Source of the DNA: Thermobifida alba
GTDB taxonomy: Bacteria > Actinomycetota > Actinomycetes > Streptosporangiales > Streptosporangiaceae
Length of the DNA stretch: 64,000 nt
Assembly (NCBI RefSeq): GCF_023208015.1
Contig: NZ_CP051627.1
Span: forward strand, 1,054,001-1,118,000
Direction: 5' to 3'
The position numbers and the translations under genes were made by a program. This document shows, one piece after another, positions 1 to 64,000 of the stretch (positions are counted from its first letter, which is position 1; each line of letters opens with the position of its first letter). The notes beneath the pieces were generated by a model. That model had not been told where the DNA came from and made no database searches. It saw nothing but the letters and a program-made list of their open reading frames with translations.

Positions 1-1
1 C

Positions 2-490
2 TCCCAGGGCGGCGGGCTGGCGCTGGCCGCCGCCGGGCTCGTCGACGGCCTGGCCGGGGTGGTCGCCTGCGTGCCGTTCCTCTGCCACATCGACCGCGCC
101 GTCACCGTCACCGACGCCCACCCCTACGCGGAGATCCCCCGGTACCTCGCGGTGCACCGGACCAGGGCCGGTGCGGTGCTGCGGACGCTGTCCTACATCG
201 ACGGCGTGCACTTCGCGGCCCGGGCCGGCGCGCCCGCGCTGTTCACCGTCGGGCTCATGGACCCGGTCTGCCCTCCGTCGACGGTGTTCGCCGCCCACAA
301 CGCCTACGCGGGACCGAAGGACATGCTGGTGTGGCCCTACAACGCCCACGAGGGCGGCGGCGTGGAGGACCTGCGCGCCTCCCTGGCCTTCCTCGCGCCG
401 CTGCTCGACGGCAAACCGGTGACGGCGCGCGGCACGGTCACCGTCCACGACGGGACGGACGGGCAGTCCCGAGAACGCGGTCGCCTCTGA
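2..490 (+). CDS. Acetyl-xylan esterase / cephalosporin-C deacetylase (AXE1 family), C-terminal part
   Basis: The 5' end lies outside the window, so only about 162 C-terminal residues are seen. This is an alpha/beta hydrolase of the AXE1 carbohydrate esterase family, which removes acetyl groups from xylo-oligosaccharides and related esters. The fragment begins inside the nucleophile elbow (SQGGG, catalytic Ser), continues with the family-typical VPFLCH and HPYAEI stretches, and carries the acid motif GLMDPVCPP and the catalytic His in NAHEGGG near the end. The stop at 490 is followed by a palindromic repeat that may end transcription. The family call is firm; the exact substrate is not shown. 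Confidence 0.9.
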   Translation, partial: SQGGGLALAAAGLVDGLAGVVACVPFLCHIDRAVTVTDAHPYAEIPRYLAVHRTRAGAVLRTLSYIDGVHFAARAGAPALFTVGLMDPVCPPSTVFAAHNAYAGPKDMLVWPYNAHEGGGVEDLRASLAFLAPLLDGKPVTARGTVTVHDGTDGQSRERGRL

Positions 491-512
491 GCCCGCGGCA
501 TCCCTGAACCCG

Positions 513-575
513 CGGTGATCTTGTCCCCAGGACCATCAGAAGCGCTCGACCATGCCCCTGGGGCCAGGATCGCCG
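513..575. repeat. Palindromic repeat, copy A
   Basis: Two 19-base arms (513-531 and 557-575) pair at 16 positions; at least two of the three others can form G-U pairs. The core is GATCTTGTCCCCAGG against CCTGGGGCCAGGATC. A second member with the same core (TCTTGTCCCCA) lies at 9232-9294. Both start just after a stop codon, which suits a terminator or REP-like role. Confidence 0.6.
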
Positions 576-715
576 ACTGGGGGAAGGCGGGCCGGGGCCG
601 TTCACCTTTACCATGCCTGCACACCTTCTGAGCCGCCAGGGGGTCTGCTCCCTTCCGCAAAGGGGAGAGTGACCAGGTGGCGAATGGTCGTTGACGTGTG
701 CTGAAATGTGCAGCC

Positions 716-1516
716 ATGGCGCATGCGGTTAAAGAACGCTGGTTGCGACTCGGTCGCCAAATCCGGGGATACCGTGAGCGAGCTGGGCTTTCACAGCACG
801 AAGTGGCCCAGAAGATCATGGTCTCCCCCACGATGCTGAGTGCAATGGAACGAGGCGCGCGAGGGATCAAACGGGAACACCTGGAACGTCTCGACAAGGT
901 GCTCGGCACCGGCGGAATACTGGTGGACTCGTGGGACGCCTCATCGGGCGCGGGGATACCCGAGTGGTACCAGGACGGCACCGAGCGGGAGCGGGCCGCA
1001 TACGAGATCCGCACCTATCAGCCGCTCGTGATCCCGGGCCTGCTCCAGACCGAGAGGTACGCCCACACCCTCCTGAGGGCGGGGATGCCCACCAGCCCGG
1101 CCGAGGAGATCGCCCGTCTGGTGCGCGGGCGGATGGACCGGCAGGCCGTCCTCAAGAAGAAGGACCCTCCGCGACTGGTGGTCGCGGTCGAGGAGACGGT
1201 CCTGCGGCGTCCGTTCGGCGGGCGCGACCTCATGGCGGAACAGCTCGCCCATCTATTGGAAGAGGCGCAGGAACCGCACATCTCGCTCCATGTCATCCCT
1301 TTCGAAACCGAGTATCATCCAGGGTTTCCTGAGGCGTTCACGCTGTACTCTCTTCACGACCGACCTGACATCCTGTACTTGGAGACACGGCGTTCCAGCA
1401 GCGCAACCACCGACATAGGCGACTACGCACGAGTGTTCAGAGACTTGCTGGGTGCCGCGCTACCCCCCTCGGCTTCCCGGGAGTTGATCGCGCAGATTCA
1501 AGGAGAATTCTCATGA
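716..1516 (+). CDS. XRE-family regulator with DUF5753 (Scr1 type)
   Basis: The N-terminal 70 residues form a helix-turn-helix of the XRE/Cro type (LGRQIRGYRERAGLSQHEVAQ, then SPTMLSAMERG). The rest matches the DUF5753 domain that follows such HTHs in actinomycetes, with the hallmark TYQPLVIPGLLQTERYA and a later HVIPFE stretch. Members are DNA-binding regulators, often paired with a DUF397 protein; some pairs influence development or behave like toxin-antitoxin systems. That pairing is seen here as a 4-base ATGA overlap with the next gene. A GTG at 698 would add six residues; I chose the ATG at 716 because the added residues look non-conserved, but no strong ribosome site marks either start. 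Confidence 0.88.
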   Translation: MAHAVKERWLRLGRQIRGYRERAGLSQHEVAQKIMVSPTMLSAMERGARGIKREHLERLDKVLGTGGILVDSWDASSGAGIPEWYQDGTERERAAYEIRTYQPLVIPGLLQTERYAHTLLRAGMPTSPAEEIARLVRGRMDRQAVLKKKDPPRLVVAVEETVLRRPFGGRDLMAEQLAHLLEEAQEPHISLHVIPFETEYHPGFPEAFTLYSLHDRPDILYLETRRSSSATTDIGDYARVFRDLLGAALPPSASRELIAQIQGEFS

Positions 1517-1701
1517 GCGCTGAACTGGTCTGGCACAAGTCCAGCTACAGCAACTCGACCGGTGGCGAATGCGTCGAGGTCGCGGAGACTCCGCGTGCGG
1601 TGCTGGTGCGCGACACACAGCACCGGGAACTGGGGCACCTGGACTTCACCCCCGGGGCGTGGGCGGCGTTCCTGGCGGAGGCCAAGGCAGGGCGGCTGTA
1701 G
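1513..1701 (+). CDS. DUF397 protein
   Basis: A 62-residue protein with the DUF397 signature: WHKSSYSN near residue 8, GGECVEVA, a VLVRDT strand, then a FTPGAWAAFLA helix. The start codon overlaps the stop of the upstream Scr1-type regulator (ATGA), so the two are translationally coupled. In this family the partner regulator and DUF397 protein work as a pair; the biochemical role is unsettled. The length is normal for the family. Confidence 0.9.
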   Translation: MSAELVWHKSSYSNSTGGECVEVAETPRAVLVRDTQHRELGHLDFTPGAWAAFLAEAKAGRL

Positions 1702-1786
1702 CTGCCGCCCCCGCTGGTTCTTCGCGCCCCGGGTTTCCTGCCCGGGGGCGCTGTCATGTCCGAGGTGCGTCGTCAGCACAGTAGAC

Positions 1787-1814
1787 GGTTTGTCCCCACG
1801 TGCGTGGGGGCGGC
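1787..1814 (-). repeat. Isolated decayed CRISPR repeat
   Basis: The stretch keeps the central GTCCCCACGTGCGTGGGG of the array repeat but has lost both ends. It stands 340 bases left of the first regular repeat. It is best read as an eroded leader-distal end of the array. The interval 1702-2154 holds no convincing gene: only this remnant and the folded element at 1963-2029. Confidence 0.6.
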
Positions 1815-1962
1815 AGACGGGTGCGCGGATCCGCGCTGTCGGCGGCTTCTGCGCCGCACAACCCGGGGACGTGCTGTCGGACACCGTCCGAGAGTTGGTT
1901 GACGGTCTCAACCCCGTCCGGCCGCCCTTCACTCCCTGGGGAGAGGCGAACCGATGAAAAAC

Positions 1963-2029
1963 GGGGTGGCCTCGACCGACGCAAGGTCGGCGACCGGGAA
2001 ACCCCGGAAGCGGGAACTTCGGCCACCCC
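1963..2029 (+). other. Candidate structured RNA element between a decayed repeat and the CRISPR array
   Basis: A perfect 9-bp closing stem (GGGGTGGCC at 1963-1971 with GGCCACCCC at 2021-2029) encloses three short hairpins: CGACC/GGTCG with loop GACGCAA, CCGGG/CCCGG with loop AAAC, and GAAG/CTTC. The layout is a 67-nt multi-branch fold. I do not recognise a known riboswitch or tRNA in it, and strand is assumed. It could be a small RNA, a regulatory leader remnant or chance. Confidence 0.35.
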
Positions 2030-2154
2030 ACCACCCTTACAGAAAGGTGCAATCCCAACGGTAGCGCACAACACCCCGAGAACGCCCCCGAGATAGTTGC
2101 AGACGGTGTGGTGACGCTCGCCGGATACCGAAATCCCACGGCCTGCCCGCGGTC

Positions 2155-5100
2155 GGTCTTTCCCCACGTGCGTGGGGTTCACACGAGGCCAAGGAGCGCA
2201 TGCCGCAAGCTCGACGGTCCATCCCCACGTGCGTGGGGCTCACGTCCTACCCGGGCGGCGGACGGGTTTGTCGAGCGGTCCATCCCCACGTGCGTGGGGC
2301 TCACCCACGAGATCGAGTTCTGGGCACCCGACCCCTAGGTCCATCCCCACGTGCGTGAGGTTCACGCTGTCGGGGGCGGGGGCACGTGGGCGGGGCGGCC
2401 GGCGGTCCATCCCCACGTGCGTGGGGCTCACATGAGCACCAGACTCATCATCGGAATGCTCAGCGGTCCATCCCCACGTGCGTGGGGCTCACAGTCTGAT
2501 GAGGTCGGGGGTCACGGCGGTGTCCGGTCCATCCCCACGTGCGTGGGGCTCACGGAGCGGAGTCATCCAAGCCGCGCTCGGCGTACGGTCCATCCCCACG
2601 TGCGTGGGGCTCACGTGCGGGCCAGTCCGAGGAACTGGGCATAACCCGGTCCATCCCCACGTGCGTGGGGCTCACTGCGCAGCATCCACACGAGCCAGAG
2701 CCGTCGCCGGTCCATCCCCACGTGCGTGGGGCTCACTGTCAGCCCCCACGTGCGCCCACACGTGGGGGCGGTCCATCCCCACGTGCGTGGGGCTCACGAC
2801 GGCCAGGTACCGGATTTCCTCGGGGAGCACGGTCCATCCCCACGTGCGTGGGGCTCACGCGACCGCCGCCGACCGGACGTTGTTGTACGCCGGTCCATCC
2901 CCACGTGCGTGGGGCTCACGGCGGCGGAGCTGGACAGGGCGGCCGGGGCGGAGGTCCATCCCCACGTGCGTGGGGCTCACGACGAGGGGGAAACCGTTCT
3001 CGGTAGCGACGCCGGTCCATCCCCACGTGCGTGGGGCTCACCGTGTACCCGCGCGCGGCCAACGCGTCGGCGTCGGTCCATCCCCACGTGCGTGGGGCTC
3101 ACGAGATGCCCGAATGCGAGGCCGTGCGCGACGCCGGTCCATCCCCACGTGCGTGGGGCTCACGCCACCGCCACCAGCGTCCACCCGCTCTCCGCGGGTC
3201 CATCCCCACGTGCGTGGGGCTCACCGGTTGGGCATGTCGATATGACGAAATGAAGCCGGTCCATCCCCACGTGCGTGGGGCTCACTCAGTCTCAGTCCCC
3301 ATCGGTCATCTCCTGTCGGGTCCATCCCCACGTGCGTGGGGCTCACGACCAGGGGCGCCGCCTGGTACCGCCCCGACGAGGTCCATCCCCACGTGCGTGG
3401 GGCTCACGTGATGCGCACCCCCCACGGGGGCGGGGGGGCGGTCCATCCCCACGTGCGTGGGGCTCACCTTGGCGAAACCGGTGCGAGCCAACGGACAGCC
3501 GGTCCATCCCCACGTGCGTGGGGCTCACAACGCGAGCTGGTCGTAGCTGAGCACGCGGATCGGTCCATCCCCACGTGCGTGGGGCTCACAGGTCGCCGAA
3601 CGCTACGTCATCGACCAGTGGAGGTCCATCCCCACGTGCGTGGGGCTCACGGCCTGCTTGCAGTCGTCGATGGGGGCGATGCCGGTCCATCCCCACGTGC
3701 GTGGGGCTCACACCTCCGCCACCTCCGCCACCCCGGTACCGGTCGGTCCATCCCCACGTGCGTGGGGCTCACTCGGTGGGGGGCGACTGCTGCTGCTCCC
3801 ACGCCGGTCCATCCCCACGTGCGTGGGGCTCACAGCACCGCGGCCCTCACTTCCGGGCTAAGCGGCGGTCCATCCCCACGTGCGTGGGGCTCACAGTAAC
3901 CAACGGAGGGAAGAGACGTGGATCACCGGTCCATCCCCACGTGCGTGGGGCTCACCCACGGACCGCCGGACGAGGCGTTGAACGTGACGGTCCATCCCCA
4001 CGTGCGTGGGGCTCACAGCCCCCGCCCCTGGCGGAGCTGATGGCTGATCGGTCCATCCCCACGTGCGTGGGGCTCACATCCGCGACCATCCGCTCAAAAG
4101 CCGACCCCGCGGTCCATCCCCACGTGCGTGGGGCTCACGCGGGGAACACCACCGGCCCGACCTCGTGCAGCGGTCCATCCCCACGTGCGTGGGGCTCACC
4201 GCGCTCTCCAGTCGGTACGTCAGGGACGGGGCGGTCCATCCCCACGTGCGTGGGGCTCACTAACAAACAGCCAGCCCAGGCGTGCGCCTGGGCGGTCCAT
4301 CCCCACGTGCGTGGGGCTCACGCGCCGACGCCGGGAAGAGCCTGCCGAAAGTCCGGTCCATCCCCACGTGCGTGGGGCTCACTCGCGAACGGCCGCATCA
4401 AGTACGCGACCGGACGGTCCATCCCCACGTGCGTGGGGCTCACGCCGCGGGCGTAGGCGAGGGTGCGTGCGGCCAGCGGTCCATCCCCACGTGCGTGGGG
4501 CTCACACCATCAGACGCGCTCAGACGCACTCAGACGCGGGTCCATCCCCACGTGCGTGGGGCTCACCGGCTCGCGCCCGGCAGGTACGGCCGGAACGTTG
4601 GTCCATCCCCACGTGCGTGGGGCTCACGCCAGGGCGCGCCGGGACCTCATGCGCGCCGACGGTCCATCCCCACGTGCGTGGGGCTCACTTCGACTCGTTG
4701 CCGCCGATCGTGGCACCGTGCGGTCCATCCCCACGTGCGTGGGGCTCACACCAGAAACCGGGACAAAACGGGCATTGGGGCGGGTCCATCCCCACGTGCG
4801 TGGGGCTCACTCTGGTCGGCGCTGCCACGGCCATGTTCGGTCCGGTCCATCCCCACGTGCGTGGGGCTCACAATTCCAGCGGCGCGGGGCGCCGCACTAC
4901 CACCGGTCCATCCCCACGTGCGTGGGGCTCACTCCGACTTCTGCGCCTCTTCCAGCTCACGGGCCGGTCCATCCCCACGTGCGTGGGGCTCACCAAGCGC
5001 GGCCGTGGGGGGTGGCGCAGGTGAGCGGTCCATCCCCACGTGCGTGGGGCTCACCCCGTCCTGCAACCTGCGAAAAGGGGATAAGCCGGTCCATCCCCAC

Positions 5101-5238
5101 GTGCGTGGGGCTCACGCGAAGCCGAGGAAGAGGTCTTCTTAGGTACGTCGGTCCATCCCCACGTGCGTGGGGCTCACAAGCTGTACGCCGTTCTGTGCGA
5201 CCGCGACGCCGGTCCATCCCCACGTGCGTGGGGCTCAC
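2155..5238 (-). CRISPR. Type I-E-like CRISPR array, 51 repeats and 50 spacers
   Basis: A 28-base repeat recurs every 60-62 bases, with spacers of 32-34 bases. Read on the minus strand it begins GTGAGCCCCACGCACG and ends TGGGGATGGACC, the I-E form with an inner CCCCACG/CGTGGGG stem. A 29th base is usually G on that strand but varies, as expected where the last base comes with the spacer. Repeats at 2155 and 2338 are degenerate and lie at the left end; those from 2404 to 5238 look identical. Decay at the left and uniformity at the right put the leader on the right and transcription on the minus strand. One spacer (2366-2403) is 38 bases. No cas gene is in the window, so interference proteins must act from elsewhere. 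Confidence 0.97.
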
Positions 5239-5345
5239 AGAAGATGACCTGCGGTTTTGTGGAGCGTTATCTCCGCGTGACCAGCTTCGCAGGCGGCTTC
5301 TGCCCGTAGGGGCAGCCTAGACCAGTTTCACGGCAGTAGTCCGCC
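5239..5345 (-). promoter_or_regulatory. Putative CRISPR leader
   Basis: This non-coding stretch directly borders the uniform end of the array. On the minus strand it reads ACAAAACCGCAGGTCATC shortly before the first repeat, less GC-rich than its surroundings, as expected of a leader. Its place at the non-degenerate end supports the call. No clear -10/-35 pair was identified. Confidence 0.6.
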
Positions 5346-5408
5346 TGTTTCGCTCACCCGCCGCGTCCCGCGTGGCGGAAGAGGGCCGTAACCGGACGGT
5401 GGACAGCT

Positions 5409-5441
5409 GGGGGCCGGGGACCACAACGTTTCCCGGCCCCC
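5409..5441 (-). terminator. Hairpin after the GAF regulator
   Basis: A perfect 10-bp stem (GGGGGCCGGG at 5409-5418 with CCCGGCCCCC at 5432-5441) lies 21 bases past the stop of the minus-strand gene ending at 5463. There is no T tract, as is common in high-GC actinomycetes. It would also separate that gene from the CRISPR leader. Confidence 0.6.
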
Positions 5442-5462
5442 GTCTCCCGGCCGGAGTCGGTG

Positions 5463-7049
5463 CTAGCCGTCCGAGGCGAGCAGCGCGTTGAGCCGCTGCA
5501 CCGCGCTGGCCCTGCGGGGTGAGGTGCGGGGCAGGGACGCGGCCAGGACCTCCAGGACCGCGACGTCCTCGCGGCCCAGGTCGAGGCAGGCGAGCTGCCA
5601 CAGCAGGTCGCTGTCGCCGAGTTCCAGGACGCTGGTGCGCAGGGTGGCCGCGACCTCGTCGCGGACCGCGCGGATCTCCGGGGCGTCCGAGCGGCCCAGC
5701 AGTTCGCCCCGGTAAGCGGCCAGGGCCGCGCGCACGTCGCCCGCGGCCAGCCGGTCGCGCACCAGTAGCAGGTCGCAGTCGGGGGCGGCGGCGAGCCGGT
5801 AGGGGCGGGGAAGCAGGACGTGCTGGCCGAGCTGGGCGCGCAGCCGGTGCATCTCGACGCGGACGGTGGCGGGGTTGCCGTGCTCGCCGTAGAGCCCCAG
5901 CGCCAACTGCTCGGCGGTCCGTCCTGCCGGGTGCAGCGCCAGCAGGGCCAGGATCTCGGCGTGGCGCAGGGACACCGGGACGCGTCGGCCGCCCAGGCGG
6001 ACCGCGGGGGCGTCCGGTCCCAGCAGGCGCAGCGCCAGCGGCTCGTCCGCTCCCGGCGTGGCGGGGCGGGACCGGGGCGGGGCCGTGGCCGCAACGCGGG
6101 GCCGGGTGCCGCCCCGGGGTGCGGCGCGTGCCCTGGGGCGGGGCAGGCGCAGCAGCCATCCCTCGGTCAGCGGCTCCAGGGTGCCGTGCACGCCGCCGCC
6201 CAGGTCGACGCGGGTGCCGCCGGTGGTGTCGACGCGGTCGGGCAGGGCGACGGGGCAGTCCTCGCGCCGGTGCGTGGCGATGACCCGGCCGCTGTCGCTG
6301 AGCAGCGCCCCGGGCTGGCCGCCGAGGCGGTGCAGGTCGGGCAGGCGGCGTTCGCGCAGGCCCTGGTCGGCGGCCAGCATGCGCAGCCGCAGTTCCTTCT
6401 CGGCGAGTTCGGAGGCGGCCGACACCAGTTGCACCATCGCCGGGTGCACGCTGTCCTGCTGGCCGCTGACGTCGATGGTGCCGAGCAGCCGCCCGGTGTC
6501 GGGGTCGGTGATCGGGCAGGCCGCGCAGGTCCAGCTGTGGTAGGTGCGCACCAGGTGTTCGGCGGCGTAGATCTGCACGGGCTGGCCGGTGGCCAGCGCG
6601 GTGCCCATGGCGTTGGTGCCGATGGTGTCCTCGCGCCACTGGGTGCCCTCGGTGAGCAGCACCCGGTCGGCCGCGCCGCGCACCTGGGCGGAGCCCTCGC
6701 GCCACAGGATGCGGCCGTCGGCGTCGGTGACGATGAGCAGTTGGGCGGAGGCGTCCACCGCGGCGTCCAGGATGCGGCGCAGGGTCGGCACCACGGCGGC
6801 CAGCGGGTGGCTGGAGCGGACCTCGTGCAGTTCGTCGCGGTCGTAGACCAGGGGAGGGGCGCTGCCCTCGGGGTCGACCCTGGCGCGCAGGGAGCGGTCC
6901 CAGGACGCGGACACCACGGAGCGCAGGTCGGGGCCGGCGCGGTTGCCGCTGAGCACGTCGTCGTGGGCGCGGTGCAGCGCGCGGAGGGAGGGCGGCCGCG
7001 GTGCCCGTGCGCGGCCCTGCCGGAAGGGGGACCCGGAAGAAACGGACAC
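5463..7049 (-). CDS. GAF-domain transcriptional regulator of alcohol/aldehyde metabolism
   Basis: A 528-residue cytoplasmic regulator. Residues about 80-230 form an AcoR-like GAF sensor (TEGTQWREDTIGTNAMGTAL, SWTCAACPITDPDTGRLLGTIDVS). There is no sigma-54 AAA+ domain; instead the C-terminal 200 residues contain a winged-helix segment (SLRHAEILALLAL through VEMHRLRAQLG) followed by a helical BTAD-like tail. This architecture is known in actinobacterial regulators set beside aldehyde dehydrogenases. Here it diverges from such a dehydrogenase, and a direct-repeat box in front of that gene recurs before the alcohol dehydrogenase at 12037, so it probably controls both. The GTG start at 7049 has only a weak ribosome site, so the start is less certain than the domain call. 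Confidence 0.85.
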   Translation of the reverse strand: MSVSSGSPFRQGRARAPRPPSLRALHRAHDDVLSGNRAGPDLRSVVSASWDRSLRARVDPEGSAPPLVYDRDELHEVRSSHPLAAVVPTLRRILDAAVDASAQLLIVTDADGRILWREGSAQVRGAADRVLLTEGTQWREDTIGTNAMGTALATGQPVQIYAAEHLVRTYHSWTCAACPITDPDTGRLLGTIDVSGQQDSVHPAMVQLVSAASELAEKELRLRMLAADQGLRERRLPDLHRLGGQPGALLSDSGRVIATHRREDCPVALPDRVDTTGGTRVDLGGGVHGTLEPLTEGWLLRLPRPRARAAPRGGTRPRVAATAPPRSRPATPGADEPLALRLLGPDAPAVRLGGRRVPVSLRHAEILALLALHPAGRTAEQLALGLYGEHGNPATVRVEMHRLRAQLGQHVLLPRPYRLAAAPDCDLLLVRDRLAAGDVRAALAAYRGELLGRSDAPEIRAVRDEVAATLRTSVLELGDSDLLWQLACLDLGREDVAVLEVLAASLPRTSPRRASAVQRLNALLASDG

Positions 7050-7255
7050 GTCGTCACCGTCCGATGGGTGAAGCGGTCGTGGCGTGCGGGCGGCCAGGCG
7101 GGGGGTGTCTGGCGGCCATGCTGCGGATCATGACCGCAAAACCCCGGGAGGGCAAGCCCCTTCCGGGGTCGAGGCGTCCGGGGGACGGTGGTGGACCGCC
7201 GGATCGTCGGGGTGACCTGGGCCACGGTGGTCCGTCCGGTCGGGCGGGGCCGGAT

Positions 7256-7288
7256 GCAACGGGACTGCAACGCTCCCGCTTCTAGTGT
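7256..7288 (+). promoter_or_regulatory. Direct-repeat box and -10 of the aldehyde dehydrogenase promoter
   Basis: GCAAC-N6-GCAAC (7256-7271, 11-base period) is followed after 11 bases by TAGTGT (7283-7288), a plausible -10. The same layout occurs on the minus strand before the alcohol dehydrogenase at 12037. It is a likely activator site for the divergent GAF regulator. Confidence 0.6.
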
Positions 7289-7332
7289 GGCGCAGCACAC
7301 ATTTCGCTCGTGTCTGTAGGAGGGAAGCGGCA

Positions 7333-8856
7333 GTGACCGTCTATGCGGCGCCGGGCACGACCGGCAGCATCGTCGATTACCGGGGACGGTACGACCACTT
7401 CATCGGCGGCGAGTACGTGCCGCCGGTCAAGGGGGAGTACTTCGTCGACGTCACCCCCGTCACCGGGCGTCCGTTCACCGAGGTCGCGCGGGGCACCGCC
7501 GAGGACGTGGACCGGGCGGTGGCCGCCGCGCAGAAGGCCGCCCCGGCGTGGGGGCGCACCTCGCCCGCGGAGCGCGCGCTGGTGCTCAACCGCATCGCCG
7601 ACCGGGTCGAGGCCAACCTGGAGCGGCTGGCGGTCGCCGAGACCTGGGAGAACGGCAAGCCGGTGCGGGAGACCCTCGCCGCCGACCTGCCGCTGGTCGT
7701 GGACCACTTCCGCTACTTCGCGGGGGCGATCCGCGCCCAGGAGGGCCGCACCTCCCAGATCGACGACGACACCGTGGCCTACCACTTCAACGAGCCGCTG
7801 GGCGTGGTCGGGCAGATCATCCCGTGGAACTTCCCGCTGCTCATGGCGGCGTGGAAGCTCGCTCCGGCGCTGGCCGCGGGCAACGCCGTGGTGCTCAAAC
7901 CGGCCGAGCAGACGCCCGCGTCCATCCACCTGCTGGTGGAGCTGGTCGCCGACCTGCTGCCGGCGGGCGTGCTCAACGTGGTCAACGGGTTCGGCGCGGA
8001 GGCGGGCAAGCCGCTGGCGCAGCACAGCGGTGTCCGCAAGGTCGCCTTCACCGGTGAGACCACCACGGGGCGGCTGATCATGCAGTACGCCAGCGAGAAC
8101 CTGATCCCGGTGACGCTGGAGCTGGGCGGCAAGAGCCCCAACATCTTCTTCGCCGACGTGGCGGCCGAGCGCGACGCGTTCTACGACAAGGCGCTGGAGG
8201 GGTTCGCGCTGTTCGCGTTGAACTCCGGGGAGGTGTGCACCTGCCCGTCGCGGGCGCTGGTGCAGGCCGACATCTACGACGACTTCCTGGCTGACGCGGT
8301 GGAGCGGACCCGGGGGATCAGGACGGGCAACCCGCTGGACACCGAGACGATGATCGGCGCGCAGGCCAGCAACGACCAGCTGGAGAAGATCCTGTCCTAC
8401 ATCGACATCGGCCGGAAGGAGGGGGCGAAGGTCCTGCTCGGCGGGGAGCGCCTGGAGCACGGGGGCGAGCTGGCGGGCGGCTACTACGTGGCGCCGACGA
8501 TCTTCGAGGGGCACAACGGGATGCGGATCTTCCAGGAGGAGATCTTCGGCCCCGTGGTCTCGGTGACCCGGTTCACCGACTACGCCGACGCGATCGCGAT
8601 CGCCAACGACACCCTGTACGGGCTGGGGGCGGGCGTGTGGTCGCGCAGCGGCACCACCGCCTACCGGGCGGGCCGCGACATCCAGGCCGGCCGGGTCTGG
8701 GTGAACCATTACCACAACTACCCGGCGCACGCGGCCTTCGGCGGCTACAAGCAGTCGGGCATCGGCAGGGAGACCCACCACATGATGCTGCAGCACTACC
8801 AGCAGACCAAGAACCTGCTGGTCAGCTACTCCGACAGCGCGCTGGGGCTGTTCTAG
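7333..8856 (+). CDS. NAD(P)-dependent aldehyde dehydrogenase (acetaldehyde type)
   Basis: A 507-residue class I-like aldehyde dehydrogenase that oxidises an aldehyde to the acid. The fold motifs are in order: [22 protein letters not shown], the catalytic Glu in LELGGKSPN, the catalytic Cys region [11 protein letters not shown], and [10 protein letters not shown] near the C-terminus. I chose the GTG at 7333 because AGGAGGG precedes it and the protein then starts as in relatives; a longer frame to 7285 has no such site. The downstream DUF779 gene and the divergent GAF regulator match the usual setting of acetaldehyde/short-chain aldehyde dehydrogenases. Together with the alcohol dehydrogenase at 11024-12037 it could convert an alcohol to a carboxylate. 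Confidence 0.93.
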
Positions 8857-8858
8857 CC

Positions 8859-9227
8859 GTGGCCGCGCACCGGGTCGAGCGCGTGGCGCTGACCGCCGCG
8901 GCGGCCGAGCTGCTGGTCCGCCTCACCGAACGGCACGGTCCGCTGATGTTCCACCAGTCCGGCGGGTGCTGCGACGGCAGTTCGCCGATGTGCTACCCCG
9001 AGGGGGAGTTCCGCCTCGGAGCCTCCGACGTGCACCTGGGGGACCTGCGGGTCGACGGGCTGGAGCGGCCGGTCGGGGTGTGGATGTCGAAGGCGCAGTT
9101 CGCCTACTGGCGGCACACCCACCTGACCATCGACGTGGTCGAGGGGCGGGGCAGCGGTTTCTCGGTGGAGGCCCCCGAGGGGGTGCGGTTCCTCATCCGC
9201 TCCCGGCTGCTGACCGACGAGGAGTAG
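8859..9227 (+). CDS. DUF779 protein
   Basis: A 122-residue protein with the DUF779 marks: FHQSGGCCDGSSPMCYP near residue 35, and a C-terminal FSVEAPEGVRFLIRSR. The conserved cysteines suggest metal or thiol chemistry, but no activity is established. It starts with GTG two bases after the aldehyde dehydrogenase stop, so the two are co-transcribed. DUF779 genes almost always sit beside aldehyde dehydrogenases, which implies a supporting role for that enzyme. Confidence 0.9.
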   Translation: MAAHRVERVALTAAAAELLVRLTERHGPLMFHQSGGCCDGSSPMCYPEGEFRLGASDVHLGDLRVDGLERPVGVWMSKAQFAYWRHTHLTIDVVEGRGSGFSVEAPEGVRFLIRSRLLTDEE

Positions 9228-9231
9228 CCCG

Positions 9232-9294
9232 CCGCGGTCTTGTCCCCAGAGGCACCGAAAGCCGCCGAAATGGCATTGGGGACAAGATCGCCGC
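9232..9294. repeat. Palindromic repeat, copy B
   Basis: The arms contain TCTTGTCCCCA (9238-9248) and its exact complement TGGGGACAAGA (9277-9287), extended by imperfect pairs. The core is shared with the element at 513-575. It begins four bases after the DUF779 stop and may act as its terminator. Confidence 0.6.
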
Positions 9295-9373
9295 ATGTGC
9301 GGCGAGGAGAGAGAAGGCCCGCCGGTCACGCGGGGCGGCACCCCGGGGCTGGGGAGCGCCGCCCGGTGCCGGT

Positions 9374-9703
9374 TCAGGGGGTGGTCCGGGTGCGGTGCTG
9401 CCGGCCGCAGTGGTGGCAGCGGTAGGTGGTGTAGACGACGAGGACCTGTCCGGTGCAGTCGAAGGTCGGCAGGACCGACAGTTCGGTGTGCGGGGTGGTC
9501 CGCCCGCAGTGCGGGCACGTCAGCAGCTGCACGGTATCGGCTCCTTTCGGGATCAGGGAGGCCGCCGTGGTCACGACGGTGAGGACCACGAGCGGGTCGG
9601 CTCCCAGCGCGGTCGGGGCGAGGCCGGCTGCCAGGACGACGAGCAGCCAGGCCGGGGAGGGCCTCCTGGGGGCCTCGGGAGGCCGTGTGGGGAGTGCGGA
9701 CAC
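9374..9703 (-). CDS. Small membrane protein with C-terminal zinc ribbon
   Basis: A 109-residue protein of unknown role. Residues about 18-52 are hydrophobic (WLLVVLAAGLAPTAL, then LVVLTVVTTAASLIP), giving one or two membrane spans. The C-terminal half has two cysteine knuckles (CPHC and CHHC), a zinc-ribbon arrangement. The GTG start at 9703 follows AGGAG at good distance. It faces away from the helix-turn-helix gene at 10001. I know no named family; codon use and the spaced cysteines support a real gene. Confidence 0.65.
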   Translation of the reverse strand: MSALPTRPPEAPRRPSPAWLLVVLAAGLAPTALGADPLVVLTVVTTAASLIPKGADTVQLLTCPHCGRTTPHTELSVLPTFDCTGQVLVVYTTYRCHHCGRQHRTRTTP

Positions 9704-9729
9704 GGGAGTTGCTCCTGGAGGGTTCGTGC

Positions 9730-9776
9730 GGGGCCGCCGCCTCCGCTTCCGGTGAGCCGGCGGAGGCGGCGGCCCC
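9730..9776. terminator. Strong 16-bp hairpin in the divergent intergenic region
   Basis: A perfect stem GGGGCCGCCGCCTCCG / CGGAGGCGGCGGCCCC (9730-9745, 9761-9776) with a 15-base loop lies between the divergent genes at 9703 and 10001. Its place upstream of both starts is odd for a terminator; attenuation or insulation is possible. Confidence 0.45.
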
Positions 9777-10000
9777 GCGTGGTGGCGTTCGGCGCAGGGG
9801 GCCGCGGCGGTGCCGCGGTTCGTGGAGCGCTTCTTCGACGGCGGGACCGTGCTACATTCCGGCCTCCTTTCGTGCCGGGGTGCTTCGATGATGAACGGCA
9901 GCGATGTGGAATGTCCGTTTTTGCGGCACCGGGCGGTGAAGAGAGGAGGCAGCGGAGGAAAAGGACGGAACGGGGTGACAGAGGCAGGAAAAAGGAGACA

Positions 10001-10882
10001 ATGGAAGACCCCGCCGTCCGCCGCTCCGTGTTCTGCGAGGTTCGCGTGCCCACACCTCCCGGACCGTTTCCCCAACCGCAGTTGGACTTCGCCAAACGGC
10101 TGCGGGAGTTGCGTCTGCGGGCGGGGCAGCCGACCGAGGAGAGCCTGGCCAGGCAGATGGGGTGCGGGCGCACCACGGTCTCCGACATCCTCAACGGGCG
10201 CCGGTTCCCGAACTGGGAGCTGCTGTCGAACCTGGTCCGGGCCTGCGGGAGCTCCCCCGGGCAGTGGAAGGGCCTGTGGGAGGAGACCCACCTGCTCCTC
10301 GACGAGATCCGCCGCACCCGGCGCGCCGTCTCCGCGCCGTCGGGCGGGGCCCTCCTGCCCGTGGTCTGGTACCGCAGCAACCCGGAGTTCTACCGGGCGG
10401 TGGCCCGGGAGGTCCGCGGCGCCCGTTCCGAGATCCGGGTGACCTACATCCGCCGCCACCCGCCCACCCACTACATCTCGGCGGCCTCCGCGGAGTACTT
10501 CGCCGCCATCCTGGACTGGGCGCGCGCCGCCGTGGACGAGGACAGCGAGAGGACCGTGCGGCGCATCATCGGGGTCCCGGAGATCGCCGGGACCCCCGAC
10601 CCCGTCATGCTCGACTGGGTCCGCGACCACCACGCGGAGACCGCCGGTCTGCTCAACTACGAGGTGACCATCCTGCGCTGGCCGACCGGGGCCGACGGGC
10701 AGAACATGGCCCTGATCGACGACAGCACCGCGTTCCTGGCGTTCTCCGGGGGCTCGCGGCAGAAGCTGAACGGCTTCAGCGTCAAGGACCCGACCTTCCT
10801 GAGCTACTACGCCGCGTACTTCGACCAGCTCTGGCACGGTCTCGTCCCGATCCAGACCTACCTCGACCAGGTCGGGGGGTGA
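10001..10882 (+). CDS. Helix-turn-helix protein with unknown C-terminal domain
   Basis: A 293-residue protein. Residues about 22-85 form an XRE-type HTH (FAKRLRELRLRAGQPTEESLARQMGC, TVSDILNGRRFPNWELLSNLV) of the kind in actinomycete regulators. The remaining 180 residues start with VVWYRSNPEFYRAVAREV and hold no motif I can name. The ATG at 10001 follows AAAGGAG, a strong ribosome site. The gene's last codons form the left arm of a 28-bp inverted repeat. The target and ligand are unknown. Confidence 0.75.
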   Translation: MEDPAVRRSVFCEVRVPTPPGPFPQPQLDFAKRLRELRLRAGQPTEESLARQMGCGRTTVSDILNGRRFPNWELLSNLVRACGSSPGQWKGLWEETHLLLDEIRRTRRAVSAPSGGALLPVVWYRSNPEFYRAVAREVRGARSEIRVTYIRRHPPTHYISAASAEYFAAILDWARAAVDEDSERTVRRIIGVPEIAGTPDPVMLDWVRDHHAETAGLLNYEVTILRWPTGADGQNMALIDDSTAFLAFSGGSRQKLNGFSVKDPTFLSYYAAYFDQLWHGLVPIQTYLDQVGG

Positions 10883-10960
10883 GGGGCTCGGGGGCGGCAC
10901 GCTCCGCCCCCGAGCCCCTCACCCCCCGACCCGGTCCGCCGTCGTTGTGCGGCGGACCGG
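10870..10960. terminator. Double hairpin between convergent genes
   Basis: First, a perfect 28-bp inverted repeat (10870-10897 with 10904-10931, 6-base loop) that includes the last codons and stop of the gene ending at 10882. Second, CCGGTCCGCCG/CGGCGGACCGG (10931-10941, 10950-10960). They serve the plus-strand gene and the minus-strand alcohol dehydrogenase ending at 11024. Confidence 0.8.
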
Positions 10961-11023
10961 CGCGGGGCGGGCGCGGCCGCGGTCGGCCGTGTCGGGCGGC
11001 CCGGGGCTCCCGCCCCGCCGGGG

Positions 11024-12037
11024 CTAGCGCAGGTCGAAGACGAGGCGCGCGGTGACCTCTCCGGAGAGGACCTGCTCGAAGCAGGCGTTGACCTCGTCCA
11101 GGCGGCGGGTCTCGCGGATCACGCGGGTGGCGCCGCGCTGGTGGATGCGGAAGACCTCGGCGAGGTCCTCCCGGGTGCCCACGATCGAGCCGATGACCTT
11201 CTTGCCGCCCAGCACGTGGTCGAACACCGGGATCTCCAGCCGCCCGTCCTCGGGCAGCGCCACCAGGACCAGGGAGCCGCCGCGGCGCAGCGAGTCGTAG
11301 GCGGCGCGCACGGCGGTGTTGTTGACGGCCAGGGCGATGGCGGCGTCGACCCCGCCCAGGTGCCGGGCCACGGCGGCGACGTCGCTGGTGCGGGCGTCGA
11401 TGACGTGGTCGGCGCCCAGTTCCTCGGCGAGGGCGAGTTTGGCGTCGGTGACGTCCACGGCGATCGTCTCGGCGCCGAAGACGCGGGCGTACTGCAGGGC
11501 CAGGTGGCCGAGACCGCCGATGCCGGAGACCAGGACCCGGGTGCCGGGGCGGGCGCCGGAGACCTTGACGGCCTTGTAGGTGGTCACGCCGGCGCAGGCG
11601 AGCGGGGCGGCGTCCAGCGGGTCGACGCCGTCGGGGACCCGCACCACGTACTCGCCGTGGGCGAGGGCGTATTCGGCGTAGGCGCCGTCCACGGAGTAGC
11701 CGCTGTTCTGCTGGGCCTCGCAGAGGGTCTCCCAGCCGCTGACGCAGTGGTCGCAGCGGCCGCAGGCCTGGGCCAGCCAGGCGATGGCGACCCGGTCGCC
11801 GATCCTGAGGTGGTCGACCAGGTCGCCCTTGGCCGCCACGAGGCCGATGCCCTCGTGGCCGGGGACGAACGGCAGGGACGGTTTGACGGGCCAGTCGCCC
11901 CGGGCGGCGTGGATGTCGGTGTGGCACAGGCCGGAGGTCTCGATGCGGACCAGGACCTGTTCGGGGCCGACGGCGGGGACGTCGCGTTCCTCGACGCGCA
12001 GCGGCTCGGTGAAGCTGGTGACCACGGCGGCTTTCAC
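11024..12037 (-). CDS. Zinc-dependent alcohol dehydrogenase
   Basis: A 337-residue medium-chain dehydrogenase that oxidises primary alcohols with NAD. It has the catalytic-zinc ligands SGLCHTD (about residue 37) and GHEGIG (about 60), the structural-zinc cysteines in CGRCDHC plus TLCEAQ, and the dinucleotide motif GIGGLGHLA near 170. The GTG start at 12037 follows GAGGAG. Its promoter shares the GCAAC-N6-GCAAC box and -10 spacing with the aldehyde dehydrogenase at 7333, so it likely supplies that enzyme's aldehyde and answers to the same regulator. Confidence 0.93.
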   Translation of the reverse strand: MKAAVVTSFTEPLRVEERDVPAVGPEQVLVRIETSGLCHTDIHAARGDWPVKPSLPFVPGHEGIGLVAAKGDLVDHLRIGDRVAIAWLAQACGRCDHCVSGWETLCEAQQNSGYSVDGAYAEYALAHGEYVVRVPDGVDPLDAAPLACAGVTTYKAVKVSGARPGTRVLVSGIGGLGHLALQYARVFGAETIAVDVTDAKLALAEELGADHVIDARTSDVAAVARHLGGVDAAIALAVNNTAVRAAYDSLRRGGSLVLVALPEDGRLEIPVFDHVLGGKKVIGSIVGTREDLAEVFRIHQRGATRVIRETRRLDEVNACFEQVLSGEVTARLVFDLR

Positions 12038-12148
12038 GATGGTGCTCCTCGTTCCTACCGGAGGGCGGAGTGGGGGGGCGGGCCGTGGCCGGGAAACGGG
12101 GAAGGGGGTTTCCCGAGGGCCCGCCGCGCCCGGAAAGTGACGGGCATC

Positions 12149-12181
12149 ACGCTAGGTCCGGCAGGGTTGCACCGAGGTTGC
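12149..12181 (-). promoter_or_regulatory. Direct-repeat box and -10 of the alcohol dehydrogenase promoter
   Basis: On the minus strand GCAAC-N6-GCAAC (12181 to 12166) is followed after 11 bases by TAGCGT (12154 to 12149). The spacing is identical to that at 7256-7288. The gene starts about 110 bases downstream. Confidence 0.6.
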
Positions 12182-12307
12182 CCCGGGAGCCGCGGCGGCT
12201 CCCCCGCGTCGCGGGAGTGTCGGCGCACCGGTCGGCGGGGGAGCGGTGGGCCCCCGGACGGGGGGACGTCCGGGGACGCGGGGGATGGAGGAGGAAGGCT
12301 TTCGGGG

Positions 12308-13111
12308 TCAGTGCGTGGGGAGGGTGCCGACCGCGCTGCGGCCGCCGTCGACGGTGTAGATGCCCCCGGTGATCCAGTCGGCCTCGTCGCTGGCGAGGAA
12401 GAGGGCGAGGGAGGCGATGTCCTCGACCGTGCCGAGGCGGCCGAGCGGGTAGTGGCGTGCGGCGGCGGCGTTGGCCTCCGCCACGGTGGCCGCGGTCAGG
12501 CCGCGCTTCTGCCGGGAGCGCTCCACCAGCGGGGTGTAGACCCCGCCCGGGCAGATCGCGTTGACGCGGATGTTGTCGGGGGCGTAGGCGGCGGCCATCT
12601 GCCGGGTGATGGAGACGACGCCGCCCTTGGCGGCGGCGTAGGGGAAGATGCCGGGGATGCCGATGAGGCCGCCGACGCTGGCCTGGTTGATGATGACGCC
12701 GCTGCGGCGCTCCACCATGTGCGGCAGCGCGTACCGGGAGGTCAGCCAGACGCCCTTGAGGTTGACGGCGATGACCCGGTCCCACTCCTCCTCGGTGGTG
12801 TCGGCGGCGTCGCCGGAGCCGGGGATGCCCGCGTTGGCGAAGACGACGTCGATCCGGTCGAAGCGGGCGAGGGTCTCCTCGGTCATCCGTTCGGCGTCGG
12901 CGGCGGCGGAGACGTCGGCGGCCAGGGCGATGGCGGTGCCGCCGGCCTCGCTGATCTGCTCGGCGACCCGGCGGGCCGCGTCCGCGTCGAGGTCGACGCA
13001 GGCGACCCGGGCGCCCTCCGCGGCGAAACGCAGGGCGCTGGCGCGGCCGAAGCCCGATCCGGCTCCGGTGATCAGCGCGACCTTGTCCGTCAAGCGGCCC
13101 TGTGCGGCCAT
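12308..13111 (-). CDS. Short-chain dehydrogenase/reductase
   Basis: A 267-residue classical SDR. The cofactor motif is TGAGSGFGRA at about residue 15, followed by an Asp-containing strand (CVDLDAD) that favours NAD(H). The structural NAG motif (FANAGIPG) and the catalytic pair YAAAK (about 165) are present, with PGGVYTP after it. The ATG at 13111 follows GGGAGGACCC. It probably oxidises a secondary alcohol in the neighbouring pathway; the substrate is unknown. A palindrome upstream (13143) may be its operator. Confidence 0.9.
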   Translation of the reverse strand: MAAQGRLTDKVALITGAGSGFGRASALRFAAEGARVACVDLDADAARRVAEQISEAGGTAIALAADVSAAADAERMTEETLARFDRIDVVFANAGIPGSGDAADTTEEEWDRVIAVNLKGVWLTSRYALPHMVERRSGVIINQASVGGLIGIPGIFPYAAAKGGVVSITRQMAAAYAPDNIRVNAICPGGVYTPLVERSRQKRGLTAATVAEANAAAARHYPLGRLGTVEDIASLALFLASDEADWITGGIYTVDGGRSAVGTLPTH

Positions 13112-13142
13112 GGGTCCTCCCGAGACGCCGACAACATACCCA

Positions 13143-13159
13143 AATCAAGTGTTTTGATT
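13143..13159. promoter_or_regulatory. Palindromic operator candidate before the SDR
   Basis: AATCAA-GTGTT-TTGATT forms a symmetric 17-base site in a small AT-rich patch between the TetR gene and the SDR it precedes. This is the size and shape of a TetR-type operator. Confidence 0.45.
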
Positions 13160-13163
13160 ATCA

Positions 13164-13817
13164 CTAAATCGGGGTGCTGTCCATGCTCGGTGCGGTGTCG
13201 GCGGCCCGCTGCTCGGCGGTGTGGGCGCGCAGTGCGGCGAGCAGGAAGTCGACCAGGCGCCGGGCGTAGCGGCGGCGGGCCGCGGCGTCGGAGCGGACGT
13301 GGTCGGGAGCGGCGGTCGAGTAGTTGACCACCGCGCCGTGCAGGGCGTCGAGCAGCACCGACACGGGTGTGTGCGGGCTCAGTTCGCCGCGGGCCAGCGC
13401 CCGTTTGACGATCGCCCGGCTCGTGCGGATCTGCGACTCGCGCACCCGGCTCCAGCGTTCGGTGATGTCGGGGATGATGCGCGACTCCACCGCCATGCGC
13501 CGCGCGGCCATCCCGTCGGGGCCGCAGAACAGGTCCATCAGCAGGTCGGCGAACTCCACCAGGTCGGTGCGGACGTCGCCGTTGTCGATCTCGGCGATGG
13601 GGGCGAACCTGCTGGCCACCGCCTCGGTGAGCAGGTCCGCCTTGCTGGTCCAGCGCAGGTACAGCGAGGCCTTGCCGACTCCGGCGGTCCGCGCCACGGC
13701 CTCCATGCTGAATCCCGACCAGCCGGACAGGCCGAAGACCTGCAGGGCGGCGGCGATGATGCGCCGGTCCACCTCCGGGTCGCGGGGGCGACCTCCTCGG
13801 TCCCTGGGTGAGGACAT
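13164..13817 (-). CDS. TetR-family repressor
   Basis: About 217 residues. The N-terminal HTH reads FSMEAVARTAGVGKASLYLRW at residues about 37-57, preceded by IIAAALQVFGLSGWSG. The C-terminal part is a helical ligand domain. Two ATGs (13823 and 13817) follow one GGAG; the second has the better spacing and was chosen. It diverges from the acyl-CoA dehydrogenase gene across a region with TTACTGAAC/GTTCAGTAA arms, so it probably represses itself and the catabolic operon and releases with a pathway intermediate such as an acyl-CoA (inference). Confidence 0.9.
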   Translation of the reverse strand: MSSPRDRGGRPRDPEVDRRIIAAALQVFGLSGWSGFSMEAVARTAGVGKASLYLRWTSKADLLTEAVASRFAPIAEIDNGDVRTDLVEFADLLMDLFCGPDGMAARRMAVESRIIPDITERWSRVRESQIRTSRAIVKRALARGELSPHTPVSVLLDALHGAVVNYSTAAPDHVRSDAAARRRYARRLVDFLLAALRAHTAEQRAADTAPSMDSTPI

Positions 13818-13857
13818 GTTCATGGGCTCCAGACTCGTACATCTCGCGGGGGTTGAC

Positions 13858-13911
13858 TTACTGAACAGCTACCGTTCATTATCAGGTTTGTATACGGCAA
13901 TCGTTCAGTAA
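13858..13911. promoter_or_regulatory. Operator region between TetR and acyl-CoA dehydrogenase genes
   Basis: TTACTGAAC (13858-13866) and its exact complement GTTCAGTAA (13903-13911) flank an AT-rich core. Within it TGAAC-N7-GTTCA (13862-13878) is a 17-base palindrome of TetR-operator size. The second arm lies 11 bases before the GTG at 13922. Confidence 0.6.
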
Positions 13912-13921
13912 AGAGGGGCAC

Positions 13922-16072
13922 GTGTCTACCGGAATCCGCGCTGAGGCCGAGGACTTCGGCCGCACCGTCGCCGCCGTCCTCGACGACCGGTGGGGCGACG
14001 CCACCGCCGCGCCCCACGGCGACCTCGCCGGACTGTGGCGGACCGCGGCCGAGCAGGGATGGTTCGAACTCGCCTCCGAACGGGCCCTGGACTTCCTCGT
14101 CGCCGCGGTCCGCGAACTCGGCGCGCGGGCCTGCCCGCTGCCGCTCGTCGACGCCTACGTCGCCGGACTGCTGCTCGACGCCGACCGCGGCGCACAGGTC
14201 GCCTCCGGACAGCTGCGCCCGATCGTGGCCGTCGTCGACGACCCCGACACCGACACGGCCGACCACTGCGAGGCCGCCCCGCAGGCCACCCACCTCCTGC
14301 TGGTCCACCCGGCCGGCGGGCGGGTGCGGCTGGCGCCGATCAGCCGGACCGAGCCCACCCCCGGACTGGCGGTGCCCGCCTGGTCGCGGGTGCGTGCCGG
14401 CGCGACGGAGACCGAGGTGGCGGCCGATCCCGCGGCGGTCACCGACGCCCTGGCGGTGTGGACCCTGGGACTGGCGGTGCGGGCGCTCGCGGCGGCCGAG
14501 CGCGGCCACGAGCTGGCCGTCGCCCACGCCACCACGCGGGAGCAGTTCGGCCGCGTCATCGGCGGCTTCGGCGCGGTGCAGCAGCGGGTCGCCGCCTGCC
14601 ACATCGAGACGGCCGCGGCCAACGCGCTCGTCGGAGACGCGGTCGGCCACGGCCTGGCGGGAAGCGGGGAGTGGCCGCTGGCCGCGGCGCTGGCCGTGCG
14701 CCACATCGGCGACACGGCCACGTCCGTCATGTTCGGGGCGCAGCACACCCTGGGCGCGATCGGGTTCTTCGAGGAGCACGAGGCCGCCTGGCTGTTCCGC
14801 CGGGTGCACGCCGACGTGGTCCGGCTGCACGCCCACGCCCGCCACGCCGTGCGGATCAGCCGCGCCCTGGTGGAGCAGGGCCGGTCGCTGCCGTCCTTCC
14901 ACCTCGGCGAGGCCGCCGAGCGGTTCCGCGCCGAGGTGCGCGCCCTGCTCGCCGAGCACCGCCTCGTCGACGAGCACGGCCGGGAGGGGCACGACCAGGA
15001 GGGGCTGCGCGCGGCGATGGCCGAACACGGACTGTTCAGCCTCGGCTGGCCGCAGGAGGCGGGCGGCCGGCAGGCCGGAGTCGCCGAGCAGGCCGTCCTC
15101 AACGAGGAGATGAAGTACGCGCGCGGCCCGGTCGACCGCGCGATGAGCGCCACCATGCTGCTGGGGCACTCGATCCTGCGGCACGGCACCCCCGAGCAGC
15201 AGGCGGAGTTCCTGCCGCTGATCCGGCGCGGCCAGCTGCGCTTCTGCCTGGGCTACAGCGAACCGGAGGCGGGCTCGGACCTGGCGTCCCTGCGCACCCG
15301 GGCAGTGCGCGACGGCGACCACTGGGTCATCAACGGCCAGAAGTCCTGGACCACCAGGGCGCACACCGCCAGCCACGTGTGGCTGGCGGTGCGCACCGAC
15401 CCCGACGCGGTGCCGCGCCACGCGGGCATCACGATCTTCCTGGTGCCGATGGACACCCCCGGCATCACCGTCCAGCAGCACACCGCGCTGTCCGGCGAGG
15501 TCTCCTGCACCGTCTTCTACGACGACGTGCGGGTGCCCGACAGCATGCGGGTCGGCGAGGTCAACGGCGGCTGGCGGGTGATCACCGACGCCCTGGCCGC
15601 CGAGCGCGTCGTCATGGGCGGGGTCGCCGCCACGCTGCTGCGCCAGCTCGACGACCTGCTGGAGCACCTGCGCACCGACCCCGAGCGGCTGCTCGGCGCG
15701 GACGGCTCCGCCAAACGCGACCGGCTGGAGTCGCTGGCCGCCCGGCTGCAGGCCGCCCGCGCCCTGGTGCTGGAGGCCACCCGGGCCATGGCCGGGGGCG
15801 GGGCCTCGGACCTGGCCGCCCCGATGGCGGGGGTGCTCGGCGGGGAACTCGCCGAGGACTTCGGCCAGGGCGTGCTGGAACTGCTGGGACCGGAAGCCGC
15901 GCTGGGCGCGCAGGTGCCCGGCGTGCCCGGGGGCGGGGGGTTCGAACGGGCGCTGCGCACCTCGCCGATGTTCGTCATCGGCGGCGGCACCAACGACATC
16001 CAGCGCGCCATCATCGCGCGCGGCCTGGGACTGCCCCGCGAGGAGCGCGCGGCACGGAAGAAGGAGCGGTAG
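13922..16072 (+). CDS. Fused double acyl-CoA dehydrogenase
   Basis: A 716-residue FAD enzyme, about twice the usual length. Residues about 1-320 are a degenerate acyl-CoA dehydrogenase half (AVAHATTREQFGRVIGGFGAVQQRVA, TLGAIGFFEEH). Residues about 330-716 are a full second copy (LGYSEPEAGSDLASL, INGQKSWTT, and the FAD/C-terminal IGGGTNDIQRAII). Such fusions mimic the alpha2beta2 enzymes of steroid and branched acyl-CoA breakdown, where one subunit holds FAD and the base and the other helps bind FAD. It introduces a 2,3-double bond in an acyl-CoA. The GTG start follows GAGGGGCAC, and the stop abuts the next ATG. Confidence 0.88.
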   Translation: MSTGIRAEAEDFGRTVAAVLDDRWGDATAAPHGDLAGLWRTAAEQGWFELASERALDFLVAAVRELGARACPLPLVDAYVAGLLLDADRGAQVASGQLRPIVAVVDDPDTDTADHCEAAPQATHLLLVHPAGGRVRLAPISRTEPTPGLAVPAWSRVRAGATETEVAADPAAVTDALAVWTLGLAVRALAAAERGHELAVAHATTREQFGRVIGGFGAVQQRVAACHIETAAANALVGDAVGHGLAGSGEWPLAAALAVRHIGDTATSVMFGAQHTLGAIGFFEEHEAAWLFRRVHADVVRLHAHARHAVRISRALVEQGRSLPSFHLGEAAERFRAEVRALLAEHRLVDEHGREGHDQEGLRAAMAEHGLFSLGWPQEAGGRQAGVAEQAVLNEEMKYARGPVDRAMSATMLLGHSILRHGTPEQQAEFLPLIRRGQLRFCLGYSEPEAGSDLASLRTRAVRDGDHWVINGQKSWTTRAHTASHVWLAVRTDPDAVPRHAGITIFLVPMDTPGITVQQHTALSGEVSCTVFYDDVRVPDSMRVGEVNGGWRVITDALAAERVVMGGVAATLLRQLDDLLEHLRTDPERLLGADGSAKRDRLESLAARLQAARALVLEATRAMAGGGASDLAAPMAGVLGGELAEDFGQGVLELLGPEAALGAQVPGVPGGGGFERALRTSPMFVIGGGTNDIQRAIIARGLGLPREERAARKKER

Positions 16073-17197
16073 ATGCGGACCGCGCTGACCGAGCTGCTCG
16101 GCGTCGACCTTCCCCTGGTCGGGTTCAGCCGCTCCCCGGCCGTGGTCGCCGAGGTGTCGAAGGCGGGCGGCTTCGGGGTGCTGGCGGCCACCGCCTACCG
16201 CCCCGAGGAGCTCGACGCCCAGCTCACCTGGATCGAGGAGCAGGTGCGGGGGCGCCCCTACGGGGTGGACCTGCTGGTCCCCGCCGCGACGTCGGACCGG
16301 GACCCCGAGGCCCTGGCGGCGGAGCTGCGCGCGCAGATCCCCGCCGAGCACATCGAGTTCGTCCGGGGCCTGCTGGAGAAGTACGGGGTGGACCCCGGCG
16401 ACCTGTCCCGGGGGTTCGGCGCGGCCGACGGCCAGGTGGCGGGCATCGCCCCGACGGGGGTGGAGGCGCTGCTGGACGTCGCCTTCTCCCACGACATCTC
16501 CCTGGTGGCCAACGCGCTCGGTCCGCCGCCGCCGTCACTGGTGGAGCGCGCCCGCAGGGCGGGCGTGGTGTCGGCCGCGCTGGTCGGCAACGCCCGGCAC
16601 GCCGTCCGGCAGCTGGAGGCCGGGGTGGACCTGCTGGTCGCCCAGGGAACGGAGGCGGGAGGGCACACCGGGGCCGTCGCCACCATGGTGCTGACCCCCG
16701 AGGTCGTGCGGATCGCCGGGGACACCCCGGTGCTGGCGGCGGGCGGGATCGCCTCGGGGCGGCAGATGGCCGCCGCGCTGGCGCTGGGCGCCGCGGGCGT
16801 GTGGTGCGGGTCGGTGTGGCTCAACAGCGTCGAGGACATCACCCCCGAGCACGTCAAACGGAAGTTCCAGGCCGCGGCCAGCACCGACACGGTGCGGTCG
16901 CGCACCCGCACCGGCAAGCCCGCCCGCCAGCTGCGCAGCGCCTGGCACGACGAGTGGGAGCGTCCCGGAGCCCCGGAGCCGCTGGGCATGCCGCTGCAGA
17001 TGATGCTGGCCAAGGACGCCTGGCAGCGCATCGACGCGGCGGCGCGGGCGGGCTCGCCGGGCGCCCGAGCCCTGGAGTCGTTCTTCGTCGGGCAGGTCGT
17101 GGGCTCCTTCGCGGAGCTGCGGCCCACCGCCGAGATCGTCGCCGGGATGGCCGCCGAGTGCGCCGAGTGCATCAGCGGACTCCAGCGGATGCTGTGA
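16073..17197 (+). CDS. Nitronate monooxygenase-like flavoprotein
   Basis: A 374-residue TIM-barrel FMN protein of the nitronate monooxygenase/2-nitropropane dioxygenase family. It shows the N-terminal GVDLPLVGFS strand, VAQGTEAGGHTG (the FMN phosphate/active-site His segment near residue 195) and VLAAGGIASGRQMAAALALGAAGVWCGS. It starts on the base after the upstream stop, so it is in the same operon. In catabolic clusters this fold also acts as an enoyl reductase or flavin oxygenase; nitronate as the true substrate is not shown. Confidence 0.85.
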   Translation: MRTALTELLGVDLPLVGFSRSPAVVAEVSKAGGFGVLAATAYRPEELDAQLTWIEEQVRGRPYGVDLLVPAATSDRDPEALAAELRAQIPAEHIEFVRGLLEKYGVDPGDLSRGFGAADGQVAGIAPTGVEALLDVAFSHDISLVANALGPPPPSLVERARRAGVVSAALVGNARHAVRQLEAGVDLLVAQGTEAGGHTGAVATMVLTPEVVRIAGDTPVLAAGGIASGRQMAAALALGAAGVWCGSVWLNSVEDITPEHVKRKFQAAASTDTVRSRTRTGKPARQLRSAWHDEWERPGAPEPLGMPLQMMLAKDAWQRIDAAARAGSPGARALESFFVGQVVGSFAELRPTAEIVAGMAAECAECISGLQRML

Positions 17198-17232
17198 GCG
17201 TCGTGCAGACCTTCGTGGAGAGAAAGGGAGAA

Positions 17233-17269
17233 GGCTGTCCGGGGCCGCGCCGCGCGGCCCCGGACAGCC
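17233..17269. terminator. Hairpin between convergent genes
   Basis: A perfect 17-bp stem (GGCTGTCCGGGGCCGCG with its complement) with a 3-base loop lies between the gene ending at 17197 and the minus gene ending at 17275. It can serve both directions. Confidence 0.8.
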
Positions 17270-17274
17270 GGGGC

Positions 17275-17739
17275 TCAGGCGGGCCAGCCCGCGTCCAGGT
17301 CGGTGCCGACGTGCATGGTGATGGTCTTCTCGGCGATGAGCGCCTCGTCGCCGGTGACGCGGATGCGGTCGAGGTAGGTGCCCCAGCCGATGGCCGAACG
17401 GTCGGCGCCGCGGCCGGTGAAGAGGAAGTAGGAGGAGACCTCCACCAGGCCCGGCGCCAGCCAGGTGGTCTTGGGGGAGGTGATGAAGTGCCGCTTCTCC
17501 GCGGGGTCGAGCTGCAGGAGCCGGCGGTAGAACTCCGCGATCCCGCGCCGCCCCACGGCGTCGCCGCGCCGGGTGCGCAGCACGCCGTCCTCGGTGAACA
17601 GGGCGGCCACCGCCTCGGGGGTGGGGTCGTCCAGGGTCTCGGCGTAGCGGTGCAGGTGGTTGCGGGCGGTCTCCATCTCTTCGAGCCGCCGCACACGGTT
17701 CAGCAGGTCCTCCACGGCGTGCGGGTCGGTGGCGGTCAT
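17275..17739 (-). CDS. SnoaL-like / NTF2-fold protein
   Basis: A 154-residue protein of the NTF2-like superfamily. It has the typical opening helix (LEEMETARNHLHRYAETLDD), then VAALFTEDGVLRTR, GRRGIAEFYRRLL, and a final beta-sheet (LIAEKTITMHVGTD). Such proteins act as small isomerases, dehydratases or hydroxylase accessories in catabolic and polyketide gene sets. It diverges from the aldehyde dehydrogenase at 17885 over a shared AT-rich operator. The exact reaction is unknown. Confidence 0.8.
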   Translation of the reverse strand: MTATDPHAVEDLLNRVRRLEEMETARNHLHRYAETLDDPTPEAVAALFTEDGVLRTRRGDAVGRRGIAEFYRRLLQLDPAEKRHFITSPKTTWLAPGLVEVSSYFLFTGRGADRSAIGWGTYLDRIRVTGDEALIAEKTITMHVGTDLDAGWPA

Positions 17740-17804
17740 GGCCGGTCTCCTCGTCCTCGGCGGGGCAGGGCCGCGGAACTTCCTTGACCCCACCCGGCAA
17801 ATGT

Positions 17805-17829
17805 GATTATTATCATTCTCATAATTATC
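17805..17829. promoter_or_regulatory. Palindromic AT-rich operator candidate
   Basis: GATTATTAT-N7-ATAATTATC has 8 of 9 paired positions and sits in the middle of the divergent promoter region between 17739 and 17885. In a genome this GC-rich, such a patch is very likely a regulator site plus promoters. Confidence 0.5.
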
Positions 17830-17884
17830 ATCATTAAATGAACGTGGGGAGTCGCCCCGAGCGACGGAGAGAGGGGAGGGCGCC

Positions 17885-19336
17885 GTGTCCCTGACGGAAC
17901 GTCCCGAACTGTTCATCGGCGGGCGCTGGACCGCCGGCAGCCAGACCCGGCAGATCGAGGTCCGCAACCCGGCCACCGGAGCCCGCGTCGGAAGCGCCGC
18001 CCTGGCCTCGACCGCGGACATCGACGCCGCGGTCGAGGCCGCCCGCGCCTCCTTCGACTCCGGGGTGTGGGCCGACGCCCCGCCCGAGGAGCGCTCCGCC
18101 GTCCTGCACCGGGCCGCCGACCTGCTGGAGGCCCGCGCCCCCGAGCTCGCCCGGCTCATCACCTCCGAACTCGGCTGCCCCATCTGGTTCAGCGAGCGCG
18201 CCCACGTCCCCAACCCCCTCCGCAACCTGCGCTACTACGCCGACCTGGCCAAGGACTTCGACTACGACGAGCGCCGCGGCGACGGGAGCAACACCAGCCT
18301 CGTCACCCAGGTCCCCGTCGGCGTCGTCGCCGCCGTCACCCCCTGGAACGGGCCGCTGAGCACCCCCACCCTCAAGGTCGCCCCCGCGCTCGCCGCGGGC
18401 TGCTCGGTCATCCTCAAGCCGCCGCCCGAGACGCCGCTGTCGGCCTACAACCTCGCCGACGCCCTGAGTGAGGCGGGCCTGCCCGAGGGCGTGCTCAACA
18501 TCGTCCCCGCCGACCGGGAGGAGGGCGCCCACCTCGTCAACCACCCCGGAGTCGACAAGGTCGCCTTCACCGGCAGCTCCGCCGCGGGCAAGAAGATCAT
18601 GGCCGCCTGCGCCGCCCGCGTCGCCCGCGTCACCCTGGAACTGGGCGGCAAGTCCGCCGCGATCATCCTCGACGACGCCGACGTCGACAAGGTCGTCCCC
18701 GCCCTGCTGCCGATGGCGTTCATGGTCAACGGCCAGGCCTGCATCGCCCAGACCCGGCTGCTGGTGCCCCGCTCCCGCAGGGACGAGTTCATCGACGCGT
18801 TCGCCCAGGCCATCGCCGCCCAGCGGATCGGCGACCCGCTCGACCCCGCCACGATGATCGGCCCCATGGTCAGCCGGCGCCAGCAGGAGCGCGTCGAGGG
18901 CTACATCGCCACCGGCCGCACCGAGGGAGCCCGCGTCGTCGTCGGCGGCGAGCGCCCCCACCTGCCCCCGGAACTGGCCGGAGGCCACTTCGTCGCCCCC
19001 ACCCTGCTCGCCGACGTCCACAACTCGATGCGCGTGGCCCAGGAGGAGATCTTCGGCCCCGTGCTCGCCGTCATCGACTACGACGGCGACGACGAGGCCG
19101 TCGCCATCGCCAACGACTCCGTCTACGGCCTGTCCGGCTCGGTGTGGAGCAACGACGAGGAACGCGCCCTGGCCGTCGCCCGCCGCATGCGCACCGGCAT
19201 GGTCAGCCTCAACGGCCGCCCCCAGGCCTTCGGCTCCCCCTTCGGCGGGTTCAAGGAGTCCGGCATCGGCCGCGAGATGGGCCCCGAGGGCTTCCGGGCC
19301 TACCTGGAGACCATGTCCATCGCCGTCGGCTCCTGA
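17885..19336 (+). CDS. Aldehyde dehydrogenase
   Basis: A 483-residue NAD(P)-dependent dehydrogenase of the ALDH superfamily. Motifs in order: VTPWNGPLSTPTLKVAPALAAG, catalytic Glu in LELGGKSAA (about residue 255), catalytic Cys in NGQACIAQTR (about 287), and EEIFGPVLAV. The GTG start follows GAGAGGGGAGGG. It heads the operon 17885-23152 with two SDRs and an acyl-CoA synthetase, so it probably makes an acid that the synthetase then activates. Confidence 0.92.
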   Translation: MSLTERPELFIGGRWTAGSQTRQIEVRNPATGARVGSAALASTADIDAAVEAARASFDSGVWADAPPEERSAVLHRAADLLEARAPELARLITSELGCPIWFSERAHVPNPLRNLRYYADLAKDFDYDERRGDGSNTSLVTQVPVGVVAAVTPWNGPLSTPTLKVAPALAAGCSVILKPPPETPLSAYNLADALSEAGLPEGVLNIVPADREEGAHLVNHPGVDKVAFTGSSAAGKKIMAACAARVARVTLELGGKSAAIILDDADVDKVVPALLPMAFMVNGQACIAQTRLLVPRSRRDEFIDAFAQAIAAQRIGDPLDPATMIGPMVSRRQQERVEGYIATGRTEGARVVVGGERPHLPPELAGGHFVAPTLLADVHNSMRVAQEEIFGPVLAVIDYDGDDEAVAIANDSVYGLSGSVWSNDEERALAVARRMRTGMVSLNGRPQAFGSPFGGFKESGIGREMGPEGFRAYLETMSIAVGS

Positions 19337-19371
19337 AGGACGCGAAGGGCACGACAGGGAACGAGGAGACG

Positions 19372-20220
19372 ATGACCCAACGCCTGACCGGGCGCGTCGC
19401 GGCCGTCACCGGCGGCGCCAGCGGAATCGGCGAGGCCACCGCGCGGCGCTTCCACGCCGAGGGGGCCAGCGTCGTGATCGCCGACATCCAGGACGACGCC
19501 GGCCGCGCCCTGGCCGCGGAGCTGGGCGAGCGCGCACTGTTCGTGCGCACCGACGTCAGCCGCGAGGAGGACGTCGCCGCGCTCGTCGACACCGCGGTCG
19601 ACCGCTTCGGCCAACTCGACGTGATGTTCAACAACGCCGGGATCATGGGCGCGCTCGGCCCCATCGACGCCACCCGGATGAGCGACGCCGACCTCACCAT
19701 CGCGGTGAACCTGCGCGGCGTCATCTGCGGGATGAAGCACGCCGCCCGGGTCATGAAGCCCCGGCGCAGCGGCGTCATCCTGTCCACCTCCAGCCCCGCG
19801 GGCGTGCTGGGCGGCATCGGACCGCACATCTACAGCGCCGTCAAGGCCGCGGTCATCGGCCTGTCCAACTCGGTCGCGGCCGAACTGCGCCAGCACGGCA
19901 TCCGCGTCAACACGATCATCCCCGGGGCCGTGGTCTCCCCCATGACCGCGGGGGTCGTCGCCGACGACGCGACCGACCTCGCCGGAGCCGAGGAGGCGCT
20001 GGGCCGCACCGCCCTCATGGGGCGCCCCATCCAGCCCGCCGACGTCGCGGCCGGAGCCCTCTACCTGGCCAGTGACGACGCCGCCTTCGTCACCGGCGTC
20101 GTGCTGCCGGTGGACGCCGGACTGACCGGGGCGAGCCGGCCCTCCCCCTACACCTCGGGCCGCTACGCCACCCCCGTCGCCCTGCTGGAGGCCGGGCGGC
20201 GCATCGGAACGGAGAGCTGA
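19372..20220 (+). CDS. Short-chain dehydrogenase/reductase
   Basis: A 282-residue classical SDR. It has TGGASGIGEA (about residue 14), an Asp after strand 2 (IADIQDD) favouring NAD(H), FNNAGIMG, and catalytic YSAVK (about 156) after the Ser strand ILSTSS. The tail runs about 25 residues beyond the usual SDR end. The ATG follows GAGGAGAC. Position between the aldehyde dehydrogenase and acyl-CoA synthetase genes suggests it oxidises a pathway alcohol. Confidence 0.9.
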   Translation: MTQRLTGRVAAVTGGASGIGEATARRFHAEGASVVIADIQDDAGRALAAELGERALFVRTDVSREEDVAALVDTAVDRFGQLDVMFNNAGIMGALGPIDATRMSDADLTIAVNLRGVICGMKHAARVMKPRRSGVILSTSSPAGVLGGIGPHIYSAVKAAVIGLSNSVAAELRQHGIRVNTIIPGAVVSPMTAGVVADDATDLAGAEEALGRTALMGRPIQPADVAAGALYLASDDAAFVTGVVLPVDAGLTGASRPSPYTSGRYATPVALLEAGRRIGTES

Positions 20221-20228
20221 GGAACGCC

Positions 20229-22370
20229 ATGGTGACCCCCCAGCGGCTGCGGGAGTTCTTCCGGCCGCGCTCCTTCGCCCTCGTCGGCGCCAGCGACAAG
20301 TCGACCTTCTCGGCGCTGCTGTACCGCAACCTCGTGGCGGCCGGCCACGAGGAGGCGACCTACCTGGTCAACCGCAGGGCCGAGCGGGTGCACGGCCGCC
20401 GCGCCCACGCCAGCTGCCAGGACATCGGCCGCCCCGTCGACCTGGTCTTCGTCATGGTGCCCGCGGCCGCGGTGGGGGAGGCCCTGCGCGACGCCGCCGC
20501 GGCCGGGGCGCGCGGCGCACTGGTGCTCAGCTCCGGCTTCGCCGAGGCGGGCGAGGAGGGGCGGCGCCGCCAGCAGCAGCTGGTCGACCTGGCCGCCGAA
20601 CTCGACCTGCTGCTGCTCGGCCCCAACGTCCTCGGCTTCACCAACGTCGCCGCGGGCGTGCCCGCGATGGTGCTCGCCGACCCGCCGACCGTCCCCGGCC
20701 ACGTCGCCCTCATCTCGCAGAGCGGCGCCAGCTGCGGCGCGATGAAGGACTTCGCGGCGCTGTCCGGGGTGGGCCTGTCCCACGTGATCACCGTCGGCAA
20801 CGAGGCGATGATCACCGTCGGACACCTGGTCGACTACCTCGTCGACGATGAGCAGACCCGCGCCATCGCGGTGTTCATGGAGGGAGTCCGCCAGCCCGAG
20901 GTGTTCGCCGCCGCGGCCCGCCGCGCCGCCGCGGCGGGCAAGGCCGTCGTCGTGCTCAAGGCGGGGCGCAGCGAACTGGCCGCCCGCGCGGCCGCCTCGC
21001 ACACCGGCGCCCTCGTCGGCGACGACCGCGTCATCGACGCGGTGTTCGCCCGCCACGGGGTCATCAGGGTCGACACCATCGAGTCGATGCTGGTCACCGC
21101 CGGGGTGGCGGCGCACACCGGCCCGCTGGCCCGCCCGGGGGTGGGCGTGGTCTCCATCTCCGGCGGCGCCTGCGACATCCTCGCCGACCTCGCCCAGGAC
21201 GCCGGGGCCGCACTGCCGGAGCTGTCGCCGGCCACCACCGAGCGGATCCGGGCGGTCATGCCCTCCTACGGGCACGTGCAGAACCCGCTCGACATCACCG
21301 GGGCGGCCATCCTCGACCCCTCCCTGTGGGAGGAGACGGTCGCCGCGGTGGGACAGGACCCCGGTGTCGGCGTGGTGGTCGCGGTCAACAGCCTGCCCTG
21401 GCGCGAGGACGGCGAGCCCTTCTACGGCCAGAAGTACGTCGACGCCATCGGCGCGGGCGCAGCGCGCTCCACCGCCCCGGTCCTCTACCTCACCCAGGTG
21501 ACCCAGCCGATCGGCGCACAGGCCCGCGCCGTCCTCGACCAGGGGGGACTGACCCACGTCGTGCCCGGCCTGCACCTGGGCATCGACGCCCTGGCCCGGG
21601 TGGCGCGCTGGTCGCTGGAACGCGAACGGATCGCCGGGGAGGAGCAGCGCGGCCGGGTGCGCCTCCGCGACGTCGACCCCGTCCCGCTCTCCGAGGTCCA
21701 GGCGCGCGCCCTGCTGGAGGACGCGGGCATCCCCGTGGTCCCCGCACAGCACGTCCGCTCCGCGGCGGAGGCGCGGGCCGCGGCCGGCCGCTTCGGCGGC
21801 CCGGTGGCCATGAAGATCGTCTCCGCCGACCTTCCGCACAAGAGCGACGTGGGCGGTGTGCGGCTGGGCGTGGACGCCGCGGCGGCAGCCGAGGCCTACG
21901 AGGAGATCGTCGCGGCGTGCGCGGCCAAGGCCCCCGAGGCCCGCCTGGACGGGGTCCTGGTCTCCCCGATGCGTCCGGACGGCCTGGAACTGCTCGTCGG
22001 GGTGACCCGCGACCCCGACTGGGGGCTGATGCTGGCCGTCGGCCTGGGGGGCGTCCTCGTGGAGGTCCTCGACGACGTCGCGCTCACCCCGCTGCCGGTC
22101 TCCCCCGGCCGCGCCCGGTCGATGCTGCAGAGCCTGCGCGGCGCGGCGCTGCTGCGCGGGGTGCGGGGCCGCCCGGGCGCCGACGTCGACGCACTGGCCG
22201 AGACGGTCAGCGCCGTGGGGCGGCTCGCCGAGGAGCTCGGCCCCCGACTGGAGTCTTTGGAGATCAACCCGCTGCGTGTCGCGGGGGAGCGCATCGAGGC
22301 CCTCGACGCGCTCGTCACCTGGTGCGACACCGCCCCGCACACGTCTGGAAAGGACACCGCCGGATGCTGA
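20229..22370 (+). CDS. ADP-forming acyl-CoA synthetase (acetate-CoA ligase family)
   Basis: A 713-residue single-chain enzyme. Residues 1-135 are a CoA-binding Rossmann domain (SFALVGASDKSTF), about 150-460 are the succinyl-CoA-synthetase-like domains including the phospho-His loop ASHTGALVG, and about 490-713 form an ATP-grasp domain (VAMKIVSADLPHKSDVGGV). The family converts an acid, CoA and ATP into acyl-CoA, ADP and phosphate. It lies eight bases after the SDR and overlaps the next gene, so it is in the operon and likely activates the acid for beta-oxidation-type steps. Confidence 0.9.
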   Translation: MVTPQRLREFFRPRSFALVGASDKSTFSALLYRNLVAAGHEEATYLVNRRAERVHGRRAHASCQDIGRPVDLVFVMVPAAAVGEALRDAAAAGARGALVLSSGFAEAGEEGRRRQQQLVDLAAELDLLLLGPNVLGFTNVAAGVPAMVLADPPTVPGHVALISQSGASCGAMKDFAALSGVGLSHVITVGNEAMITVGHLVDYLVDDEQTRAIAVFMEGVRQPEVFAAAARRAAAAGKAVVVLKAGRSELAARAAASHTGALVGDDRVIDAVFARHGVIRVDTIESMLVTAGVAAHTGPLARPGVGVVSISGGACDILADLAQDAGAALPELSPATTERIRAVMPSYGHVQNPLDITGAAILDPSLWEETVAAVGQDPGVGVVVAVNSLPWREDGEPFYGQKYVDAIGAGAARSTAPVLYLTQVTQPIGAQARAVLDQGGLTHVVPGLHLGIDALARVARWSLERERIAGEEQRGRVRLRDVDPVPLSEVQARALLEDAGIPVVPAQHVRSAAEARAAAGRFGGPVAMKIVSADLPHKSDVGGVRLGVDAAAAAEAYEEIVAACAAKAPEARLDGVLVSPMRPDGLELLVGVTRDPDWGLMLAVGLGGVLVEVLDDVALTPLPVSPGRARSMLQSLRGAALLRGVRGRPGADVDALAETVSAVGRLAEELGPRLESLEINPLRVAGERIEALDALVTWCDTAPHTSGKDTAGC

Positions 22371-23152
22371 CCGACAAGAGGGTCCTGGTCACCGGAGCAG
22401 GCCACGGCATGGGGCGGGCGATCGCCCTGGAGGCGGCCCGGCAGGGCGCGGCCTGCGTCACCGTCGCCGACATCGACGCCGCCGCGGCCGCCGAGACCGC
22501 GGCGGCCGTCGCGGAGCACGGGGCCCGCTCCCACGCGGCCGTGGTCGACCTGTCCGACGCCGCGCAGGTGCGGCGGATGGTGGAGGAGGCCGTGGCGGCC
22601 GGAGGGGGACTGGACACCCTCGTCAACAACGCCGGGGTGCTGGACTCGGCGTTCACCGACACGCCCACGCTGGAGGAGCTGCCGGAGGAGGCCTGGGACC
22701 GGGTCTACGCCGTCAACGTCAAGGCGGTCTGGCTGGCCACCAAGTTCGCGGCGCCCCACCTGCGGGCCTCCGAGCGCGGCCCGTCGGTGGTGAACGCGGC
22801 CTCGGTCGCGGGCATGACCGGCTACGCCACCCCCGCCTACGCGTCGAGCAAGGGCGCGGTCATCCAGCTCACCCGCTCCACCGCCATCGCGCTCTCCCCC
22901 GAGGTGCGCTGCAACGCCTACTGCCCCGGGTCCATCGAGACGCCGATGAGCCGGGCGCACCTGGAGGCGGCGCCGGACCGCGAGGAGCGGCTGCGCTCGA
23001 TGACGGGGGCGCACCTGATCCCCCGGTTCGGCAGGGCCGAGGAGGTCGCCAAGGTGGTGTGTTTCCTGGCCTCCGACGACGCCTCGTTCGTCACCGGCGG
23101 GATCTTCCCCGTCGACGGGGGCACGACCGCCTGGCGCGGTCTGCGGAGCTGA
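22364..23152 (+). CDS. Short-chain dehydrogenase/reductase
   Basis: A 262-residue classical SDR with TGAGHGMGRA, the Asp of VADIDAA (NAD preference), VNNAGVLD, and catalytic YASSK (about residue 160) preceded by NAASVAG. Its ATG overlaps the end of the synthetase gene by seven bases, showing coupling. It is the last gene before a hairpin and the TRAP transporter promoter. A 3-hydroxyacyl-CoA or cyclic alcohol substrate is plausible. Confidence 0.9.
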   Translation: MLTDKRVLVTGAGHGMGRAIALEAARQGAACVTVADIDAAAAAETAAAVAEHGARSHAAVVDLSDAAQVRRMVEEAVAAGGGLDTLVNNAGVLDSAFTDTPTLEELPEEAWDRVYAVNVKAVWLATKFAAPHLRASERGPSVVNAASVAGMTGYATPAYASSKGAVIQLTRSTAIALSPEVRCNAYCPGSIETPMSRAHLEAAPDREERLRSMTGAHLIPRFGRAEEVAKVVCFLASDDASFVTGGIFPVDGGTTAWRGLRS

Positions 23153-23158
23153 GCGGGC

Positions 23159-23220
23159 GCAGGCCGCCGGGGCCGGGAAGGTCCCGTGCCGTTCACGCAC
23201 GGGAGGCTTCCCCAGCCTGC
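23159..23220 (+). terminator. Extended hairpin after the SDR
   Basis: Nested arms GCAGGC/GCCTGC, GGAAG/CTTCC and CCCGTGC/GCACGGG with a 7-base loop form an imperfect long stem beginning seven bases past the stop at 23152. Confidence 0.55.
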
Positions 23221-23296
23221 CGTGACCAGGGGCAACCACTCACGGTAGCGGCGGTGGTGCGGACGGGACCGGGGTCAAATCGATGCTCATGAACCC

Positions 23297-23324
23297 TTGA
23301 CCGGTGGACAGATAAGGCTAATGA
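23297..23324 (+). promoter_or_regulatory. Promoter of the TRAP transporter operon
   Basis: TTGACC (23297-23302) and TAATGA (23319-23324) are spaced by 16 bases, close to a housekeeping actinobacterial promoter. They lie about 105 bases before the binding-protein ATG, in a patch with AT-rich sequence. Confidence 0.45.
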
Positions 23325-23428
23325 TGATCAGGGCCAAGTGGCGTAGATCACTGATCCGCCGATCCCGCTGAGCGGTCGGCGACGTGGAGCCGTTGCTCCG
23401 ACCCCCCATCCAACAACGGAGTTCATTC

Positions 23429-24724
23429 ATGGTCACACGACGTGGAAGCAAGGACGCCGCTCCCAGAGCGTCCTGGGTCGCGCTCGGCGTGGTGGGCGCA
23501 CTGGCCCTCACCGGCTGCGCCGAGACCGGAACCGGCGCCGGCGGCGGCTCCGGCCAGGGCGTCGAGTACGGGGCCAGCATGGAGGAGTACCACGCGGCCT
23601 TCGCCGACGTGGAGCCCATCACGCTGACCACGCAGAGCCCCGCCCCCAAGGGCTCGATCACCGGAGCCAACGTGGAGGCCTACTTCGAGGCCCTCACCGA
23701 GTGGTCCGACGGCAAACTGCAGTTCGACATCGCCTACTCCAACGCGATCGTGGAGCCCGCCGAGGCCGACGACGCACTCATCGACGGCCGCCTCGACATC
23801 GCCCAGGTCCTGCCGATCTACGAGCCGTCGGAGTACCCGGCCAACGCCGCCCTCATCGAGGCCAGCTTCCTCTCCGACCACAGCGTCGTCGTCGGCGCGC
23901 TGCAGTCCAACGCCTGGCCGCTGGAGACCGCCTTCGACACCCCCGAGATCCTGCAGGAGTACGAGGACAAGGGCATCAAGCTGATGATGCCGTCCTACAA
24001 CTCCGGCTCCAACGCGCTGTTCTGCAGCAAGGAGCGCCGCAGCCTCGACGACCTCAAGGGCATGCAGGCCGCGGCCGGCGGCCAGGCCCAGAGCAAGGAG
24101 ATCGAGGCGCTGGGCGGCTCCGCCGCGTCCGTCGCCTACCCCGAGCTGTACGAGAGCCTGCAGCGCGGCGTCGTCGACTGCAGCGTCTCCAGCCTCACCG
24201 TGGGCGTGCTCGGCGGGTTCATCGAGGCCGCCCCGCACGTCGTGGTCGACCCCGACGCGGGCTTCGCGCTGGCCCCCGGCGGCATGGCGGTCAGCCAGGC
24301 CACCTGGGACTCGCTGCCGCTGGTGGCCCGGCAGCTGATGTGGGACCGCCTGGACGTCTTCCTGACCAGCAACATCGCCGACAAGATCTGGCCGAACATC
24401 GTCGAGGCCTCCACGCAGGTCGCCGAGGCCGGCGGCTCGATCGAGGTCTTCGAGGACGACGCCCGCAAGGCCCTCAACAAGGCCAACGCCGAACTCCTGG
24501 AGGACCTGCGCGGTACCCCGGCGATCGCCGACGGGGACGCGTTCGTCGACCGGATGGAAGAGTCGGCCGCCAAGTGGCTGCAGATCGTCGAGGAGGACCT
24601 CGGCTACACCAACGAGACCGACTACAACGGCTTCGCCGACTGGTACACCGCCGACGCGGTCGACCTGGAGCCCTACGTCACCCGGGTGTACGAGGAGATC
24701 CTCCTGGAGCACCGCCCCTCCTGA
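23429..24724 (+). CDS. TRAP transporter substrate-binding lipoprotein (DctP family)
   Basis: A 431-residue secreted lipoprotein. The signal ends in the lipobox LALTGC at about residue 30, followed by a Gly-rich linker. The body shows DctP-family features: TTQSPAPKGS, EWSDGKLQFDIAYSNAI, DDALIDGRLDIAQVLP, and RRSLDDLKGMQ before the ligand-binding region. It captures an organic anion outside the membrane for the DctQ-DctM proteins encoded next. The ATG follows GGAG by eight bases. A close paralogue lies at 33459. Confidence 0.9.
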   Translation: MVTRRGSKDAAPRASWVALGVVGALALTGCAETGTGAGGGSGQGVEYGASMEEYHAAFADVEPITLTTQSPAPKGSITGANVEAYFEALTEWSDGKLQFDIAYSNAIVEPAEADDALIDGRLDIAQVLPIYEPSEYPANAALIEASFLSDHSVVVGALQSNAWPLETAFDTPEILQEYEDKGIKLMMPSYNSGSNALFCSKERRSLDDLKGMQAAAGGQAQSKEIEALGGSAASVAYPELYESLQRGVVDCSVSSLTVGVLGGFIEAAPHVVVDPDAGFALAPGGMAVSQATWDSLPLVARQLMWDRLDVFLTSNIADKIWPNIVEASTQVAEAGGSIEVFEDDARKALNKANAELLEDLRGTPAIADGDAFVDRMEESAAKWLQIVEEDLGYTNETDYNGFADWYTADAVDLEPYVTRVYEEILLEHRPS

Positions 24725-24822
24725 CCCCGCACCCCCGCATCCGCGTCCGGGGCGGGCGACCCCGCCCCGGACCCCCTCCCCTCCCGTTCTCTCTCTTCCG
24801 ACCCCAGCCCCGCGGAGAAGCC

Positions 24823-25359
24823 ATGACCGCACCACCGGCTCCGAAAGGCCGCCGCGTCATCGAACTGCTCATCGAGGTGCCGGCCGTCACCGTGACGTTC
24901 GTGATGATGCTCCACATCACGGCCAACGCCCTGCTGCGCTCCTTCGCCAACAGCCCGCTGCCCAACACGTTGGAGTACGTGCAGTACTGGTACATGCCGA
25001 TCGTCGCGTTTCTCGGCTTCGTCGCCGCGCAGCTGCGCGGCCAGCACATCGCCGCGGACCTGGTCTTCCGGATGCTGCCCCGGTCGACCAAGCCCTACGT
25101 CACCGCGGTCGGCTGCGCGGCGAGCGCGCTGATGGCCGCGGGATTCGCCTGGTACGGCTGGGGCGAGGCCGTGCACGCCTGGGAGATCACGATGACCGCG
25201 GGCGTCAGCGACGTGATCTCCTGGCCCACCTACTTCCTGGTTCCCCTCGCCTTCGCCAGCCTGACCGTGCAGTTCGCGTGGGCCACGGTCCAGGCCGTCC
25301 GCAACCCCGAGGCCGACGACGCCGACGAGTCGTCGGGCGCCGAGACCACCTCCGTGTAG
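24823..25359 (+). CDS. TRAP transporter small permease (DctQ family)
   Basis: A 178-residue membrane protein with four hydrophobic segments (about 20-40, 55-75, 95-115, 130-155) and the DctQ hallmark YVQYWYMPIVAFLGFVAAQLRGQHIAADL. It couples the binding protein to the large permease. Its ATG lies 98 bases after the DctP stop and follows CGGAGAAGCC. Length and topology are normal for the family. Confidence 0.88.
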   Translation: MTAPPAPKGRRVIELLIEVPAVTVTFVMMLHITANALLRSFANSPLPNTLEYVQYWYMPIVAFLGFVAAQLRGQHIAADLVFRMLPRSTKPYVTAVGCAASALMAAGFAWYGWGEAVHAWEITMTAGVSDVISWPTYFLVPLAFASLTVQFAWATVQAVRNPEADDADESSGAETTSV

Positions 25360-25375
25360 TGGGAGGGAGAAGACC

Positions 25376-26896
25376 ATGACGAGCGCAACCCAGACCGACC
25401 CGGCGCTGGACGACAACGGGCAACCGCGGGCCGGCAGGCAGAACGGGGCCGCCCCCGAGGGACGCCGACCGTGGATCGTGGCCGCGGTCACCCTGGTCGT
25501 CCTCGTCGGCTCCGCGATCTGCGTGATGCTTCCCCTGGTCCCCGAGGCGATCGGGATCATGGCCTGCGTCATGATGCTGGCCCTGCTCTTCCTGCGGGTC
25601 CCCGTCGCCGTGGCGATGATCATCCCCTCGCTGCTGGGCCTGTACGCCCTGCGGGGCATGCCGCTCATCGAGAGCACCCTGAGCAAACTGGCCTACAACG
25701 GCGTGTCCAACTGGACCCTCAGCGTGGTCCCGATGTTCGTCCTCATGGGCCTGCTGCTGTGGCGCTCGGGCCTGACCGACGGCATCTACCTGGCGGGCCG
25801 CAAGTGGCTCAACTGGCTGCCCGGCGGCCTGGCCGTGGGCACCAACGTCGCCGGCGCGGGACTGGCCGCGGTCAGCGGCTCCTCCGTCGGCACCGCCTAC
25901 GCCCTGGCCCGCATGGGCATCCCCGAGATGCTCAAGGCCGGATACGACCGCCGCATGGCCATCGGCGCGGTGATCGTCGCGGGCCTGCCCGGACAGCTCA
26001 TCCCGCCCAGCATCATGCTGGTCATCTACGCCGGCATCGCCGAGGTCCCCATCGGCCCCCAGCTGCTCGCCGGCATCGGCCCCGGCCTGCTCGTGGCCGT
26101 CATGTTCACCCTGATGATCATCGCCTTCGCCGTCGCCAAGCCGGAACTGGTGGGCAGGGCCAGAGGTGTCGCCGCCGAACGGGAGAAGATCTCCTGGGGC
26201 GAGCGCCTGATGAGTCTGGTGCGGATCTGGCCCGTGCCGGTGCTGATCCTCCTCATCATCATCGGCATGTTCTCCGGCGTGTTCACCGCCACCGAGGTGG
26301 GCGCCGCCGCCGCCCTGTTCTCCGTCGTCATCGCCCTCGTCTGGAAACGCCGGGACCGGCCGTTCGCCGCGATCGTCGAGTCGGCGGTCGCCACCGTCAG
26401 CAGCGTCGGCGCGATCTTCTTCATCCTCGTCGCCGCCGCGGCCCTGACCAGCCTGCTCACCCTCACCGGCATCAGCACCGGAATCGCCGACCTGATCGAG
26501 GGCCTGGGCCTGGGCCGCATCCAGTTCCTGCTGGTCATGGTGGTGGTCTACCTCATCCTCGGCATGTTCATGGAGCCCATGGCGATCATGGTCCTGACCA
26601 TCCCGATCCTGATCCCCACCCTGCACTCGCTCGACATCTCCCTGATGTGGTTCGGCGTGTTCACCGTCTTCATGGGCGAGCTGGCGGTGGTCACCCCGCC
26701 CGTCGGCATCCTCTCCTTCATCATCCACGGAATGGTCAAGGACCCCGAGGTCAACATGGGGCACAAGATCACCCTCAAGGACGTGTTCGTCTCCGTCGGA
26801 TGGTTCCTGCCCATGTCGATCGCGGTGGCCGTGATCCTCATCCTCGTCCCGGAGATCGCCACCTTCATCCCCGACCTCGCATCCGCACAGAAGTAG
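25376..26896 (+). CDS. TRAP transporter large permease (DctM family)
   Basis: A 506-residue polytopic membrane protein, rich in hydrophobic segments from residue 35 on. Family signatures include SGSSVGTAYALARMGIPEM, VAGLPGQLIPPSIMLVIYAG and ILGMFMEPMAIMVLTIPIL. It forms the sodium-driven transport channel of the TRAP importer. The ATG follows GGGAGGGAG, 16 bases after dctQ. A charged, unusually long N-terminal tail of about 35 residues precedes the first span. Confidence 0.92.
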   Translation: MTSATQTDPALDDNGQPRAGRQNGAAPEGRRPWIVAAVTLVVLVGSAICVMLPLVPEAIGIMACVMMLALLFLRVPVAVAMIIPSLLGLYALRGMPLIESTLSKLAYNGVSNWTLSVVPMFVLMGLLLWRSGLTDGIYLAGRKWLNWLPGGLAVGTNVAGAGLAAVSGSSVGTAYALARMGIPEMLKAGYDRRMAIGAVIVAGLPGQLIPPSIMLVIYAGIAEVPIGPQLLAGIGPGLLVAVMFTLMIIAFAVAKPELVGRARGVAAEREKISWGERLMSLVRIWPVPVLILLIIIGMFSGVFTATEVGAAAALFSVVIALVWKRRDRPFAAIVESAVATVSSVGAIFFILVAAAALTSLLTLTGISTGIADLIEGLGLGRIQFLLVMVVVYLILGMFMEPMAIMVLTIPILIPTLHSLDISLMWFGVFTVFMGELAVVTPPVGILSFIIHGMVKDPEVNMGHKITLKDVFVSVGWFLPMSIAVAVILILVPEIATFIPDLASAQK

Positions 26897-26908
26897 GAGG
26901 CACCAGCG

Positions 26909-28108
26909 ATGGCCACGCCCGTCCGGAAGTGTCCGGTCAGCCACACCGACTTCAACACCAACACCGAGATCTACGGCCACTACGCCATGCTCGACGCCGA
27001 GCGGGAGGCCAGCCGCTTCCGGTTCAACGACACCACTGACCGCGGCTTCCTCATGCTGCAGCGCTACGACGACGTCGTCGAGGGCTTCCAGCACCACGAG
27101 ACGTGGACCACCGAGGTCCGCAGCGCCATCAACCCCGAGCCGGGGGTGCCGCTGCTGCCGCAGGACCTCAACGGCGAGGCCCACGCCAAACTGCGCCGGG
27201 TACTCAACCCGTTCTTCTCCCCGGCCGCCGTGCGCCGCATGACGCCCATGGCCCACGAGCGCTGCGTGGAGCTGATCGAGGAACTCAAACCCAAGGGGGG
27301 CTGCGACTTCGTCGCCGAGTTCGCGATCCGCTACCCCACCGACCTGTTCCTCGCGCTGCTGGGCCTGCCGGTCAGCGACGGCGAGTTCTTCCTGCCCTGG
27401 TCGGAGACGGTCTTCGCGGGCTTCTTCGGGGAGGACCCGGTCAAGGTCGCCGCGGCCAAGAAGAACATCATGGAGTACTTCGACCAGGCCGTCCGGGAGC
27501 GCCGCGCCAATCCGCGCGACCCCAAGGAGGACATGGTCTCCCGCCTGGTCGAGGCCCGCATCGACGGCGAGCCGATCTCCCACGAGGACATCCTCACCAT
27601 CTGCCTGACGCTGATGCTCGCCGGACTCGACACCACCCGCAGCGCGCTCGGCTACATCTACGCCCACCTGGCCCGCAACGACGCCGACCGGCAGGCCATC
27701 ATCGACCACCCCGACCTGGCTCCCAAGGCGGTCGAGGAGTTCCTGCGGATGTACCCGCTGGTGTTCCAGGCGGGCCGGGAGGTCCAGGAGCCCACCGAGT
27801 TCCACGGCGTCGACCTGCGGCCCGGCGACGTGGTGTGGCTGGGCATCGCCCAGGCCAACCGCGACCCGCGCAAGTTCCCCGAACCCGACCGGTTCGTCCT
27901 GGACCGCAAGGGCGTCAACCAGCACATCGCCTTCGGCGCCGGCCCGCACCGCTGCCTGGGCATGCACCTGGCCCGCCTGGAACTGCAGATCGTGCTGCGC
28001 GAGTGGCACGAGCGCATCCCCCACTACCGCATCAAGGAGGGGACGCAGCTGGTCGAGCGCGGCGGACAGCTGACCCTGACCACGCTGCCCCTCGAATGGG
28101 AGGTCTGA
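26909..28108 (+). CDS. Cytochrome P450
   Basis: A 399-residue soluble bacterial P450. The oxygen-binding I-helix motif is AGLDTT (residues 238-243), the ExxR pair is E277/R280, and the heme loop is FGAGPHRCLG with Cys349 as the heme ligand. It would hydroxylate a small hydrophobic or carboxylate substrate. The start follows AGGAGG, 12 bases after the TRAP permease, and the ferredoxin gene follows five bases downstream. Transport, hydroxylation and CoA transfer are therefore co-expressed. CYP family and substrate are not assignable here. Confidence 0.94.
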   Translation: MATPVRKCPVSHTDFNTNTEIYGHYAMLDAEREASRFRFNDTTDRGFLMLQRYDDVVEGFQHHETWTTEVRSAINPEPGVPLLPQDLNGEAHAKLRRVLNPFFSPAAVRRMTPMAHERCVELIEELKPKGGCDFVAEFAIRYPTDLFLALLGLPVSDGEFFLPWSETVFAGFFGEDPVKVAAAKKNIMEYFDQAVRERRANPRDPKEDMVSRLVEARIDGEPISHEDILTICLTLMLAGLDTTRSALGYIYAHLARNDADRQAIIDHPDLAPKAVEEFLRMYPLVFQAGREVQEPTEFHGVDLRPGDVVWLGIAQANRDPRKFPEPDRFVLDRKGVNQHIAFGAGPHRCLGMHLARLELQIVLREWHERIPHYRIKEGTQLVERGGQLTLTTLPLEWEV

Positions 28109-28113
28109 GACAC

Positions 28114-28329
28114 GTGCGTATCTCCATCGACGCCGCCAAGTGCATGGGCCACGGCCGCTGCTACGCGGTCGCCCCCGACCTGCTCTCCGACGACGAGCAG
28201 GGCTTCGTCGCCCAGAGCGGCCAGACCCTGGAGGTTCCCGAGAACCTGCGCGACCAGGCCCGCGAGGCCGTCGACGCCTGCCCCGAGTCGGCGATCTCCC
28301 TGCCGGAGACCACGACCGCCGATGCTTGA
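28114..28329 (+). CDS. [3Fe-4S] ferredoxin, P450 partner
   Basis: A 71-residue ferredoxin. The cluster motif is CMGHGRC (about residues 11-17) with a distant CPES; a His stands where a fourth Cys would be in 4Fe-4S proteins, the usual mark of P450-linked 3Fe-4S ferredoxins. It would pass electrons to the P450 encoded five bases upstream. It starts with GTG and ends inside the start of the next gene. Confidence 0.92.
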   Translation: MRISIDAAKCMGHGRCYAVAPDLLSDDEQGFVAQSGQTLEVPENLRDQAREAVDACPESAISLPETTTADA

Positions 28330-29551
28330 ACACCTCCGCGTCCTCGACCTGACCGACGAGCGGGGACTGCTGTGCGGCCGGCTGCTCGCCGACCTGGGAG
28401 CGGACGTGGTCCAACTGGAACCCCTCACCGGCTCCGGTGCGCGGTCGGCCCCGCCGACCGCGCACGGCGGGACCGGTCCGTCGATGTTCTGGGAGACCTT
28501 CGCCGCCAACAAACGCGGCGTCGCCCTGGACCTCGACAGCGACGAGGGACTGGCCGCCGCACGTGAACTGGCCGGCCGCGCCGACATCGTGGTGACCTCG
28601 CTGCCCGCGGCCTGGCTGCGGGAGCGCGGCCTGGACCCCGACACGCTGCGCGCCGCCCACCCGCACCTGGTCTACACGGTGATCAGCGCGTTCGGCTGGT
28701 CCGGCCCCAAGGCCGACTACGCCGACTGCGACCTCGTCGTCTGGGCGGCGGGCGGCCCGCTGGACCCGCACCGCGACGAGGAGCGCCCGCCGCTGCGCAT
28801 CAGCGTCCCCCAGGCGTTCCTGCACGCCTCCGCCGACGCCGCGGCGGGCGCCCTGATCGCGGTCCTGGGCCGCGCGGCGACCGGGCGGGGGCAGGTCGTC
28901 GACGTCTCCGCGCAGGCGAGCCTGGGCACCGCCACCCTCGCGCGGGTGCTCGCCCACGCGGTGGGCGACGCCCAGCCGGAGTGGCACCGCCAGCCCGTGG
29001 CCGGCAAGGACCAGAGCGGCAGCGGCGCGGCCACCCCCAACCGCCTCAAGAAGTGGCGGTGCGCCGACGGCATGGTGGAACTCCACCTGTCCATGGGACC
29101 GGCCTCCGGCGAGTTCACCAACCGCCTCTTCGCCTGGCTGCGCTCCGAGGGCGCGGTCAGCGACCGCATCGCCGCCTGGGACTGGAAGACGCTGCCCCAG
29201 CGCATCGCCGCGGGCGAGATCACCGACGCCGACCTGGACGAGGCGCGCGCCGCGGTCGGCGGCTTCCTCGCCACCCTCACCAAGGAGCAGGTGCTCCAGG
29301 CCGCCATGGAGCACCGGCTGCTGTGCATGGCGATCTACGACATGGGCGACATCGCCGCCAGCCCGCACCTGGCCGAACGCGACTACTGGGCGCAGGTCGA
29401 CATCGACGGCGTCGCCGTCCGCATCCCCAGCGCGATCGCCCGCGTCGGCGGAGGCGCACAGCCCGGCGTGCGGCGCCGAGCCCCCCGCCTCGGCGAGCAC
29501 ACCGCCGAGGTCCTCGCCGACTGGCTGACCACGACGGAGGTGAACGGATGA
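28322..29551 (+). CDS. Class III (CaiB/BaiF) CoA-transferase, first copy
   Basis: A 409-residue member of the CaiB/BaiF family, which moves CoA between carboxylates. It opens with LRVLDLTDERGLLCGRLLADLGADVVQLEP, has FAANKRGVALDLDSDEG, and SADAAAGALIAVLGR, where the Asp fits the catalytic Asp position. It overlaps the ferredoxin stop and the next CoA-transferase start. Divergent tandem copies like these often form one heteromeric enzyme, as for benzylsuccinate CoA-transferase. Confidence 0.88.
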   Translation: MLEHLRVLDLTDERGLLCGRLLADLGADVVQLEPLTGSGARSAPPTAHGGTGPSMFWETFAANKRGVALDLDSDEGLAAARELAGRADIVVTSLPAAWLRERGLDPDTLRAAHPHLVYTVISAFGWSGPKADYADCDLVVWAAGGPLDPHRDEERPPLRISVPQAFLHASADAAAGALIAVLGRAATGRGQVVDVSAQASLGTATLARVLAHAVGDAQPEWHRQPVAGKDQSGSGAATPNRLKKWRCADGMVELHLSMGPASGEFTNRLFAWLRSEGAVSDRIAAWDWKTLPQRIAAGEITDADLDEARAAVGGFLATLTKEQVLQAAMEHRLLCMAIYDMGDIAASPHLAERDYWAQVDIDGVAVRIPSAIARVGGGAQPGVRRRAPRLGEHTAEVLADWLTTTEVNG

Positions 29552-30768
29552 CCCGGCCGCTGGCCGACCTGAAGGTCCTGGACCTGTCCTGGGTGGTGGC
29601 CGGACCGCTGATCGGACGGGCCCTCGCCGACTTCGGGGCGCAAGTGGTGCGCGTGGAGTCCAGCCGCCGCGTGGAGACCGCCCGCCTCATGCAGCCCTTC
29701 CACCGGGGCGAGGCGGGCGTGGAGAACTCCGCGCTGTACGGCAACTGCAACGCCGGGAAACTCGGGATGACCGTCGACCTGAAGACCGAGGAGGGGCGCG
29801 GGATCGTCCGCGACCTCGCGCGCTGGGCCGACGTGGTCGTCGAGTCCTTCTCCCCCGGGCAGATGGCCAAGTGGGGGCTGGACTACGCCGAACTGGCCCG
29901 CGACAACCCCTCGCTCATCATGCTCAGCACGTCGATCGCGGGCCAGTCCGGGCCGTGGGCGGCACTCGCCGGCTACGGCAACGTCGGCGCGTCGCTGAGC
30001 GGGTTCCAGAACCTCGTCGGCTGGGAGGACCGGCAGCCGATGGGCCCGTTCGGCCCCTACACCGACTACGTCGGCCCGCGGCTGGCCCTGGTGACGCTGC
30101 TCGCCGCGGTCGAGCACCGCCGCCGCACCGGGCAGGGGCGCCATATCGACGTCGCGCAGGTGGAGGCCGGGATCTTCTTCCTGTCCCCGCAGGTGGCCCA
30201 CCACGGCTTCGACGGCACCGTCGCCCGGCGCCGCGGCAACCGCGACGAGGTGTTCGCGCCGCACGGCGTCTACCCGTGCCTGGCCGAGGACGGCCGGGAC
30301 CGCTTCGTCGCCCTGGCCGCACGCGACGACGCGGAGTGGGTCCGGCTGGCCGAGGCCATGGGCCGCGCCGACCTGGCCGAACGCGCCGACCTGCGCACCG
30401 CCGAACAGCGGCGCGCCCGCGCCGACCTGCTCGACGAGCAGATCGCGCGGTGGACCTCCGGCCGGCGCGCCGAGGACGTCGAACGGTGCCTGCAGGCGGT
30501 TGGCGTGCCCGCGCACCGCTCCGCCTCCAGCGCCGACTTCGTCGCCGACGAACAGCTCGCCCACCGCGGCCACGTCGTGCGGCTGCCGCACCCGCTGCAC
30601 GGCGAGACGGTGGTGGAGGGGCCGCGCTACCTGCTTTCGGACACGCCCGGCGAGGTCACCCGAGCGGCGCCGACGCTGGGCCAGGACAACGAGTACGTGC
30701 TGCGCGACATCCTCGGCTACCCCGCCGAGCGGATCGCGCAGCTGGTGAAGGACGGAGTGCTGGTATGA
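29548..30768 (+). CDS. Class III (CaiB/BaiF) CoA-transferase, second copy
   Basis: A 406-residue CaiB/BaiF protein. It has LKVLDLSWVVAGPLIGRALADFGAQVVRVE, GNCNAGKLGMTVDLKTEEGR, and GPYTDYVGPR with the likely catalytic Asp near residue 173, followed by GRHIDVAQVEAG. The ATG overlaps the previous stop (ATGA) and the stop overlaps the next start. It is divergent in sequence from the neighbour copy, which argues for a two-subunit enzyme rather than a recent duplication. Confidence 0.9.
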   Translation: MTRPLADLKVLDLSWVVAGPLIGRALADFGAQVVRVESSRRVETARLMQPFHRGEAGVENSALYGNCNAGKLGMTVDLKTEEGRGIVRDLARWADVVVESFSPGQMAKWGLDYAELARDNPSLIMLSTSIAGQSGPWAALAGYGNVGASLSGFQNLVGWEDRQPMGPFGPYTDYVGPRLALVTLLAAVEHRRRTGQGRHIDVAQVEAGIFFLSPQVAHHGFDGTVARRRGNRDEVFAPHGVYPCLAEDGRDRFVALAARDDAEWVRLAEAMGRADLAERADLRTAEQRRARADLLDEQIARWTSGRRAEDVERCLQAVGVPAHRSASSADFVADEQLAHRGHVVRLPHPLHGETVVEGPRYLLSDTPGEVTRAAPTLGQDNEYVLRDILGYPAERIAQLVKDGVLV

Positions 30769-31361
30769 CCGGCAGTAGGCGGACCGAGGACTGGAAGGCC
30801 GAGTGGCAGCCCGTCATCGACGCGGTGGGCCGCGACTTCTCCTCGGGGCAGACCGTCTTCGGGGCCGACCCGGTCGAACGCGGAGCGATCCGCCGCTACC
30901 TGGAGCCGCTGGAGTTCGACTGTGCGCTGCACACCGACCCCGAGGCGGCCCGCGCCGCGGGCTTCGACGACGTCACCATGCCCTACACCGGGGTCCTCAC
31001 CTGGACGATCCCGCCGATGTGGCGTCCCGGCGAGGTGCTGTTCGACAGCGACGAACGCGACGCCCAACCGGTGCGCACGCCCATCAACAACCAGGACATG
31101 CCCCTGGGCCCGAAGACCACCGGATTCTTCGGCACCGACATCGACATCGACTTCGTCCGCCCGGTCGTGGCGGGGGAGCGCATCGGCCGCCGCGGCAACC
31201 GGCTGCTGTCGTGCGTGCCCAAGGAGACCTCGGTCGGCCGCGGCGCCTTCCTGAAGTGGGAGAGCGACGTGGTGACCGAGAGCGGCGAGGTCGTCGCGCG
31301 GATCCGCATCGGCACCTACGCCTACGTGCCCAAGAACGAGACCGAGGCGAGTGATGACTGA
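30765..31361 (+). CDS. MaoC-type N-terminal hot-dog (FAS1-like dehydratase) protein
   Basis: A 198-residue protein resembling the N-terminal hot-dog domain of MaoC/FAS1-like dehydratases. Visible segments are ADPVERGAIRRYLEPLEFD, DVTMPYTGVLTWTIPPMW and IDFVRPVVAGERI. This half usually shapes the acyl-CoA tunnel and lacks catalytic residues; the catalytic half would be the next gene. The pair resembles the split hydratases of steroid side-chain and 3-hydroxypropionate pathways. Translationally coupled on both sides. Confidence 0.82.
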   Translation: MTGSRRTEDWKAEWQPVIDAVGRDFSSGQTVFGADPVERGAIRRYLEPLEFDCALHTDPEAARAAGFDDVTMPYTGVLTWTIPPMWRPGEVLFDSDERDAQPVRTPINNQDMPLGPKTTGFFGTDIDIDFVRPVVAGERIGRRGNRLLSCVPKETSVGRGAFLKWESDVVTESGEVVARIRIGTYAYVPKNETEASDD

Positions 31362-31812
31362 CACCGCAGCGCGGCAGCGCTACTTCGAGGACGTGGCGGT
31401 CGGCGAGGAGCTGCCGAGCGTCGCCTACCCGCTGAACGTCTACCGGCTGGTGATGGCGGCGGGGTCCAACCGCGACTTCAACTCCATCCACCACAACACC
31501 GAGTACGCGCGCCGCACCGGCGCCAAGGAGATGTACGCCAACACCTCCTTCCTGCTGAGCACCTGGGAGCGGTGCGTGCGCGACTGGATCGGCCCCGCCG
31601 GGACGATCCGCAGCATCCGCGGCTTCCGGATGCGGTCGTTCAACTACGTCGGCGACACCCTGCGCGTCCACGCCAGCGTCGCCGACGCCCGCGTCGAGGA
31701 CGGCGCGGGCGTGGTCGAGATCGCGATCAGGGGCGAGAACTCGTCCGGGGTCAGCGTCGGGCCGGGCACCGTGGAGGTCACGCTGCCGCGGCGCGGAGAG
31801 GAGCAGGAGTGA
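31354..31812 (+). CDS. MaoC-like enoyl-CoA hydratase
   Basis: A 152-residue single hot-dog protein. The hydratase-2 segment appears as AAGSNRDFNSIHHNTEYARRTGAKEMYANT, with the Asp and His of the D-x4-H motif at about residues 41 and 46. RGFRMRSFNYVGDTLRVHASV completes the fold. It should hydrate a 2-enoyl-CoA together with the N-terminal-type protein encoded upstream. A GTG at 31351 is an alternative start. Confidence 0.87.
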   Translation: MTDTAARQRYFEDVAVGEELPSVAYPLNVYRLVMAAGSNRDFNSIHHNTEYARRTGAKEMYANTSFLLSTWERCVRDWIGPAGTIRSIRGFRMRSFNYVGDTLRVHASVADARVEDGAGVVEIAIRGENSSGVSVGPGTVEVTLPRRGEEQE

Positions 31813-32978
31813 ACGTCACCCCCACCGCCATCGCCGGACTCGGCATGACCGAACTGGGCAGGGTCTACGGGCGCACCCCCGCCCAGTTCGCGCTGGAGGC
31901 CGTCACCCGGGCCGCCGCCGACGCGGGCCTGACCCTGGACGACATCGACGGACTGCTGGTCAACCCCGGCGTCAACAACGACACCGACCTGCGGTTGCAG
32001 TCCACCCTGCAGCTGCGCGACCTGCGGCTGCTGTCGACCGTCCAGGGCTTCGGGTCCTCGGCGATCCAGATGGTGCAGTACGCGTCGATGGCGATCTCCG
32101 CCGGGATGGCGGACGTGGTCGCGTGCGTCTACGCCGACGCGCCCCTGAAGGAGGGCAAGGGCAGCGGCGCCGCCTACGCGGGCGGCGGCCGCGCGCTCAG
32201 CGGGGTGGAGTCCCTGCCCGCCGCCGCGGGACTGAAGTCCGCCCCGGCCCGCTACGCCGTCGCGGCCCGCCGCCACATGGAGACCTACGGCACCACCAGC
32301 GAGCAGCTGGGCGCGATCGCGGTCGCCGCCCGCGCCTGGGCGGCGATGAACCCGTTGGCGCAGATGCGGGAGCCGATCACCCTGGAGGACCACCAGAACT
32401 CGCGGATGATCGCCGACCCGCTGCGGCTGCTCGACTGCTGCCTGGTCAGCAACGGCGCCATCGCGGTCATCGTCACCAGCGCCGAGCGCGCCGCCGACCT
32501 GGCCCAGCCGCCGGTGCACGTGTGGGGCTGGGGGCAGTCGCACCCCGGCTACGCCAACCACCGCGGCAGCGACTTCGGCCTGGTCAGCGGCGCCGCCCAG
32601 GCGGGCCCGGCGGCGCTGAAGATGGCCGGGGTCACCGTCGACGACATCGACATCCGCGAGATCTACGACTGCTTCACCTACACCACCCTGATCACCCTGG
32701 AGGACTACGGGTTCTGCGCCAAGGGCGAGGGCGGGGAGTTCGTGGCCAGCGGCGCGCTGGCCCCCGGCGGCAGCCACCCCACCAACACCGGCGGCGGCGA
32801 ACTGTCGTCGTACTACATGTGGGGGATGACCCCGCTGTCGGAGGCGGTGATCCAGGCGCGCGGCCAGGGCGGGCAGCGCCAGGTCGCCAAGAACGACCTC
32901 ATCATGGTGAGCGGCAACGGCGGGGTCCTCGACTTCCACGCCACGCTCATCGTCAGCCCGCACGCCAGGACCGCATGA
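31809..32978 (+). CDS. Thiolase-fold protein, probable acyl-CoA retro-aldolase (Ltp2-like)
   Basis: A 389-residue thiolase-superfamily/lipid-transfer-like protein. The fold is clear (IAGLGMTELG, RAAADAGLTLDDIDGLLV, TNTGGGELSSYYMWG). The catalytic residues of thiolases are absent: GFGSS (80-84) has no nucleophile Cys, the GHP histidine position reads SYYMWG (Tyr335/Tyr336), and the C-terminal Cys is Ser368. Ltp2 steroid side-chain aldolases are thiolase relatives that use tyrosines and need a DUF35 partner; a DUF35 gene follows here. I infer C-C cleavage of a 3-hydroxy- or beta-branched acyl-CoA rather than thiolysis. Confidence 0.82.
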   Translation: MNVTPTAIAGLGMTELGRVYGRTPAQFALEAVTRAAADAGLTLDDIDGLLVNPGVNNDTDLRLQSTLQLRDLRLLSTVQGFGSSAIQMVQYASMAISAGMADVVACVYADAPLKEGKGSGAAYAGGGRALSGVESLPAAAGLKSAPARYAVAARRHMETYGTTSEQLGAIAVAARAWAAMNPLAQMREPITLEDHQNSRMIADPLRLLDCCLVSNGAIAVIVTSAERAADLAQPPVHVWGWGQSHPGYANHRGSDFGLVSGAAQAGPAALKMAGVTVDDIDIREIYDCFTYTTLITLEDYGFCAKGEGGEFVASGALAPGGSHPTNTGGGELSSYYMWGMTPLSEAVIQARGQGGQRQVAKNDLIMVSGNGGVLDFHATLIVSPHARTA

Positions 32979-32992
32979 GCATGGGAGCCGAG

Positions 32993-33397
32993 ATGAGTCT
33001 GACCCCCGTCGTCCGCGACGAGTACTCCGCCCCGTTCTTCGACGGCGCCGCACGGGGCGAGCTGATGCTGCGCTACTCGCCGAGCAGCGGCGCCTGGTCG
33101 CCGCCGGAGGCCCGGGTGTGCGCGACGTCGCGGGCCGCCGACCTGGAGTGGCGCGCCGCCTCCGGGGAGGGGGCGCTGGTCAGCTGGACGGTCATCCCGG
33201 GGCGCTCCCGGGGCGGCCGTCCCGCGGCCGACACGGTCGTGGGGATCGTGGAGACGGCGGAGGGACCGTGGCTGACGCTGCGGATCGTCAACGCCGAGGA
33301 GGTGGCCCCCGCCGCGGGCGCCGCGGTGCGGGTGGAGTTCGTCCGCCCCGAGGGCGGGGAGTCCGTCCCGGTGGCGCGGCTCGTCGCCGGGTCCTGA
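32993..33397 (+). CDS. DUF35 OB-fold protein, partner of the aldolase
   Basis: A protein of about 134 residues. The C-terminal part (GALVSWTVIPG, TVVGIVETAEGPWLTLRIV, GAAVRVEFVRPEG) fits the DUF35 OB fold that binds acyl-CoA. The usual N-terminal zinc ribbon is reduced to one Cys (ARVCATS), so metal binding is unlikely. ATG 32993 was chosen for the GGGAG before it; an ATG at 32975 overlapping the upstream stop would add six residues. Such proteins stabilise Ltp2-type aldolases. Confidence 0.8.
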   Translation: MSLTPVVRDEYSAPFFDGAARGELMLRYSPSSGAWSPPEARVCATSRAADLEWRAASGEGALVSWTVIPGRSRGGRPAADTVVGIVETAEGPWLTLRIVNAEEVAPAAGAAVRVEFVRPEGGESVPVARLVAGS

Positions 33398-33458
33398 GCG
33401 GCCCGCGACCGCCGGGACCAGCTGTTTCGCTGTTGTCTGTGTGGGAGGGAGAATCACG

Positions 33459-34754
33459 GTGTTTGCAACGGGGAGGACGGGACGCGCAAGGCCGCTGCGG
33501 GCCGCGGCGCTGCTGGCGGCCGCGGCGCTCGTGGCCACCGGGTGCGCCGAGGGCGGCTCCGGCGGCAACGGCGGCGGCGGGCGGTCCGTCGACTACGGCG
33601 CCTCCAAGGAGGAGTACGCCGCCGCGCTGGCGGACATGGCGCCGGTGACGCTGACCCTGCAGAGCACCGCCCCCAAGGGGGCGGCCACGGGGCGGCGCTT
33701 CGAGGAGTACGCCGCGGCGGTGGAGGAGTGGTCCGACGGCAAGATCACCTTCGAGATCGTCTTCTCCAACGCGATCGCCCCCGCCAACGAGGTCGACGAC
33801 GCGCTCGCCGACGGCCGGCTCGACGTCGGCTCGGTCATGCCGTCCCTGGAGCCCGCGGAGTTCCCCGCCAACAACGTCATGTGGGACGTGAGCTTCGTCG
33901 GCCGCCAGACCCCCGTCGACGGCCTGCTGCAGTGGCACGGCGCGGTGCTGGAGGCCGCGGTCCAGGAGGACGCCCTCTACCAGGAGTTCGAGGAACGGGG
34001 CATGAAGCTGCTGCTGCCCGCGTTCCAGTCCGGCGCCATCGCCTACTCCTGCACCAGTGAGCGCGCCGACCTGGACGCGTTGGACGGCGCCACGATCGCC
34101 TCGCAGAGCCGGGTGCAGAACGACCAGGTCCGGGCGCTGGGCATGCAGCCGTCGACGGTCAACTACACCGAGATGTTCGAGAGCCTGGAGCGGGGCGTGG
34201 TCGACTGCACCCTCGGCACGTTCACCGTCGCCGCCCTCAACGGCTACATCCCCTCCGCCCCCTACTTCGTCGTCGACCCCGAGGTCGGCTTCGGCAACGC
34301 GGGCGGGTCGATCGCGATCAGCCTCAACACCTGGGAGTCGCTTCCGCTGGCCGCCCAGCAGCTGCTGTACGACCGGCTGGACGTGCTGCTGGCGGTGAAC
34401 TACGAGGCCACCTGGGACAACATCGCCGACAGCCTGCAGCAGGTGGAGGAGAACGACGGCGCGGTGCTGCCGCTGGCCGGGGACGCGCGCGAGGCGCTGG
34501 CCGCCTACAACGAGCAGGCCCTGGTCGAGGCCGCGGACAGCGCGGCGATCGGCGACGGCGAGGCGTTCGTCGCCACCCTCGAACAGGCCCTGGAGGAGTG
34601 GACGGACAAGGTCGAGCAGACCGCCCCGGGGCTCGACGTCGGATACGACGAGTTCCTGGAGTGGTACGAGCAGGACCAGCCCGACCTGCAGGCCTACTTC
34701 GACCAGCTGTGGAGCGACGCGATGCAGCAGCGCCGCCCCGGCAACGACGCCTGA
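33459..34754 (+). CDS. Second TRAP substrate-binding lipoprotein (DctP family), orphan
   Basis: A 431-residue lipoprotein, the same length as the DctP at 23429 and clearly paralogous (VDYGASKEEYAAALADM, EWSDGKITFEIVFSNAI, DDALADGRLDVGSVMP). The lipobox is LVATGC. The GTG at 33459 follows GGGAGGGAG. No dctQ or dctM follows, so it must share the permeases encoded at 24823-26896 or act as a sensor. Two binding proteins bracket the P450/CoA-transferase/aldolase genes, which suggests uptake of two related substrates. Confidence 0.88.
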   Translation: MFATGRTGRARPLRAAALLAAAALVATGCAEGGSGGNGGGGRSVDYGASKEEYAAALADMAPVTLTLQSTAPKGAATGRRFEEYAAAVEEWSDGKITFEIVFSNAIAPANEVDDALADGRLDVGSVMPSLEPAEFPANNVMWDVSFVGRQTPVDGLLQWHGAVLEAAVQEDALYQEFEERGMKLLLPAFQSGAIAYSCTSERADLDALDGATIASQSRVQNDQVRALGMQPSTVNYTEMFESLERGVVDCTLGTFTVAALNGYIPSAPYFVVDPEVGFGNAGGSIAISLNTWESLPLAAQQLLYDRLDVLLAVNYEATWDNIADSLQQVEENDGAVLPLAGDAREALAAYNEQALVEAADSAAIGDGEAFVATLEQALEEWTDKVEQTAPGLDVGYDEFLEWYEQDQPDLQAYFDQLWSDAMQQRRPGNDA

Positions 34755-34766
34755 GCACGGCGCGGC

Positions 34767-34804
34767 GGCCGGTCCCCCGCCCCGCACGGGGCGGGGGACC
34801 GGCC
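34767..34804. terminator. Hairpin between convergent genes
   Basis: A perfect 17-bp stem (GGCCGGTCCCCCGCCCC with its complement, loop GCAC) follows the orphan DctP and faces the minus-strand hydrolase ending at 34838. Confidence 0.8.
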
Positions 34805-34837
34805 CCGGCGAGAAGGGGCCGGTCCCCGGGGCCCGCG

Positions 34838-35761
34838 CTAGCCGCGGGCGGTCAGGGCACGCAGCGCGGCGACCAGGTCGTCGACGGCCGCGCGCGCGGC
34901 GGGCACGACCCGGGTGAAGCGGAAGAAGCCGTGGACGAGGGACGGGTACTCCGCGAGCGTGGCGTCGACCCCGGCCGCGCGCAGCCGTTCGGCGTAGGCG
35001 ACGCCCTCGTCGCGCAGCGGGTCGTGCCCGGCGACGACGACGTGGGCGGGCGGCAGCCCGGCCAGGTCGTCGCGCAGCGGGGAGGCGGTCGGCAGGTCCC
35101 GTCGTGCGACGTCGGGCAGGTAGTGGTCCCAGAACCAGCGCATCGCCGCGGCCCCGATGGGGAAGGCCGCGGCGTGGGTCCGGTAGGAGCCGCGGGTGAA
35201 GTCGTGGTCGGTCACCGGATAGACGAGCAGTTGGAAGTCCAGCCGCGGCCCGTGTTCGTCGCGGGCGCGCAGGGTGCAGGCCGCGGCGAGGTTGCCGCCA
35301 GCGCTGTCCCCGCCCACCCCCAGCGGTCCGTTCCCGGCGATCTCGGCGGCGACGTGCCGCAGCGCGGCGTAGGCGTCGTCCAGGGGGGTGGGGAAGGGGT
35401 GTTCGGGGGCGAGCCGGTAGTCGACGCTCACCACGGTCCAGTCGAGCCGGTCGGCGATGAAACGGCACAGTTCGTCGCAGTAGTCGAGGTCACCGGTGAC
35501 CCAGCCGCCGCCGTGCAGGTAGACGAGTGTGGCCTGCGGCGCGCGGTGGGGGGAGTAGACGCGCGCGCCGATCGTGCCGTCGGCCACGGGAATGCGGATG
35601 TCGTCGACCGAGCGCAGTTCGGGGCCGTCGGCGCAGGAGCCGTGGCCCGCGGCCACGCGGGCACGGGCCTCGGCCGGGGTGAGGGTGTGCAGGGGAGGGG
35701 CCGCCACGGCGGCCGCGGCGGCGGCCAGGGTGGCGATCGCGGGGTCCACGGGGGCGGGCAT
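34838..35761 (-). CDS. Alpha/beta hydrolase, hormone-sensitive-lipase family
   Basis: A 307-residue esterase. The oxyanion motif is HGGGW (about residue 82), the nucleophile elbow GDSAGG (about 147), with the Asp in AGHDPLRDEG and the His in SLVHGFF. Such enzymes hydrolyse short-chain or bulky esters. The ATG at 35761 follows GGAGG; an upstream ATG at 35788 lacks a ribosome site. It diverges from the flavin reductase at 35906 over an AT-rich promoter and could act on the ester made by the Baeyer-Villiger enzyme encoded at 39293-40921 (inference). Confidence 0.9.
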   Translation of the reverse strand: MPAPVDPAIATLAAAAAAVAAPPLHTLTPAEARARVAAGHGSCADGPELRSVDDIRIPVADGTIGARVYSPHRAPQATLVYLHGGGWVTGDLDYCDELCRFIADRLDWTVVSVDYRLAPEHPFPTPLDDAYAALRHVAAEIAGNGPLGVGGDSAGGNLAAACTLRARDEHGPRLDFQLLVYPVTDHDFTRGSYRTHAAAFPIGAAAMRWFWDHYLPDVARRDLPTASPLRDDLAGLPPAHVVVAGHDPLRDEGVAYAERLRAAGVDATLAEYPSLVHGFFRFTRVVPAARAAVDDLVAALRALTARG

Positions 35762-35788
35762 CGAACCTCCGGGGGGTGGAGACGTCAT

Positions 35789-35860
35789 TTCTCGGATATA
35801 AAAATCCTTTAATTATTTTAATTTTAATGATAGTAACTAATTTATGCCAGTGGGTGTCCG
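35789..35860. promoter_or_regulatory. AT-rich divergent promoter region
   Basis: A patch of over 50 bases is mostly A/T, with GGAT-N6-ATCC and TTAATTATTTTAATTTTAA. Against a background above 70% GC it marks the promoters and likely operator of the hydrolase and the flavin oxidoreductase. No single -10/-35 pair is decisive. Confidence 0.5.
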
Positions 35861-35905
35861 GTTCCGACGTGACCGGCTGACTTTCCCTCCAGAAAGGCGC
35901 CTCTC

Positions 35906-37876
35906 ATGACAACGCGGGAAACGACACGGTTCCCCCACCTGTTCACCCCCGTCCGCGTGGGCCGGATGGAGCTGCCCAACCGGATCATGGCCACGCCGCA
36001 CGCCACCCCGATCGGCAACCTGTGGAGCCCCGACGAGGCGGAGGCCGACCGCAACATCGCCTACTGGGCGGCCCGGGCCCGCGCCGGACTGGGCTGGGTG
36101 GGAGGAATCAGCGCAGCCCTGGAGAACCGCCTGGTCCCCGGCTTCGAACCCACCGGCGTGGGCGCGGCCGCCCACGGGGTGTTCCGCCTGCCCCACTTCC
36201 ACGACCGCATCCGCAAGCTCACCGACACCCTGCACGAGGCGGGAGCCCGCGTCACCGCGCAGATCATCATGCAGGGCGGCATGCCGCACGGCCCCTCGCC
36301 CACGGTCACCGCCTACGTCGCCAACCAGGTCTCCCACGCCCTCGACCGCGACGAGATCGCCTGGTTCGTCAACGAGTACGCCGAATCGGCCCGGCGCGGC
36401 AAGGAAGCGGGCCTGGACGGCGTCGAACTGCACGCCAACCACGACGACCTGCTCGAATGGTTCCTCTCCCCGGCCTCCAACCACCGCGAGGACGAATACG
36501 GCGGCGACCTGGCGGGGCGGATGCGCTTCCTCACCGAGATCATCGACGCCATCCGCGCCGAGGTCGGCTCCGACTTCACCCTGGGCGTGCGGATGAACCT
36601 CTACCAGGCCCTCGACGGCGGCTACGACGCGGCCGGAGGCGTGGAGATCGCCAGGGCCCTGGAAGCCACCGGCAAGATCGACTACCTGTCGGTCGTCGTC
36701 GGCGACAACTGGGGCGCCCCCAGCTACATCCAGCCCCACCACTACCGGCGGGCCCAGTGGGCGGACCTGGCCGCGCAGGTCACCAGGGCCGTCTCCCTGC
36801 CCGTCGTCTACACCGGCCGGGTCAGCGACCCGCAGACCGCCGAGGAGGTCATCGCCCGGGGACAGGCGGACCTGGTCGGCATGGCCCGCGCCATCATCAC
36901 CGACCCCGAGATCGTCGCCAAGGCCGCCCGGGGCCGCGTCCACGAGATCCGCCCCTGCATCGGCTGCAACGAGTGCATCCACCGCCGCCTCGTCGACAAG
37001 CTCCCCTTCGCCTGCGCGGTCAACCCGCACGCCTCCCGCGAGATCGACGGCCCCCTGCCCCCGGCCCGCTCCCCCCGGCACGTCCTGGTGGTCGGCGGCG
37101 GCCCCGCCGGCATGGAACTGGCCGGACTGCTCGCCGAACGCGGACACCCGGTCACCCTGTGGGAACGCGAGGAGGAACTGGGCGGCCAGATGCGCGTCGC
37201 GGCCCGCGCCGCCGAGAACGCCGCCTACCGCGACTTCATCGCCTGGCAGGAGGGACGGCTGCGCCGCGCGGGCGTCGCGGTGGAGCTCGGCCGCACCGCC
37301 ACCGCCGACGACGTGCTGGCCTTCGGCGCCGACGTGGTCGCCGTGGCCACCGGAGCGGCCCCCCGCCGCCTGGCCGTCCCCGGCGCGGACGCCCCCTTCG
37401 TCGTCGACGGCCGCGCCGCGCTGACCAGGGCGGCACCGGTCGGCGAACGCGTCGTGGTCGTCGCCGCCGAGGACCACATGCAGCCGCTGAGCATCGCCGG
37501 ACACCTCACCGACCACGGCCACCGGGTGCACCTCGTCTACCAGACCCCCGGCCCCGCCCCGCTCGTCGGCAAGTACAGCATCGGCGCCCCGCTGGCCAAG
37601 CTCACCGCAGCGGGCGCGGAGTTCACCTTCATGAGCCGGGTGGTGCGCATCGAGGAGGACCGGCTGCGGATCCGCAACGTCTACTCCGACACCCCCGGGG
37701 AGATCACCGGCTTCGACAGCGTGGTCGTGGCAGCCGGGGGCGTGCCCGACGACGGCCTCTACCACGAGCTGAAACGGCGCGGCGGAGTCGAGGTGCACCT
37801 GCTCGGCGACGCCTACGCACCCCGGCGGATCACCTTCGCCACCCAGCAGGCCCACGCGCTCGCCGCGCTCGTCTAG
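35906..37876 (+). CDS. OYE/2,4-dienoyl-CoA reductase-type NADH:flavin oxidoreductase
   Basis: A 656-residue enzyme with three parts: an FMN TIM barrel (LFTPVRVGRMELPNRI, GVELHANHDDLLEWFLSPASNHREDEYGG), a cysteine cluster (CIGCNECIHRRLVDKLPFAC, about residues 352-371) for 4Fe-4S binding, and C-terminal FAD/NAD domains (VLVVGGGPAGMELAGLLAERG). The family reduces activated C=C bonds or demethylates N-methyl compounds. In this catabolic setting reduction of an unsaturated ring or enoyl-CoA is likely. The ATG follows AGAAAGG. The alcohol dehydrogenase gene follows. Confidence 0.92.
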   Translation: MTTRETTRFPHLFTPVRVGRMELPNRIMATPHATPIGNLWSPDEAEADRNIAYWAARARAGLGWVGGISAALENRLVPGFEPTGVGAAAHGVFRLPHFHDRIRKLTDTLHEAGARVTAQIIMQGGMPHGPSPTVTAYVANQVSHALDRDEIAWFVNEYAESARRGKEAGLDGVELHANHDDLLEWFLSPASNHREDEYGGDLAGRMRFLTEIIDAIRAEVGSDFTLGVRMNLYQALDGGYDAAGGVEIARALEATGKIDYLSVVVGDNWGAPSYIQPHHYRRAQWADLAAQVTRAVSLPVVYTGRVSDPQTAEEVIARGQADLVGMARAIITDPEIVAKAARGRVHEIRPCIGCNECIHRRLVDKLPFACAVNPHASREIDGPLPPARSPRHVLVVGGGPAGMELAGLLAERGHPVTLWEREEELGGQMRVAARAAENAAYRDFIAWQEGRLRRAGVAVELGRTATADDVLAFGADVVAVATGAAPRRLAVPGADAPFVVDGRAALTRAAPVGERVVVVAAEDHMQPLSIAGHLTDHGHRVHLVYQTPGPAPLVGKYSIGAPLAKLTAAGAEFTFMSRVVRIEEDRLRIRNVYSDTPGEITGFDSVVVAAGGVPDDGLYHELKRRGGVEVHLLGDAYAPRRITFATQQAHALAALV

Positions 37877-37880
37877 TCGC

Positions 37881-37925
37881 CGATGAGAGCACTGCGTTGT
37901 CCAGGTGATCGATGAGAGCACTGCG
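37881..37925 (+). repeat. Tandem duplication of a translation start
   Basis: CGATGAGAGCACTGCG occurs at 37881-37896 and again at 37910-37925, 29 bases apart. The second copy is the start of the alcohol dehydrogenase. The first opens a 10-codon frame whose TGA overlaps the real ATG (ATGA at 37912). Confidence 0.75.
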
Positions 37926-38958
37926 ATACGACGGCAAGGCACCGTACCTGGAGGAGGTCCCCGCCCCCACCGCCGGTCCCGGACAGGTGGTCCTGGAGGT
38001 CACCGGCGCCGGACTGTGCCACTCCGACCTGGCGGTGATGAGCCGCCCGCCGCAGGACCTGCCCTACGACCTGCCGATCACCCTCGGCCACGAGGCGGTC
38101 GGCGTGGTCGTGGACGTCGGCGCCGGGGTGCGCGGCCTGTCCGGGGGAGAGGAGGTCGCGGTGTACGGACCGTGGGGCTGCGGCGCCTGCCGCTCCTGCC
38201 TGGCCGGCGCGGAGAACCACTGCCCGTACGCCCGGGCGGCGGGCATCCTGCCGCCCGGGCTGGGGGCGGACGGCGCCCTCGCCGACTACCTCCTCGTCGA
38301 CCATCCCCGCCACCTGGTCCCCCTGGGCGGCCTCGACCCGGTCCGCGCCGCACCGCTGACCGACGCCGGACTGACCTCCTACCACGCGGTCAGGTCCGCG
38401 CTGCCCGGGCTGCCGCCCGACGGGACGGTCCTGGTGATCGGGATCGGCGGCCTGGGGCACGTGGCCGTCCAGATCCTGCGCGCGCTCAGCGCGGCGCGGA
38501 TCGTCGCGGTGGACCTGGCCGCCGACAAGCTGGACCTGGCGCTGCGGTGCGGCGCGGACTCGGCCCTGTTCGGCGACGACACCGTCCCCGAACAGGTGCG
38601 CGAGCTCACCGGCGGCGCCGGCGCCGACGTGGTCCTCGACTTCGTCGCCACCGACGCCACCCTGCGCACGGCCGCGCACAGCCTCCGCCCCGGAGGGGAG
38701 ATCAGCGTCGTGGGGGTCGGCAGCGGCCGGCTCCCGGTGGCCGTGAACCTGGTGCCCCTCGGGGCCACGGTGCGCACCCCCTACTGGGGGACCCGGTCCG
38801 ACCTGGTCGACGTCCTCGGCCTGGCCCGCGCGGGCCGGATCACGGTGGAGGTGGAGGAGTACCCGCTGGAGGAGGCGCTCCTGGCCTACGAGCGGCTGGA
38901 GCGCGGCCAGGTGCGTGGCCGGGCCGTGGTCACCCCCGCCCGCGCCGCCGACGGGTGA
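37912..38958 (+). CDS. Zinc-dependent alcohol dehydrogenase
   Basis: A 348-residue medium-chain dehydrogenase. Catalytic zinc: GAGLCHSD (about 37) and GHEAVG (about 60); structural zinc: CGACRSC with NHC; cofactor: GIGGLGHVA near 180. It oxidises a primary or secondary, possibly alicyclic, alcohol to the carbonyl. It follows the OYE-type reductase by 35 bases. Its start is duplicated upstream, creating a tiny coupled reading frame. With the Baeyer-Villiger enzyme next door, alcohol to ketone to lactone is a sensible order. Confidence 0.92.
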   Translation: MRALRYDGKAPYLEEVPAPTAGPGQVVLEVTGAGLCHSDLAVMSRPPQDLPYDLPITLGHEAVGVVVDVGAGVRGLSGGEEVAVYGPWGCGACRSCLAGAENHCPYARAAGILPPGLGADGALADYLLVDHPRHLVPLGGLDPVRAAPLTDAGLTSYHAVRSALPGLPPDGTVLVIGIGGLGHVAVQILRALSAARIVAVDLAADKLDLALRCGADSALFGDDTVPEQVRELTGGAGADVVLDFVATDATLRTAAHSLRPGGEISVVGVGSGRLPVAVNLVPLGATVRTPYWGTRSDLVDVLGLARAGRITVEVEEYPLEEALLAYERLERGQVRGRAVVTPARAADG

Positions 38959-39010
38959 GCCGCGGCGCGGTCCCCGCCGGGCGGCGTGCCCCGTGACGGG
39001 GAGGAAGGGC

Positions 39011-39228
39011 GCGGTGTCCGGGACCGGCTCTCCGGCCGCGGACACCGCCCCCGCCGCACGCGGGGGAGGTGTGCCCGCTGCGCGGTGGGCGGGCCGTCGG
39101 CCCGAGGAGGCCTCCTCCGGTGGCGGGTCGTTCCGGACGGCCGGGGAGAACGTCCCTGCGGGGACCGGCGGCGACCACCACGCGTCGCCGGGGGCGGCCT
39201 CCTCCCGGGGCCGGGCGCCGGGAGGAGG
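39011..39228. terminator. Hairpins in the gap between convergent genes
   Basis: The gap 38959-39292 has no convincing gene. It holds GCGGTGTCCG/CGGACACCGC (39011-39048) and CCTCCTCCCGG/CCGGGAGGAGG (39198-39228), facing the alcohol dehydrogenase and the minus-strand monooxygenase ends. Confidence 0.5.
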
Positions 39229-39292
39229 GACGGGGCCGGGGAGCTCCTCCCCGGCCACCCGCCCCTGCCGGACCGGACCCGGCGGGGTGTGC

Positions 39293-40985
<1,693 letters not shown>

Positions 40986-41177
40986 GGGGAAAGGGGGCCT
41001 CAGGCCTTGACTCGGGCTCCCGCCGGTCCGCCGCGAGGCCGCCCGCCCGCCGGGGGAGCCCCGCGCACGCCGCCCCGGACACCGCGCACCGGGTTCGGCC
41101 GCGCGTTCTGGGGCGCGGTCGGCAGTCCGGCGCACGCGGCGGCAGGGGGCTTTGAGGACGGGCGCCGCACCAGAGGC

Positions 41178-41229
41178 CCCCGCGCCGGAGCGCGGCCCCG
41201 CCCGCGGGCGGGGCCGCGCTCCGGCGCGG
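41178..41229 (-). terminator. 26-bp perfect palindrome after the Asp23 cluster
   Basis: Bases 41178-41203 pair exactly with 41204-41229 with no spacer. It lies one base past the stop of the minus gene ending at 41231 and ends the cluster 41231-45084. Confidence 0.75.
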
Positions 41230-41230
41230 G

Positions 41231-41602
41231 TCAGTCGGCGGCGGAGCCGGCCGGGGACGGGGCCGCGATCCGGGTGACGACGACGGAGACCGAGACGGGC
41301 TCGGGGTGGGCGGGGCCGGTGAGGAGGTGCGCGGTGACTGAGTCGCGGACCGCACGGGCGGCGTCCAGGGCGCGGACGCGCCCGTCCAGGACGCAGCGCA
41401 CCTCCACGTGCCAGCCGCCGGCGTGGTCGACGCGGACGTCCGCCTCCGCCGGGTCCGCCGTGCCGACGGGGTCCCGCCGGGGGGCGGCGGGGCCCTCCGC
41501 GGACGGCTCCGGTGGCCGGGGCTGCAGCCCCGCCACGCCGGGGACGGTGAGCGCCACCCGCGCGGCGGTCTCGGCGATCCGCTGTGCCGTGGACGTGCTC
41601 AT
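41231..41602 (-). CDS. Asp23-like small protein
   Basis: A 123-residue protein resembling Asp23/Gls24 envelope-stress proteins in outline: RIAETAARVALTVPGVAGL at the N-terminus, a variable insert, then HVEVRCVLDGRVRALDAARAVRDSVTAHL and a final VSVSVVVTRI strand. It is cytoplasmic and probably membrane-associated through AmaP. Its ATG overlaps the sigma-factor stop (ATGA). It is more diverged than the copies at 43958 and 44605. Confidence 0.65.
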   Translation of the reverse strand: MSTSTAQRIAETAARVALTVPGVAGLQPRPPEPSAEGPAAPRRDPVGTADPAEADVRVDHAGGWHVEVRCVLDGRVRALDAARAVRDSVTAHLLTGPAHPEPVSVSVVVTRIAAPSPAGSAAD

Positions 41603-42579
41603 GGCTTCCCCCAGGAGGCGTCGGCAGACGGTTCCAGCAGGTCGGCGATTTCGAGGTCGACGCCGTCCAGGTCGAGGCCGAGCGCCCGGGCGGCGGAGGC
41701 GAACACGGCCCGGCGGGCCCTCCTGGCCTGTCCGGCCAGAGGGGCGTGCGGTGCGACGGCCAGGGTCATGGCCACGCGGACCCCGCCGCCCCGCGGGGTG
41801 AGGCGGCAGCTGGCGGCGCGCACGCCGGGGACCGAGTCGGCCGCCGCCCGCAGCACCCCGGCCGCGGCCGTGTCGGCGACCCACAGCCTCTCGTCCGGGG
41901 CTCCCAGCGGCAGCGGGCGGCCGGGACCGGTCACGGCGCGGACGGCGGCCGCCACCCGGCCGGTGAACGCCTCCCGGTCCACCGCCGGCCGCCCGCGCAG
42001 CGAACGGGCGGCCCCGCCCAGCTCCTCCGGAGCCGTCGGCCCCGCCTCCTCCGCCAGGAGGCGCCGCGCCTGGAGGAGGCGGGCCCGCACGGTCCGCTCG
42101 TCGCTCCGCGTGGCGTAGGCGACCTCCTCGGAGGACAGGCCCTGCAGTTCGCGCAGCACCCAGCAGGCGCGCTGCCCGGGGGAGAGCCGGGCGAGCGCGC
42201 GGGCGAGGACGGCCTCCTCCGGGGGCCCGGCGGTGCGGGCCGCAGGAGGGGGAGTGGAGGGGGCGGCGAGGCACCGGTCGGTGACGGCACGGTGCATCCA
42301 GGTGTCGAACGGAAGGTCGCGGCGCAGGTCAGGCAGGCGCTGCCGGGCGCTGACGAACGCGTCCCGCACGGTGTCCTCGGCCGCCGCCGGGTCGCCGAGC
42401 AGCCGGCGGGCCAGTGCGAGCAGGGCGCCGCAGTGCCGGCGCACGAGTTCGGCGAAGGCGTCGTCGTCTCCCTCGGCGGCCCGCACGGCGAGCAGCCGGT
42501 CGTCCAGCCGGTCGTCCGGCCGGGCGGGGAAGTCCGCGGCGGCCGTCTCCGCACCGGGGGCCTGGGGCCTGTCGCCCAT
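41599..42579 (-). CDS. ECF-type sigma factor with Asp23-like C-terminal extension
   Basis: A 326-residue protein. Residues about 30-115 are sigma region 2 (DDAFAELVRRHCGALLALARRLLG, AAAEDTVRDAF), and about 130-190 are region 4 (ALARLSPGQRACWVLRELQGLSSEEVAYAT). The last 120 residues read like an Asp23 domain (AAAGVLRAAADSVPGVRAAS, VRVAMTLAV, ALGLDLDGVDLEIADL). It probably directs transcription of the stress cluster in which it lies, and the extension may tie it to Asp23 partners. The start follows GAGGAGGAG. Confidence 0.78.
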   Translation of the reverse strand: MGDRPQAPGAETAAADFPARPDDRLDDRLLAVRAAEGDDDAFAELVRRHCGALLALARRLLGDPAAAEDTVRDAFVSARQRLPDLRRDLPFDTWMHRAVTDRCLAAPSTPPPAARTAGPPEEAVLARALARLSPGQRACWVLRELQGLSSEEVAYATRSDERTVRARLLQARRLLAEEAGPTAPEELGGAARSLRGRPAVDREAFTGRVAAAVRAVTGPGRPLPLGAPDERLWVADTAAAGVLRAAADSVPGVRAASCRLTPRGGGVRVAMTLAVAPHAPLAGQARRARRAVFASAARALGLDLDGVDLEIADLLEPSADASWGKP

Positions 42580-42659
42580 GCACTCCTCCTCGTTCTGTTC
42601 CGTTCCGGCGGGCAGCGCGGACGGCTGGCGGTTCCGCGGGCGCGCCCGCCCGGCAGTGG

Positions 42660-43256
42660 TCATTCGGCACGCCGCATGCGGTGGCGCGCGACCCTGAACC
42701 GCGCCTCGGCGGGCAGGCCGTCCCAGCCGGTGGAGTGGACCACGCGCCGCAGCGGCCCCGTCCACAGCTGGCGCAGGACCGACGCCGGCGCTCCGTGCGG
42801 GGTGAGCGTGACGGAGACGAGCGCCCGGGGGCGCCGGGCCCCGCCGACGATCCGGGTGCGGGCATGGTCGACACCCGGAAGCCGGGCGGTGTCGGCGGTG
42901 ATGGCGTCGGCCAGCGCGCTGTCGTCCAGGGTGACGCCGCCGGCCGGAGAGGCGCCGTCGGGAGTCGGGATCTCCAGGTCGGGCCGCCTGGAGCGGCCCA
43001 GGAGCCACCACAGGGCCAGCAGCGCCAGGAGCACGGTCGGCACCAGCCACCACCAGAACCGGTCGCTGAGGCCGCTCAGGGCGGCGCTGTCGAGCAGGAC
43101 CCCGTCCGGGGCCGACCAGGGCCACCGGCCGGGGGGCGTGAGGCCCCAGCGCCGGTAGAGGTCCAGGCCGCCGGCGAGCGCGAGAAGGCCGCCGGCCAGC
43201 AGGGCGAGGCCGACCAGGGCCAGCAGGATCCGGTTGATCGCGGTGCGCGTGTTCAT
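42660..43256 (-). CDS. amaP: AmaP-like membrane anchor of Asp23
   Basis: A 198-residue protein with two membrane spans (about 8-30 and 68-88) and a C-terminal cytoplasmic domain holding VTLDDSALADAITADTARLPGVDHARTRI. This matches AmaP, which tethers Asp23 to the membrane in Gram-positive bacteria. Its neighbours on both sides are Asp23 and DUF6286 genes. The ATG follows CGGAGGAAGCCG. Confidence 0.75.
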   Translation of the reverse strand: MNTRTAINRILLALVGLALLAGGLLALAGGLDLYRRWGLTPPGRWPWSAPDGVLLDSAALSGLSDRFWWWLVPTVLLALLALWWLLGRSRRPDLEIPTPDGASPAGGVTLDDSALADAITADTARLPGVDHARTRIVGGARRPRALVSVTLTPHGAPASVLRQLWTGPLRRVVHSTGWDGLPAEARFRVARHRMRRAE

Positions 43257-43290
43257 CGGCTTCCTCCGGTGGGCGCGTCGTGCCGCGCGC

Positions 43291-43938
43291 TCAGGCGAGA
43301 CGCCGCGCGCGCACGGCGATCCGCGGGGTACGGGCCAGTCCCAGGGCGTCGACCTGCTCGCGCAGCACGTCCGCGACCTCGCCGCGGACCTCGCGCGGGT
43401 CGCGGAAGCGCACGTCCACCCGGGCGCGGACGCGGCGCCGCCCCACGCGCACCCGCACCCGCCCCGCGCCGGGCACCCGCAGGGCCGCGTCGCGCAGCAG
43501 GAGAGCCGCGCCGCCCCGGTCCAGGTAGGCGCTGGTCGCGTTGGGGCCGTCCCCCGGCGCCATGAGGGGCAGCCAGTTGCGCAGCCCGGGAGTGAGGGCG
43601 AGCACCAGCAGCCACAGGCCCAGGACCGCGGCGACGGCGGCTCCGGCGAGCACCCAGGGGTCGCTCAGGGGGCGGGCGGTCAGCTCCCCGGTCAGACCGC
43701 GGAACCAGCCGCCTGCCCCCGCCCACACGGCGGCGGCGCCGTACAGCAGGGCCGCACACGCGGCCAGCACCGCCAGCGCCACCAGCGACGCCGGAAGGTT
43801 CCGCCGCGACCACAGCCTCCTCGACCGGTGCGGTCGGAAGTCCGTCGCGGCGGAGGCGCCCCCGCTGTCGGGGCGCGGCGCGGACTCCTGCACGGAGGCC
43901 GCGGGAGCAGTCGGGGACGGCGGGTTGTCCAGGGACAT
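43291..43938 (-). CDS. DUF6286-type membrane protein
   Basis: A 215-residue protein. A charged N-terminal 45 residues is followed by two membrane spans (about 49-72 and 94-116) and a C-terminal domain with TSAYLDRGGAALLLRDAALRVPGAGRVRVRV. This fits the DUF6286 proteins found only in actinobacterial Asp23/AmaP clusters. It is probably an envelope-stress component; no reaction is known. It starts 19 bases past the Asp23 gene stop at 43958. Confidence 0.72.
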   Translation of the reverse strand: MSLDNPPSPTAPAASVQESAPRPDSGGASAATDFRPHRSRRLWSRRNLPASLVALAVLAACAALLYGAAAVWAGAGGWFRGLTGELTARPLSDPWVLAGAAVAAVLGLWLLVLALTPGLRNWLPLMAPGDGPNATSAYLDRGGAALLLRDAALRVPGAGRVRVRVGRRRVRARVDVRFRDPREVRGEVADVLREQVDALGLARTPRIAVRARRLA

Positions 43939-43957
43939 GGGTGTGCTCCTGACCGGG

Positions 43958-44380
43958 TCAGCGGACGCGGCGGCGGTCGGGCCCGTCGGTGAGGACGAGG
44001 CGCCGGACGGTGAGGTCCACCTCGTCCACGGCCAGGCCGGTCAGCGCGGTGACCCGTCGGTTGATCAGCTCCTGCAGTACGCCGACGGAACGGGCGATGT
44101 CGACGGGGTAGGGCAGGTCGAGGGCGAGCGCGACCCGGGCCGAGCCGCCGCGCACGGACGCCGACGCCTTGGGCGTGCCGAGTCCGAGGCGGCCCGGCGG
44201 CGCGCCGAACCGCTTCTCCAGCGCCTCGCGGGCGGCGCGGGCCGCGATCTTGGCCACGACCCGGTCCGGGACCAGGGTCGTGCCCCGCTCGGCGGGCGGC
44301 GGAAGAGGCCCGGCCGACTCCCGGCCGCCGGGCGGGGCCGGCGCGGAGCCGACCGGTCCGGTGAAGGATTCAGCGGTCAT
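43958..44380 (-). CDS. Asp23/Gls24 family protein
   Basis: A 140-residue protein. After a Pro-rich head it has VPDRVVAKIAARAAREALEKRFG, VRGGSARVALALDLPYPVDIARSVGVLQELINRRV and GLAVDEVDLTVRRLVL, the standard Asp23 layout (helix, strands, helix, VDV strand). The family forms a membrane-associated protein layer that answers envelope stress. Its start overlaps the end of the DUF2273 gene by four bases. Confidence 0.87.
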   Translation of the reverse strand: MTAESFTGPVGSAPAPPGGRESAGPLPPPAERGTTLVPDRVVAKIAARAAREALEKRFGAPPGRLGLGTPKASASVRGGSARVALALDLPYPVDIARSVGVLQELINRRVTALTGLAVDEVDLTVRRLVLTDGPDRRRVR

Positions 44381-44556
44381 CGCCGCTCCCACTGCCGGGC
44401 GAACCGGCCCACGTCGACGGTGCCGTCCAGGGCGAGGCCGACCACCAGGCCGGCCGCTCCGAGTACGGCCACCAGCAGGAACGCCCAGAACCCGCCGAAC
44501 GCTCCGGCGAAGCCCAGCGCCATGCCGGCGGCCAGGCCCACGGTCGCTCGGTTCAT
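44377..44556 (-). CDS. DUF2273-like small membrane protein
   Basis: A 59-residue protein that is almost wholly hydrophobic: two spans of about 15-20 residues (GLAAGMALGFAGAFG and FWAFLLVAVLGAAGLVVGLAL) and a short charged tail (RFARQWERR). Such DUF2273-type proteins sit beside Asp23 genes. The ATG at 44556 follows AGGAG. It overlaps the next gene by ATGA. Confidence 0.75.
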   Translation of the reverse strand: MNRATVGLAAGMALGFAGAFGGFWAFLLVAVLGAAGLVVGLALDGTVDVGRFARQWERR

Positions 44557-44604
44557 CACTCACTTCTCCTGTCTCAGGTCGCGGACGGCTGTGCGGGGCG
44601 CGGC

Positions 44605-45084
44605 CTACTCCACACGACCCTCGGGAGCCTCCTCTTCCTCCTCCTCCGGCAGGTGGACGTCGTCCACGGCGATGTTGACCTCGACGACGTCCAGGCCGGC
44701 CATGCGCTCCACGGCCGAGATCACGTTGCTGCGCACGTCCCGGGCGACGTCCATGATGGGGATGCCGTACTCGACGACGACGTTCAGGTCCACGGCCGCC
44801 TGGCGCTCCCCCACCTCGACCTTCACCCCCCGCGCGATGTTGCGCTGGCCGCCGGGGACGCGTTCGCGCACGGCTCCCAGGGCACGGCTCGCGCCGCTGC
44901 CGAGGCTGTGGATGCCGGGCACCTCGCGGGCGGACATGCCCACGATCTTCTCGACCACGCTGTCCGCGATGGAGGTCCTGCCGCGCTCCGTGGCCGGGAC
45001 GTCGGTGCCGGTGCGCCCCTGCGGCACGCGCGCCTGTTGGCGGGTCTCGGCCTGCTCACTGCGGGTGGTGGCGGTTTCTGCCAT
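44605..45084 (-). CDS. Asp23/Gls24 family protein
   Basis: A 159-residue protein, first gene of the stress cluster. It has the best-conserved Asp23 domain of the window: IADSVVEKIVGMSAREVPGIHSLG, VEVGERQAAVDLNVVVEYGIPIMDVARDVRSNVISAVERM, and GLDVVEVNIAVDDVHL, followed by an acidic tail. The ATG follows GAGGAGAAGG. It likely forms the main membrane-bound stress layer with AmaP. Confidence 0.93.
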   Translation of the reverse strand: MAETATTRSEQAETRQQARVPQGRTGTDVPATERGRTSIADSVVEKIVGMSAREVPGIHSLGSGASRALGAVRERVPGGQRNIARGVKVEVGERQAAVDLNVVVEYGIPIMDVARDVRSNVISAVERMAGLDVVEVNIAVDDVHLPEEEEEEAPEGRVE

Positions 45085-45229
45085 GCCTTCTCCTCGGTCG
45101 TTGCGGTCACCTTGCGGTGCCTGTCCTGGACTGCTGACCAGTTCGCTTCGGGATTCCCACAACGGGGGATACGTTTTGGGTAATGCTTCGACGATGGAGG
45201 CGGGGCGGGGCCGCTGCGGGCGGCCCCGG

Positions 45230-45901
45230 TCAGGACGGGCGGTGCCGAGCCTCGGGGCGAACGGCGCTCAGCCGAGCGAAGACGACGGTGTTGTCGCGGT
45301 AGCTGCCCGCGGCGTGGTCGAACTCGCCGCCGCAGGTGATGAGCCGGAGTTCGGCGCGGCCGCCGGTGGGCCCGTAGACCAGGTCCGTGGGGAAGTCCGC
45401 CTTGGGGTAGCGGTGGACGGCGTAGACGGTGAACAGCGCGGTGCTCCCGTCGGCGCGGTCGACGGCGGCGGTGTCGCCGGGGCGCAGTCCGGCCAGGCGG
45501 TGGAAGACCGCGGGGGCGGTGCCGGAGTCGACGTGCCCGCCGAGCACCGCGGCGCCGACCTGGCCCGGCGCGGGGCCGTGCGTGTACCAGCCGACCCGCC
45601 CGTAGTCGCGGGGCACCTCGATCTCCCCGTCGGGGCGCAGGCCGAGCCCGACCAGGCCGTCCGTGCGCAGGCCGATCGCGGGGACCTCCAGCGCCACGGG
45701 TTCGGATCGGGGCAGCGGCGCCACCGCGGCCGCCCCGGCCGGCGGCGGCACGGGGGCCGGGGCGGCCGCGGGCGGGGCACCGGCGTACCCGGAGCCGCCG
45801 CACAGGGTGAGGGCCAGTACCAGTCCCGCCGCGCGGGCCGCGGCGGTGGCCGCCGGGGCGCTTCCCCGGCGGCCACCGGACGGTGGACGGTCGGTGTCCA
45901 T
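45230..45901 (-). CDS. Class F sortase
   Basis: A 223-residue exported transpeptidase. A signal/anchor segment covers about 20-40. The catalytic triad is His123 (LGGHVDS), Cys190 (LITCGG) and Arg202 (YRDNTVVFA), the class F pattern. Sortases attach surface proteins to the peptidoglycan or each other. The upstream CHRD gene is the obvious candidate partner, though it has no canonical LPXTG. The start follows GAGGAAGACC; only 24 bases separate the two genes. Confidence 0.9.
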   Translation of the reverse strand: MDTDRPPSGGRRGSAPAATAAARAAGLVLALTLCGGSGYAGAPPAAAPAPVPPPAGAAAVAPLPRSEPVALEVPAIGLRTDGLVGLGLRPDGEIEVPRDYGRVGWYTHGPAPGQVGAAVLGGHVDSGTAPAVFHRLAGLRPGDTAAVDRADGSTALFTVYAVHRYPKADFPTDLVYGPTGGRAELRLITCGGEFDHAAGSYRDNTVVFARLSAVRPEARHRPS

Positions 45902-45925
45902 CAGGTCTTCCTCGGCGGGGTGCGC

Positions 45926-46696
45926 TCACCCACGGCGGGCGGTGCCCGCGAACCGGTGGCGGACGGCGGCTCCCGCCCCCGCGGCGGCGGCGAGCAGCGC
46001 GCTCGCGGCGAGCGCTGCGGTGTCGACAGAGGGCGCGGCGGTGCCGCCGGCGCCCGCGGCCATGCCGCCTCTGGGGGCGGGGACCAGTTCACCGCAGGTC
46101 GCGGGGTCGGTGGCTTCGGCGGGGAGCGACGGGTCCAGGTCGCTCTTGCCCGCGCCCTGGAAGTCGTAGGTCCCGTTGCCGTTGTGGTCGACGCCGTGCT
46201 GTTCGAGGACGGCCTTGCCGCTGCGCAGCGCCGCGGCGACGTCCTCGGGGACCTCGAAGGTCCGGTGGTACTCGACGGTTCCGTGGGCGTCGGCGACGGG
46301 CATCCGGTCGATCGCCAGGGCACTGGCGGGGCTGGTGTCGCCTTCGGTGGTCAGGGAGATGCGTACGCCGCCCAGGTAGGGCTCGCCCTCGGTGGTGCTG
46401 AGCCGCCCGTCGTCGGTGATGTCGTCGGCGGCTTCGGGGGGTGCGCAGCGGTGCTGCCCGCCGATGTGGAAGTGCTGGGCGTGCGGGGAATGCGCGAGCA
46501 GCCCGCCGGACTCGATGTGGACGGTGACCCGCGTGCCCTTGACGGTTACTTTCGCGGTGCCGTGGGCGCCGGACTGGTTGACCGGGCTGAGGTTCGCGTG
46601 CAGGACCGCTGCGCCGTCGGCGTGGGCGGGCGCGGCGGCCGCGAGCGCGCCGACCGGGACCGCGACCGCGAGCAGGGCCAGTTTCCTTCTGTCCAT
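45926..46696 (-). CDS. Secreted CHRD-domain protein with C-terminal anchor
   Basis: A 256-residue exported protein. The signal peptide ends at AAPAHA (about residue 26). The core has CHRD-like features: VLHANLSPVNQSGAHGTAKVTVKG, HAQHFHIGG and GTVEYHRTFEVP. The end carries a hydrophobic segment (AALAASALLAAAAGAGAA) and a basic tail, a wall- or membrane-anchor shape. ATG 46696 has GGGGAG six bases before it. Beside a class F sortase gene it may be a sortase substrate; an LPXTG motif is not visible. Confidence 0.78.
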   Translation of the reverse strand: MDRRKLALLAVAVPVGALAAAAPAHADGAAVLHANLSPVNQSGAHGTAKVTVKGTRVTVHIESGGLLAHSPHAQHFHIGGQHRCAPPEAADDITDDGRLSTTEGEPYLGGVRISLTTEGDTSPASALAIDRMPVADAHGTVEYHRTFEVPEDVAAALRSGKAVLEQHGVDHNGNGTYDFQGAGKSDLDPSLPAEATDPATCGELVPAPRGGMAAGAGGTAAPSVDTAALAASALLAAAAGAGAAVRHRFAGTARRG

Positions 46697-46961
46697 GGAC
46701 ATCTCCCCTGGGACGTCGCCGGTGCCCCTTCGGCACCGGACCCGACTGGCGGGCGCCCCGGCCAGTACCCCCCGGGGGACGGAGTGGCATTCCTGGGCCA
46801 CGCAACCCTGGGCGATGATTTGTCCGGCTTGGCGAAGCGGGGAGGGAAGGCGGCATGCTCTTGGGGGAAAGTGGCCGGTTCCTTGCGGACGATCGGGTTT
46901 CCCCTTCCCCGCCGGTCGGGGGCCGGGGAGCGCCGGCCCTCCGGGAGGAGAGGAGGCGTCC

Positions 46962-47834
46962 ATGCCCGACGGCGGTGCGCCCAGGCCGGTGACCGGGGTG
47001 CGCGTGGACCACAGCGGGCCGGGCGGAGGGCGCGTCCGGATCGCCTTCGAGGTCGACGTCGAACCGCTGCCCGGCGGCGCGGCCGGCGGCCTCGAGTTCG
47101 CCGCCGCCCTGCCCAAGACCGCGTCGGCGCCCGCCGCGGACGTGCTCGCGCGGCTCGGCCGGTGCCTGGGGGAGGCGTGGCGGGAGACCGGCGGCGGCAG
47201 CCGTCCCCTGTTCCGCGCCCGCGCGGTGCTGCGGGAGGCACGCTGGCACGGCGACCTCCGCCTGCCCGGCGCCGCCGACACCGTCGAACAGGCGGCCCGC
47301 CTCGCCGTGGACGAGGCGGAGCGGGCGCTGGCCGAAGACCGCGCACCGCGCCCGGTCGGCCGGGAGGCGCTCGGCCGCCCTCCCGCGCTGCCCCGCGCAG
47401 TGCGCGGCGTGTACGTGCGCAACATCGTCCAGACCTCGTGCTTCGGCCCGTGGGCCGTGGTGTGGGCCGACGCCGAACCGCTGCCCGGCGGCGCGGCCGA
47501 CGACCTCGAGTTCGCCACCGCCCTGCCCGCGACGTGCCCCCTCCCGGACGAGCCGCTGCCGGACGCCTACGCCGCCGCGTTCGGCCGCGGGGCGCGCGAG
47601 GTGCTGGAGCGGCGCGGCCGCGGCCGGCCGGTCTTCGCCGCTCGGCTGGTGCTCCGCGACGCCGTCTGGAGTGAGGTGGACTCCACCGAGCGGGGGTTTT
47701 GCTCCGCCGGTCGGCTCGCCGCGGCCGAGGTGCTGCGCTGCGTCGCGCAGAACCGCGACCCGCGGCCGGTCGGGCGCGGTGCGGACCCCGGCGGGCCGGT
47801 CCCGCCGATGCCGGGCCTGCGTCGGCGGTTCTGA
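46962..47834 (+). CDS. Protein of two EF-G domain IV-like repeats
   Basis: A 290-residue cytoplasmic protein built from two similar halves (about 14-130 and 148-275). Each has EPLPGGAA-x2-LEFA-x-ALP, then a helix with a Gly, a strand ending ARAVLREARW or ARLVLRDAVW, and a helix of the AAEVLRC type. This order resembles domain IV of EF-G/TetM, which mimics a tRNA anticodon arm, but no GTPase is present. The repeat DNA is nearly identical at 47060-47115 and 47472-47527. The function is unknown. The ATG follows GGAGAGGAGG. Confidence 0.65.
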   Translation: MPDGGAPRPVTGVRVDHSGPGGGRVRIAFEVDVEPLPGGAAGGLEFAAALPKTASAPAADVLARLGRCLGEAWRETGGGSRPLFRARAVLREARWHGDLRLPGAADTVEQAARLAVDEAERALAEDRAPRPVGREALGRPPALPRAVRGVYVRNIVQTSCFGPWAVVWADAEPLPGGAADDLEFATALPATCPLPDEPLPDAYAAAFGRGAREVLERRGRGRPVFAARLVLRDAVWSEVDSTERGFCSAGRLAAAEVLRCVAQNRDPRPVGRGADPGGPVPPMPGLRRRF

Positions 47835-47887
47835 GCGCGGCGGCCCCGCTCCCCGGCCTCTCCTCCGCACCCCGGAACCGCACCGGG

Positions 47888-47902
47888 TTCAAAATTTTTG
47901 AA
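47888..47902. promoter_or_regulatory. AT-rich palindrome upstream of the iron importer
   Basis: TTCAAAATTTTTGAA is a perfect 7+1+7 palindrome in the intergenic region, just before the iron box. It may be an operator or a promoter-upstream element. Confidence 0.35.
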
Positions 47903-47914
47903 ATCCCAAATGAC

Positions 47915-47933
47915 TAAGGTTAGACTTACCTTT
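47915..47933 (+). promoter_or_regulatory. Iron box (IdeR/DmdR type)
   Basis: TAAGGTTAGACTTACCTTT agrees at about 14 of 19 positions with the known TTAGGTTAGGCTAACCTAA iron box. It lies about 140 bases before the siderophore-binding protein gene, so the importer should be repressed by iron-loaded DmdR/IdeR. Confidence 0.8.
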
Positions 47934-48075
47934 GTTTTTGGCGTATTGTTCGCTTTTGTCTGGTTTGGCGGTTGCTTGCTCTTTTCTGGGAGGAAGCGGC
48001 CGCCTCTGTGACGAGGGCCCACCCCCGTCCCCGACGAAGGCGCAGTCTCCCGACGCAGCGAAGAAAGAAGCGAGC

Positions 48076-49116
48076 ATGGACTCGAAGCTCCGCACCCTGA
48101 CCCGCCGCGCCGGCGGCGCGGGTGCCGCCACCGTCCTGGCCCTCGGCCTGGCCGCCTGCGGCGGCTCCGGCGCGGGAGGCGGGGAGGACGCCCCCTCGGC
48201 CGGCGGCGCGTTCCCGGTCAGCATCGAGAGCGCCCTGGGCGTCGCGGAGATCACCGAGGCCCCCGAACGGATCGTCACCCTGGGCCAGGGATCGGCCGAG
48301 ACCGCCATCGCCCTGGGCACCGTCCCCGTCGGCATCGAGAGCTACGAGTGGGGCAGCGACGAGACCGGCTACCTGCCGTGGATCCACGAGGCCGTCACCG
48401 AGGCCGGAGAGGAACTGCCGGTCCAGTTCACCGGCGGCGAGGACATCGACTTCGAGGCCGTCATCGAACTGGAGCCCGACGTCATCCTGGCCCCCTGGTC
48501 CGGCATCACCCAGGAACAGTACGACATCCTCAGCGACATCGCCCCCACCGTCGCCTACCCCGACCTGCCGTGGAGCACCGACTGGGACCAGCAGATCGAG
48601 ATCATCGGCGAGGCGCTGGGCCGCAGCGAGGAGGCCCAGGGGCTGATCGACGACATCGAGCGGCAGTTCGAGGAGGCCGCCGCCTCCCGCCCCGAGTACG
48701 CCGACCTCACCTTCTCCTACATCTACACCGACGGCCCCGGCACCCTCGGCGTCTTCATGCCCGACGAGCAGCGCGTGGCCATGGTGCGCGGCCTCGGCCT
48801 GCAGGTCGACCCGGTCGTGGAGACCCTGCCCGAGACCGAGGGCACCGACTCGGCGGTGATCGGCCTGGAGAACGCCGACAAACTGAAGGACAGCGACCTC
48901 ATCTTCACCTTCTACACCGACGCCGAGACCCGCGAGGAGATCGAGGCGCAGGAACTGTACGCGTCCATCCCGGCGATCGCACGCGGATCGGTGGTGGTCA
49001 GCGACGACACCTCGTTCGTCACCGCCTCCTCCATCATCAACCCGCTCACCGTGCCGTGGGTGCTGGACCGCTACCTCCCCCTCATCGACGAGGCGGTCGA
49101 GGCACTCGACCGCTGA
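48076..49116 (+). CDS. Iron-siderophore ABC transporter binding lipoprotein
   Basis: A 346-residue class III (FecB/FepB-type) periplasmic-binding protein. The lipobox LGLAAC is at about residue 30, followed by a Gly-rich linker. The N-lobe shows PERIVTLGQGSAETAIALGTVPVGIES, then EAVIELEPDVILAP, both typical. It binds ferric siderophore for the two permeases and ATPase that follow in one operon. An iron box precedes it. The ATG has only a weak GAAG site. Confidence 0.93.
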   Translation: MDSKLRTLTRRAGGAGAATVLALGLAACGGSGAGGGEDAPSAGGAFPVSIESALGVAEITEAPERIVTLGQGSAETAIALGTVPVGIESYEWGSDETGYLPWIHEAVTEAGEELPVQFTGGEDIDFEAVIELEPDVILAPWSGITQEQYDILSDIAPTVAYPDLPWSTDWDQQIEIIGEALGRSEEAQGLIDDIERQFEEAAASRPEYADLTFSYIYTDGPGTLGVFMPDEQRVAMVRGLGLQVDPVVETLPETEGTDSAVIGLENADKLKDSDLIFTFYTDAETREEIEAQELYASIPAIARGSVVVSDDTSFVTASSIINPLTVPWVLDRYLPLIDEAVEALDR

Positions 49117-49186
49117 CCGGTCCAGACGCGCGGCCCGCCGACCCCGGGCCGCGCCCCGTCCGCTCCCCGCGACCCCGAAGGCGATC

Positions 49187-50203
49187 GTGACCACGACAAC
49201 GGCGCCACCCCAGGCCAGACCCGCCCGCACCGCCCTGCTGCTCGGCGGAGCGCTCCTCGCCCTCGGCGGAGCGGTCCTGCTCAGCCTCGCCGTGGGCAGC
49301 AAACCCACCACCCCCGGACAGGTGTGGGCGGCACTCACCCACACGGCCGACCCCTACATCGCCGCCGTGGTGGCCAGCCGCTACCCCCGCACCGTGCTGG
49401 GCGTCCTCGCCGGAGCGGCCCTGGCCCTGTCCGGGCTGCTCATGCAGGGCATCACCCGCAACCCGCTCGCCGACCCGGGCCTGCTCGGCGTCAACGCGGG
49501 CGCGATGGCGGCCGTGGTCACCGCCATCGCCCTGCTCGGCCCCGCCTCCACCACGGCGACGGTCTGGTGGGCGCTGCCGGGGGCGCTGCTGGCCGGACTG
49601 GTCGCCTACTCCGTGGGCGGCCGGGAGAGCACCGGCGGAACGGTCCGCCTGGTTTTGGCCGGAGCGGTGGTCTCGGCGGTGCTCACCGCCTACGTCCAGG
49701 CGGTCGCGTTGAGCATGCCCGAGGTCTTCGACCACTACCGCTTCTGGGTGGTGGGCTCCCTGGCGGGCCGCGGATTCGACGTGGTCGCCGCGGTCCTGCC
49801 CTTCGTGGGCGTCGGCGTGCTGCTGGCCCTGCTGCTCGCGGGCGGCATGAACGCGCTGGCGCTCGGCGAAGAGACCGCGACCTCGCTGGGCGCCAACCCC
49901 ACCCTCGTGCGGTCGGGCGGCCTGGTCGCCGCCACCCTGCTGGCCGCGGGGGCCACCGCGGCGGCCGGACCGATCGCGTTCGTCGGCCTGGCCGTGCCGC
50001 ACGTGGTGCGCACCCTGGCCGGCGGCGACTTCCGCCACCGGGTGCCGCTCGCGCTGCTGGCCGGCCCGACCCTGCTGCTGCTGGCCGACGTCGTGGGCCG
50101 CTTCCTGCTGCGCCCCGCCGAACTGATGGTCGGCGTGGTCACCGCGTTCGTCGGCGCCCCCTTCCTGCTCTACGCGGTGCGCCGGATGCGGGAGACCGCA
50201 TGA
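49187..50203 (+). CDS. Siderophore ABC transporter permease (FecCD family)
   Basis: A 338-residue polytopic protein with about nine or ten spans. FecCD marks: RYPRTVLGVLAGAALALSGLLMQGITRNPLADPGLLGVNAGA and GPIAFVGLAVPHVVRTLAG. It forms half of the membrane channel with the next gene. The GTG start lies 70 bases after the binding protein, and the stop overlaps the next start. Confidence 0.95.
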   Translation: MTTTTAPPQARPARTALLLGGALLALGGAVLLSLAVGSKPTTPGQVWAALTHTADPYIAAVVASRYPRTVLGVLAGAALALSGLLMQGITRNPLADPGLLGVNAGAMAAVVTAIALLGPASTTATVWWALPGALLAGLVAYSVGGRESTGGTVRLVLAGAVVSAVLTAYVQAVALSMPEVFDHYRFWVVGSLAGRGFDVVAAVLPFVGVGVLLALLLAGGMNALALGEETATSLGANPTLVRSGGLVAATLLAAGATAAAGPIAFVGLAVPHVVRTLAGGDFRHRVPLALLAGPTLLLLADVVGRFLLRPAELMVGVVTAFVGAPFLLYAVRRMRETA

Positions 50204-51240
50204 GAAGCGCCCGGCCGCCGATGCTGCGCGTGGGCTCCGCGGTGGCACTGCCGCTGCACCCGCGCTCCCTGCTGTGGACCCTGCTGCTGCTGGCCGCCCT
50301 CCTGGCCGCCGCCGCGGCCACCCTCTGCCTGGGCCGCCTGGGCGTCCCCCTCCCCGAACTGGCGGGCGCGCTCACCGGAGACGCCTCTCCCGCCCAGACG
50401 TTCGTGCTGAACCGGCTGCGCGGCCCCCGCCTGGTCGTGGCGCTGGGCACCGGCGCGGCCCTGGGCCTGGCGGGAGCGCTGTTCCAGTCCGTCACCCGCA
50501 ACCCGCTGGGCAGCCCCGACGTGATCGGACTGAACTGGGGCGCCGGCGCCGGAGCCGCGCTCGCCGCCCTGGCCCTCCCCGGTGTCGTCCCCGTCCCCCT
50601 GGGCGCGCTGCTGGGCGCGGCGGCCGCGGTGCTCCTCGTCACGGCCGCGACCGGGACCGGCCTGCGCCACCCCGGCCGGCTCATCGTCGCGGGCATCGGG
50701 GTGGCGGCGATGGCCGCGGCCTTCACCCAGTTCGTGGTCTCGGCGCTGGCCCGCGACCAGGCCAGCGTGCTCGCCGCCTACGTCAACGGCACCCTGTCGG
50801 CCCGCTCCTGGGAGCACGCCCTGACGATCTGGCTGGTGGTGGCGCTGACCACGCCGCTGCTCGCAGCCCTGGCCCGACCGGTCGCGCTCAACGAGATGGG
50901 CGACGAACTCGCCGACAGCCTCGGGGCGAACGCCGCCCGCACCCGCACCAGCGCGATCACCCTGTCGGTGGTGCTGTCGGCGGCCGCGGTCAGCGTCGCC
51001 GGGCCGATCGCGTTCGTGTCGCTGACCGCGCCGCAGATCGCGCGGCGCCTCACCCGGGCCTCCGGCCCCAACCTGGTGGTGTCGGCCCTGGTCGGCGCCC
51101 TGGTCCTCACCCTGGCCGACCTCGCCGTGCAGCACTTCCCGTTCGCCGACGGGCTGCCGGTGGGGATCGCCACCCTGGCCGTGGGCGGCGTCTACCTGGG
51201 ATTCCTGCTGGTACGCGAGTGGCGTAGGGGAGTGCTGTGA
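50200..51240 (+). CDS. Siderophore ABC transporter permease (FecCD family)
   Basis: A 346-residue polytopic protein, the second half of the channel. It has GPRLVVALGTGAALGLAGALFQSVTRNPLGSPDVIGLNWGA and GPIAFVSLTAPQIARRLTR. It overlaps both neighbours by ATGA or GTGA, which shows tight coupling in the operon. Confidence 0.95.
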   Translation: MRSARPPMLRVGSAVALPLHPRSLLWTLLLLAALLAAAAATLCLGRLGVPLPELAGALTGDASPAQTFVLNRLRGPRLVVALGTGAALGLAGALFQSVTRNPLGSPDVIGLNWGAGAGAALAALALPGVVPVPLGALLGAAAAVLLVTAATGTGLRHPGRLIVAGIGVAAMAAAFTQFVVSALARDQASVLAAYVNGTLSARSWEHALTIWLVVALTTPLLAALARPVALNEMGDELADSLGANAARTRTSAITLSVVLSAAAVSVAGPIAFVSLTAPQIARRLTRASGPNLVVSALVGALVLTLADLAVQHFPFADGLPVGIATLAVGGVYLGFLLVREWRRGVL

Positions 51241-52073
51241 ACCAGACCGCGACCAACGAGAAGACGTTCGCCGCGGCGGACACGCCGACCGGACGGGGAC
51301 TGTGCGCCGAACGCCTCACCCTCGGCTACGGCGCCGCCCCGGTGGTGCGCGACCTCGACCTGCGGATCGCCGAGGGCGAGTTCGTGGCGATCGTCGGCCC
51401 CAACGGCTGCGGCAAGTCCACGCTGCTCAAAGCCCTGGGCCGGGTGCTGCGGCCGAAGTCCGGGCGGGTGCTGCTGCACGGCCGCGACATCCGGGCGCAG
51501 CGCTCCAAGGAAGTGGCCCGGCAACTGGCGCTGCTGCCGCAGAACCCGGCCGTCCCCGAGAGCATCACGGTGCGCTCCCTGGCCGCGCGGGGCCGCTACC
51601 CCCACCACACGCTGCTGCGGCAGTGGAGCCCCGACGACGAGGCCGCGATCGGCGAGGCGCTGGAGCTGACCGGGCTGGCCGACCGCGCCGACACACCGGT
51701 CGAAGCCCTGTCCGGCGGGCAGCGGCAGCGGGCGTGGGCGGCCATGATCCTCGCCCAGCGCACCGGGATCGTGCTGCTGGACGAACCCACCACCTTCCTC
51801 GACATCGCCCACCAGTACGACCTGCTGGAACTCTTCGCCGACCTGAACCGGCGGGGACGCACGGTCGTCGCGGTGCTGCACGACCTCGCCCAGGCGGCCC
51901 GCTTCGCGAGCAGGCTGGTGGTCATGGACGCGGGCCGGGTGGTCGCCGACGGGCCCCCCGGCGAGGTGCTCACCGCCGACCTGGTGCACCGGGTGTTCGG
52001 CCTGCGCTGCGACGTGGTCCCGGACCCCCGCACCAGCACCCCCCTGGTCATCCCGCACGAGCGGCGGCGCTGA
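51237..52073 (+). CDS. Siderophore ABC transporter ATPase (FecE/FepC type)
   Basis: A 278-residue ABC ATPase. Walker A GPNGCGKST (about residue 54), signature LSGGQRQRAWAAMILAQ, Walker B VLLDEPTTFLD and the switch His in LHDLAQAARFA are all present. It powers ferric-siderophore import. The GTG start overlaps the permease stop. It is convergent with the regulator gene ending at 52077, with only three bases between. Confidence 0.96.
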   Translation: MNQTATNEKTFAAADTPTGRGLCAERLTLGYGAAPVVRDLDLRIAEGEFVAIVGPNGCGKSTLLKALGRVLRPKSGRVLLHGRDIRAQRSKEVARQLALLPQNPAVPESITVRSLAARGRYPHHTLLRQWSPDDEAAIGEALELTGLADRADTPVEALSGGQRQRAWAAMILAQRTGIVLLDEPTTFLDIAHQYDLLELFADLNRRGRTVVAVLHDLAQAARFASRLVVMDAGRVVADGPPGEVLTADLVHRVFGLRCDVVPDPRTSTPLVIPHERRR

Positions 52074-52076
52074 CGC

Positions 52077-52583
52077 TCATCCGCGCGCCGCTGCGGCGTC
52101 GCGCCGCGCCTTGTGGGCCTCCCAGTGCGCCAGCAGCGTGTCGTGGTAGCCGTCCAGCCAGACCATGTAGTCGCGCATGTTCACCAGTCGGCTCCGGCCG
52201 GCCGCGCTCAGGCCGTCGCCCAGCCGGTCCAGGGCGGCCTGCGCGAGGTCGCGCTGCTGGCGCAGGTAGCGCCGTTCGTTGCGGAGGAAGTTGCCCCACA
52301 CGTCGTCGTCCATCGCGACCAGGCGGTGGCGTTGCCCGGTGACCCGCACCTGCCGGACGAAGCCGAGCTCCTCCAGGCGGCGCACCGCGGTCGACACCGA
52401 CCCCCGGCTGACCTGGGCGCCGTCGGCGATCTGCGTGGCGCTCACCCCGCCGCTGTCGGACAGCAGCAGGTAGCCGACGATGCGCCCCTCGGCCTTGGGA
52501 CGGCCCTGGGACTGCCAGTACTCGGCGAACCGCCGGACGAAGTCGGACCGGAACGCGTCCTCGTCCCCGGTGGTGCCCGACAT
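52077..52583 (-). CDS. GbsR/MarR-family regulator
   Basis: A 168-residue winged-helix regulator. The wHTH reads GRIVGYLLLSDSGGVSATQIADGAQVSRGSVSTAVRRLEELGFVRQV (in pieces from about residue 33 to 80), typical of GbsR-like MarR proteins, and a helical dimer region follows. It is convergent with the iron importer and transcribed away from the sulfur genes, so its target is not evident; efflux or osmolyte genes are common for relatives. The gap 52584-52808 shows only small GC hairpins. Confidence 0.85.
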   Translation of the reverse strand: MSGTTGDEDAFRSDFVRRFAEYWQSQGRPKAEGRIVGYLLLSDSGGVSATQIADGAQVSRGSVSTAVRRLEELGFVRQVRVTGQRHRLVAMDDDVWGNFLRNERRYLRQQRDLAQAALDRLGDGLSAAGRSRLVNMRDYMVWLDGYHDTLLAHWEAHKARRDAAAARG

Positions 52584-52808
52584 GCCGTCCAGGATAGAGC
52601 ACCCCGTCGCGGTCGGACGTTCCGCGGCGGCCGGCGCCCCGCCGCCGGGGGAGAGGCGGACCGGGGCGCGTCCACCGGCTCGGCCGGGACAGCGACCGGG
52701 AAGACCCGCCGTCCGGATCGGTGGAACGGGCGGGCCGTCCCCGGAGCCCTGGGGCCCGCGGTCGCGGGGGACCGCACCCGTCGGCGGGGGACGGTCGGCC
52801 CCGGCGGA

Positions 52809-54020
52809 TCAGATCTGGCCGTGGCGCGGGGGCCGCCGGCCGTTGAGCGAGTAGCGGCCGATGTGCTGGATCTTCCAGCGGACCGGGTCGTGCAGGGTGT
52901 GGGTGCGCGCGTCGCGCCAGTACCGGTGCAGGTTGAGCCCGTCGGTGGCCGAACGGGTGCCCGCCACCTCGAACAGGGCGCTGGAGACCGCCACGGCGGC
53001 CCGGCCGCCCGCCGCCTTGGCCGCCGCGACCGCGATGGACGACTCGGCCGTGGTGTCGTCGGTGGGGTCGGCGTTGGCGGCGTCGACCGCCGCGGCGGCC
53101 CGCTGCACCAGCGCCTCCGCCGCGCGGACCTGTAGCTCCAGCTCGCCGAACTGCTGGATCACCAGCGGGTCCTCCGAGGCCGTGTCGCTGCCGCTCTCGA
53201 ACCAGGCCCGGCTCCTGGTGCGCACGAACTCCGCGGCCCGCTCCAGCGCGCCGCGGGCCAGGCCCACGTCGATCGAGGCGTGCCCCAGTTGCGCGAACGC
53301 GCCGTAGGTGGTGGGCCCGGTGAACGTGAGGTAGTGCGGGACCACCCGTTCGGCCGGGACCTCCACGCCGGTGAGGCGCACGGTGCCGCTGCCCGTGGTG
53401 CGCTGCCCCATCCCGTCCCAGTCGTCGACCACCTCCACGCCGGGGGCGTCGCGGGGGACGAAGACGACGTAGGGCTGCGGCTCGCCGAAGCCGGGGACCT
53501 CCACCTTGGCCGTCACCGCCAGCCACTGCGCGAACAGCGACCCGGTCGCGTAGTACTTGACCCCGGTGATCCGGTAGCGGCCGTCGCCGGCCGGCTCCAG
53601 GCGGGTCCGCTGCTCGTGGGAGTTGCGGCCGGTGCGCTCGGCCTGGGCGTTGCCGACCAGCGCGCCCGCCAGGACGTCGGCGAACACCCGGTTGCGGACC
53701 TCCTCGCCGCCGCTGCGGCGCAGCGAGTCCAGGAACGCGAAGTGGGGCTGGAGGATCTGCGCCAGGCTGAGGTCGACCGTGCCCACCAGCCGCAGCGCCT
53801 CGGCCACGGTCGCCGCGGCCGCGCCGGCGCCGCCGTGGGAGCGGGGCACGGTGATGCCCAGCAGGCCGCTCGCCCTGATCTGGGCGACCTGCTCCCAGGG
53901 CAGTTCCCGTTCGGCGTCGCGCCGGTCGGCCCCGACCGCCAGGCGCGGCACGAGGTCCCGGGCGATCCGCACGGCCTCGTCGTCGTCGGAGACGACGTGG
54001 GCGGTCACAGTGTCGGTCAT
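52809..54020 (-). CDS. SfnB-like acyl-CoA dehydrogenase-fold monooxygenase
   Basis: A 403-residue flavin-dependent enzyme of the acyl-CoA dehydrogenase fold, close to the SfnB/DszC branch. It shows ASGLLGITVPRSHGGAG, DLSLAQILQPHF, ITGVKYYATGSLFAQWLAV and YWRDARTHTLHDPVRWK, the last being a DszC-type C-terminal mark. These use reduced FMN to oxygenate sulfur compounds instead of dehydrogenating acyl-CoA. It is the last gene of the minus-strand sulfur unit; the flavin reductases encoded at 56775-57886 could feed it. Confidence 0.86.
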   Translation of the reverse strand: MTDTVTAHVVSDDDEAVRIARDLVPRLAVGADRRDAERELPWEQVAQIRASGLLGITVPRSHGGAGAAAATVAEALRLVGTVDLSLAQILQPHFAFLDSLRRSGGEEVRNRVFADVLAGALVGNAQAERTGRNSHEQRTRLEPAGDGRYRITGVKYYATGSLFAQWLAVTAKVEVPGFGEPQPYVVFVPRDAPGVEVVDDWDGMGQRTTGSGTVRLTGVEVPAERVVPHYLTFTGPTTYGAFAQLGHASIDVGLARGALERAAEFVRTRSRAWFESGSDTASEDPLVIQQFGELELQVRAAEALVQRAAAAVDAANADPTDDTTAESSIAVAAAKAAGGRAAVAVSSALFEVAGTRSATDGLNLHRYWRDARTHTLHDPVRWKIQHIGRYSLNGRRPPRHGQI

Positions 54021-54140
54021 GGGGGAGCTCTCCTTCCGCCGCGGCCCGCGTCGGACCGGGCCGGTGTCGGTTGCGGGGGGAGGGCGCCCGGCCCGCGCGG
54101 GCCGGGCGCCGGGGGTCCGGTGCACCGGTCCCGGAAGGGG

Positions 54141-55394
54141 TCAGGTGTACCAGGTGGGCTCGGGGATCTCGTCGAGCAGGACGTAGCGCCCCACCTCGCG
54201 CCGCTTGTAGGCCACCGGGTCGTGCAGGCTGTGCGTGCGCAGGTTGCGCCAGAACCGGTCCAGGCCGACCGAGGACGCGGTGGCGCGGGCGCCGGTGACC
54301 TCGAAGATGCGGGAGGAGACCTCCAGGCCGGTGTCGATCGCGCGCTGCTTGGCCGCGGCGACGAGGACGGCGATCTCGCCGCGCTGTCGGGCGGTGACGG
54401 CCTCGCGGTCGCCGTGCAGGATCGCCGAGATCCGCTCGCCGGCCCGGTCGACCAGGGCCTCGACGGCCCACAGCTTCGACTGCAGGTCGCCGTAGGCCTC
54501 CAGGATGTACCACTCGTCGACGGCGGAGTCCTTGTTGTCCCCGCCGTAGGGCCACGGCCGCGTCGTGGAGCGGGTGTAGGCGGCCGCGGTCTCCAGCGCC
54601 CCCTGGGCGATGCCCAGGTAGAGGTTGGTGAACACGAGCTGGATGGTCGGCAGGTTCAGGGTGTTGTAGACGAGCGGGCGGAACTCGCGGTTGACGTAGC
54701 CCGCCGCGTCGTCCCAGGACACGCGCACGTTCTCGATCCGGACGCTGCCGGACTCGGTGAGGCGCTGGCCGATGTTGTCCCAGTCGTCGCCGTAGACGAT
54801 GCCGTCCTGGGCGGAGGGGACGATGGCGAAGATGTGCTTGTCCGTCCCCTCCAGCACGCCCTCCAGCACGGTGAGGTCGGAGACCTTGCTGCCGGTGGAG
54901 AAGGTCTTGCGCCCGTTGAAGACGAGCTCGTCGCCGTCGGAGGTGATGACCAGGTCCTTGTCGCGGGGGTTGACCGCGCCGCCGAAGAAGTACCGGTTGG
55001 CGGTGTAGAGCTCCTCGACCGCGGCGATCTGCTCGGGGGTGCCGAGGAAGCGCACCGCCCACGCCCACAGGTAGTGGTAGCCCAGAAGCTGGCCGATCGA
55101 CCCGTCGGCCTTGGAGATCTCCCGCTCGACGCGGTAGGCGGTCTCCCAGGTCTGCCCGCCGCCCCCGTGCTCGACCGGCCCCAGCAGGGTGACCAGTCCG
55201 GAGTCCTTGAGCAGGCGGACCTCGGAGTGGGGGGTCAGTCCGGCGTGGTCGCGTTCGACGGCGTCGACCGCGAGGACCGCGCCGACCTCGGCGGCGCGCT
55301 CCAGCCATTCCTCGGCGGTGGCCGGGGTCGGCCGGTCGCTCCAGGGGGTGTCCGGTCGGGGCAGCGTGGGCTGTTCGGTCTGCTCGGTGCTCAT
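54141..55394 (-). CDS. DszC-like flavin-dependent sulfur monooxygenase
   Basis: A 417-residue acyl-CoA dehydrogenase-fold enzyme very like dibenzothiophene monooxygenase DszC: REISKADGSIGQLLGYHYLW, FNGRKTFSTGSKVSDLTV, DDWDNIGQRLTESGSVRI, LIFANVYLGIA-like FTNLYLGIAQGALETAA, and RFWRNLRTHSLHDPVAYK. It would add oxygen to an organic sulfide or sulfoxide using FMNH2. The ATG follows GAGGAGG. Its position between SfnG-like and SfnB-like genes suggests small dialkyl sulfides or sulfones as substrates rather than dibenzothiophene. Confidence 0.9.
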   Translation of the reverse strand: MSTEQTEQPTLPRPDTPWSDRPTPATAEEWLERAAEVGAVLAVDAVERDHAGLTPHSEVRLLKDSGLVTLLGPVEHGGGGQTWETAYRVEREISKADGSIGQLLGYHYLWAWAVRFLGTPEQIAAVEELYTANRYFFGGAVNPRDKDLVITSDGDELVFNGRKTFSTGSKVSDLTVLEGVLEGTDKHIFAIVPSAQDGIVYGDDWDNIGQRLTESGSVRIENVRVSWDDAAGYVNREFRPLVYNTLNLPTIQLVFTNLYLGIAQGALETAAAYTRSTTRPWPYGGDNKDSAVDEWYILEAYGDLQSKLWAVEALVDRAGERISAILHGDREAVTARQRGEIAVLVAAAKQRAIDTGLEVSSRIFEVTGARATASSVGLDRFWRNLRTHSLHDPVAYKRREVGRYVLLDEIPEPTWYT

Positions 55395-55468
55395 GGTGCC
55401 TCCTCGTTCGTCGGCGGGATCGGGTGGGTGGACGGGCCCCGGCCTGCCGGCCGGGGCGGACGGACCGG

Positions 55469-56623
55469 TCAGGCCCGCGCGGCCCGTACGGCCTCCTCGG
55501 CGGGCGCGCCCTCGGCCAGGCGCTCGTCGACCTTCTTCTCCAGCTCGCGGATGATCGGCAGCACCTGGGAGCCGAAGTTCGCCACGTCCTCCTGGTAGTG
55601 GAGGAAGCCGAGGAGGAGCAGGTCGGCGCCGCGCGCCTTGTACTCCACGGCCCGGCGCGCGATCTGCTCGGGGGTGCCGATCAGGCGGGTGCGGAAGCCG
55701 TCGTTGTACTGCACGAGGTCGTCGAACTCGGAGTCGGCCCACATGCCCTTGCCGTCGGCGGTGGACTTGCCGGCCTGGCGGACCGCGTCGCGGAAGCCCT
55801 CCACCGCGCGCCGGTCGGCCTTGTCGATGATCTCGCGCAGCACCTCGCGGGCCTCGGCCTCGGTGTCGCGGGAGATGACGAATCCGTTGAGGCCGAAGCG
55901 CACCGTGCGCCCGGCCCGGGCGGCGTGCGCGCTGACCTCCTCGACCTGCTCGGTGAAGCCGTCGAAGTCCTTGCCGTTGGAGAAGTACCAGTCGGCGTTG
56001 CGGCCCGCGACGCCGCGGGCGGCGGTGGAGTTGCCGCCGAAGAAGACCTCGGGCAGGCCCCGGCCGGGCACGTCCAGCGGCTTGGGCTTGAGGTCGTAGC
56101 CGTGCAGCCGGTAGAAGTCGCCGACGTAGTCGCGGGGGGTGCCCTCCCAGGCGGCGCGGATGTAGCGGATGAACTCCTCGGTGCGCCGGTAGCGCTCGTC
56201 GTGCTCCAGCCACGGCTCGCCCAGCGCGGTGAACTCGCTCTTGAGCCAGCCGCTGACCACGTTGATGGCGATCCGGCCGTGGGTGAGGTGGTCGGCGGTG
56301 GCCACCCACTTGGCCAGCACGCCCGGGTGCCACAGGCCGGGGTGCACCGCCGCGATGACCCGCAGCCGCTCGGTGGCCAGGGCGAGGGCCAGGCTGAAGC
56401 TGGTCGACTCGTGCTGGTGGTCCGCGCCGTAGCTGGCGATGTAGCGCACCTGGGTGAGCGCGTACTCGAAGCCGTTGTTCTCGGCGAGGACCGCCAGCTC
56501 GCGGTTGTAGTCGTAGCCCCAGTGGGTGCGCTGCTCGATGGTGCTGGTGACCAGGCCGCCGCTGACGTTGGGGACCCAGTAGGCGAACTTCAGGGGTTCG
56601 GGGACGGGTGACTGGTCGGACAC
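55469..56623 (-). CDS. sfnG: SfnG-like sulfone monooxygenase (FMNH2-dependent)
   Basis: A 384-residue luciferase-like monooxygenase. It opens FAYWVPNVSGGLVTSTIEQRT, then YIASYGADHQHESTSFS, INVVSGWLKSEF, GEPWLEHDERYRRTEEFIRYI and FYRLHGYDLKPKPLDVPG, all close to dimethyl-sulfone monooxygenase SfnG as I recall it. That enzyme splits dimethyl sulfone to methanesulfinate and formaldehyde. The GTG start follows AAAGGAA at some distance, and a palindromic box lies 67 bases upstream, so it heads its own transcript with the two genes after it. Confidence 0.9.
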   Translation of the reverse strand: MSDQSPVPEPLKFAYWVPNVSGGLVTSTIEQRTHWGYDYNRELAVLAENNGFEYALTQVRYIASYGADHQHESTSFSLALALATERLRVIAAVHPGLWHPGVLAKWVATADHLTHGRIAINVVSGWLKSEFTALGEPWLEHDERYRRTEEFIRYIRAAWEGTPRDYVGDFYRLHGYDLKPKPLDVPGRGLPEVFFGGNSTAARGVAGRNADWYFSNGKDFDGFTEQVEEVSAHAARAGRTVRFGLNGFVISRDTEAEAREVLREIIDKADRRAVEGFRDAVRQAGKSTADGKGMWADSEFDDLVQYNDGFRTRLIGTPEQIARRAVEYKARGADLLLLGFLHYQEDVANFGSQVLPIIRELEKKVDERLAEGAPAEEAVRAARA

Positions 56624-56689
56624 GGTGGTGCTGTTCCTTTCGGGGGTCGGGGCGGCCGCGGGGCCGCACCACCAGATATACCAACTTTC

Positions 56690-56706
56690 CCTACTGAAAA
56701 AGTAGG
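56690..56706. promoter_or_regulatory. Sulfur-region palindromic box 1
   Basis: CCTACT-GAAAA-AGTAGG is a perfect palindrome in an AT-rich patch before the SfnG-like gene. Related 17-base sites lie at 60597 and 59622. On the plus strand the following T tract could also make it a weak terminator. Confidence 0.6.
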
Positions 56707-56774
56707 TTTTTGGGAGAAGGCCGGGCCCGGGCAAGGACGTGGCCGGTCGTGGCCGAAGAGGGCTCAGCGCGGCG

Positions 56775-57302
56775 TCACAGCGCCGCGAACCCGCCGAAGG
56801 AGCCGCGGTGGTAGAGGAGCGGGGGCCGGGAGGCGTCGTGGACCGCGCTGTGCACCACGCGGCCCACCACCAGCCAGTGGTCGCCGATGAGCTGGGTGTC
56901 GTACCTGCGGCACACCAGCCGCGCGGCCACCCCCTCCAGGGCGGGCGTCCCGTCCAGGCCGTAGGACCAGCGGGTCGGCGGCGCGAAGCGGTCCACGCCC
57001 TTGGCCGCGAAGCGCGCCGCCAGGTCGGCCTGGTCCTCGCCCAGCAGGTGCACGCTGAAGGAGTCCGCCCGGCTCAGGTGCGTCCACGTCGACGAGGTGG
57101 TGGCGATGTAGAAGGAGACCAGCGGCGGGTTGAGGCTGACGCTGGTGAAGGACGTGGCGGTCAGCCCCACCGGCCGGCCCGCGACGTCGGCCGTGACGAT
57201 GACGACCCCGGCGGGGTGCTGGCGCAGGAGCTGGCGGAACTGCTCGGCGCTGACCTCGTCGCGGGGCTGCGCGGGGCGCAGGGCGGTGTCGGGGTTGCCC
57301 AT
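56775..57302 (-). CDS. Flavin reductase domain protein (DszD/HpaC type)
   Basis: A 175-residue flavin:NAD(P)H reductase-like protein. It shows HPAGVVIVTADVAGRPVGLTATSFTSVSLNPPLVSFYIA, SFSVHLLGEDQ and GDHWLVVGRVV, which define the split-barrel flavin reductase family. It would supply FMNH2 to the monooxygenases encoded around it. The ATG follows GAGGAGG. Confidence 0.92.
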   Translation of the reverse strand: MGNPDTALRPAQPRDEVSAEQFRQLLRQHPAGVVIVTADVAGRPVGLTATSFTSVSLNPPLVSFYIATTSSTWTHLSRADSFSVHLLGEDQADLAARFAAKGVDRFAPPTRWSYGLDGTPALEGVAARLVCRRYDTQLIGDHWLVVGRVVHSAVHDASRPPLLYHRGSFGGFAAL

Positions 57303-57343
57303 CGGGACCTCCTCGGTGTGCGGTCTGGTGGGAGCCGGGGCGG

Positions 57344-57886
57344 TCACACGGCCGCCCGGCTGCGGCGGGGCGAGCGGATCTGGGGCGCGACCCGCTCGGC
57401 CCAGGGAGCCAGCACGGCGTCCAGGTCGGGGCCGGAGGCCCCGTCGCGCGGAACGGTGTCCTGGAGGACGGCCAGGCCGGGGGAGGGCACGTGCGCGCCG
57501 AGCTCGACGAGCAGCGGGCGCAGGTGGACCTCCACGGCGAGTGTATGGGCGGGGGATCCCATGACCAGCAGGGGCAGGGCGGTGACGCCGGAGAGGGCGC
57601 CGCCGGGCAGCAGGTCCAGGAAGACCTTGAGCAGGCCGGTGTAGGTGGCCTTGTAGGTCGGGCTCGCCACGACGAGCAGCTCGGCCCCGGTCACCCGCTC
57701 CAGCGCCTCGGCGACCTCCGGGGGAGGACCGGGCAGGAGCAGGGACGGGGCCAGGGCGGCCAGGTCGACGAGGTCGGGGTCGCCCGGCAGGCCCAGGGCC
57801 GAGGCCACGTGGCGGGCCGCGGCCAGCGCCGCGGTGGCGGTGCGGGACCCCGGGCGGGGGTTCCCGACGAGGACGGTGACGGACAC
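57344..57886 (-). CDS. NADPH-dependent FMN reductase (SsuE/MsuE type)
   Basis: A 180-residue flavodoxin-fold reductase. It starts VTVLVGNPRPGSRT, the FMN-phosphate loop, and has LLVVASPTYKATYTGLLKVFLDLLPGGAL and PLLVMGSPAHTLAVEVHLRPLL, typical of SsuE/MsuE. It gives FMNH2 to the SsuD-like enzyme encoded 17 bases upstream. The GTG follows AGGAG. Confidence 0.92.
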   Translation of the reverse strand: MSVTVLVGNPRPGSRTATAALAAARHVASALGLPGDPDLVDLAALAPSLLLPGPPPEVAEALERVTGAELLVVASPTYKATYTGLLKVFLDLLPGGALSGVTALPLLVMGSPAHTLAVEVHLRPLLVELGAHVPSPGLAVLQDTVPRDGASGPDLDAVLAPWAERVAPQIRSPRRSRAAV

Positions 57887-57903
57887 GGTGGTTTCTCCTG
57901 TTC

Positions 57904-59067
57904 TCAGGTCGTGGCGGCCGGGACCCGCGGGGCGCCCAGGAAGGGCACGTGCGCGGACGCGGCCTCGGGCCCGGCTCCGGGATGCTGCCACAGGCCGCGC
58001 CTGCGCAGCAGCGGCAGGACCCCCTCGCCGAACCAGTAGGCCTCCTCCAGGTGGGGGTAGCCGGAGAGGACGAACTCGGTGATGCCCAACCGGTGGTACT
58101 CCTCGATGCGGTCGGCCACCTCGGTGTGGCTGCCCACGAGGGCGGTTCCCGCTCCGCCGCGGGCCAGCCCGACGCCGGCCCACAGGTTGGGGTGGACCTC
58201 CAGGTTGTCGCGGCGGCCGCCGTGCAGGGCGAGCATGCGGCGCTGCCCCTCGGACTCGCTGCGCGCCAGCCCCGCCTGGATCTGCGCCACGGTGTCGGCG
58301 GGTAGGCGCTCCAGCAGCCGCTCGGCCTCGCGCCAGGCCTCGGCGGAGGTGTCGCGGGTGATGACGTGCAGGCGGATCCCGTACTCCAGGCTCCGCCCGG
58401 CCTCGGCGGCCAACTGCCGCACCCGGTCGAGCTTGTCGGCGACCGCCGCGGGCGGCTCGCCCCAGGTCAGGTAGGTGTCGACGCGGCGCGCCGCCACCCG
58501 GAGCGCGGCGGGGGAGGAGCCGCCGAAGTAGAGGCGGGGCCGGGGGTCGGGGGGACGGTGCAGCGCCGCCCCCTCGACCACCAGGTGCTCTCCGCTGAAG
58601 TCGACGGTCCGGCCCTCCCACAGCCGGGTCACGATCCGCAGGAACTCGTCGGTGCGGGCGTAGCGTTCCTCCTTGTCGAGGAAGTCGCCGTAGGCGCGCT
58701 GCTCCGCGCTCTCCCCGCCGGTGACCACGTTGAGCAGCAGGCGGCCCCCGCTGAGCCGCTGGTAGGTCGCGGCCATCTGCGCGGCCAGGGTGGGCGAGAC
58801 CAGCCCGGGGCGGAAGGCCACCAGGAACTTCAGCCGCTGGACCGTGCCCAGCAGCGACGCGGTGGTCACCCAGGCGTCCTCGCACCAGGCGCCGGTCGGG
58901 GTCAGCACCCCCTCGAAGCCCAGTTGCTCGGCGGCCCGGGCCACCTGGAGGAGGTAGCCGAAGGACGGCTCCCGGGAGCGCCACGCCGAGGCGGTCTCCG
59001 TGACGGGGTCGACGATGCCACGGCTGTCGCCCTGGGTGGGCAGGAACCAGTGGAACGTCAGGGACAT
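57904..59067 (-). CDS. SsuD-like FMNH2-dependent alkanesulfonate monooxygenase
   Basis: A 387-residue luciferase-family enzyme. Motifs: FHWFLPTQGDSRGIV, LGFEGVLTPTGAWCEDAW, LLLNVVTGGESAEQRAYGDFLDKEERYARTDEF (in pieces), FGGSSPAALRVAARRVDTYLTWGEP and TALVGSHTEVADRIEEY. It releases sulfite from alkanesulfonates. It follows the winged-helix regulator by 61 bases and precedes the FMN reductase gene, a standard ssu arrangement. Confidence 0.92.
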   Translation of the reverse strand: MSLTFHWFLPTQGDSRGIVDPVTETASAWRSREPSFGYLLQVARAAEQLGFEGVLTPTGAWCEDAWVTTASLLGTVQRLKFLVAFRPGLVSPTLAAQMAATYQRLSGGRLLLNVVTGGESAEQRAYGDFLDKEERYARTDEFLRIVTRLWEGRTVDFSGEHLVVEGAALHRPPDPRPRLYFGGSSPAALRVAARRVDTYLTWGEPPAAVADKLDRVRQLAAEAGRSLEYGIRLHVITRDTSAEAWREAERLLERLPADTVAQIQAGLARSESEGQRRMLALHGGRRDNLEVHPNLWAGVGLARGGAGTALVGSHTEVADRIEEYHRLGITEFVLSGYPHLEEAYWFGEGVLPLLRRRGLWQHPGAGPEAASAHVPFLGAPRVPAATT

Positions 59068-59128
59068 GAGGTGTTTCCTTCCGGGATCGGAGCGGTCCGC
59101 GCAGGCGGGGGAGCCCCCGGGGCGGGGG

Positions 59129-59590
59129 TCACCGGGGCCGGTAGACGTAGCCGACCCGCCGTACGGTGACCAGCCGGTCGCCCAGGTCGCCGAGCTTGCG
59201 GCGGATCCGGTGGACGTGGACGTCCACCGACCGGGCCGTGGTGGGCGATCCGGGCGACCAGACCTGGTCCAGCAGCTCCTGGCGGGTGAACACCCGCCCC
59301 GGCGCCGCGACCAGGTGCGCCAGGAGGCGGAACTCCTGGTAGGAGAGGGACACGGGGACGCCGCGCACCCACACCCGCCACGAGGCCCGGTCGATGACGA
59401 GGGAGTCGTCCGCGGAGCCGCCGTCGGCGGGGACCCCGCCGACGGTCGACGCCTCCACGACGTGGCCGACGACGACCATGACTCTGCGCAGATCCTCCAG
59501 GGGGATCACGCCGAGCAGCCGCTCCTCGTCGTGCCGGGACGGCACGGCGTCGGCGCGGAGCACCGGGCGGTGGGTGTCGCTGGTGGTCAT
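59129..59590 (-). CDS. OmpR-type winged-helix protein without receiver
   Basis: A 153-residue protein. Residues about 70-152 form an OmpR/PhoB winged helix (LSYQEFRLLAHLVAAPGRVFTRQELLDQVW, ARSVDVHVHRIRRKLG, TVRRVGYVYRP). The first 65 residues do not contain a phospho-acceptor receiver and look unstructured or novel. It is therefore not a normal two-component regulator. As the first gene of the sulfonate/sulfone unit, next to box 59622-59638, it is a candidate regulator of sulfur use. Confidence 0.82.
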   Translation of the reverse strand: MTTSDTHRPVLRADAVPSRHDEERLLGVIPLEDLRRVMVVVGHVVEASTVGGVPADGGSADDSLVIDRASWRVWVRGVPVSLSYQEFRLLAHLVAAPGRVFTRQELLDQVWSPGSPTTARSVDVHVHRIRRKLGDLGDRLVTVRRVGYVYRPR

Positions 59591-59621
59591 GACACCATCA
59601 TGGGCCAATAACCCAATTAAG

Positions 59622-59638
59622 TCTACCTGTTTAGTCGG
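59622..59638. promoter_or_regulatory. Sulfur-region box 2 (diverged)
   Basis: On the minus strand CCGACTAAACAGGTAGA matches CCTACTGAAAAAGTAGG at 12 of 17 positions. It lies in the AT-rich gap between the winged-helix gene and the IclR gene and could serve both. Confidence 0.4.
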
Positions 59639-59780
59639 TTTTTATGCCGGGGGTCCGCCGGACCGGCCGCGCAGGCCCTCTCCGCCCGCTCCGGCGGCGG
59701 GCCGGAGTTGGGTAGGCTGCGCTGGGATCGGCGCGGCGGCGCGGCCGGTCGCGCCGCGGGCCGACACGGAGGAGCACGCG

Positions 59781-60536
59781 ATGGCGGAGGAGTCCCGTCC
59801 GGCGGGAGCCCAGGCGGTGGTGCGGGCGCTGCGGGTGCTGCACTGCTTCCGCGACCACGGGCCCGAGCTCGGGGCGACCGACATCGCCCGCATCCTGGAC
59901 CTGCGGACCAGCACCGCACACCGACTGGTGCGCACCCTGGCCGCGGAGGGGTTCCTGGAACAGGCCCCCGGCACCGCCCGCTACCGGCTGGGGGCCTCCG
60001 TCGCCGAACTGGGGCAGGTGCTCTACCGGCAGCGCGGGCTCCACCGGGCCGAGCCGCTGCTCGCCAGCCTGGCCGAGGTCACGCGGACCTCTCCCGGCCT
60101 GGCCGTCCACAGCGGGCGGCGCGCCGTCGTCGTCGTGGGCGGCCCCGCCGACCCCGAGTCCGGACTCGGGGTGAGCATCCCCCTGCACGCCTCGGCGATG
60201 GGCAAGGTCCTGGTCGCCTGGAACCCCGACTTCGACGTCGCCGACCTGGGCGAGCTGCCCGCGCTGACCCCGCGGACCATCACCGACCCCCGGCGCCTGC
60301 GCGCCGAGCTGGAGCGGGTGCGCGAACGCGGCTACGCCCTCAACGACGAGGAGCAGGCCCTCGGCAAGCGCACGGTCGCCGTGCCGCTGGCCGACGAGTA
60401 CGGCCAGGTCCAGATGGCGCTGGCGCTGCGCGCCGACACCGAGGGGCTGCCGCTGGAGCGCGTCCCCGAGCTCGCCGAGATCGGGCGCGAGTACGCGCTG
60501 GCCTTCCAGCGGGTGCTGCTGCGCCCCGCCCGCTGA
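59781..60536 (+). CDS. IclR-family regulator
   Basis: A 251-residue regulator. N-terminal wHTH: AVVRALRVLHCFRDHGPELGATDIARILDLRTSTAHRLVRTLAAEGFLEQ (in pieces, residues about 13-62). The C-terminal IclR effector domain has PLHASAMGKVLVAW and GYALNDEEQALGKRTVAVPL. IclR proteins sense small metabolites. It lies between the two sulfur operons and probably controls the divergent or downstream transporter genes. The ATG follows GGAGGAG. Confidence 0.93.
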   Translation: MAEESRPAGAQAVVRALRVLHCFRDHGPELGATDIARILDLRTSTAHRLVRTLAAEGFLEQAPGTARYRLGASVAELGQVLYRQRGLHRAEPLLASLAEVTRTSPGLAVHSGRRAVVVVGGPADPESGLGVSIPLHASAMGKVLVAWNPDFDVADLGELPALTPRTITDPRRLRAELERVRERGYALNDEEQALGKRTVAVPLADEYGQVQMALALRADTEGLPLERVPELAEIGREYALAFQRVLLRPAR

Positions 60537-60596
60537 GTCCGGCGGACCACGGACCCCTGTGACCTGGGCCTCTTTGTCGCCCTATTTCCTATAAAA

Positions 60597-60639
60597 CCTA
60601 CTGAATAAGTTGACAATCCCATTATGTGGGAAATACGGT
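60597..60639 (+). promoter_or_regulatory. Promoter of the sulfonate transporter operon with sulfur box 3
   Basis: CCTACTGAATAAGT (60597-60610) repeats 13 of 14 bases of the box at 56690 and touches a perfect -35 TTGACA (60610-60615). TACGGT follows 18 bases later (60634-60639) as a possible -10. A repressor bound here would block the promoter. Confidence 0.6.
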
Positions 60640-60726
60640 GTGCCTGCCCGTCCGACACGAAGCGCGCCGCCGCCCCGCGGCTGCCCGGCGCCTCGCCCCC
60701 GTCCGTCACCACCCCTTGGAGGCCCC

Positions 60727-61803
60727 ATGGCCGAGGAAGTCCTCTGGTACGTCGTTCCCCAGGACGGCCCCTACCCCTGGGAGCCCGAGGGACGCAGGGA
60801 GGTCGACCGCGAGTACCTGCAAGACCTCGCCCGCAGCATCGACCGGCTCGGCTACTCGGGAGCGCTGCTGGCCACCGCCGCCCACGACGTGTGGATCCTG
60901 GGCGCCGCCCTGGCCGACGTCACCACCCGGCTGCGCCCCCTGGTCGCGGTCCACCCCGGGCTCATCTCACCCGTGCTGCTGGCCAAGATGGCCCTGACCT
61001 TCGACCACCTCTTCGGCGGGCGCCTGGCCGTCAACGTCATCAACGGCGACACCCGCACCCTGAGCACCTACGGCCTGCACCTGGACCACGACGAGCGCTA
61101 CGCGCTGGCCCGCGAGTACTGGTCGGTGTTCCGGCGGCTGACCGCCGGGGAGACCGTGGACTTCCACGGCGACCACATCGACGTCACCGGCGCCGGCAGC
61201 GGGTTCGGCCTGGAACCGGTGTAGCGGCCGCACGTCCCCCTGTGGTTCGGCGGCTCCTCCGAACCCGGCCTGGACCTGGCCGCCGAACTCGTCGACGTCT
61301 ACCTGTCCTGGGGAGAGCCCCCGGCCCAGCTCAAGGAGAAGATCGACCGGCTGCGCGCCAAGGCCGCCCGCCACGGCCGCACCCTGCGCTTCGGCCTGCG
61401 CGTCCACCTCATCGTCAAGGACACCGACGCCGAGGCGTGGGCCTACGCCGACCACCTGCTCAAGGTCACCCGGCCCGAGACCTTCGCCCGCCAGATCGAC
61501 CTGGCCAGGAGGTCCGACTCCGTGGGCCAGAGCCGCCAGGTGCAGTCCCACCGGGGCCGCGTCCCCGACCGGGCCAAGGACATCGAGGTCTACCCCAACG
61601 TCTGGCCCGGGATGGGACTGCTGCGCCCCGGCCCCGGAACCGCCCTGGTCGGCTCGCACGCCAGCGTCGTCGAACGCCTCCAGGAGTTCGAGGCCCTGGG
61701 CGTGGACACCTTCATCCTCTCCGGCAACCCGCTGCTGGAGGAGGCCCAGCACATCGCCGAGACGATCCTCCCCCACCTCGGCGTCCCCGCCCCCCGGCCC
61801 TGA
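60727..61803 (+). pseudogene. SsuD-like monooxygenase broken by an in-frame TAG
   Basis: Read through, this is a 358-residue luciferase-family alkanesulfonate monooxygenase: GYSGALLATAAHDVW, GRLAVNVINGDTRTLSTYGLHLDHDERYALAREYW (in pieces), then VPLWFGGSSEPGLDLAAELVDVYLSWGEP and TALVGSHASVVERLQEF. A TAG at 61222-61224 (codon 166) interrupts it exactly where relatives have a residue before RPHVPLW; CAG to TAG is one C-to-T change. The frame is otherwise intact, so it is a very recent nonsense mutation, a sequence error or a suppressed stop. It heads the transporter operon. Confidence 0.88.
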
Positions 61804-61836
61804 CCGCACACCCCCGTCACGGAAGCGAACACTCCC

Positions 61837-62841
61837 ATGAACCCCTTCACCCGAAGCGCCGCCGCGGCGCTGACCCTGCTGACCGCCGCCCTGGCCCTCA
61901 CCGCCTGCGGGCCCGAGGAGGAGTCCCCCTCCGGCGGAGCGGTCATCCGCATCGGCGACCCCGGCAACGTCGGCCCCCTCGCCTACGCCAAGCGCGAGGG
62001 CATCTTCGAGGACCGCCTCGCCGAGGTCGGCGCGACCATCGAGTGGGGCGGCTCCTACGCCTCCTTCACCGCCGCCTCCGACGCCCTCAAGTCCGGCGAC
62101 CTCAACGTCCAGCAGGGCGCCGTCTCCCCCGCGGTCGGCTCCCTGGCCAGCACCGACGACCTGCGCATCTTCATCGTCGCGGACCTCGTCGGCGACCCCG
62201 CGCCGCTGCGCGACGGCCTCGTGGTGCCCCCCGACAGCGACATCCGGACCGTCGCCGACCTGAAGGGGCGCAGGGTCGCCGTCAACCAGGCCGGAAAGGG
62301 CGAGTACCTGCTGCTGCGCGCCCTGGAGGCCGAGGGCGTCGACCCCGACGAGGTCGAACGCGTCTACCTCAACCCGCAGGAGGGGGCGGCGGCCTTCGCC
62401 TCCGGCAAGGTGGACGCCTGGTGGGCGATCGTGGACGCCTACCCCGAGGCCGTCGCCAACGGCGCCAGGACCGTCGTCACCAGCCGGGACATCGACGACG
62501 CGGACCTCAACGTCTTCGTCGCCCGCAAGGACCTGCTGGAGGAGCACCCCGAGGCCGCCGAGGTGTTCTTCGAGGTCCTCAACGAGCTCATCGAGGAGGG
62601 CCGCAGCCGGCCCGAGAAGTTCCAGAACGTGTTCCTCGACCAGGGCCCCACCGCCCTGGACGGCGACCGCCTCGCCGAGAGCGTCGAGCTGACCAGGGCC
62701 GCGACCTCCTACCGCTACCCCACCGAGGAGGACCTGGCCCGCATCGAGAGCGTCGCCGCGACCTTCGTCGACCACGGACTGCTCGACGGGCCGGTCAACG
62801 CCTCCGACATCGTCTTCGACCTGCCCGCCGCCCTGGACTGA
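61837..62841 (+). CDS. Sulfonate ABC transporter binding lipoprotein (SsuA-like)
   Basis: A 334-residue exported lipoprotein (lipobox LALTAC, about residue 24). The fold is SsuA/TauA-like: IRIGDPGNVGPLAYAKREGIFEDRL, IEWGGSYASFTAASDALKSGDLNVQ, TVADLKGRRVAVNQAGKGEYLLLRAL and AFASGKVDAWWAIVDAY. It binds alkanesulfonates or related organosulfur anions. It lies 33 bases after the broken monooxygenase gene and before the permease. Confidence 0.92.
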   Translation: MNPFTRSAAAALTLLTAALALTACGPEEESPSGGAVIRIGDPGNVGPLAYAKREGIFEDRLAEVGATIEWGGSYASFTAASDALKSGDLNVQQGAVSPAVGSLASTDDLRIFIVADLVGDPAPLRDGLVVPPDSDIRTVADLKGRRVAVNQAGKGEYLLLRALEAEGVDPDEVERVYLNPQEGAAAFASGKVDAWWAIVDAYPEAVANGARTVVTSRDIDDADLNVFVARKDLLEEHPEAAEVFFEVLNELIEEGRSRPEKFQNVFLDQGPTALDGDRLAESVELTRAATSYRYPTEEDLARIESVAATFVDHGLLDGPVNASDIVFDLPAALD

Positions 62842-62870
62842 CCCAGACGCCCACCCGCCGGGAGCATCCC

Positions 62871-63752
62871 ATGACCGTTCCGTCCCGACCGCTGCTCCAC
62901 GACCCGCCCGGCTCCGCGGACGCCGCCGACCGCGCCCCGGCGGCGTCCGCCCTGGAGCGCCCCGCCCCCCTGCGGGGCCGCCGGCGCCACCCCGCGGTGT
63001 CGCCGATCCTGCGCGCCAGCGTCCCCGTGCTGCTGGTGGCCCTGTGGTGGTGGGGCACGGACGCCGGCCTCGTCGACCCCCGGGTGCTGTCCAGCCCGCC
63101 CGACGTGGTCGACGCGCTGCGCGAACTGGTGGCCACCGGCCAGCTCGCCGAGTTCCTGGCGGCCTCCTTCCGCCGGGCCGCGCTCGGCGTCGCCCTCGGA
63201 GTGGGCGCCGGACTCGTCCTGGGGGTGGCGGCCGGACTGTCCGCGCTCGCCGAGGAACTCGTCGACCCGTCCATGCAGATCGTCCGCGCCGTGCCGTTCC
63301 TGGCCCTGGTGCCGCTGTTCATCTCCTGGTTCGGCGTCGACGAGGCCTTCAAGGTCGTGCTCATCGCGGTCGCGGCCGTCGCCCCCATGTACGCCTACAC
63401 CTACCTCGGCGTGCGCAGCGTGGACCGCCGGGTCGTGGAGGCGGCGCGGGGCTTCGGCCTGCGCGGCCCGCGGCTGGCCGTCGGCGTCATCATCCCCGGC
63501 GCGCTGCCCAGCATCCTCATGGCGCTGCGCATCTGCATGACGGTCAGCCTCACCGGGCTCATCGCCGCCGAGCAGATCGGCACCACCGCCGGGATCGGCT
63601 ACCTGGTCACCCTGGCCCAGCAGTACTACCGCACCGACTACATGGTGCTGTGCATCGCCCTGTACGCGGTGCTCGGCCTGCTCATCGACCTGGTGATCCG
63701 GGTCCTGGAACGCGTCCTCATGCCCTGGCGCGGCCACGTCGCCGCCCGCTGA
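62871..63752 (+). CDS. Sulfonate ABC transporter permease (SsuC-like)
   Basis: A 293-residue BPD-type permease with six spans after a charged 45-residue N-terminus. The EAA loop reads [26 protein letters not shown], and [29 protein letters not shown] is typical of SsuC/TauC. It couples to the ATPase that follows. The ATG follows GGGAGCATCCC. Confidence 0.94.
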
Positions 63753-63774
63753 CCCGCCCGCCCGAAAGGAAGCC

Positions 63775-64000
63775 ATGGCCAGCCCGCCCGTTGCCGACCT
63801 GGCCGTCCAGGTCCGCGGACTGCGCAAGTCCTACGGCGCCCAGACCGTCCTGGACGGAGTCGACCTCGACATCCGCCGCGGCGAGTTCTTCGCCCTGCTG
63901 GGCCCCAGCGGCACCGGCAAGACCACCCTGCTGCGCGTGCTCGCCGGCCTGGAGACGCCCGACGCCGGCGAGGTCTGGGTGCCGCCCCGGCGCACCACCG
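63775..64000 (+). CDS. Sulfonate ABC transporter ATPase (SsuB-like), N-terminal part
   Basis: The first 75 codons of an ABC ATPase, cut by the window's right edge. It has [21 protein letters not shown] and Walker [10 protein letters not shown] (about residue 45), then [16 protein letters not shown]. Its place after the SsuC-like gene identifies it as the import ATPase. The ATG follows GAAAGGAAGCC. Confidence 0.93.

Follow-up and report, generated by a model that had tools for sequence, protein, structure and literature searches.

A predicted aldolase and its DUF35 partner close an eight-gene operon

We analysed a stretch of DNA of 64,000 nucleotides (the window) from the thermophilic soil bacterium Thermobifida alba, in which two genes overlapping by 4 bases encode a thiolase-fold protein, a predicted retro-aldolase, and a DUF35 (OB-fold) partner. 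These are the same two open reading frames that the first-pass annotation of the sequence had delimited (Table 1). The pair comes last in an operon that runs P450, ferredoxin, two CaiB-type CoA-transferases, two ChsH-like hydratase subunits, aldolase and DUF35. We found this operon complete, with the same gene order, in 18 of 18 related loci, 10 of which carry the two CaiB sequences in one frame, and in none of 62 other loci, some of which extend only a short way upstream (a match being a tblastn hit at E <= 1e-8 with half coverage, DUF35 excepted). Among 396 genomes of the phylum, five matched at E <= 1e-12 (T. alba and four at E 1e-21 to 5e-13); since the query was the DUF35 protein alone and at most 10 candidates per genome were scored among the matches listed, this gives no more than a hint that the operon is rare. 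Literature searches pointed us to no account of the operon, and the searched passages of a Nocardioides simplex transcriptome study (PMC7593942) contained nothing on it.

The surrounding gene cluster is also found in Nocardioides and includes an orthologue of phenylacetone monooxygenase, a Baeyer-Villiger monooxygenase (BVMO) whose next solved relative is a steroid monooxygenase. When Nocardioides and Pimelobacter were compared, the aldehyde dehydrogenase, SDR and acyl-CoA synthetase were all matched, as were the esterase, OYE-type reductase, Zn-ADH and BVMO; the DctP-DctQ-DctM order is likewise common to relatives. The double-length acyl-CoA dehydrogenase was found at 87% in T. fusca and at 57-63% in five others of the 12 operon genomes probed. 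This shared neighbourhood points to a possible natural context of phenylacetone monooxygenase, for which literature searches brought up no gene cluster.

Table 1. Features of the operon and its surroundings (positions in the window)
Feature	Position	Strand	Basis
Double-length acyl-CoA dehydrogenase, 716 aa	13922..16072	+	Pfam; C-terminal half best matches Tcur3483 (6wy8), 4x28
Aldehyde dehydrogenase, SDR, ADP-forming acyl-CoA synthetase	17885..22370	+	Synthetase by NCBIfam; ALDH, SDR named from sequence
TRAP transporter DctP-DctQ-DctM	23489..26896	+	Gene calls, names read from sequence; DctP, DctQ starts uncertain
Cytochrome P450	26909..28108	+	Best PDB matches 8ckn, CYP143 (8amo), CYP101J2 (5kyo)
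Ferredoxin	28114..28329	+	PF13459
CaiB-type CoA-transferase 1	28322..29551	+	PF02515
CaiB-type CoA-transferase 2	29548..30768	+	PF02515
HadA/ChsH2-MaoC-like hydratase subunit	30765..31361	+	PF13452; only PDB matches 4w78_A, 4wnb_A, E 0.003 (weak)
HadB/ChsH1-like hydratase subunit	31351..31812	+	Best PDB matches 4wnb_B, 4w78_B (ChsH1-ChsH2 hydratase chains), E ~9e-10
Thiolase-fold protein, predicted retro-aldolase, 389 aa, GTG start	31809..32978	+	ORF, PF22691 1.5e-45, alignments
Gly82 codon, thiolase nucleophile position (TcLtp2 Gly83, CtSal Gly89)	32052..32054	+	Alignment
Tyr286-Asp287-Cys288 codons (TcLtp2 YDH 294-296; CtSal YDC 302-304)	32664..32672	+	Alignment
Tyr336 codon (TcLtp2 Tyr344; CtSal Gln352 per PMC12329534)	32814..32816	+	Alignment
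Ser368 codon, second-Cys region of thiolases	32910..32912	+	Sequence/alignment
DUF35/OB-fold partner without zinc ribbon, 140 aa, ATG start	32975..33397	+	ORF, PF01796, structure matches
Former zinc-ribbon stretch, Ser35-x2-Ser38-x10-Cys49-x2-Ser52	33077..33130	+	Sequence; C4 consensus from PMC12329534
Second DctP-type binding protein	33441..34754	+	PF03480
Esterase (-), OYE-type reductase (+), Zn-ADH (+), BVMO (-)	34838..40873	mixed	OYE, BVMO by searches; esterase, ADH named from sequence
Phenylacetone-monooxygenase orthologue (BVMO)	39293-40873	-	Homology search

The active site aligns with both Sal and Ltp2

The residues by which thiolases and SCP2 thiolases are recognized, i.e., the nucleophile Cys, the HDCF/NEAF motif with its GHP His, and the second Cys, are all missing from the 389-aa protein, as the first-pass annotation had read. 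Gly82 aligns with the nucleophile Cys of the P. furiosus thiolase 7yvy, Tyr286 replaces the His of HDCF (the motif reading YDCF), the GHP loop has become S334-Y335-Y336-M-W, and the second-Cys region reads V367-S368-G369-N-G-G, with the serine that the annotation had reported. Having no nucleophile Cys, the protein was dropped as a candidate true thiolase.

Our alignment with known systems (row own_L002, in a wrong reading frame, was ignored), read against PMC12329534, equates Tyr286 with Tyr294 of the sterol aldolase TcLtp2 and Tyr302 of the bile-acid aldolase CtSal, and it is Tyr336, not Tyr335, that corresponds to TcLtp2 Tyr344. That study equates Tyr344 with CtSal Gln352; in the MAFFT alignment Tyr336 falls opposite CtSal Thr355 because of a three-residue insertion there. 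The catalytic pairs given for the two enzymes are Tyr302/Cys304 in CtSal and Tyr294/Tyr344 in TcLtp2 (PMC12329534), and the T. alba protein aligns with both: Tyr286 and Cys288 with the former, Tyr286 and Tyr336 with the latter. All three residues occur together in 90 of 90 clade rows, a few of which repeat a sequence or a species; of 10 rows farther away, 3 have them. Gly82, Asp287 and Arg199 are equally invariant in the 90. Alignment A1, which takes in 73 of 80 loci and the window, shows Gly82, Tyr286, Asp287, Cys288 and Tyr336 unchanged in each of its 74 rows (alignment A2 covers 54 of 79), which speaks against a chance origin of the pattern.

The resemblance to Ltp2 that the annotation proposed thus stands as regards both tyrosines and the closest structural match (below), but the site departs from a plain Ltp2 pattern because the Sal cysteine is present too. 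The annotation had also stated that an alignment giving the active site both Cys and His would speak against its reading. By homology with the CtSal catalytic acid, Cys288 places a cysteine there, though not as a thiolase nucleophile, and neither a His nor a nucleophile Cys accompanies it. Cys288 need not be catalytic, since the related IpfD has no Cys at this position (YDA). The annotation had overlooked Cys288. Because the Sal and Ltp2 residue sets coexist in every clade row, the clade lends itself to asking which residue serves as the acid and whether having both is the ancestral state.

Fold, relatives and phylogeny

The AlphaFold model of the aldolase (pLDDT 89) was matched best by the Ltp2-DUF35 structure 6ok1 (Z 48.6, 2.9 A, 371 aligned) and next by the Sal-DUF35 structure 9myr (Z 48.1), with TbSLP (5ab7, Z 47.8) and 4u4e (Z 47.5) nearly tied. 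Compared with Ltp2 and Sal, 4u4e has a lower rmsd (2.0) and a higher identity (44%), and it is also the best PDB sequence match (E 2.9e-72). It is an uncharacterised thiolase-like protein of Sphaerobacter thermophilus, with no published role that we met, and it differs in having YDS, a His in the loop and a place in a separate clade.

A quick and a careful tree both place TcLtp2 apart, in another clade with support, for which reason, together with the motif (YDCF, not YDHF), orthology to Ltp2 was dropped. Both trees warn of long branches meeting. The careful tree comprises 85 rows, 71 with a DUF35 label, and omits 28 locus rows (mostly near-duplicates; one, L095, with an in-frame stop), plasmid row L136 and 7yvy. 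Since the placement of CtSal is uncertain, our claim of ancestry is limited to the separation of clades.

The Ltp2-ChsH2 pair of Thermomonospora curvata shares with the T. alba pair the fold, both catalytic tyrosines and a DUF35 partner, yet it is only 38% identical, reads YDH (His296), and its partner has a C4 zinc ribbon. In ChsH2 the DUF35 is fused to MaoC, a fusion that the T. alba protein lacks, and the igr operon includes a P450 and a ChsH-like hydratase, as the T. alba operon does. The paired CaiB transferases have a parallel in BbsEF of the benzylsuccinate operon, whose benzoylsuccinyl-CoA thiolase BbsAB (7pxp) likewise joins a thiolase fold to DUF35; BbsAB, unlike the T. alba protein (26% identity), is a true thiolase. 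Sal-Shy of Comamonas testosteroni (34% identity) shares the Tyr/Cys pair and the Gly at the nucleophile position, whereas it has Gln352 for Tyr336, and Shy carries a C3H1 zinc finger, C-x3-H-x8-C-x2-C (PMC12329534), that the T. alba DUF35 does not.

The closest relative with a published role that we met is IpfD of Rhizorhabdus wittichii MPO218 (pIBU218; 52-54% identity, 54% over 383 residues), which has counterparts of Tyr286 and Tyr336 but belongs to a separate subclade. Its partner IpfE is also a free-standing DUF35 without a ribbon, only 32% identical to ours. According to one report (PMC9195938), a transposon insertion in ipfD abolishes growth on ibuprofen; the step is termed a retro-aldolase reaction yielding propionyl-CoA and 4-isobutylcatechol. 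We found no activity data for the aldolase clade itself in the literature. While relatives serve ibuprofen and sterol degradation, the T. alba aldolase sits in a little-studied gene cluster of its own.

Loss of the zinc ribbon in the DUF35 partner

The partner retains the N-terminal helix, hairpin and OB fold of its family (PF01796; model matches 6htj, Z 16.3; 9myr_B, Z 15.4; 6ok1_D, Z 14.9). The spacing of the ribbon, C-x2-C-x10-C-x2-C, is kept exactly, yet three of the four zinc ligands are gone and only Cys49 is left, which bears out the earlier statement that the ribbon cysteines were lost; a four-Cys, rubredoxin-like ribbon is not present. All DUF35 structures known in 2019 have the ribbon (PMC6996347). 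Every one of the 21 DUF35 rows from the operon clade has lost it. In the relative L051 the aldolase and DUF35 are fused in a single frame. We counted four changes of the strict C4 motif, a label that also scores as lost the three-Cys-plus-His ribbons of Variovorax, Chelativorans and L092 and the three-Cys ribbons of L024 and L106, so the count concerns the motif and not zinc binding. These observations suggest that DUF35 proteins can do without the ribbon and that it disappeared on more than one occasion.

A predicted retro-aldolase for a branched acyl-CoA

By alignment and modelling, the T. alba pair combines a fold of known kind with the Sal Cys, the Ltp2 Tyr and a ribbon-less DUF35. With DUF35-bound aldolases of the Ltp2/Sal/IpfD type it has in common a thiolase fold (here from a model), Gly in place of the nucleophile Cys, Tyr in YDx with a counterpart acid, and an adjacent DUF35 gene. 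We read the two proteins as subunits of one retro-aldolase of this type, acting on a beta-branched acyl-CoA that is probably not a steroid, and put the probability of this reading at roughly 70%. The structural matches, the kinship with IpfD and the presence of the operon in genomes free of KshA_C also make the annotation's proposal, an aldolase acting outside canonical sterol side-chain loss, the best reading.

In the pathway we envisage, an organic acid would enter via the TRAP transporter, might be hydroxylated by the P450 and ferredoxin, and would receive its CoA from the two CaiB transferases. The acyl-CoA dehydrogenase would desaturate the acyl-CoA and the ChsH-like HadA/HadB pair would hydrate it, giving a beta-hydroxyacyl-CoA whose hydroxyl is most likely tertiary, on a branched or ring carbon, and from which beta-oxidation could not yield a 3-ketoacyl-CoA. 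The thiolase-fold subunit would instead cleave between C-alpha and C-beta: Tyr286 would take the beta-OH proton, the acyl-CoA enolate would leave and be re-protonated by Tyr336 and/or Cys288, and the products would be acetyl- or propionyl-CoA and a ketone or aldehyde, the neighbouring ALDH and BVMO fitting different products. The DUF35 subunit may brace the aldolase and substrate pocket without zinc.

A possible but minority reading follows the IpfDE precedent more closely, with the P450, rather than a hydratase, beta-hydroxylating an aryl- or cycloalkyl-acetic or -propionic acyl-CoA whose side chain the aldolase then removes. It draws on the IpfD kinship and on 13 annotated plasmid regions around relatives: in 7 of them a ring dioxygenase is close by and in 1 a P450-ferredoxin-reductase set, whereas the remaining 5 have neither a ring dioxygenase nor a P450. 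These regions bear on the main reading as well, the first eight counting for it and the last five against. However, IpfDE lies beside a CoA ligase and a ring-hydroxylating dioxygenase, whereas the T. alba operon has a CaiB pair, hydratase and P450 and no ring dioxygenase, and in 18 of 18 operon loci the two hydratase genes stand between the CoA-transferase and the aldolase.

A steroid side chain as the substrate, as for Ltp2 or Sal, appears improbable. The cluster does hold ChsH-, ChsE- and Ltp2-like genes, and KshA_C was matched in seven of nine operon genomes tested, e.g., Pimelobacter (in two of them the match is weaker or incomplete); these matches and the BVMO's steroid-active relative leave a steroid-like substrate a small probability. 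Nevertheless, KshA_C, a marker of steroid-ring degradation, had no match in T. alba, T. fusca or Actinomadura L017, all of them operon carriers. A second such marker, the HsaC-type dioxygenase (TIGR03213), had none in T. alba, E 8.7e-4 in T. fusca and four matches in L017 (best E 2e-19), whereas the three genomes where KshA_C was strong gave E 4e-96 to 2e-107; the curated cut-off was reached in none of the six genomes, so this contrast is one of E-values only. Steroid catabolism as the host pathway was dropped on these searches. Moreover, TcLtp2 lies in another clade, with YDH in place of YDC, and the zinc ribbon is lost here, whereas in Sal the zinc finger shapes the steroid pocket (PMC12329534).

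A cryptic thiolase or PhlC-like acyl-transfer enzyme forming C-C bonds would share the fold, and PhlABC also pairs it with DUF35, but Gly82 at the nucleophile position in all 90 clade rows, the catabolic neighbour genes and the sequence distance of PhlC (E 1.6e-13) make this very improbable. A catalytically dead scaffold, to which the loss of the thiolase residues might point, is hardly credible given the invariance of Tyr286, Cys288, Tyr336, Gly82 and Arg199 and an operon kept in every related locus.

Extending the retro-aldolase reading to the whole cluster is rather unlikely to prove right, yet under it the cluster would encode an uncharacterised cycle for beta-methyl-branched or ring-branched acids. 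Dehydrogenation and hydration to the tertiary beta-hydroxyacyl-CoA would be followed by cleavage at the Tyr-Cys-Tyr site to acetyl-CoA and a methyl (or ring) ketone. The phenylacetone-monooxygenase orthologue nearby would carry out a Baeyer-Villiger oxidation of this ketone, the resulting ester would be hydrolysed, and the alcohol would re-enter via ADH, ALDH and CoA ligation. If true, this would be a natural pathway for phenylacetone monooxygenase, and DUF35 proteins without zinc would form their own class of aldolase subunits, with several independent origins. Heat-stable enzymes like these are attractive in practice for making or breaking C-C bonds.

Conserved residues of the predicted aldolase active site

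The best reading of the thiolase-like protein remains that of the first-pass annotation, namely an aldolase acting outside canonical sterol side-chain loss, with two changes: a Tyr-Cys-Tyr active site, and an ibuprofen aldolase as the nearest kin of published role. By sequence, its best solved relatives were 4u4e (E 2.9e-72), T. curvata Ltp2 (TcLtp2, 6ok1, 1.4e-66) and C. testosteroni Sal (CtSal, 9myr, 1.9e-48), while Thiolase_C_1 was the sole Pfam match over the curated cut-off. The AlphaFold model (pLDDT 89) matched 6ok1 (Z 48.6, rmsd 2.9, 371 aligned) and 9myr (Z 48.1, rmsd 3.0, 376 aligned), with near-ties for 5ab7 (Z 47.8) and 4u4e (Z 47.5; rmsd 2.0 over 346, identity 44%).

Features of the window and related loci
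Feature	Position	Strand	Remark
Ferredoxin, CaiB1, CaiB2, HadA-like, HadB-like, thiolase-like, DUF35	28114-33397	+	gene order; P450 immediately upstream, preceded by TRAP transporter
Thiolase-like protein (predicted aldolase)	31809-32978	+	389 aa
DUF35 partner	32975-33397	+	140 aa
BVMO	39293-40873	-	orthologue of phenylacetone monooxygenase 1w4x, 1092 bits
Spirillospora albida fusion	L051:7995-9629		aldolase and zinc-type DUF35, one frame, 544 aa
Pimelobacter simplex sulfatase and formylglycine-generating enzyme	L129:106-3248		directly before TRAP genes

Residues were equated by multiple alignment and numbered by the solved structures. As claimed earlier, the thiolase nucleophile Cys is lost, with Gly82 at the position of TcLtp2 Gly83 and CtSal Gly89; Arg199 corresponds to TcLtp2 Arg203 and CtSal Arg216, and Gly372 to CtSal Gly391. 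The proposed likeness to Ltp2 held for both tyrosines (Tyr286 at TcLtp2 Tyr294 and CtSal Tyr302, Tyr336 at TcLtp2 Tyr344), but the site is not plainly that of Ltp2, as Cys288 is of the Sal type (CtSal Cys304, TcLtp2 His296). According to a JBC 2025 study (PMC12329534), Tyr294 is the base and Tyr344 the acid of TcLtp2; CtSal, with Gln352 in place of Tyr344, employs Tyr302 and Cys304, activity being undetectable in C304A/S/H. The same study places Gly at the thiolase Cys position.

YDC together with Tyr336 was found in 90/90 clade rows (80 loci, nine further relatives and the window) and in all 74 rows of the alignment of 73 of these loci plus the window. The clade therefore combines Sal's Cys with Ltp2's second Tyr. 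The combination is not clade-specific: it recurred in three of 10 more distant rows (L096, L099, L101), the others carrying YDA+His (3), YDA+Tyr (1) or YDH+Tyr (3, the group of TcLtp2 itself). A relative on a Streptomyces sp. NBC_00564 plasmid (L140), on a very long branch, has a YDP motif and ring-dioxygenase genes.

Loss of the DUF35 zinc ribbon

The reported loss of the ribbon cysteines from the DUF35 partner was borne out: the positions read Ser35, Ser38, Cys49 and Ser52 at unaltered spacing, leaving one Cys, and PF01796 matches the OB part. Among 88 DUF35 sequences adjoining these aldolase genes, 53 have the four-Cys ribbon and 35 do not, the latter including the entire operon clade (21/21: window, L006-L022, L024, L087, L088). 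Within this clade the third Cys alone is kept in 19, two Cys stand in register in L024, and all four are missing from L022.

In a careful tree comprising 85 aldolases (71 with a DUF35 label), the strict C4 motif changed at least four times. This count carries no direction, although the partners in the solved Ltp2 and Sal structures bind zinc. The changes were read at the operon clade, the IpfD group, a Saccharopolyspora/Rhodococcus pair and a Nocardia/Saccharopolyspora/Planotetraspora group. The strict label 'lost' includes rows in which three Cys remain, in some cases alongside a His; these may still bind zinc. Every DUF35 protein structurally characterised as of 2019 binds zinc, according to PMC6996347. 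The DUF35 ribbon of L092, another relative's locus, shows C-x3-H-x8-C-x2-C, a Cys3His1 pattern described in PMC12329534 as conserved in Shy (Sal's DUF35 partner) only.

The AlphaFold model of the partner retained the ribbon region (block pLDDT 94-98), with best matches to 6htj (Z 16.3), 9myr_B (15.4) and 6ok1_D (14.9). This shape may come from zinc-bearing relatives, because the model's alignment contains them.

A conserved operon and its wider cluster

The aldolase and DUF35 genes are the final two of a tightly packed operon, in which our gene calls overlap at all six successive junctions from ferredoxin to DUF35. From P450 to DUF35, the order of the eight genes was kept in 18/18 operon loci (Thermobifida, Thermocatellispora, Nocardioides, Pimelobacter, Aeromicrobium, Actinomadura and Streptomyces), save for an SDR inserted between ferredoxin and CaiB1 in two Streptomyces loci. 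HadA, HadB and ferredoxin had no match in the 62 other loci, one of which has a distant P450. The operon loci and the window's genus form a single group in the tree (support 96/79). In the window's genome (4.90 Mb, one contig), the aldolase has its closest relatives among the genomes searched within the genus (G002, 94%; G003, 92%), with a Thermobifida fusca homologue at 92%.

CaiB1 and CaiB2 form a single open frame in 10/18 operon loci (L010, L012, L014, L016, L017, L019-L022, L024), and four other loci have more distant CaiB pairs, which argues that the two act together. The best or only solved relatives of HadB and HadA are ChsH1-ChsH2 (HadA weakly, E 0.003); an upstream acyl-CoA dehydrogenase first matches Tcur3483 and 4x28, across its C-terminal half. 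We infer a retro-aldol mechanism, in which the ChsH-like hydratase would form a beta-branched beta-hydroxyacyl-CoA, the aldolase would cleave it, and the carbonyl product could enter the BVMO/esterase or ALDH encoded in the same cluster. An esterase-like gene lies near the window's BVMO.

The ~53 kb surrounding the operon in both Nocardioides sp. SLBN-35 and Pimelobacter simplex holds best matches to further window genes: dehydrogenase (59%), ALDH (75%), SDRs (68-71%), ADP-forming ligase (66-67%), OYE (55-56%), ADH (49-51%), esterase (53-56%) and BVMO (63-64%), plus NMO (69%) in Pimelobacter but not Nocardioides. The wider cluster is not common to all operon genomes, since the best dehydrogenase match reached just 39-42% in six of 12 probed (Thermocatellispora, three Actinomadura, two Streptomyces). 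The Pimelobacter stretch additionally encodes a ferredoxin reductase, enoyl-CoA hydratase, AMP-ligase, citrate-lyase-like protein, true thiolase and sulfatase with its formylglycine-generating partner, all unmatched in the window's gene calls. At the sulfatase's place, Nocardioides has a protein whose beginning equals the sulfatase's.

Relation to steroid and ibuprofen catabolism

KshA_C matched in 7/9 operon genomes tested; five of these matches reached at least E 3e-83, and the remaining two were weaker or partial. None was found in the window's genome, T. fusca or Actinomadura L017, all operon carriers. For an HsaC-type dioxygenase, the E-values were 4e-96 to 2e-107 in three genomes where KshA_C matched strongly, against 2e-19 for L017 and 8.7e-4 for T. 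fusca, with no match in the window's genome. Hence the operon is not dependent on steroid-ring catabolism, though this is no proof against a steroid substrate.

Plasmid pIBU218 of Rhizorhabdus wittichii MPO218 encodes a 395-aa homologue (54% identity over 383 residues), flanked by ring-dioxygenase genes on one side and DUF35 and CoA-ligase genes on the other. The locus's two proteins are named ipfD (WP_226949243.1) and ipfE (WP_208634567.1) in PMC11347016. IpfD has both tyrosines but YDA instead of YDC, and IpfE, like the window's partner, is ribbon-less. The ibuprofen aldolase IpfD is the closest relative of published role among those met; Rhodococcus plasmids carry nearer relatives (59-65%) for which we met no published role. 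In PMC11347016, hits named IgrF and IgrD are listed for IpfD and IpfE, so kinship to the igr aldolase has been half noted in print. No paper naming both ipfD and DUF35 appeared among the matches listed in our literature search.

Across 13 annotated plasmid regions of relatives, two of them with identical ipf proteins, a ring dioxygenase lay nearby in seven, a P450-ferredoxin-reductase set in one and neither in five. In L134 (Rhodococcus sp. 008 plasmid pR8L1), P450-ferredoxin-FAD reductase genes lie directly 5' of the aldolase-DUF35 pair, which adjoins CoA ligases, an acyl-CoA dehydrogenase, and alcohol and aldehyde dehydrogenases.
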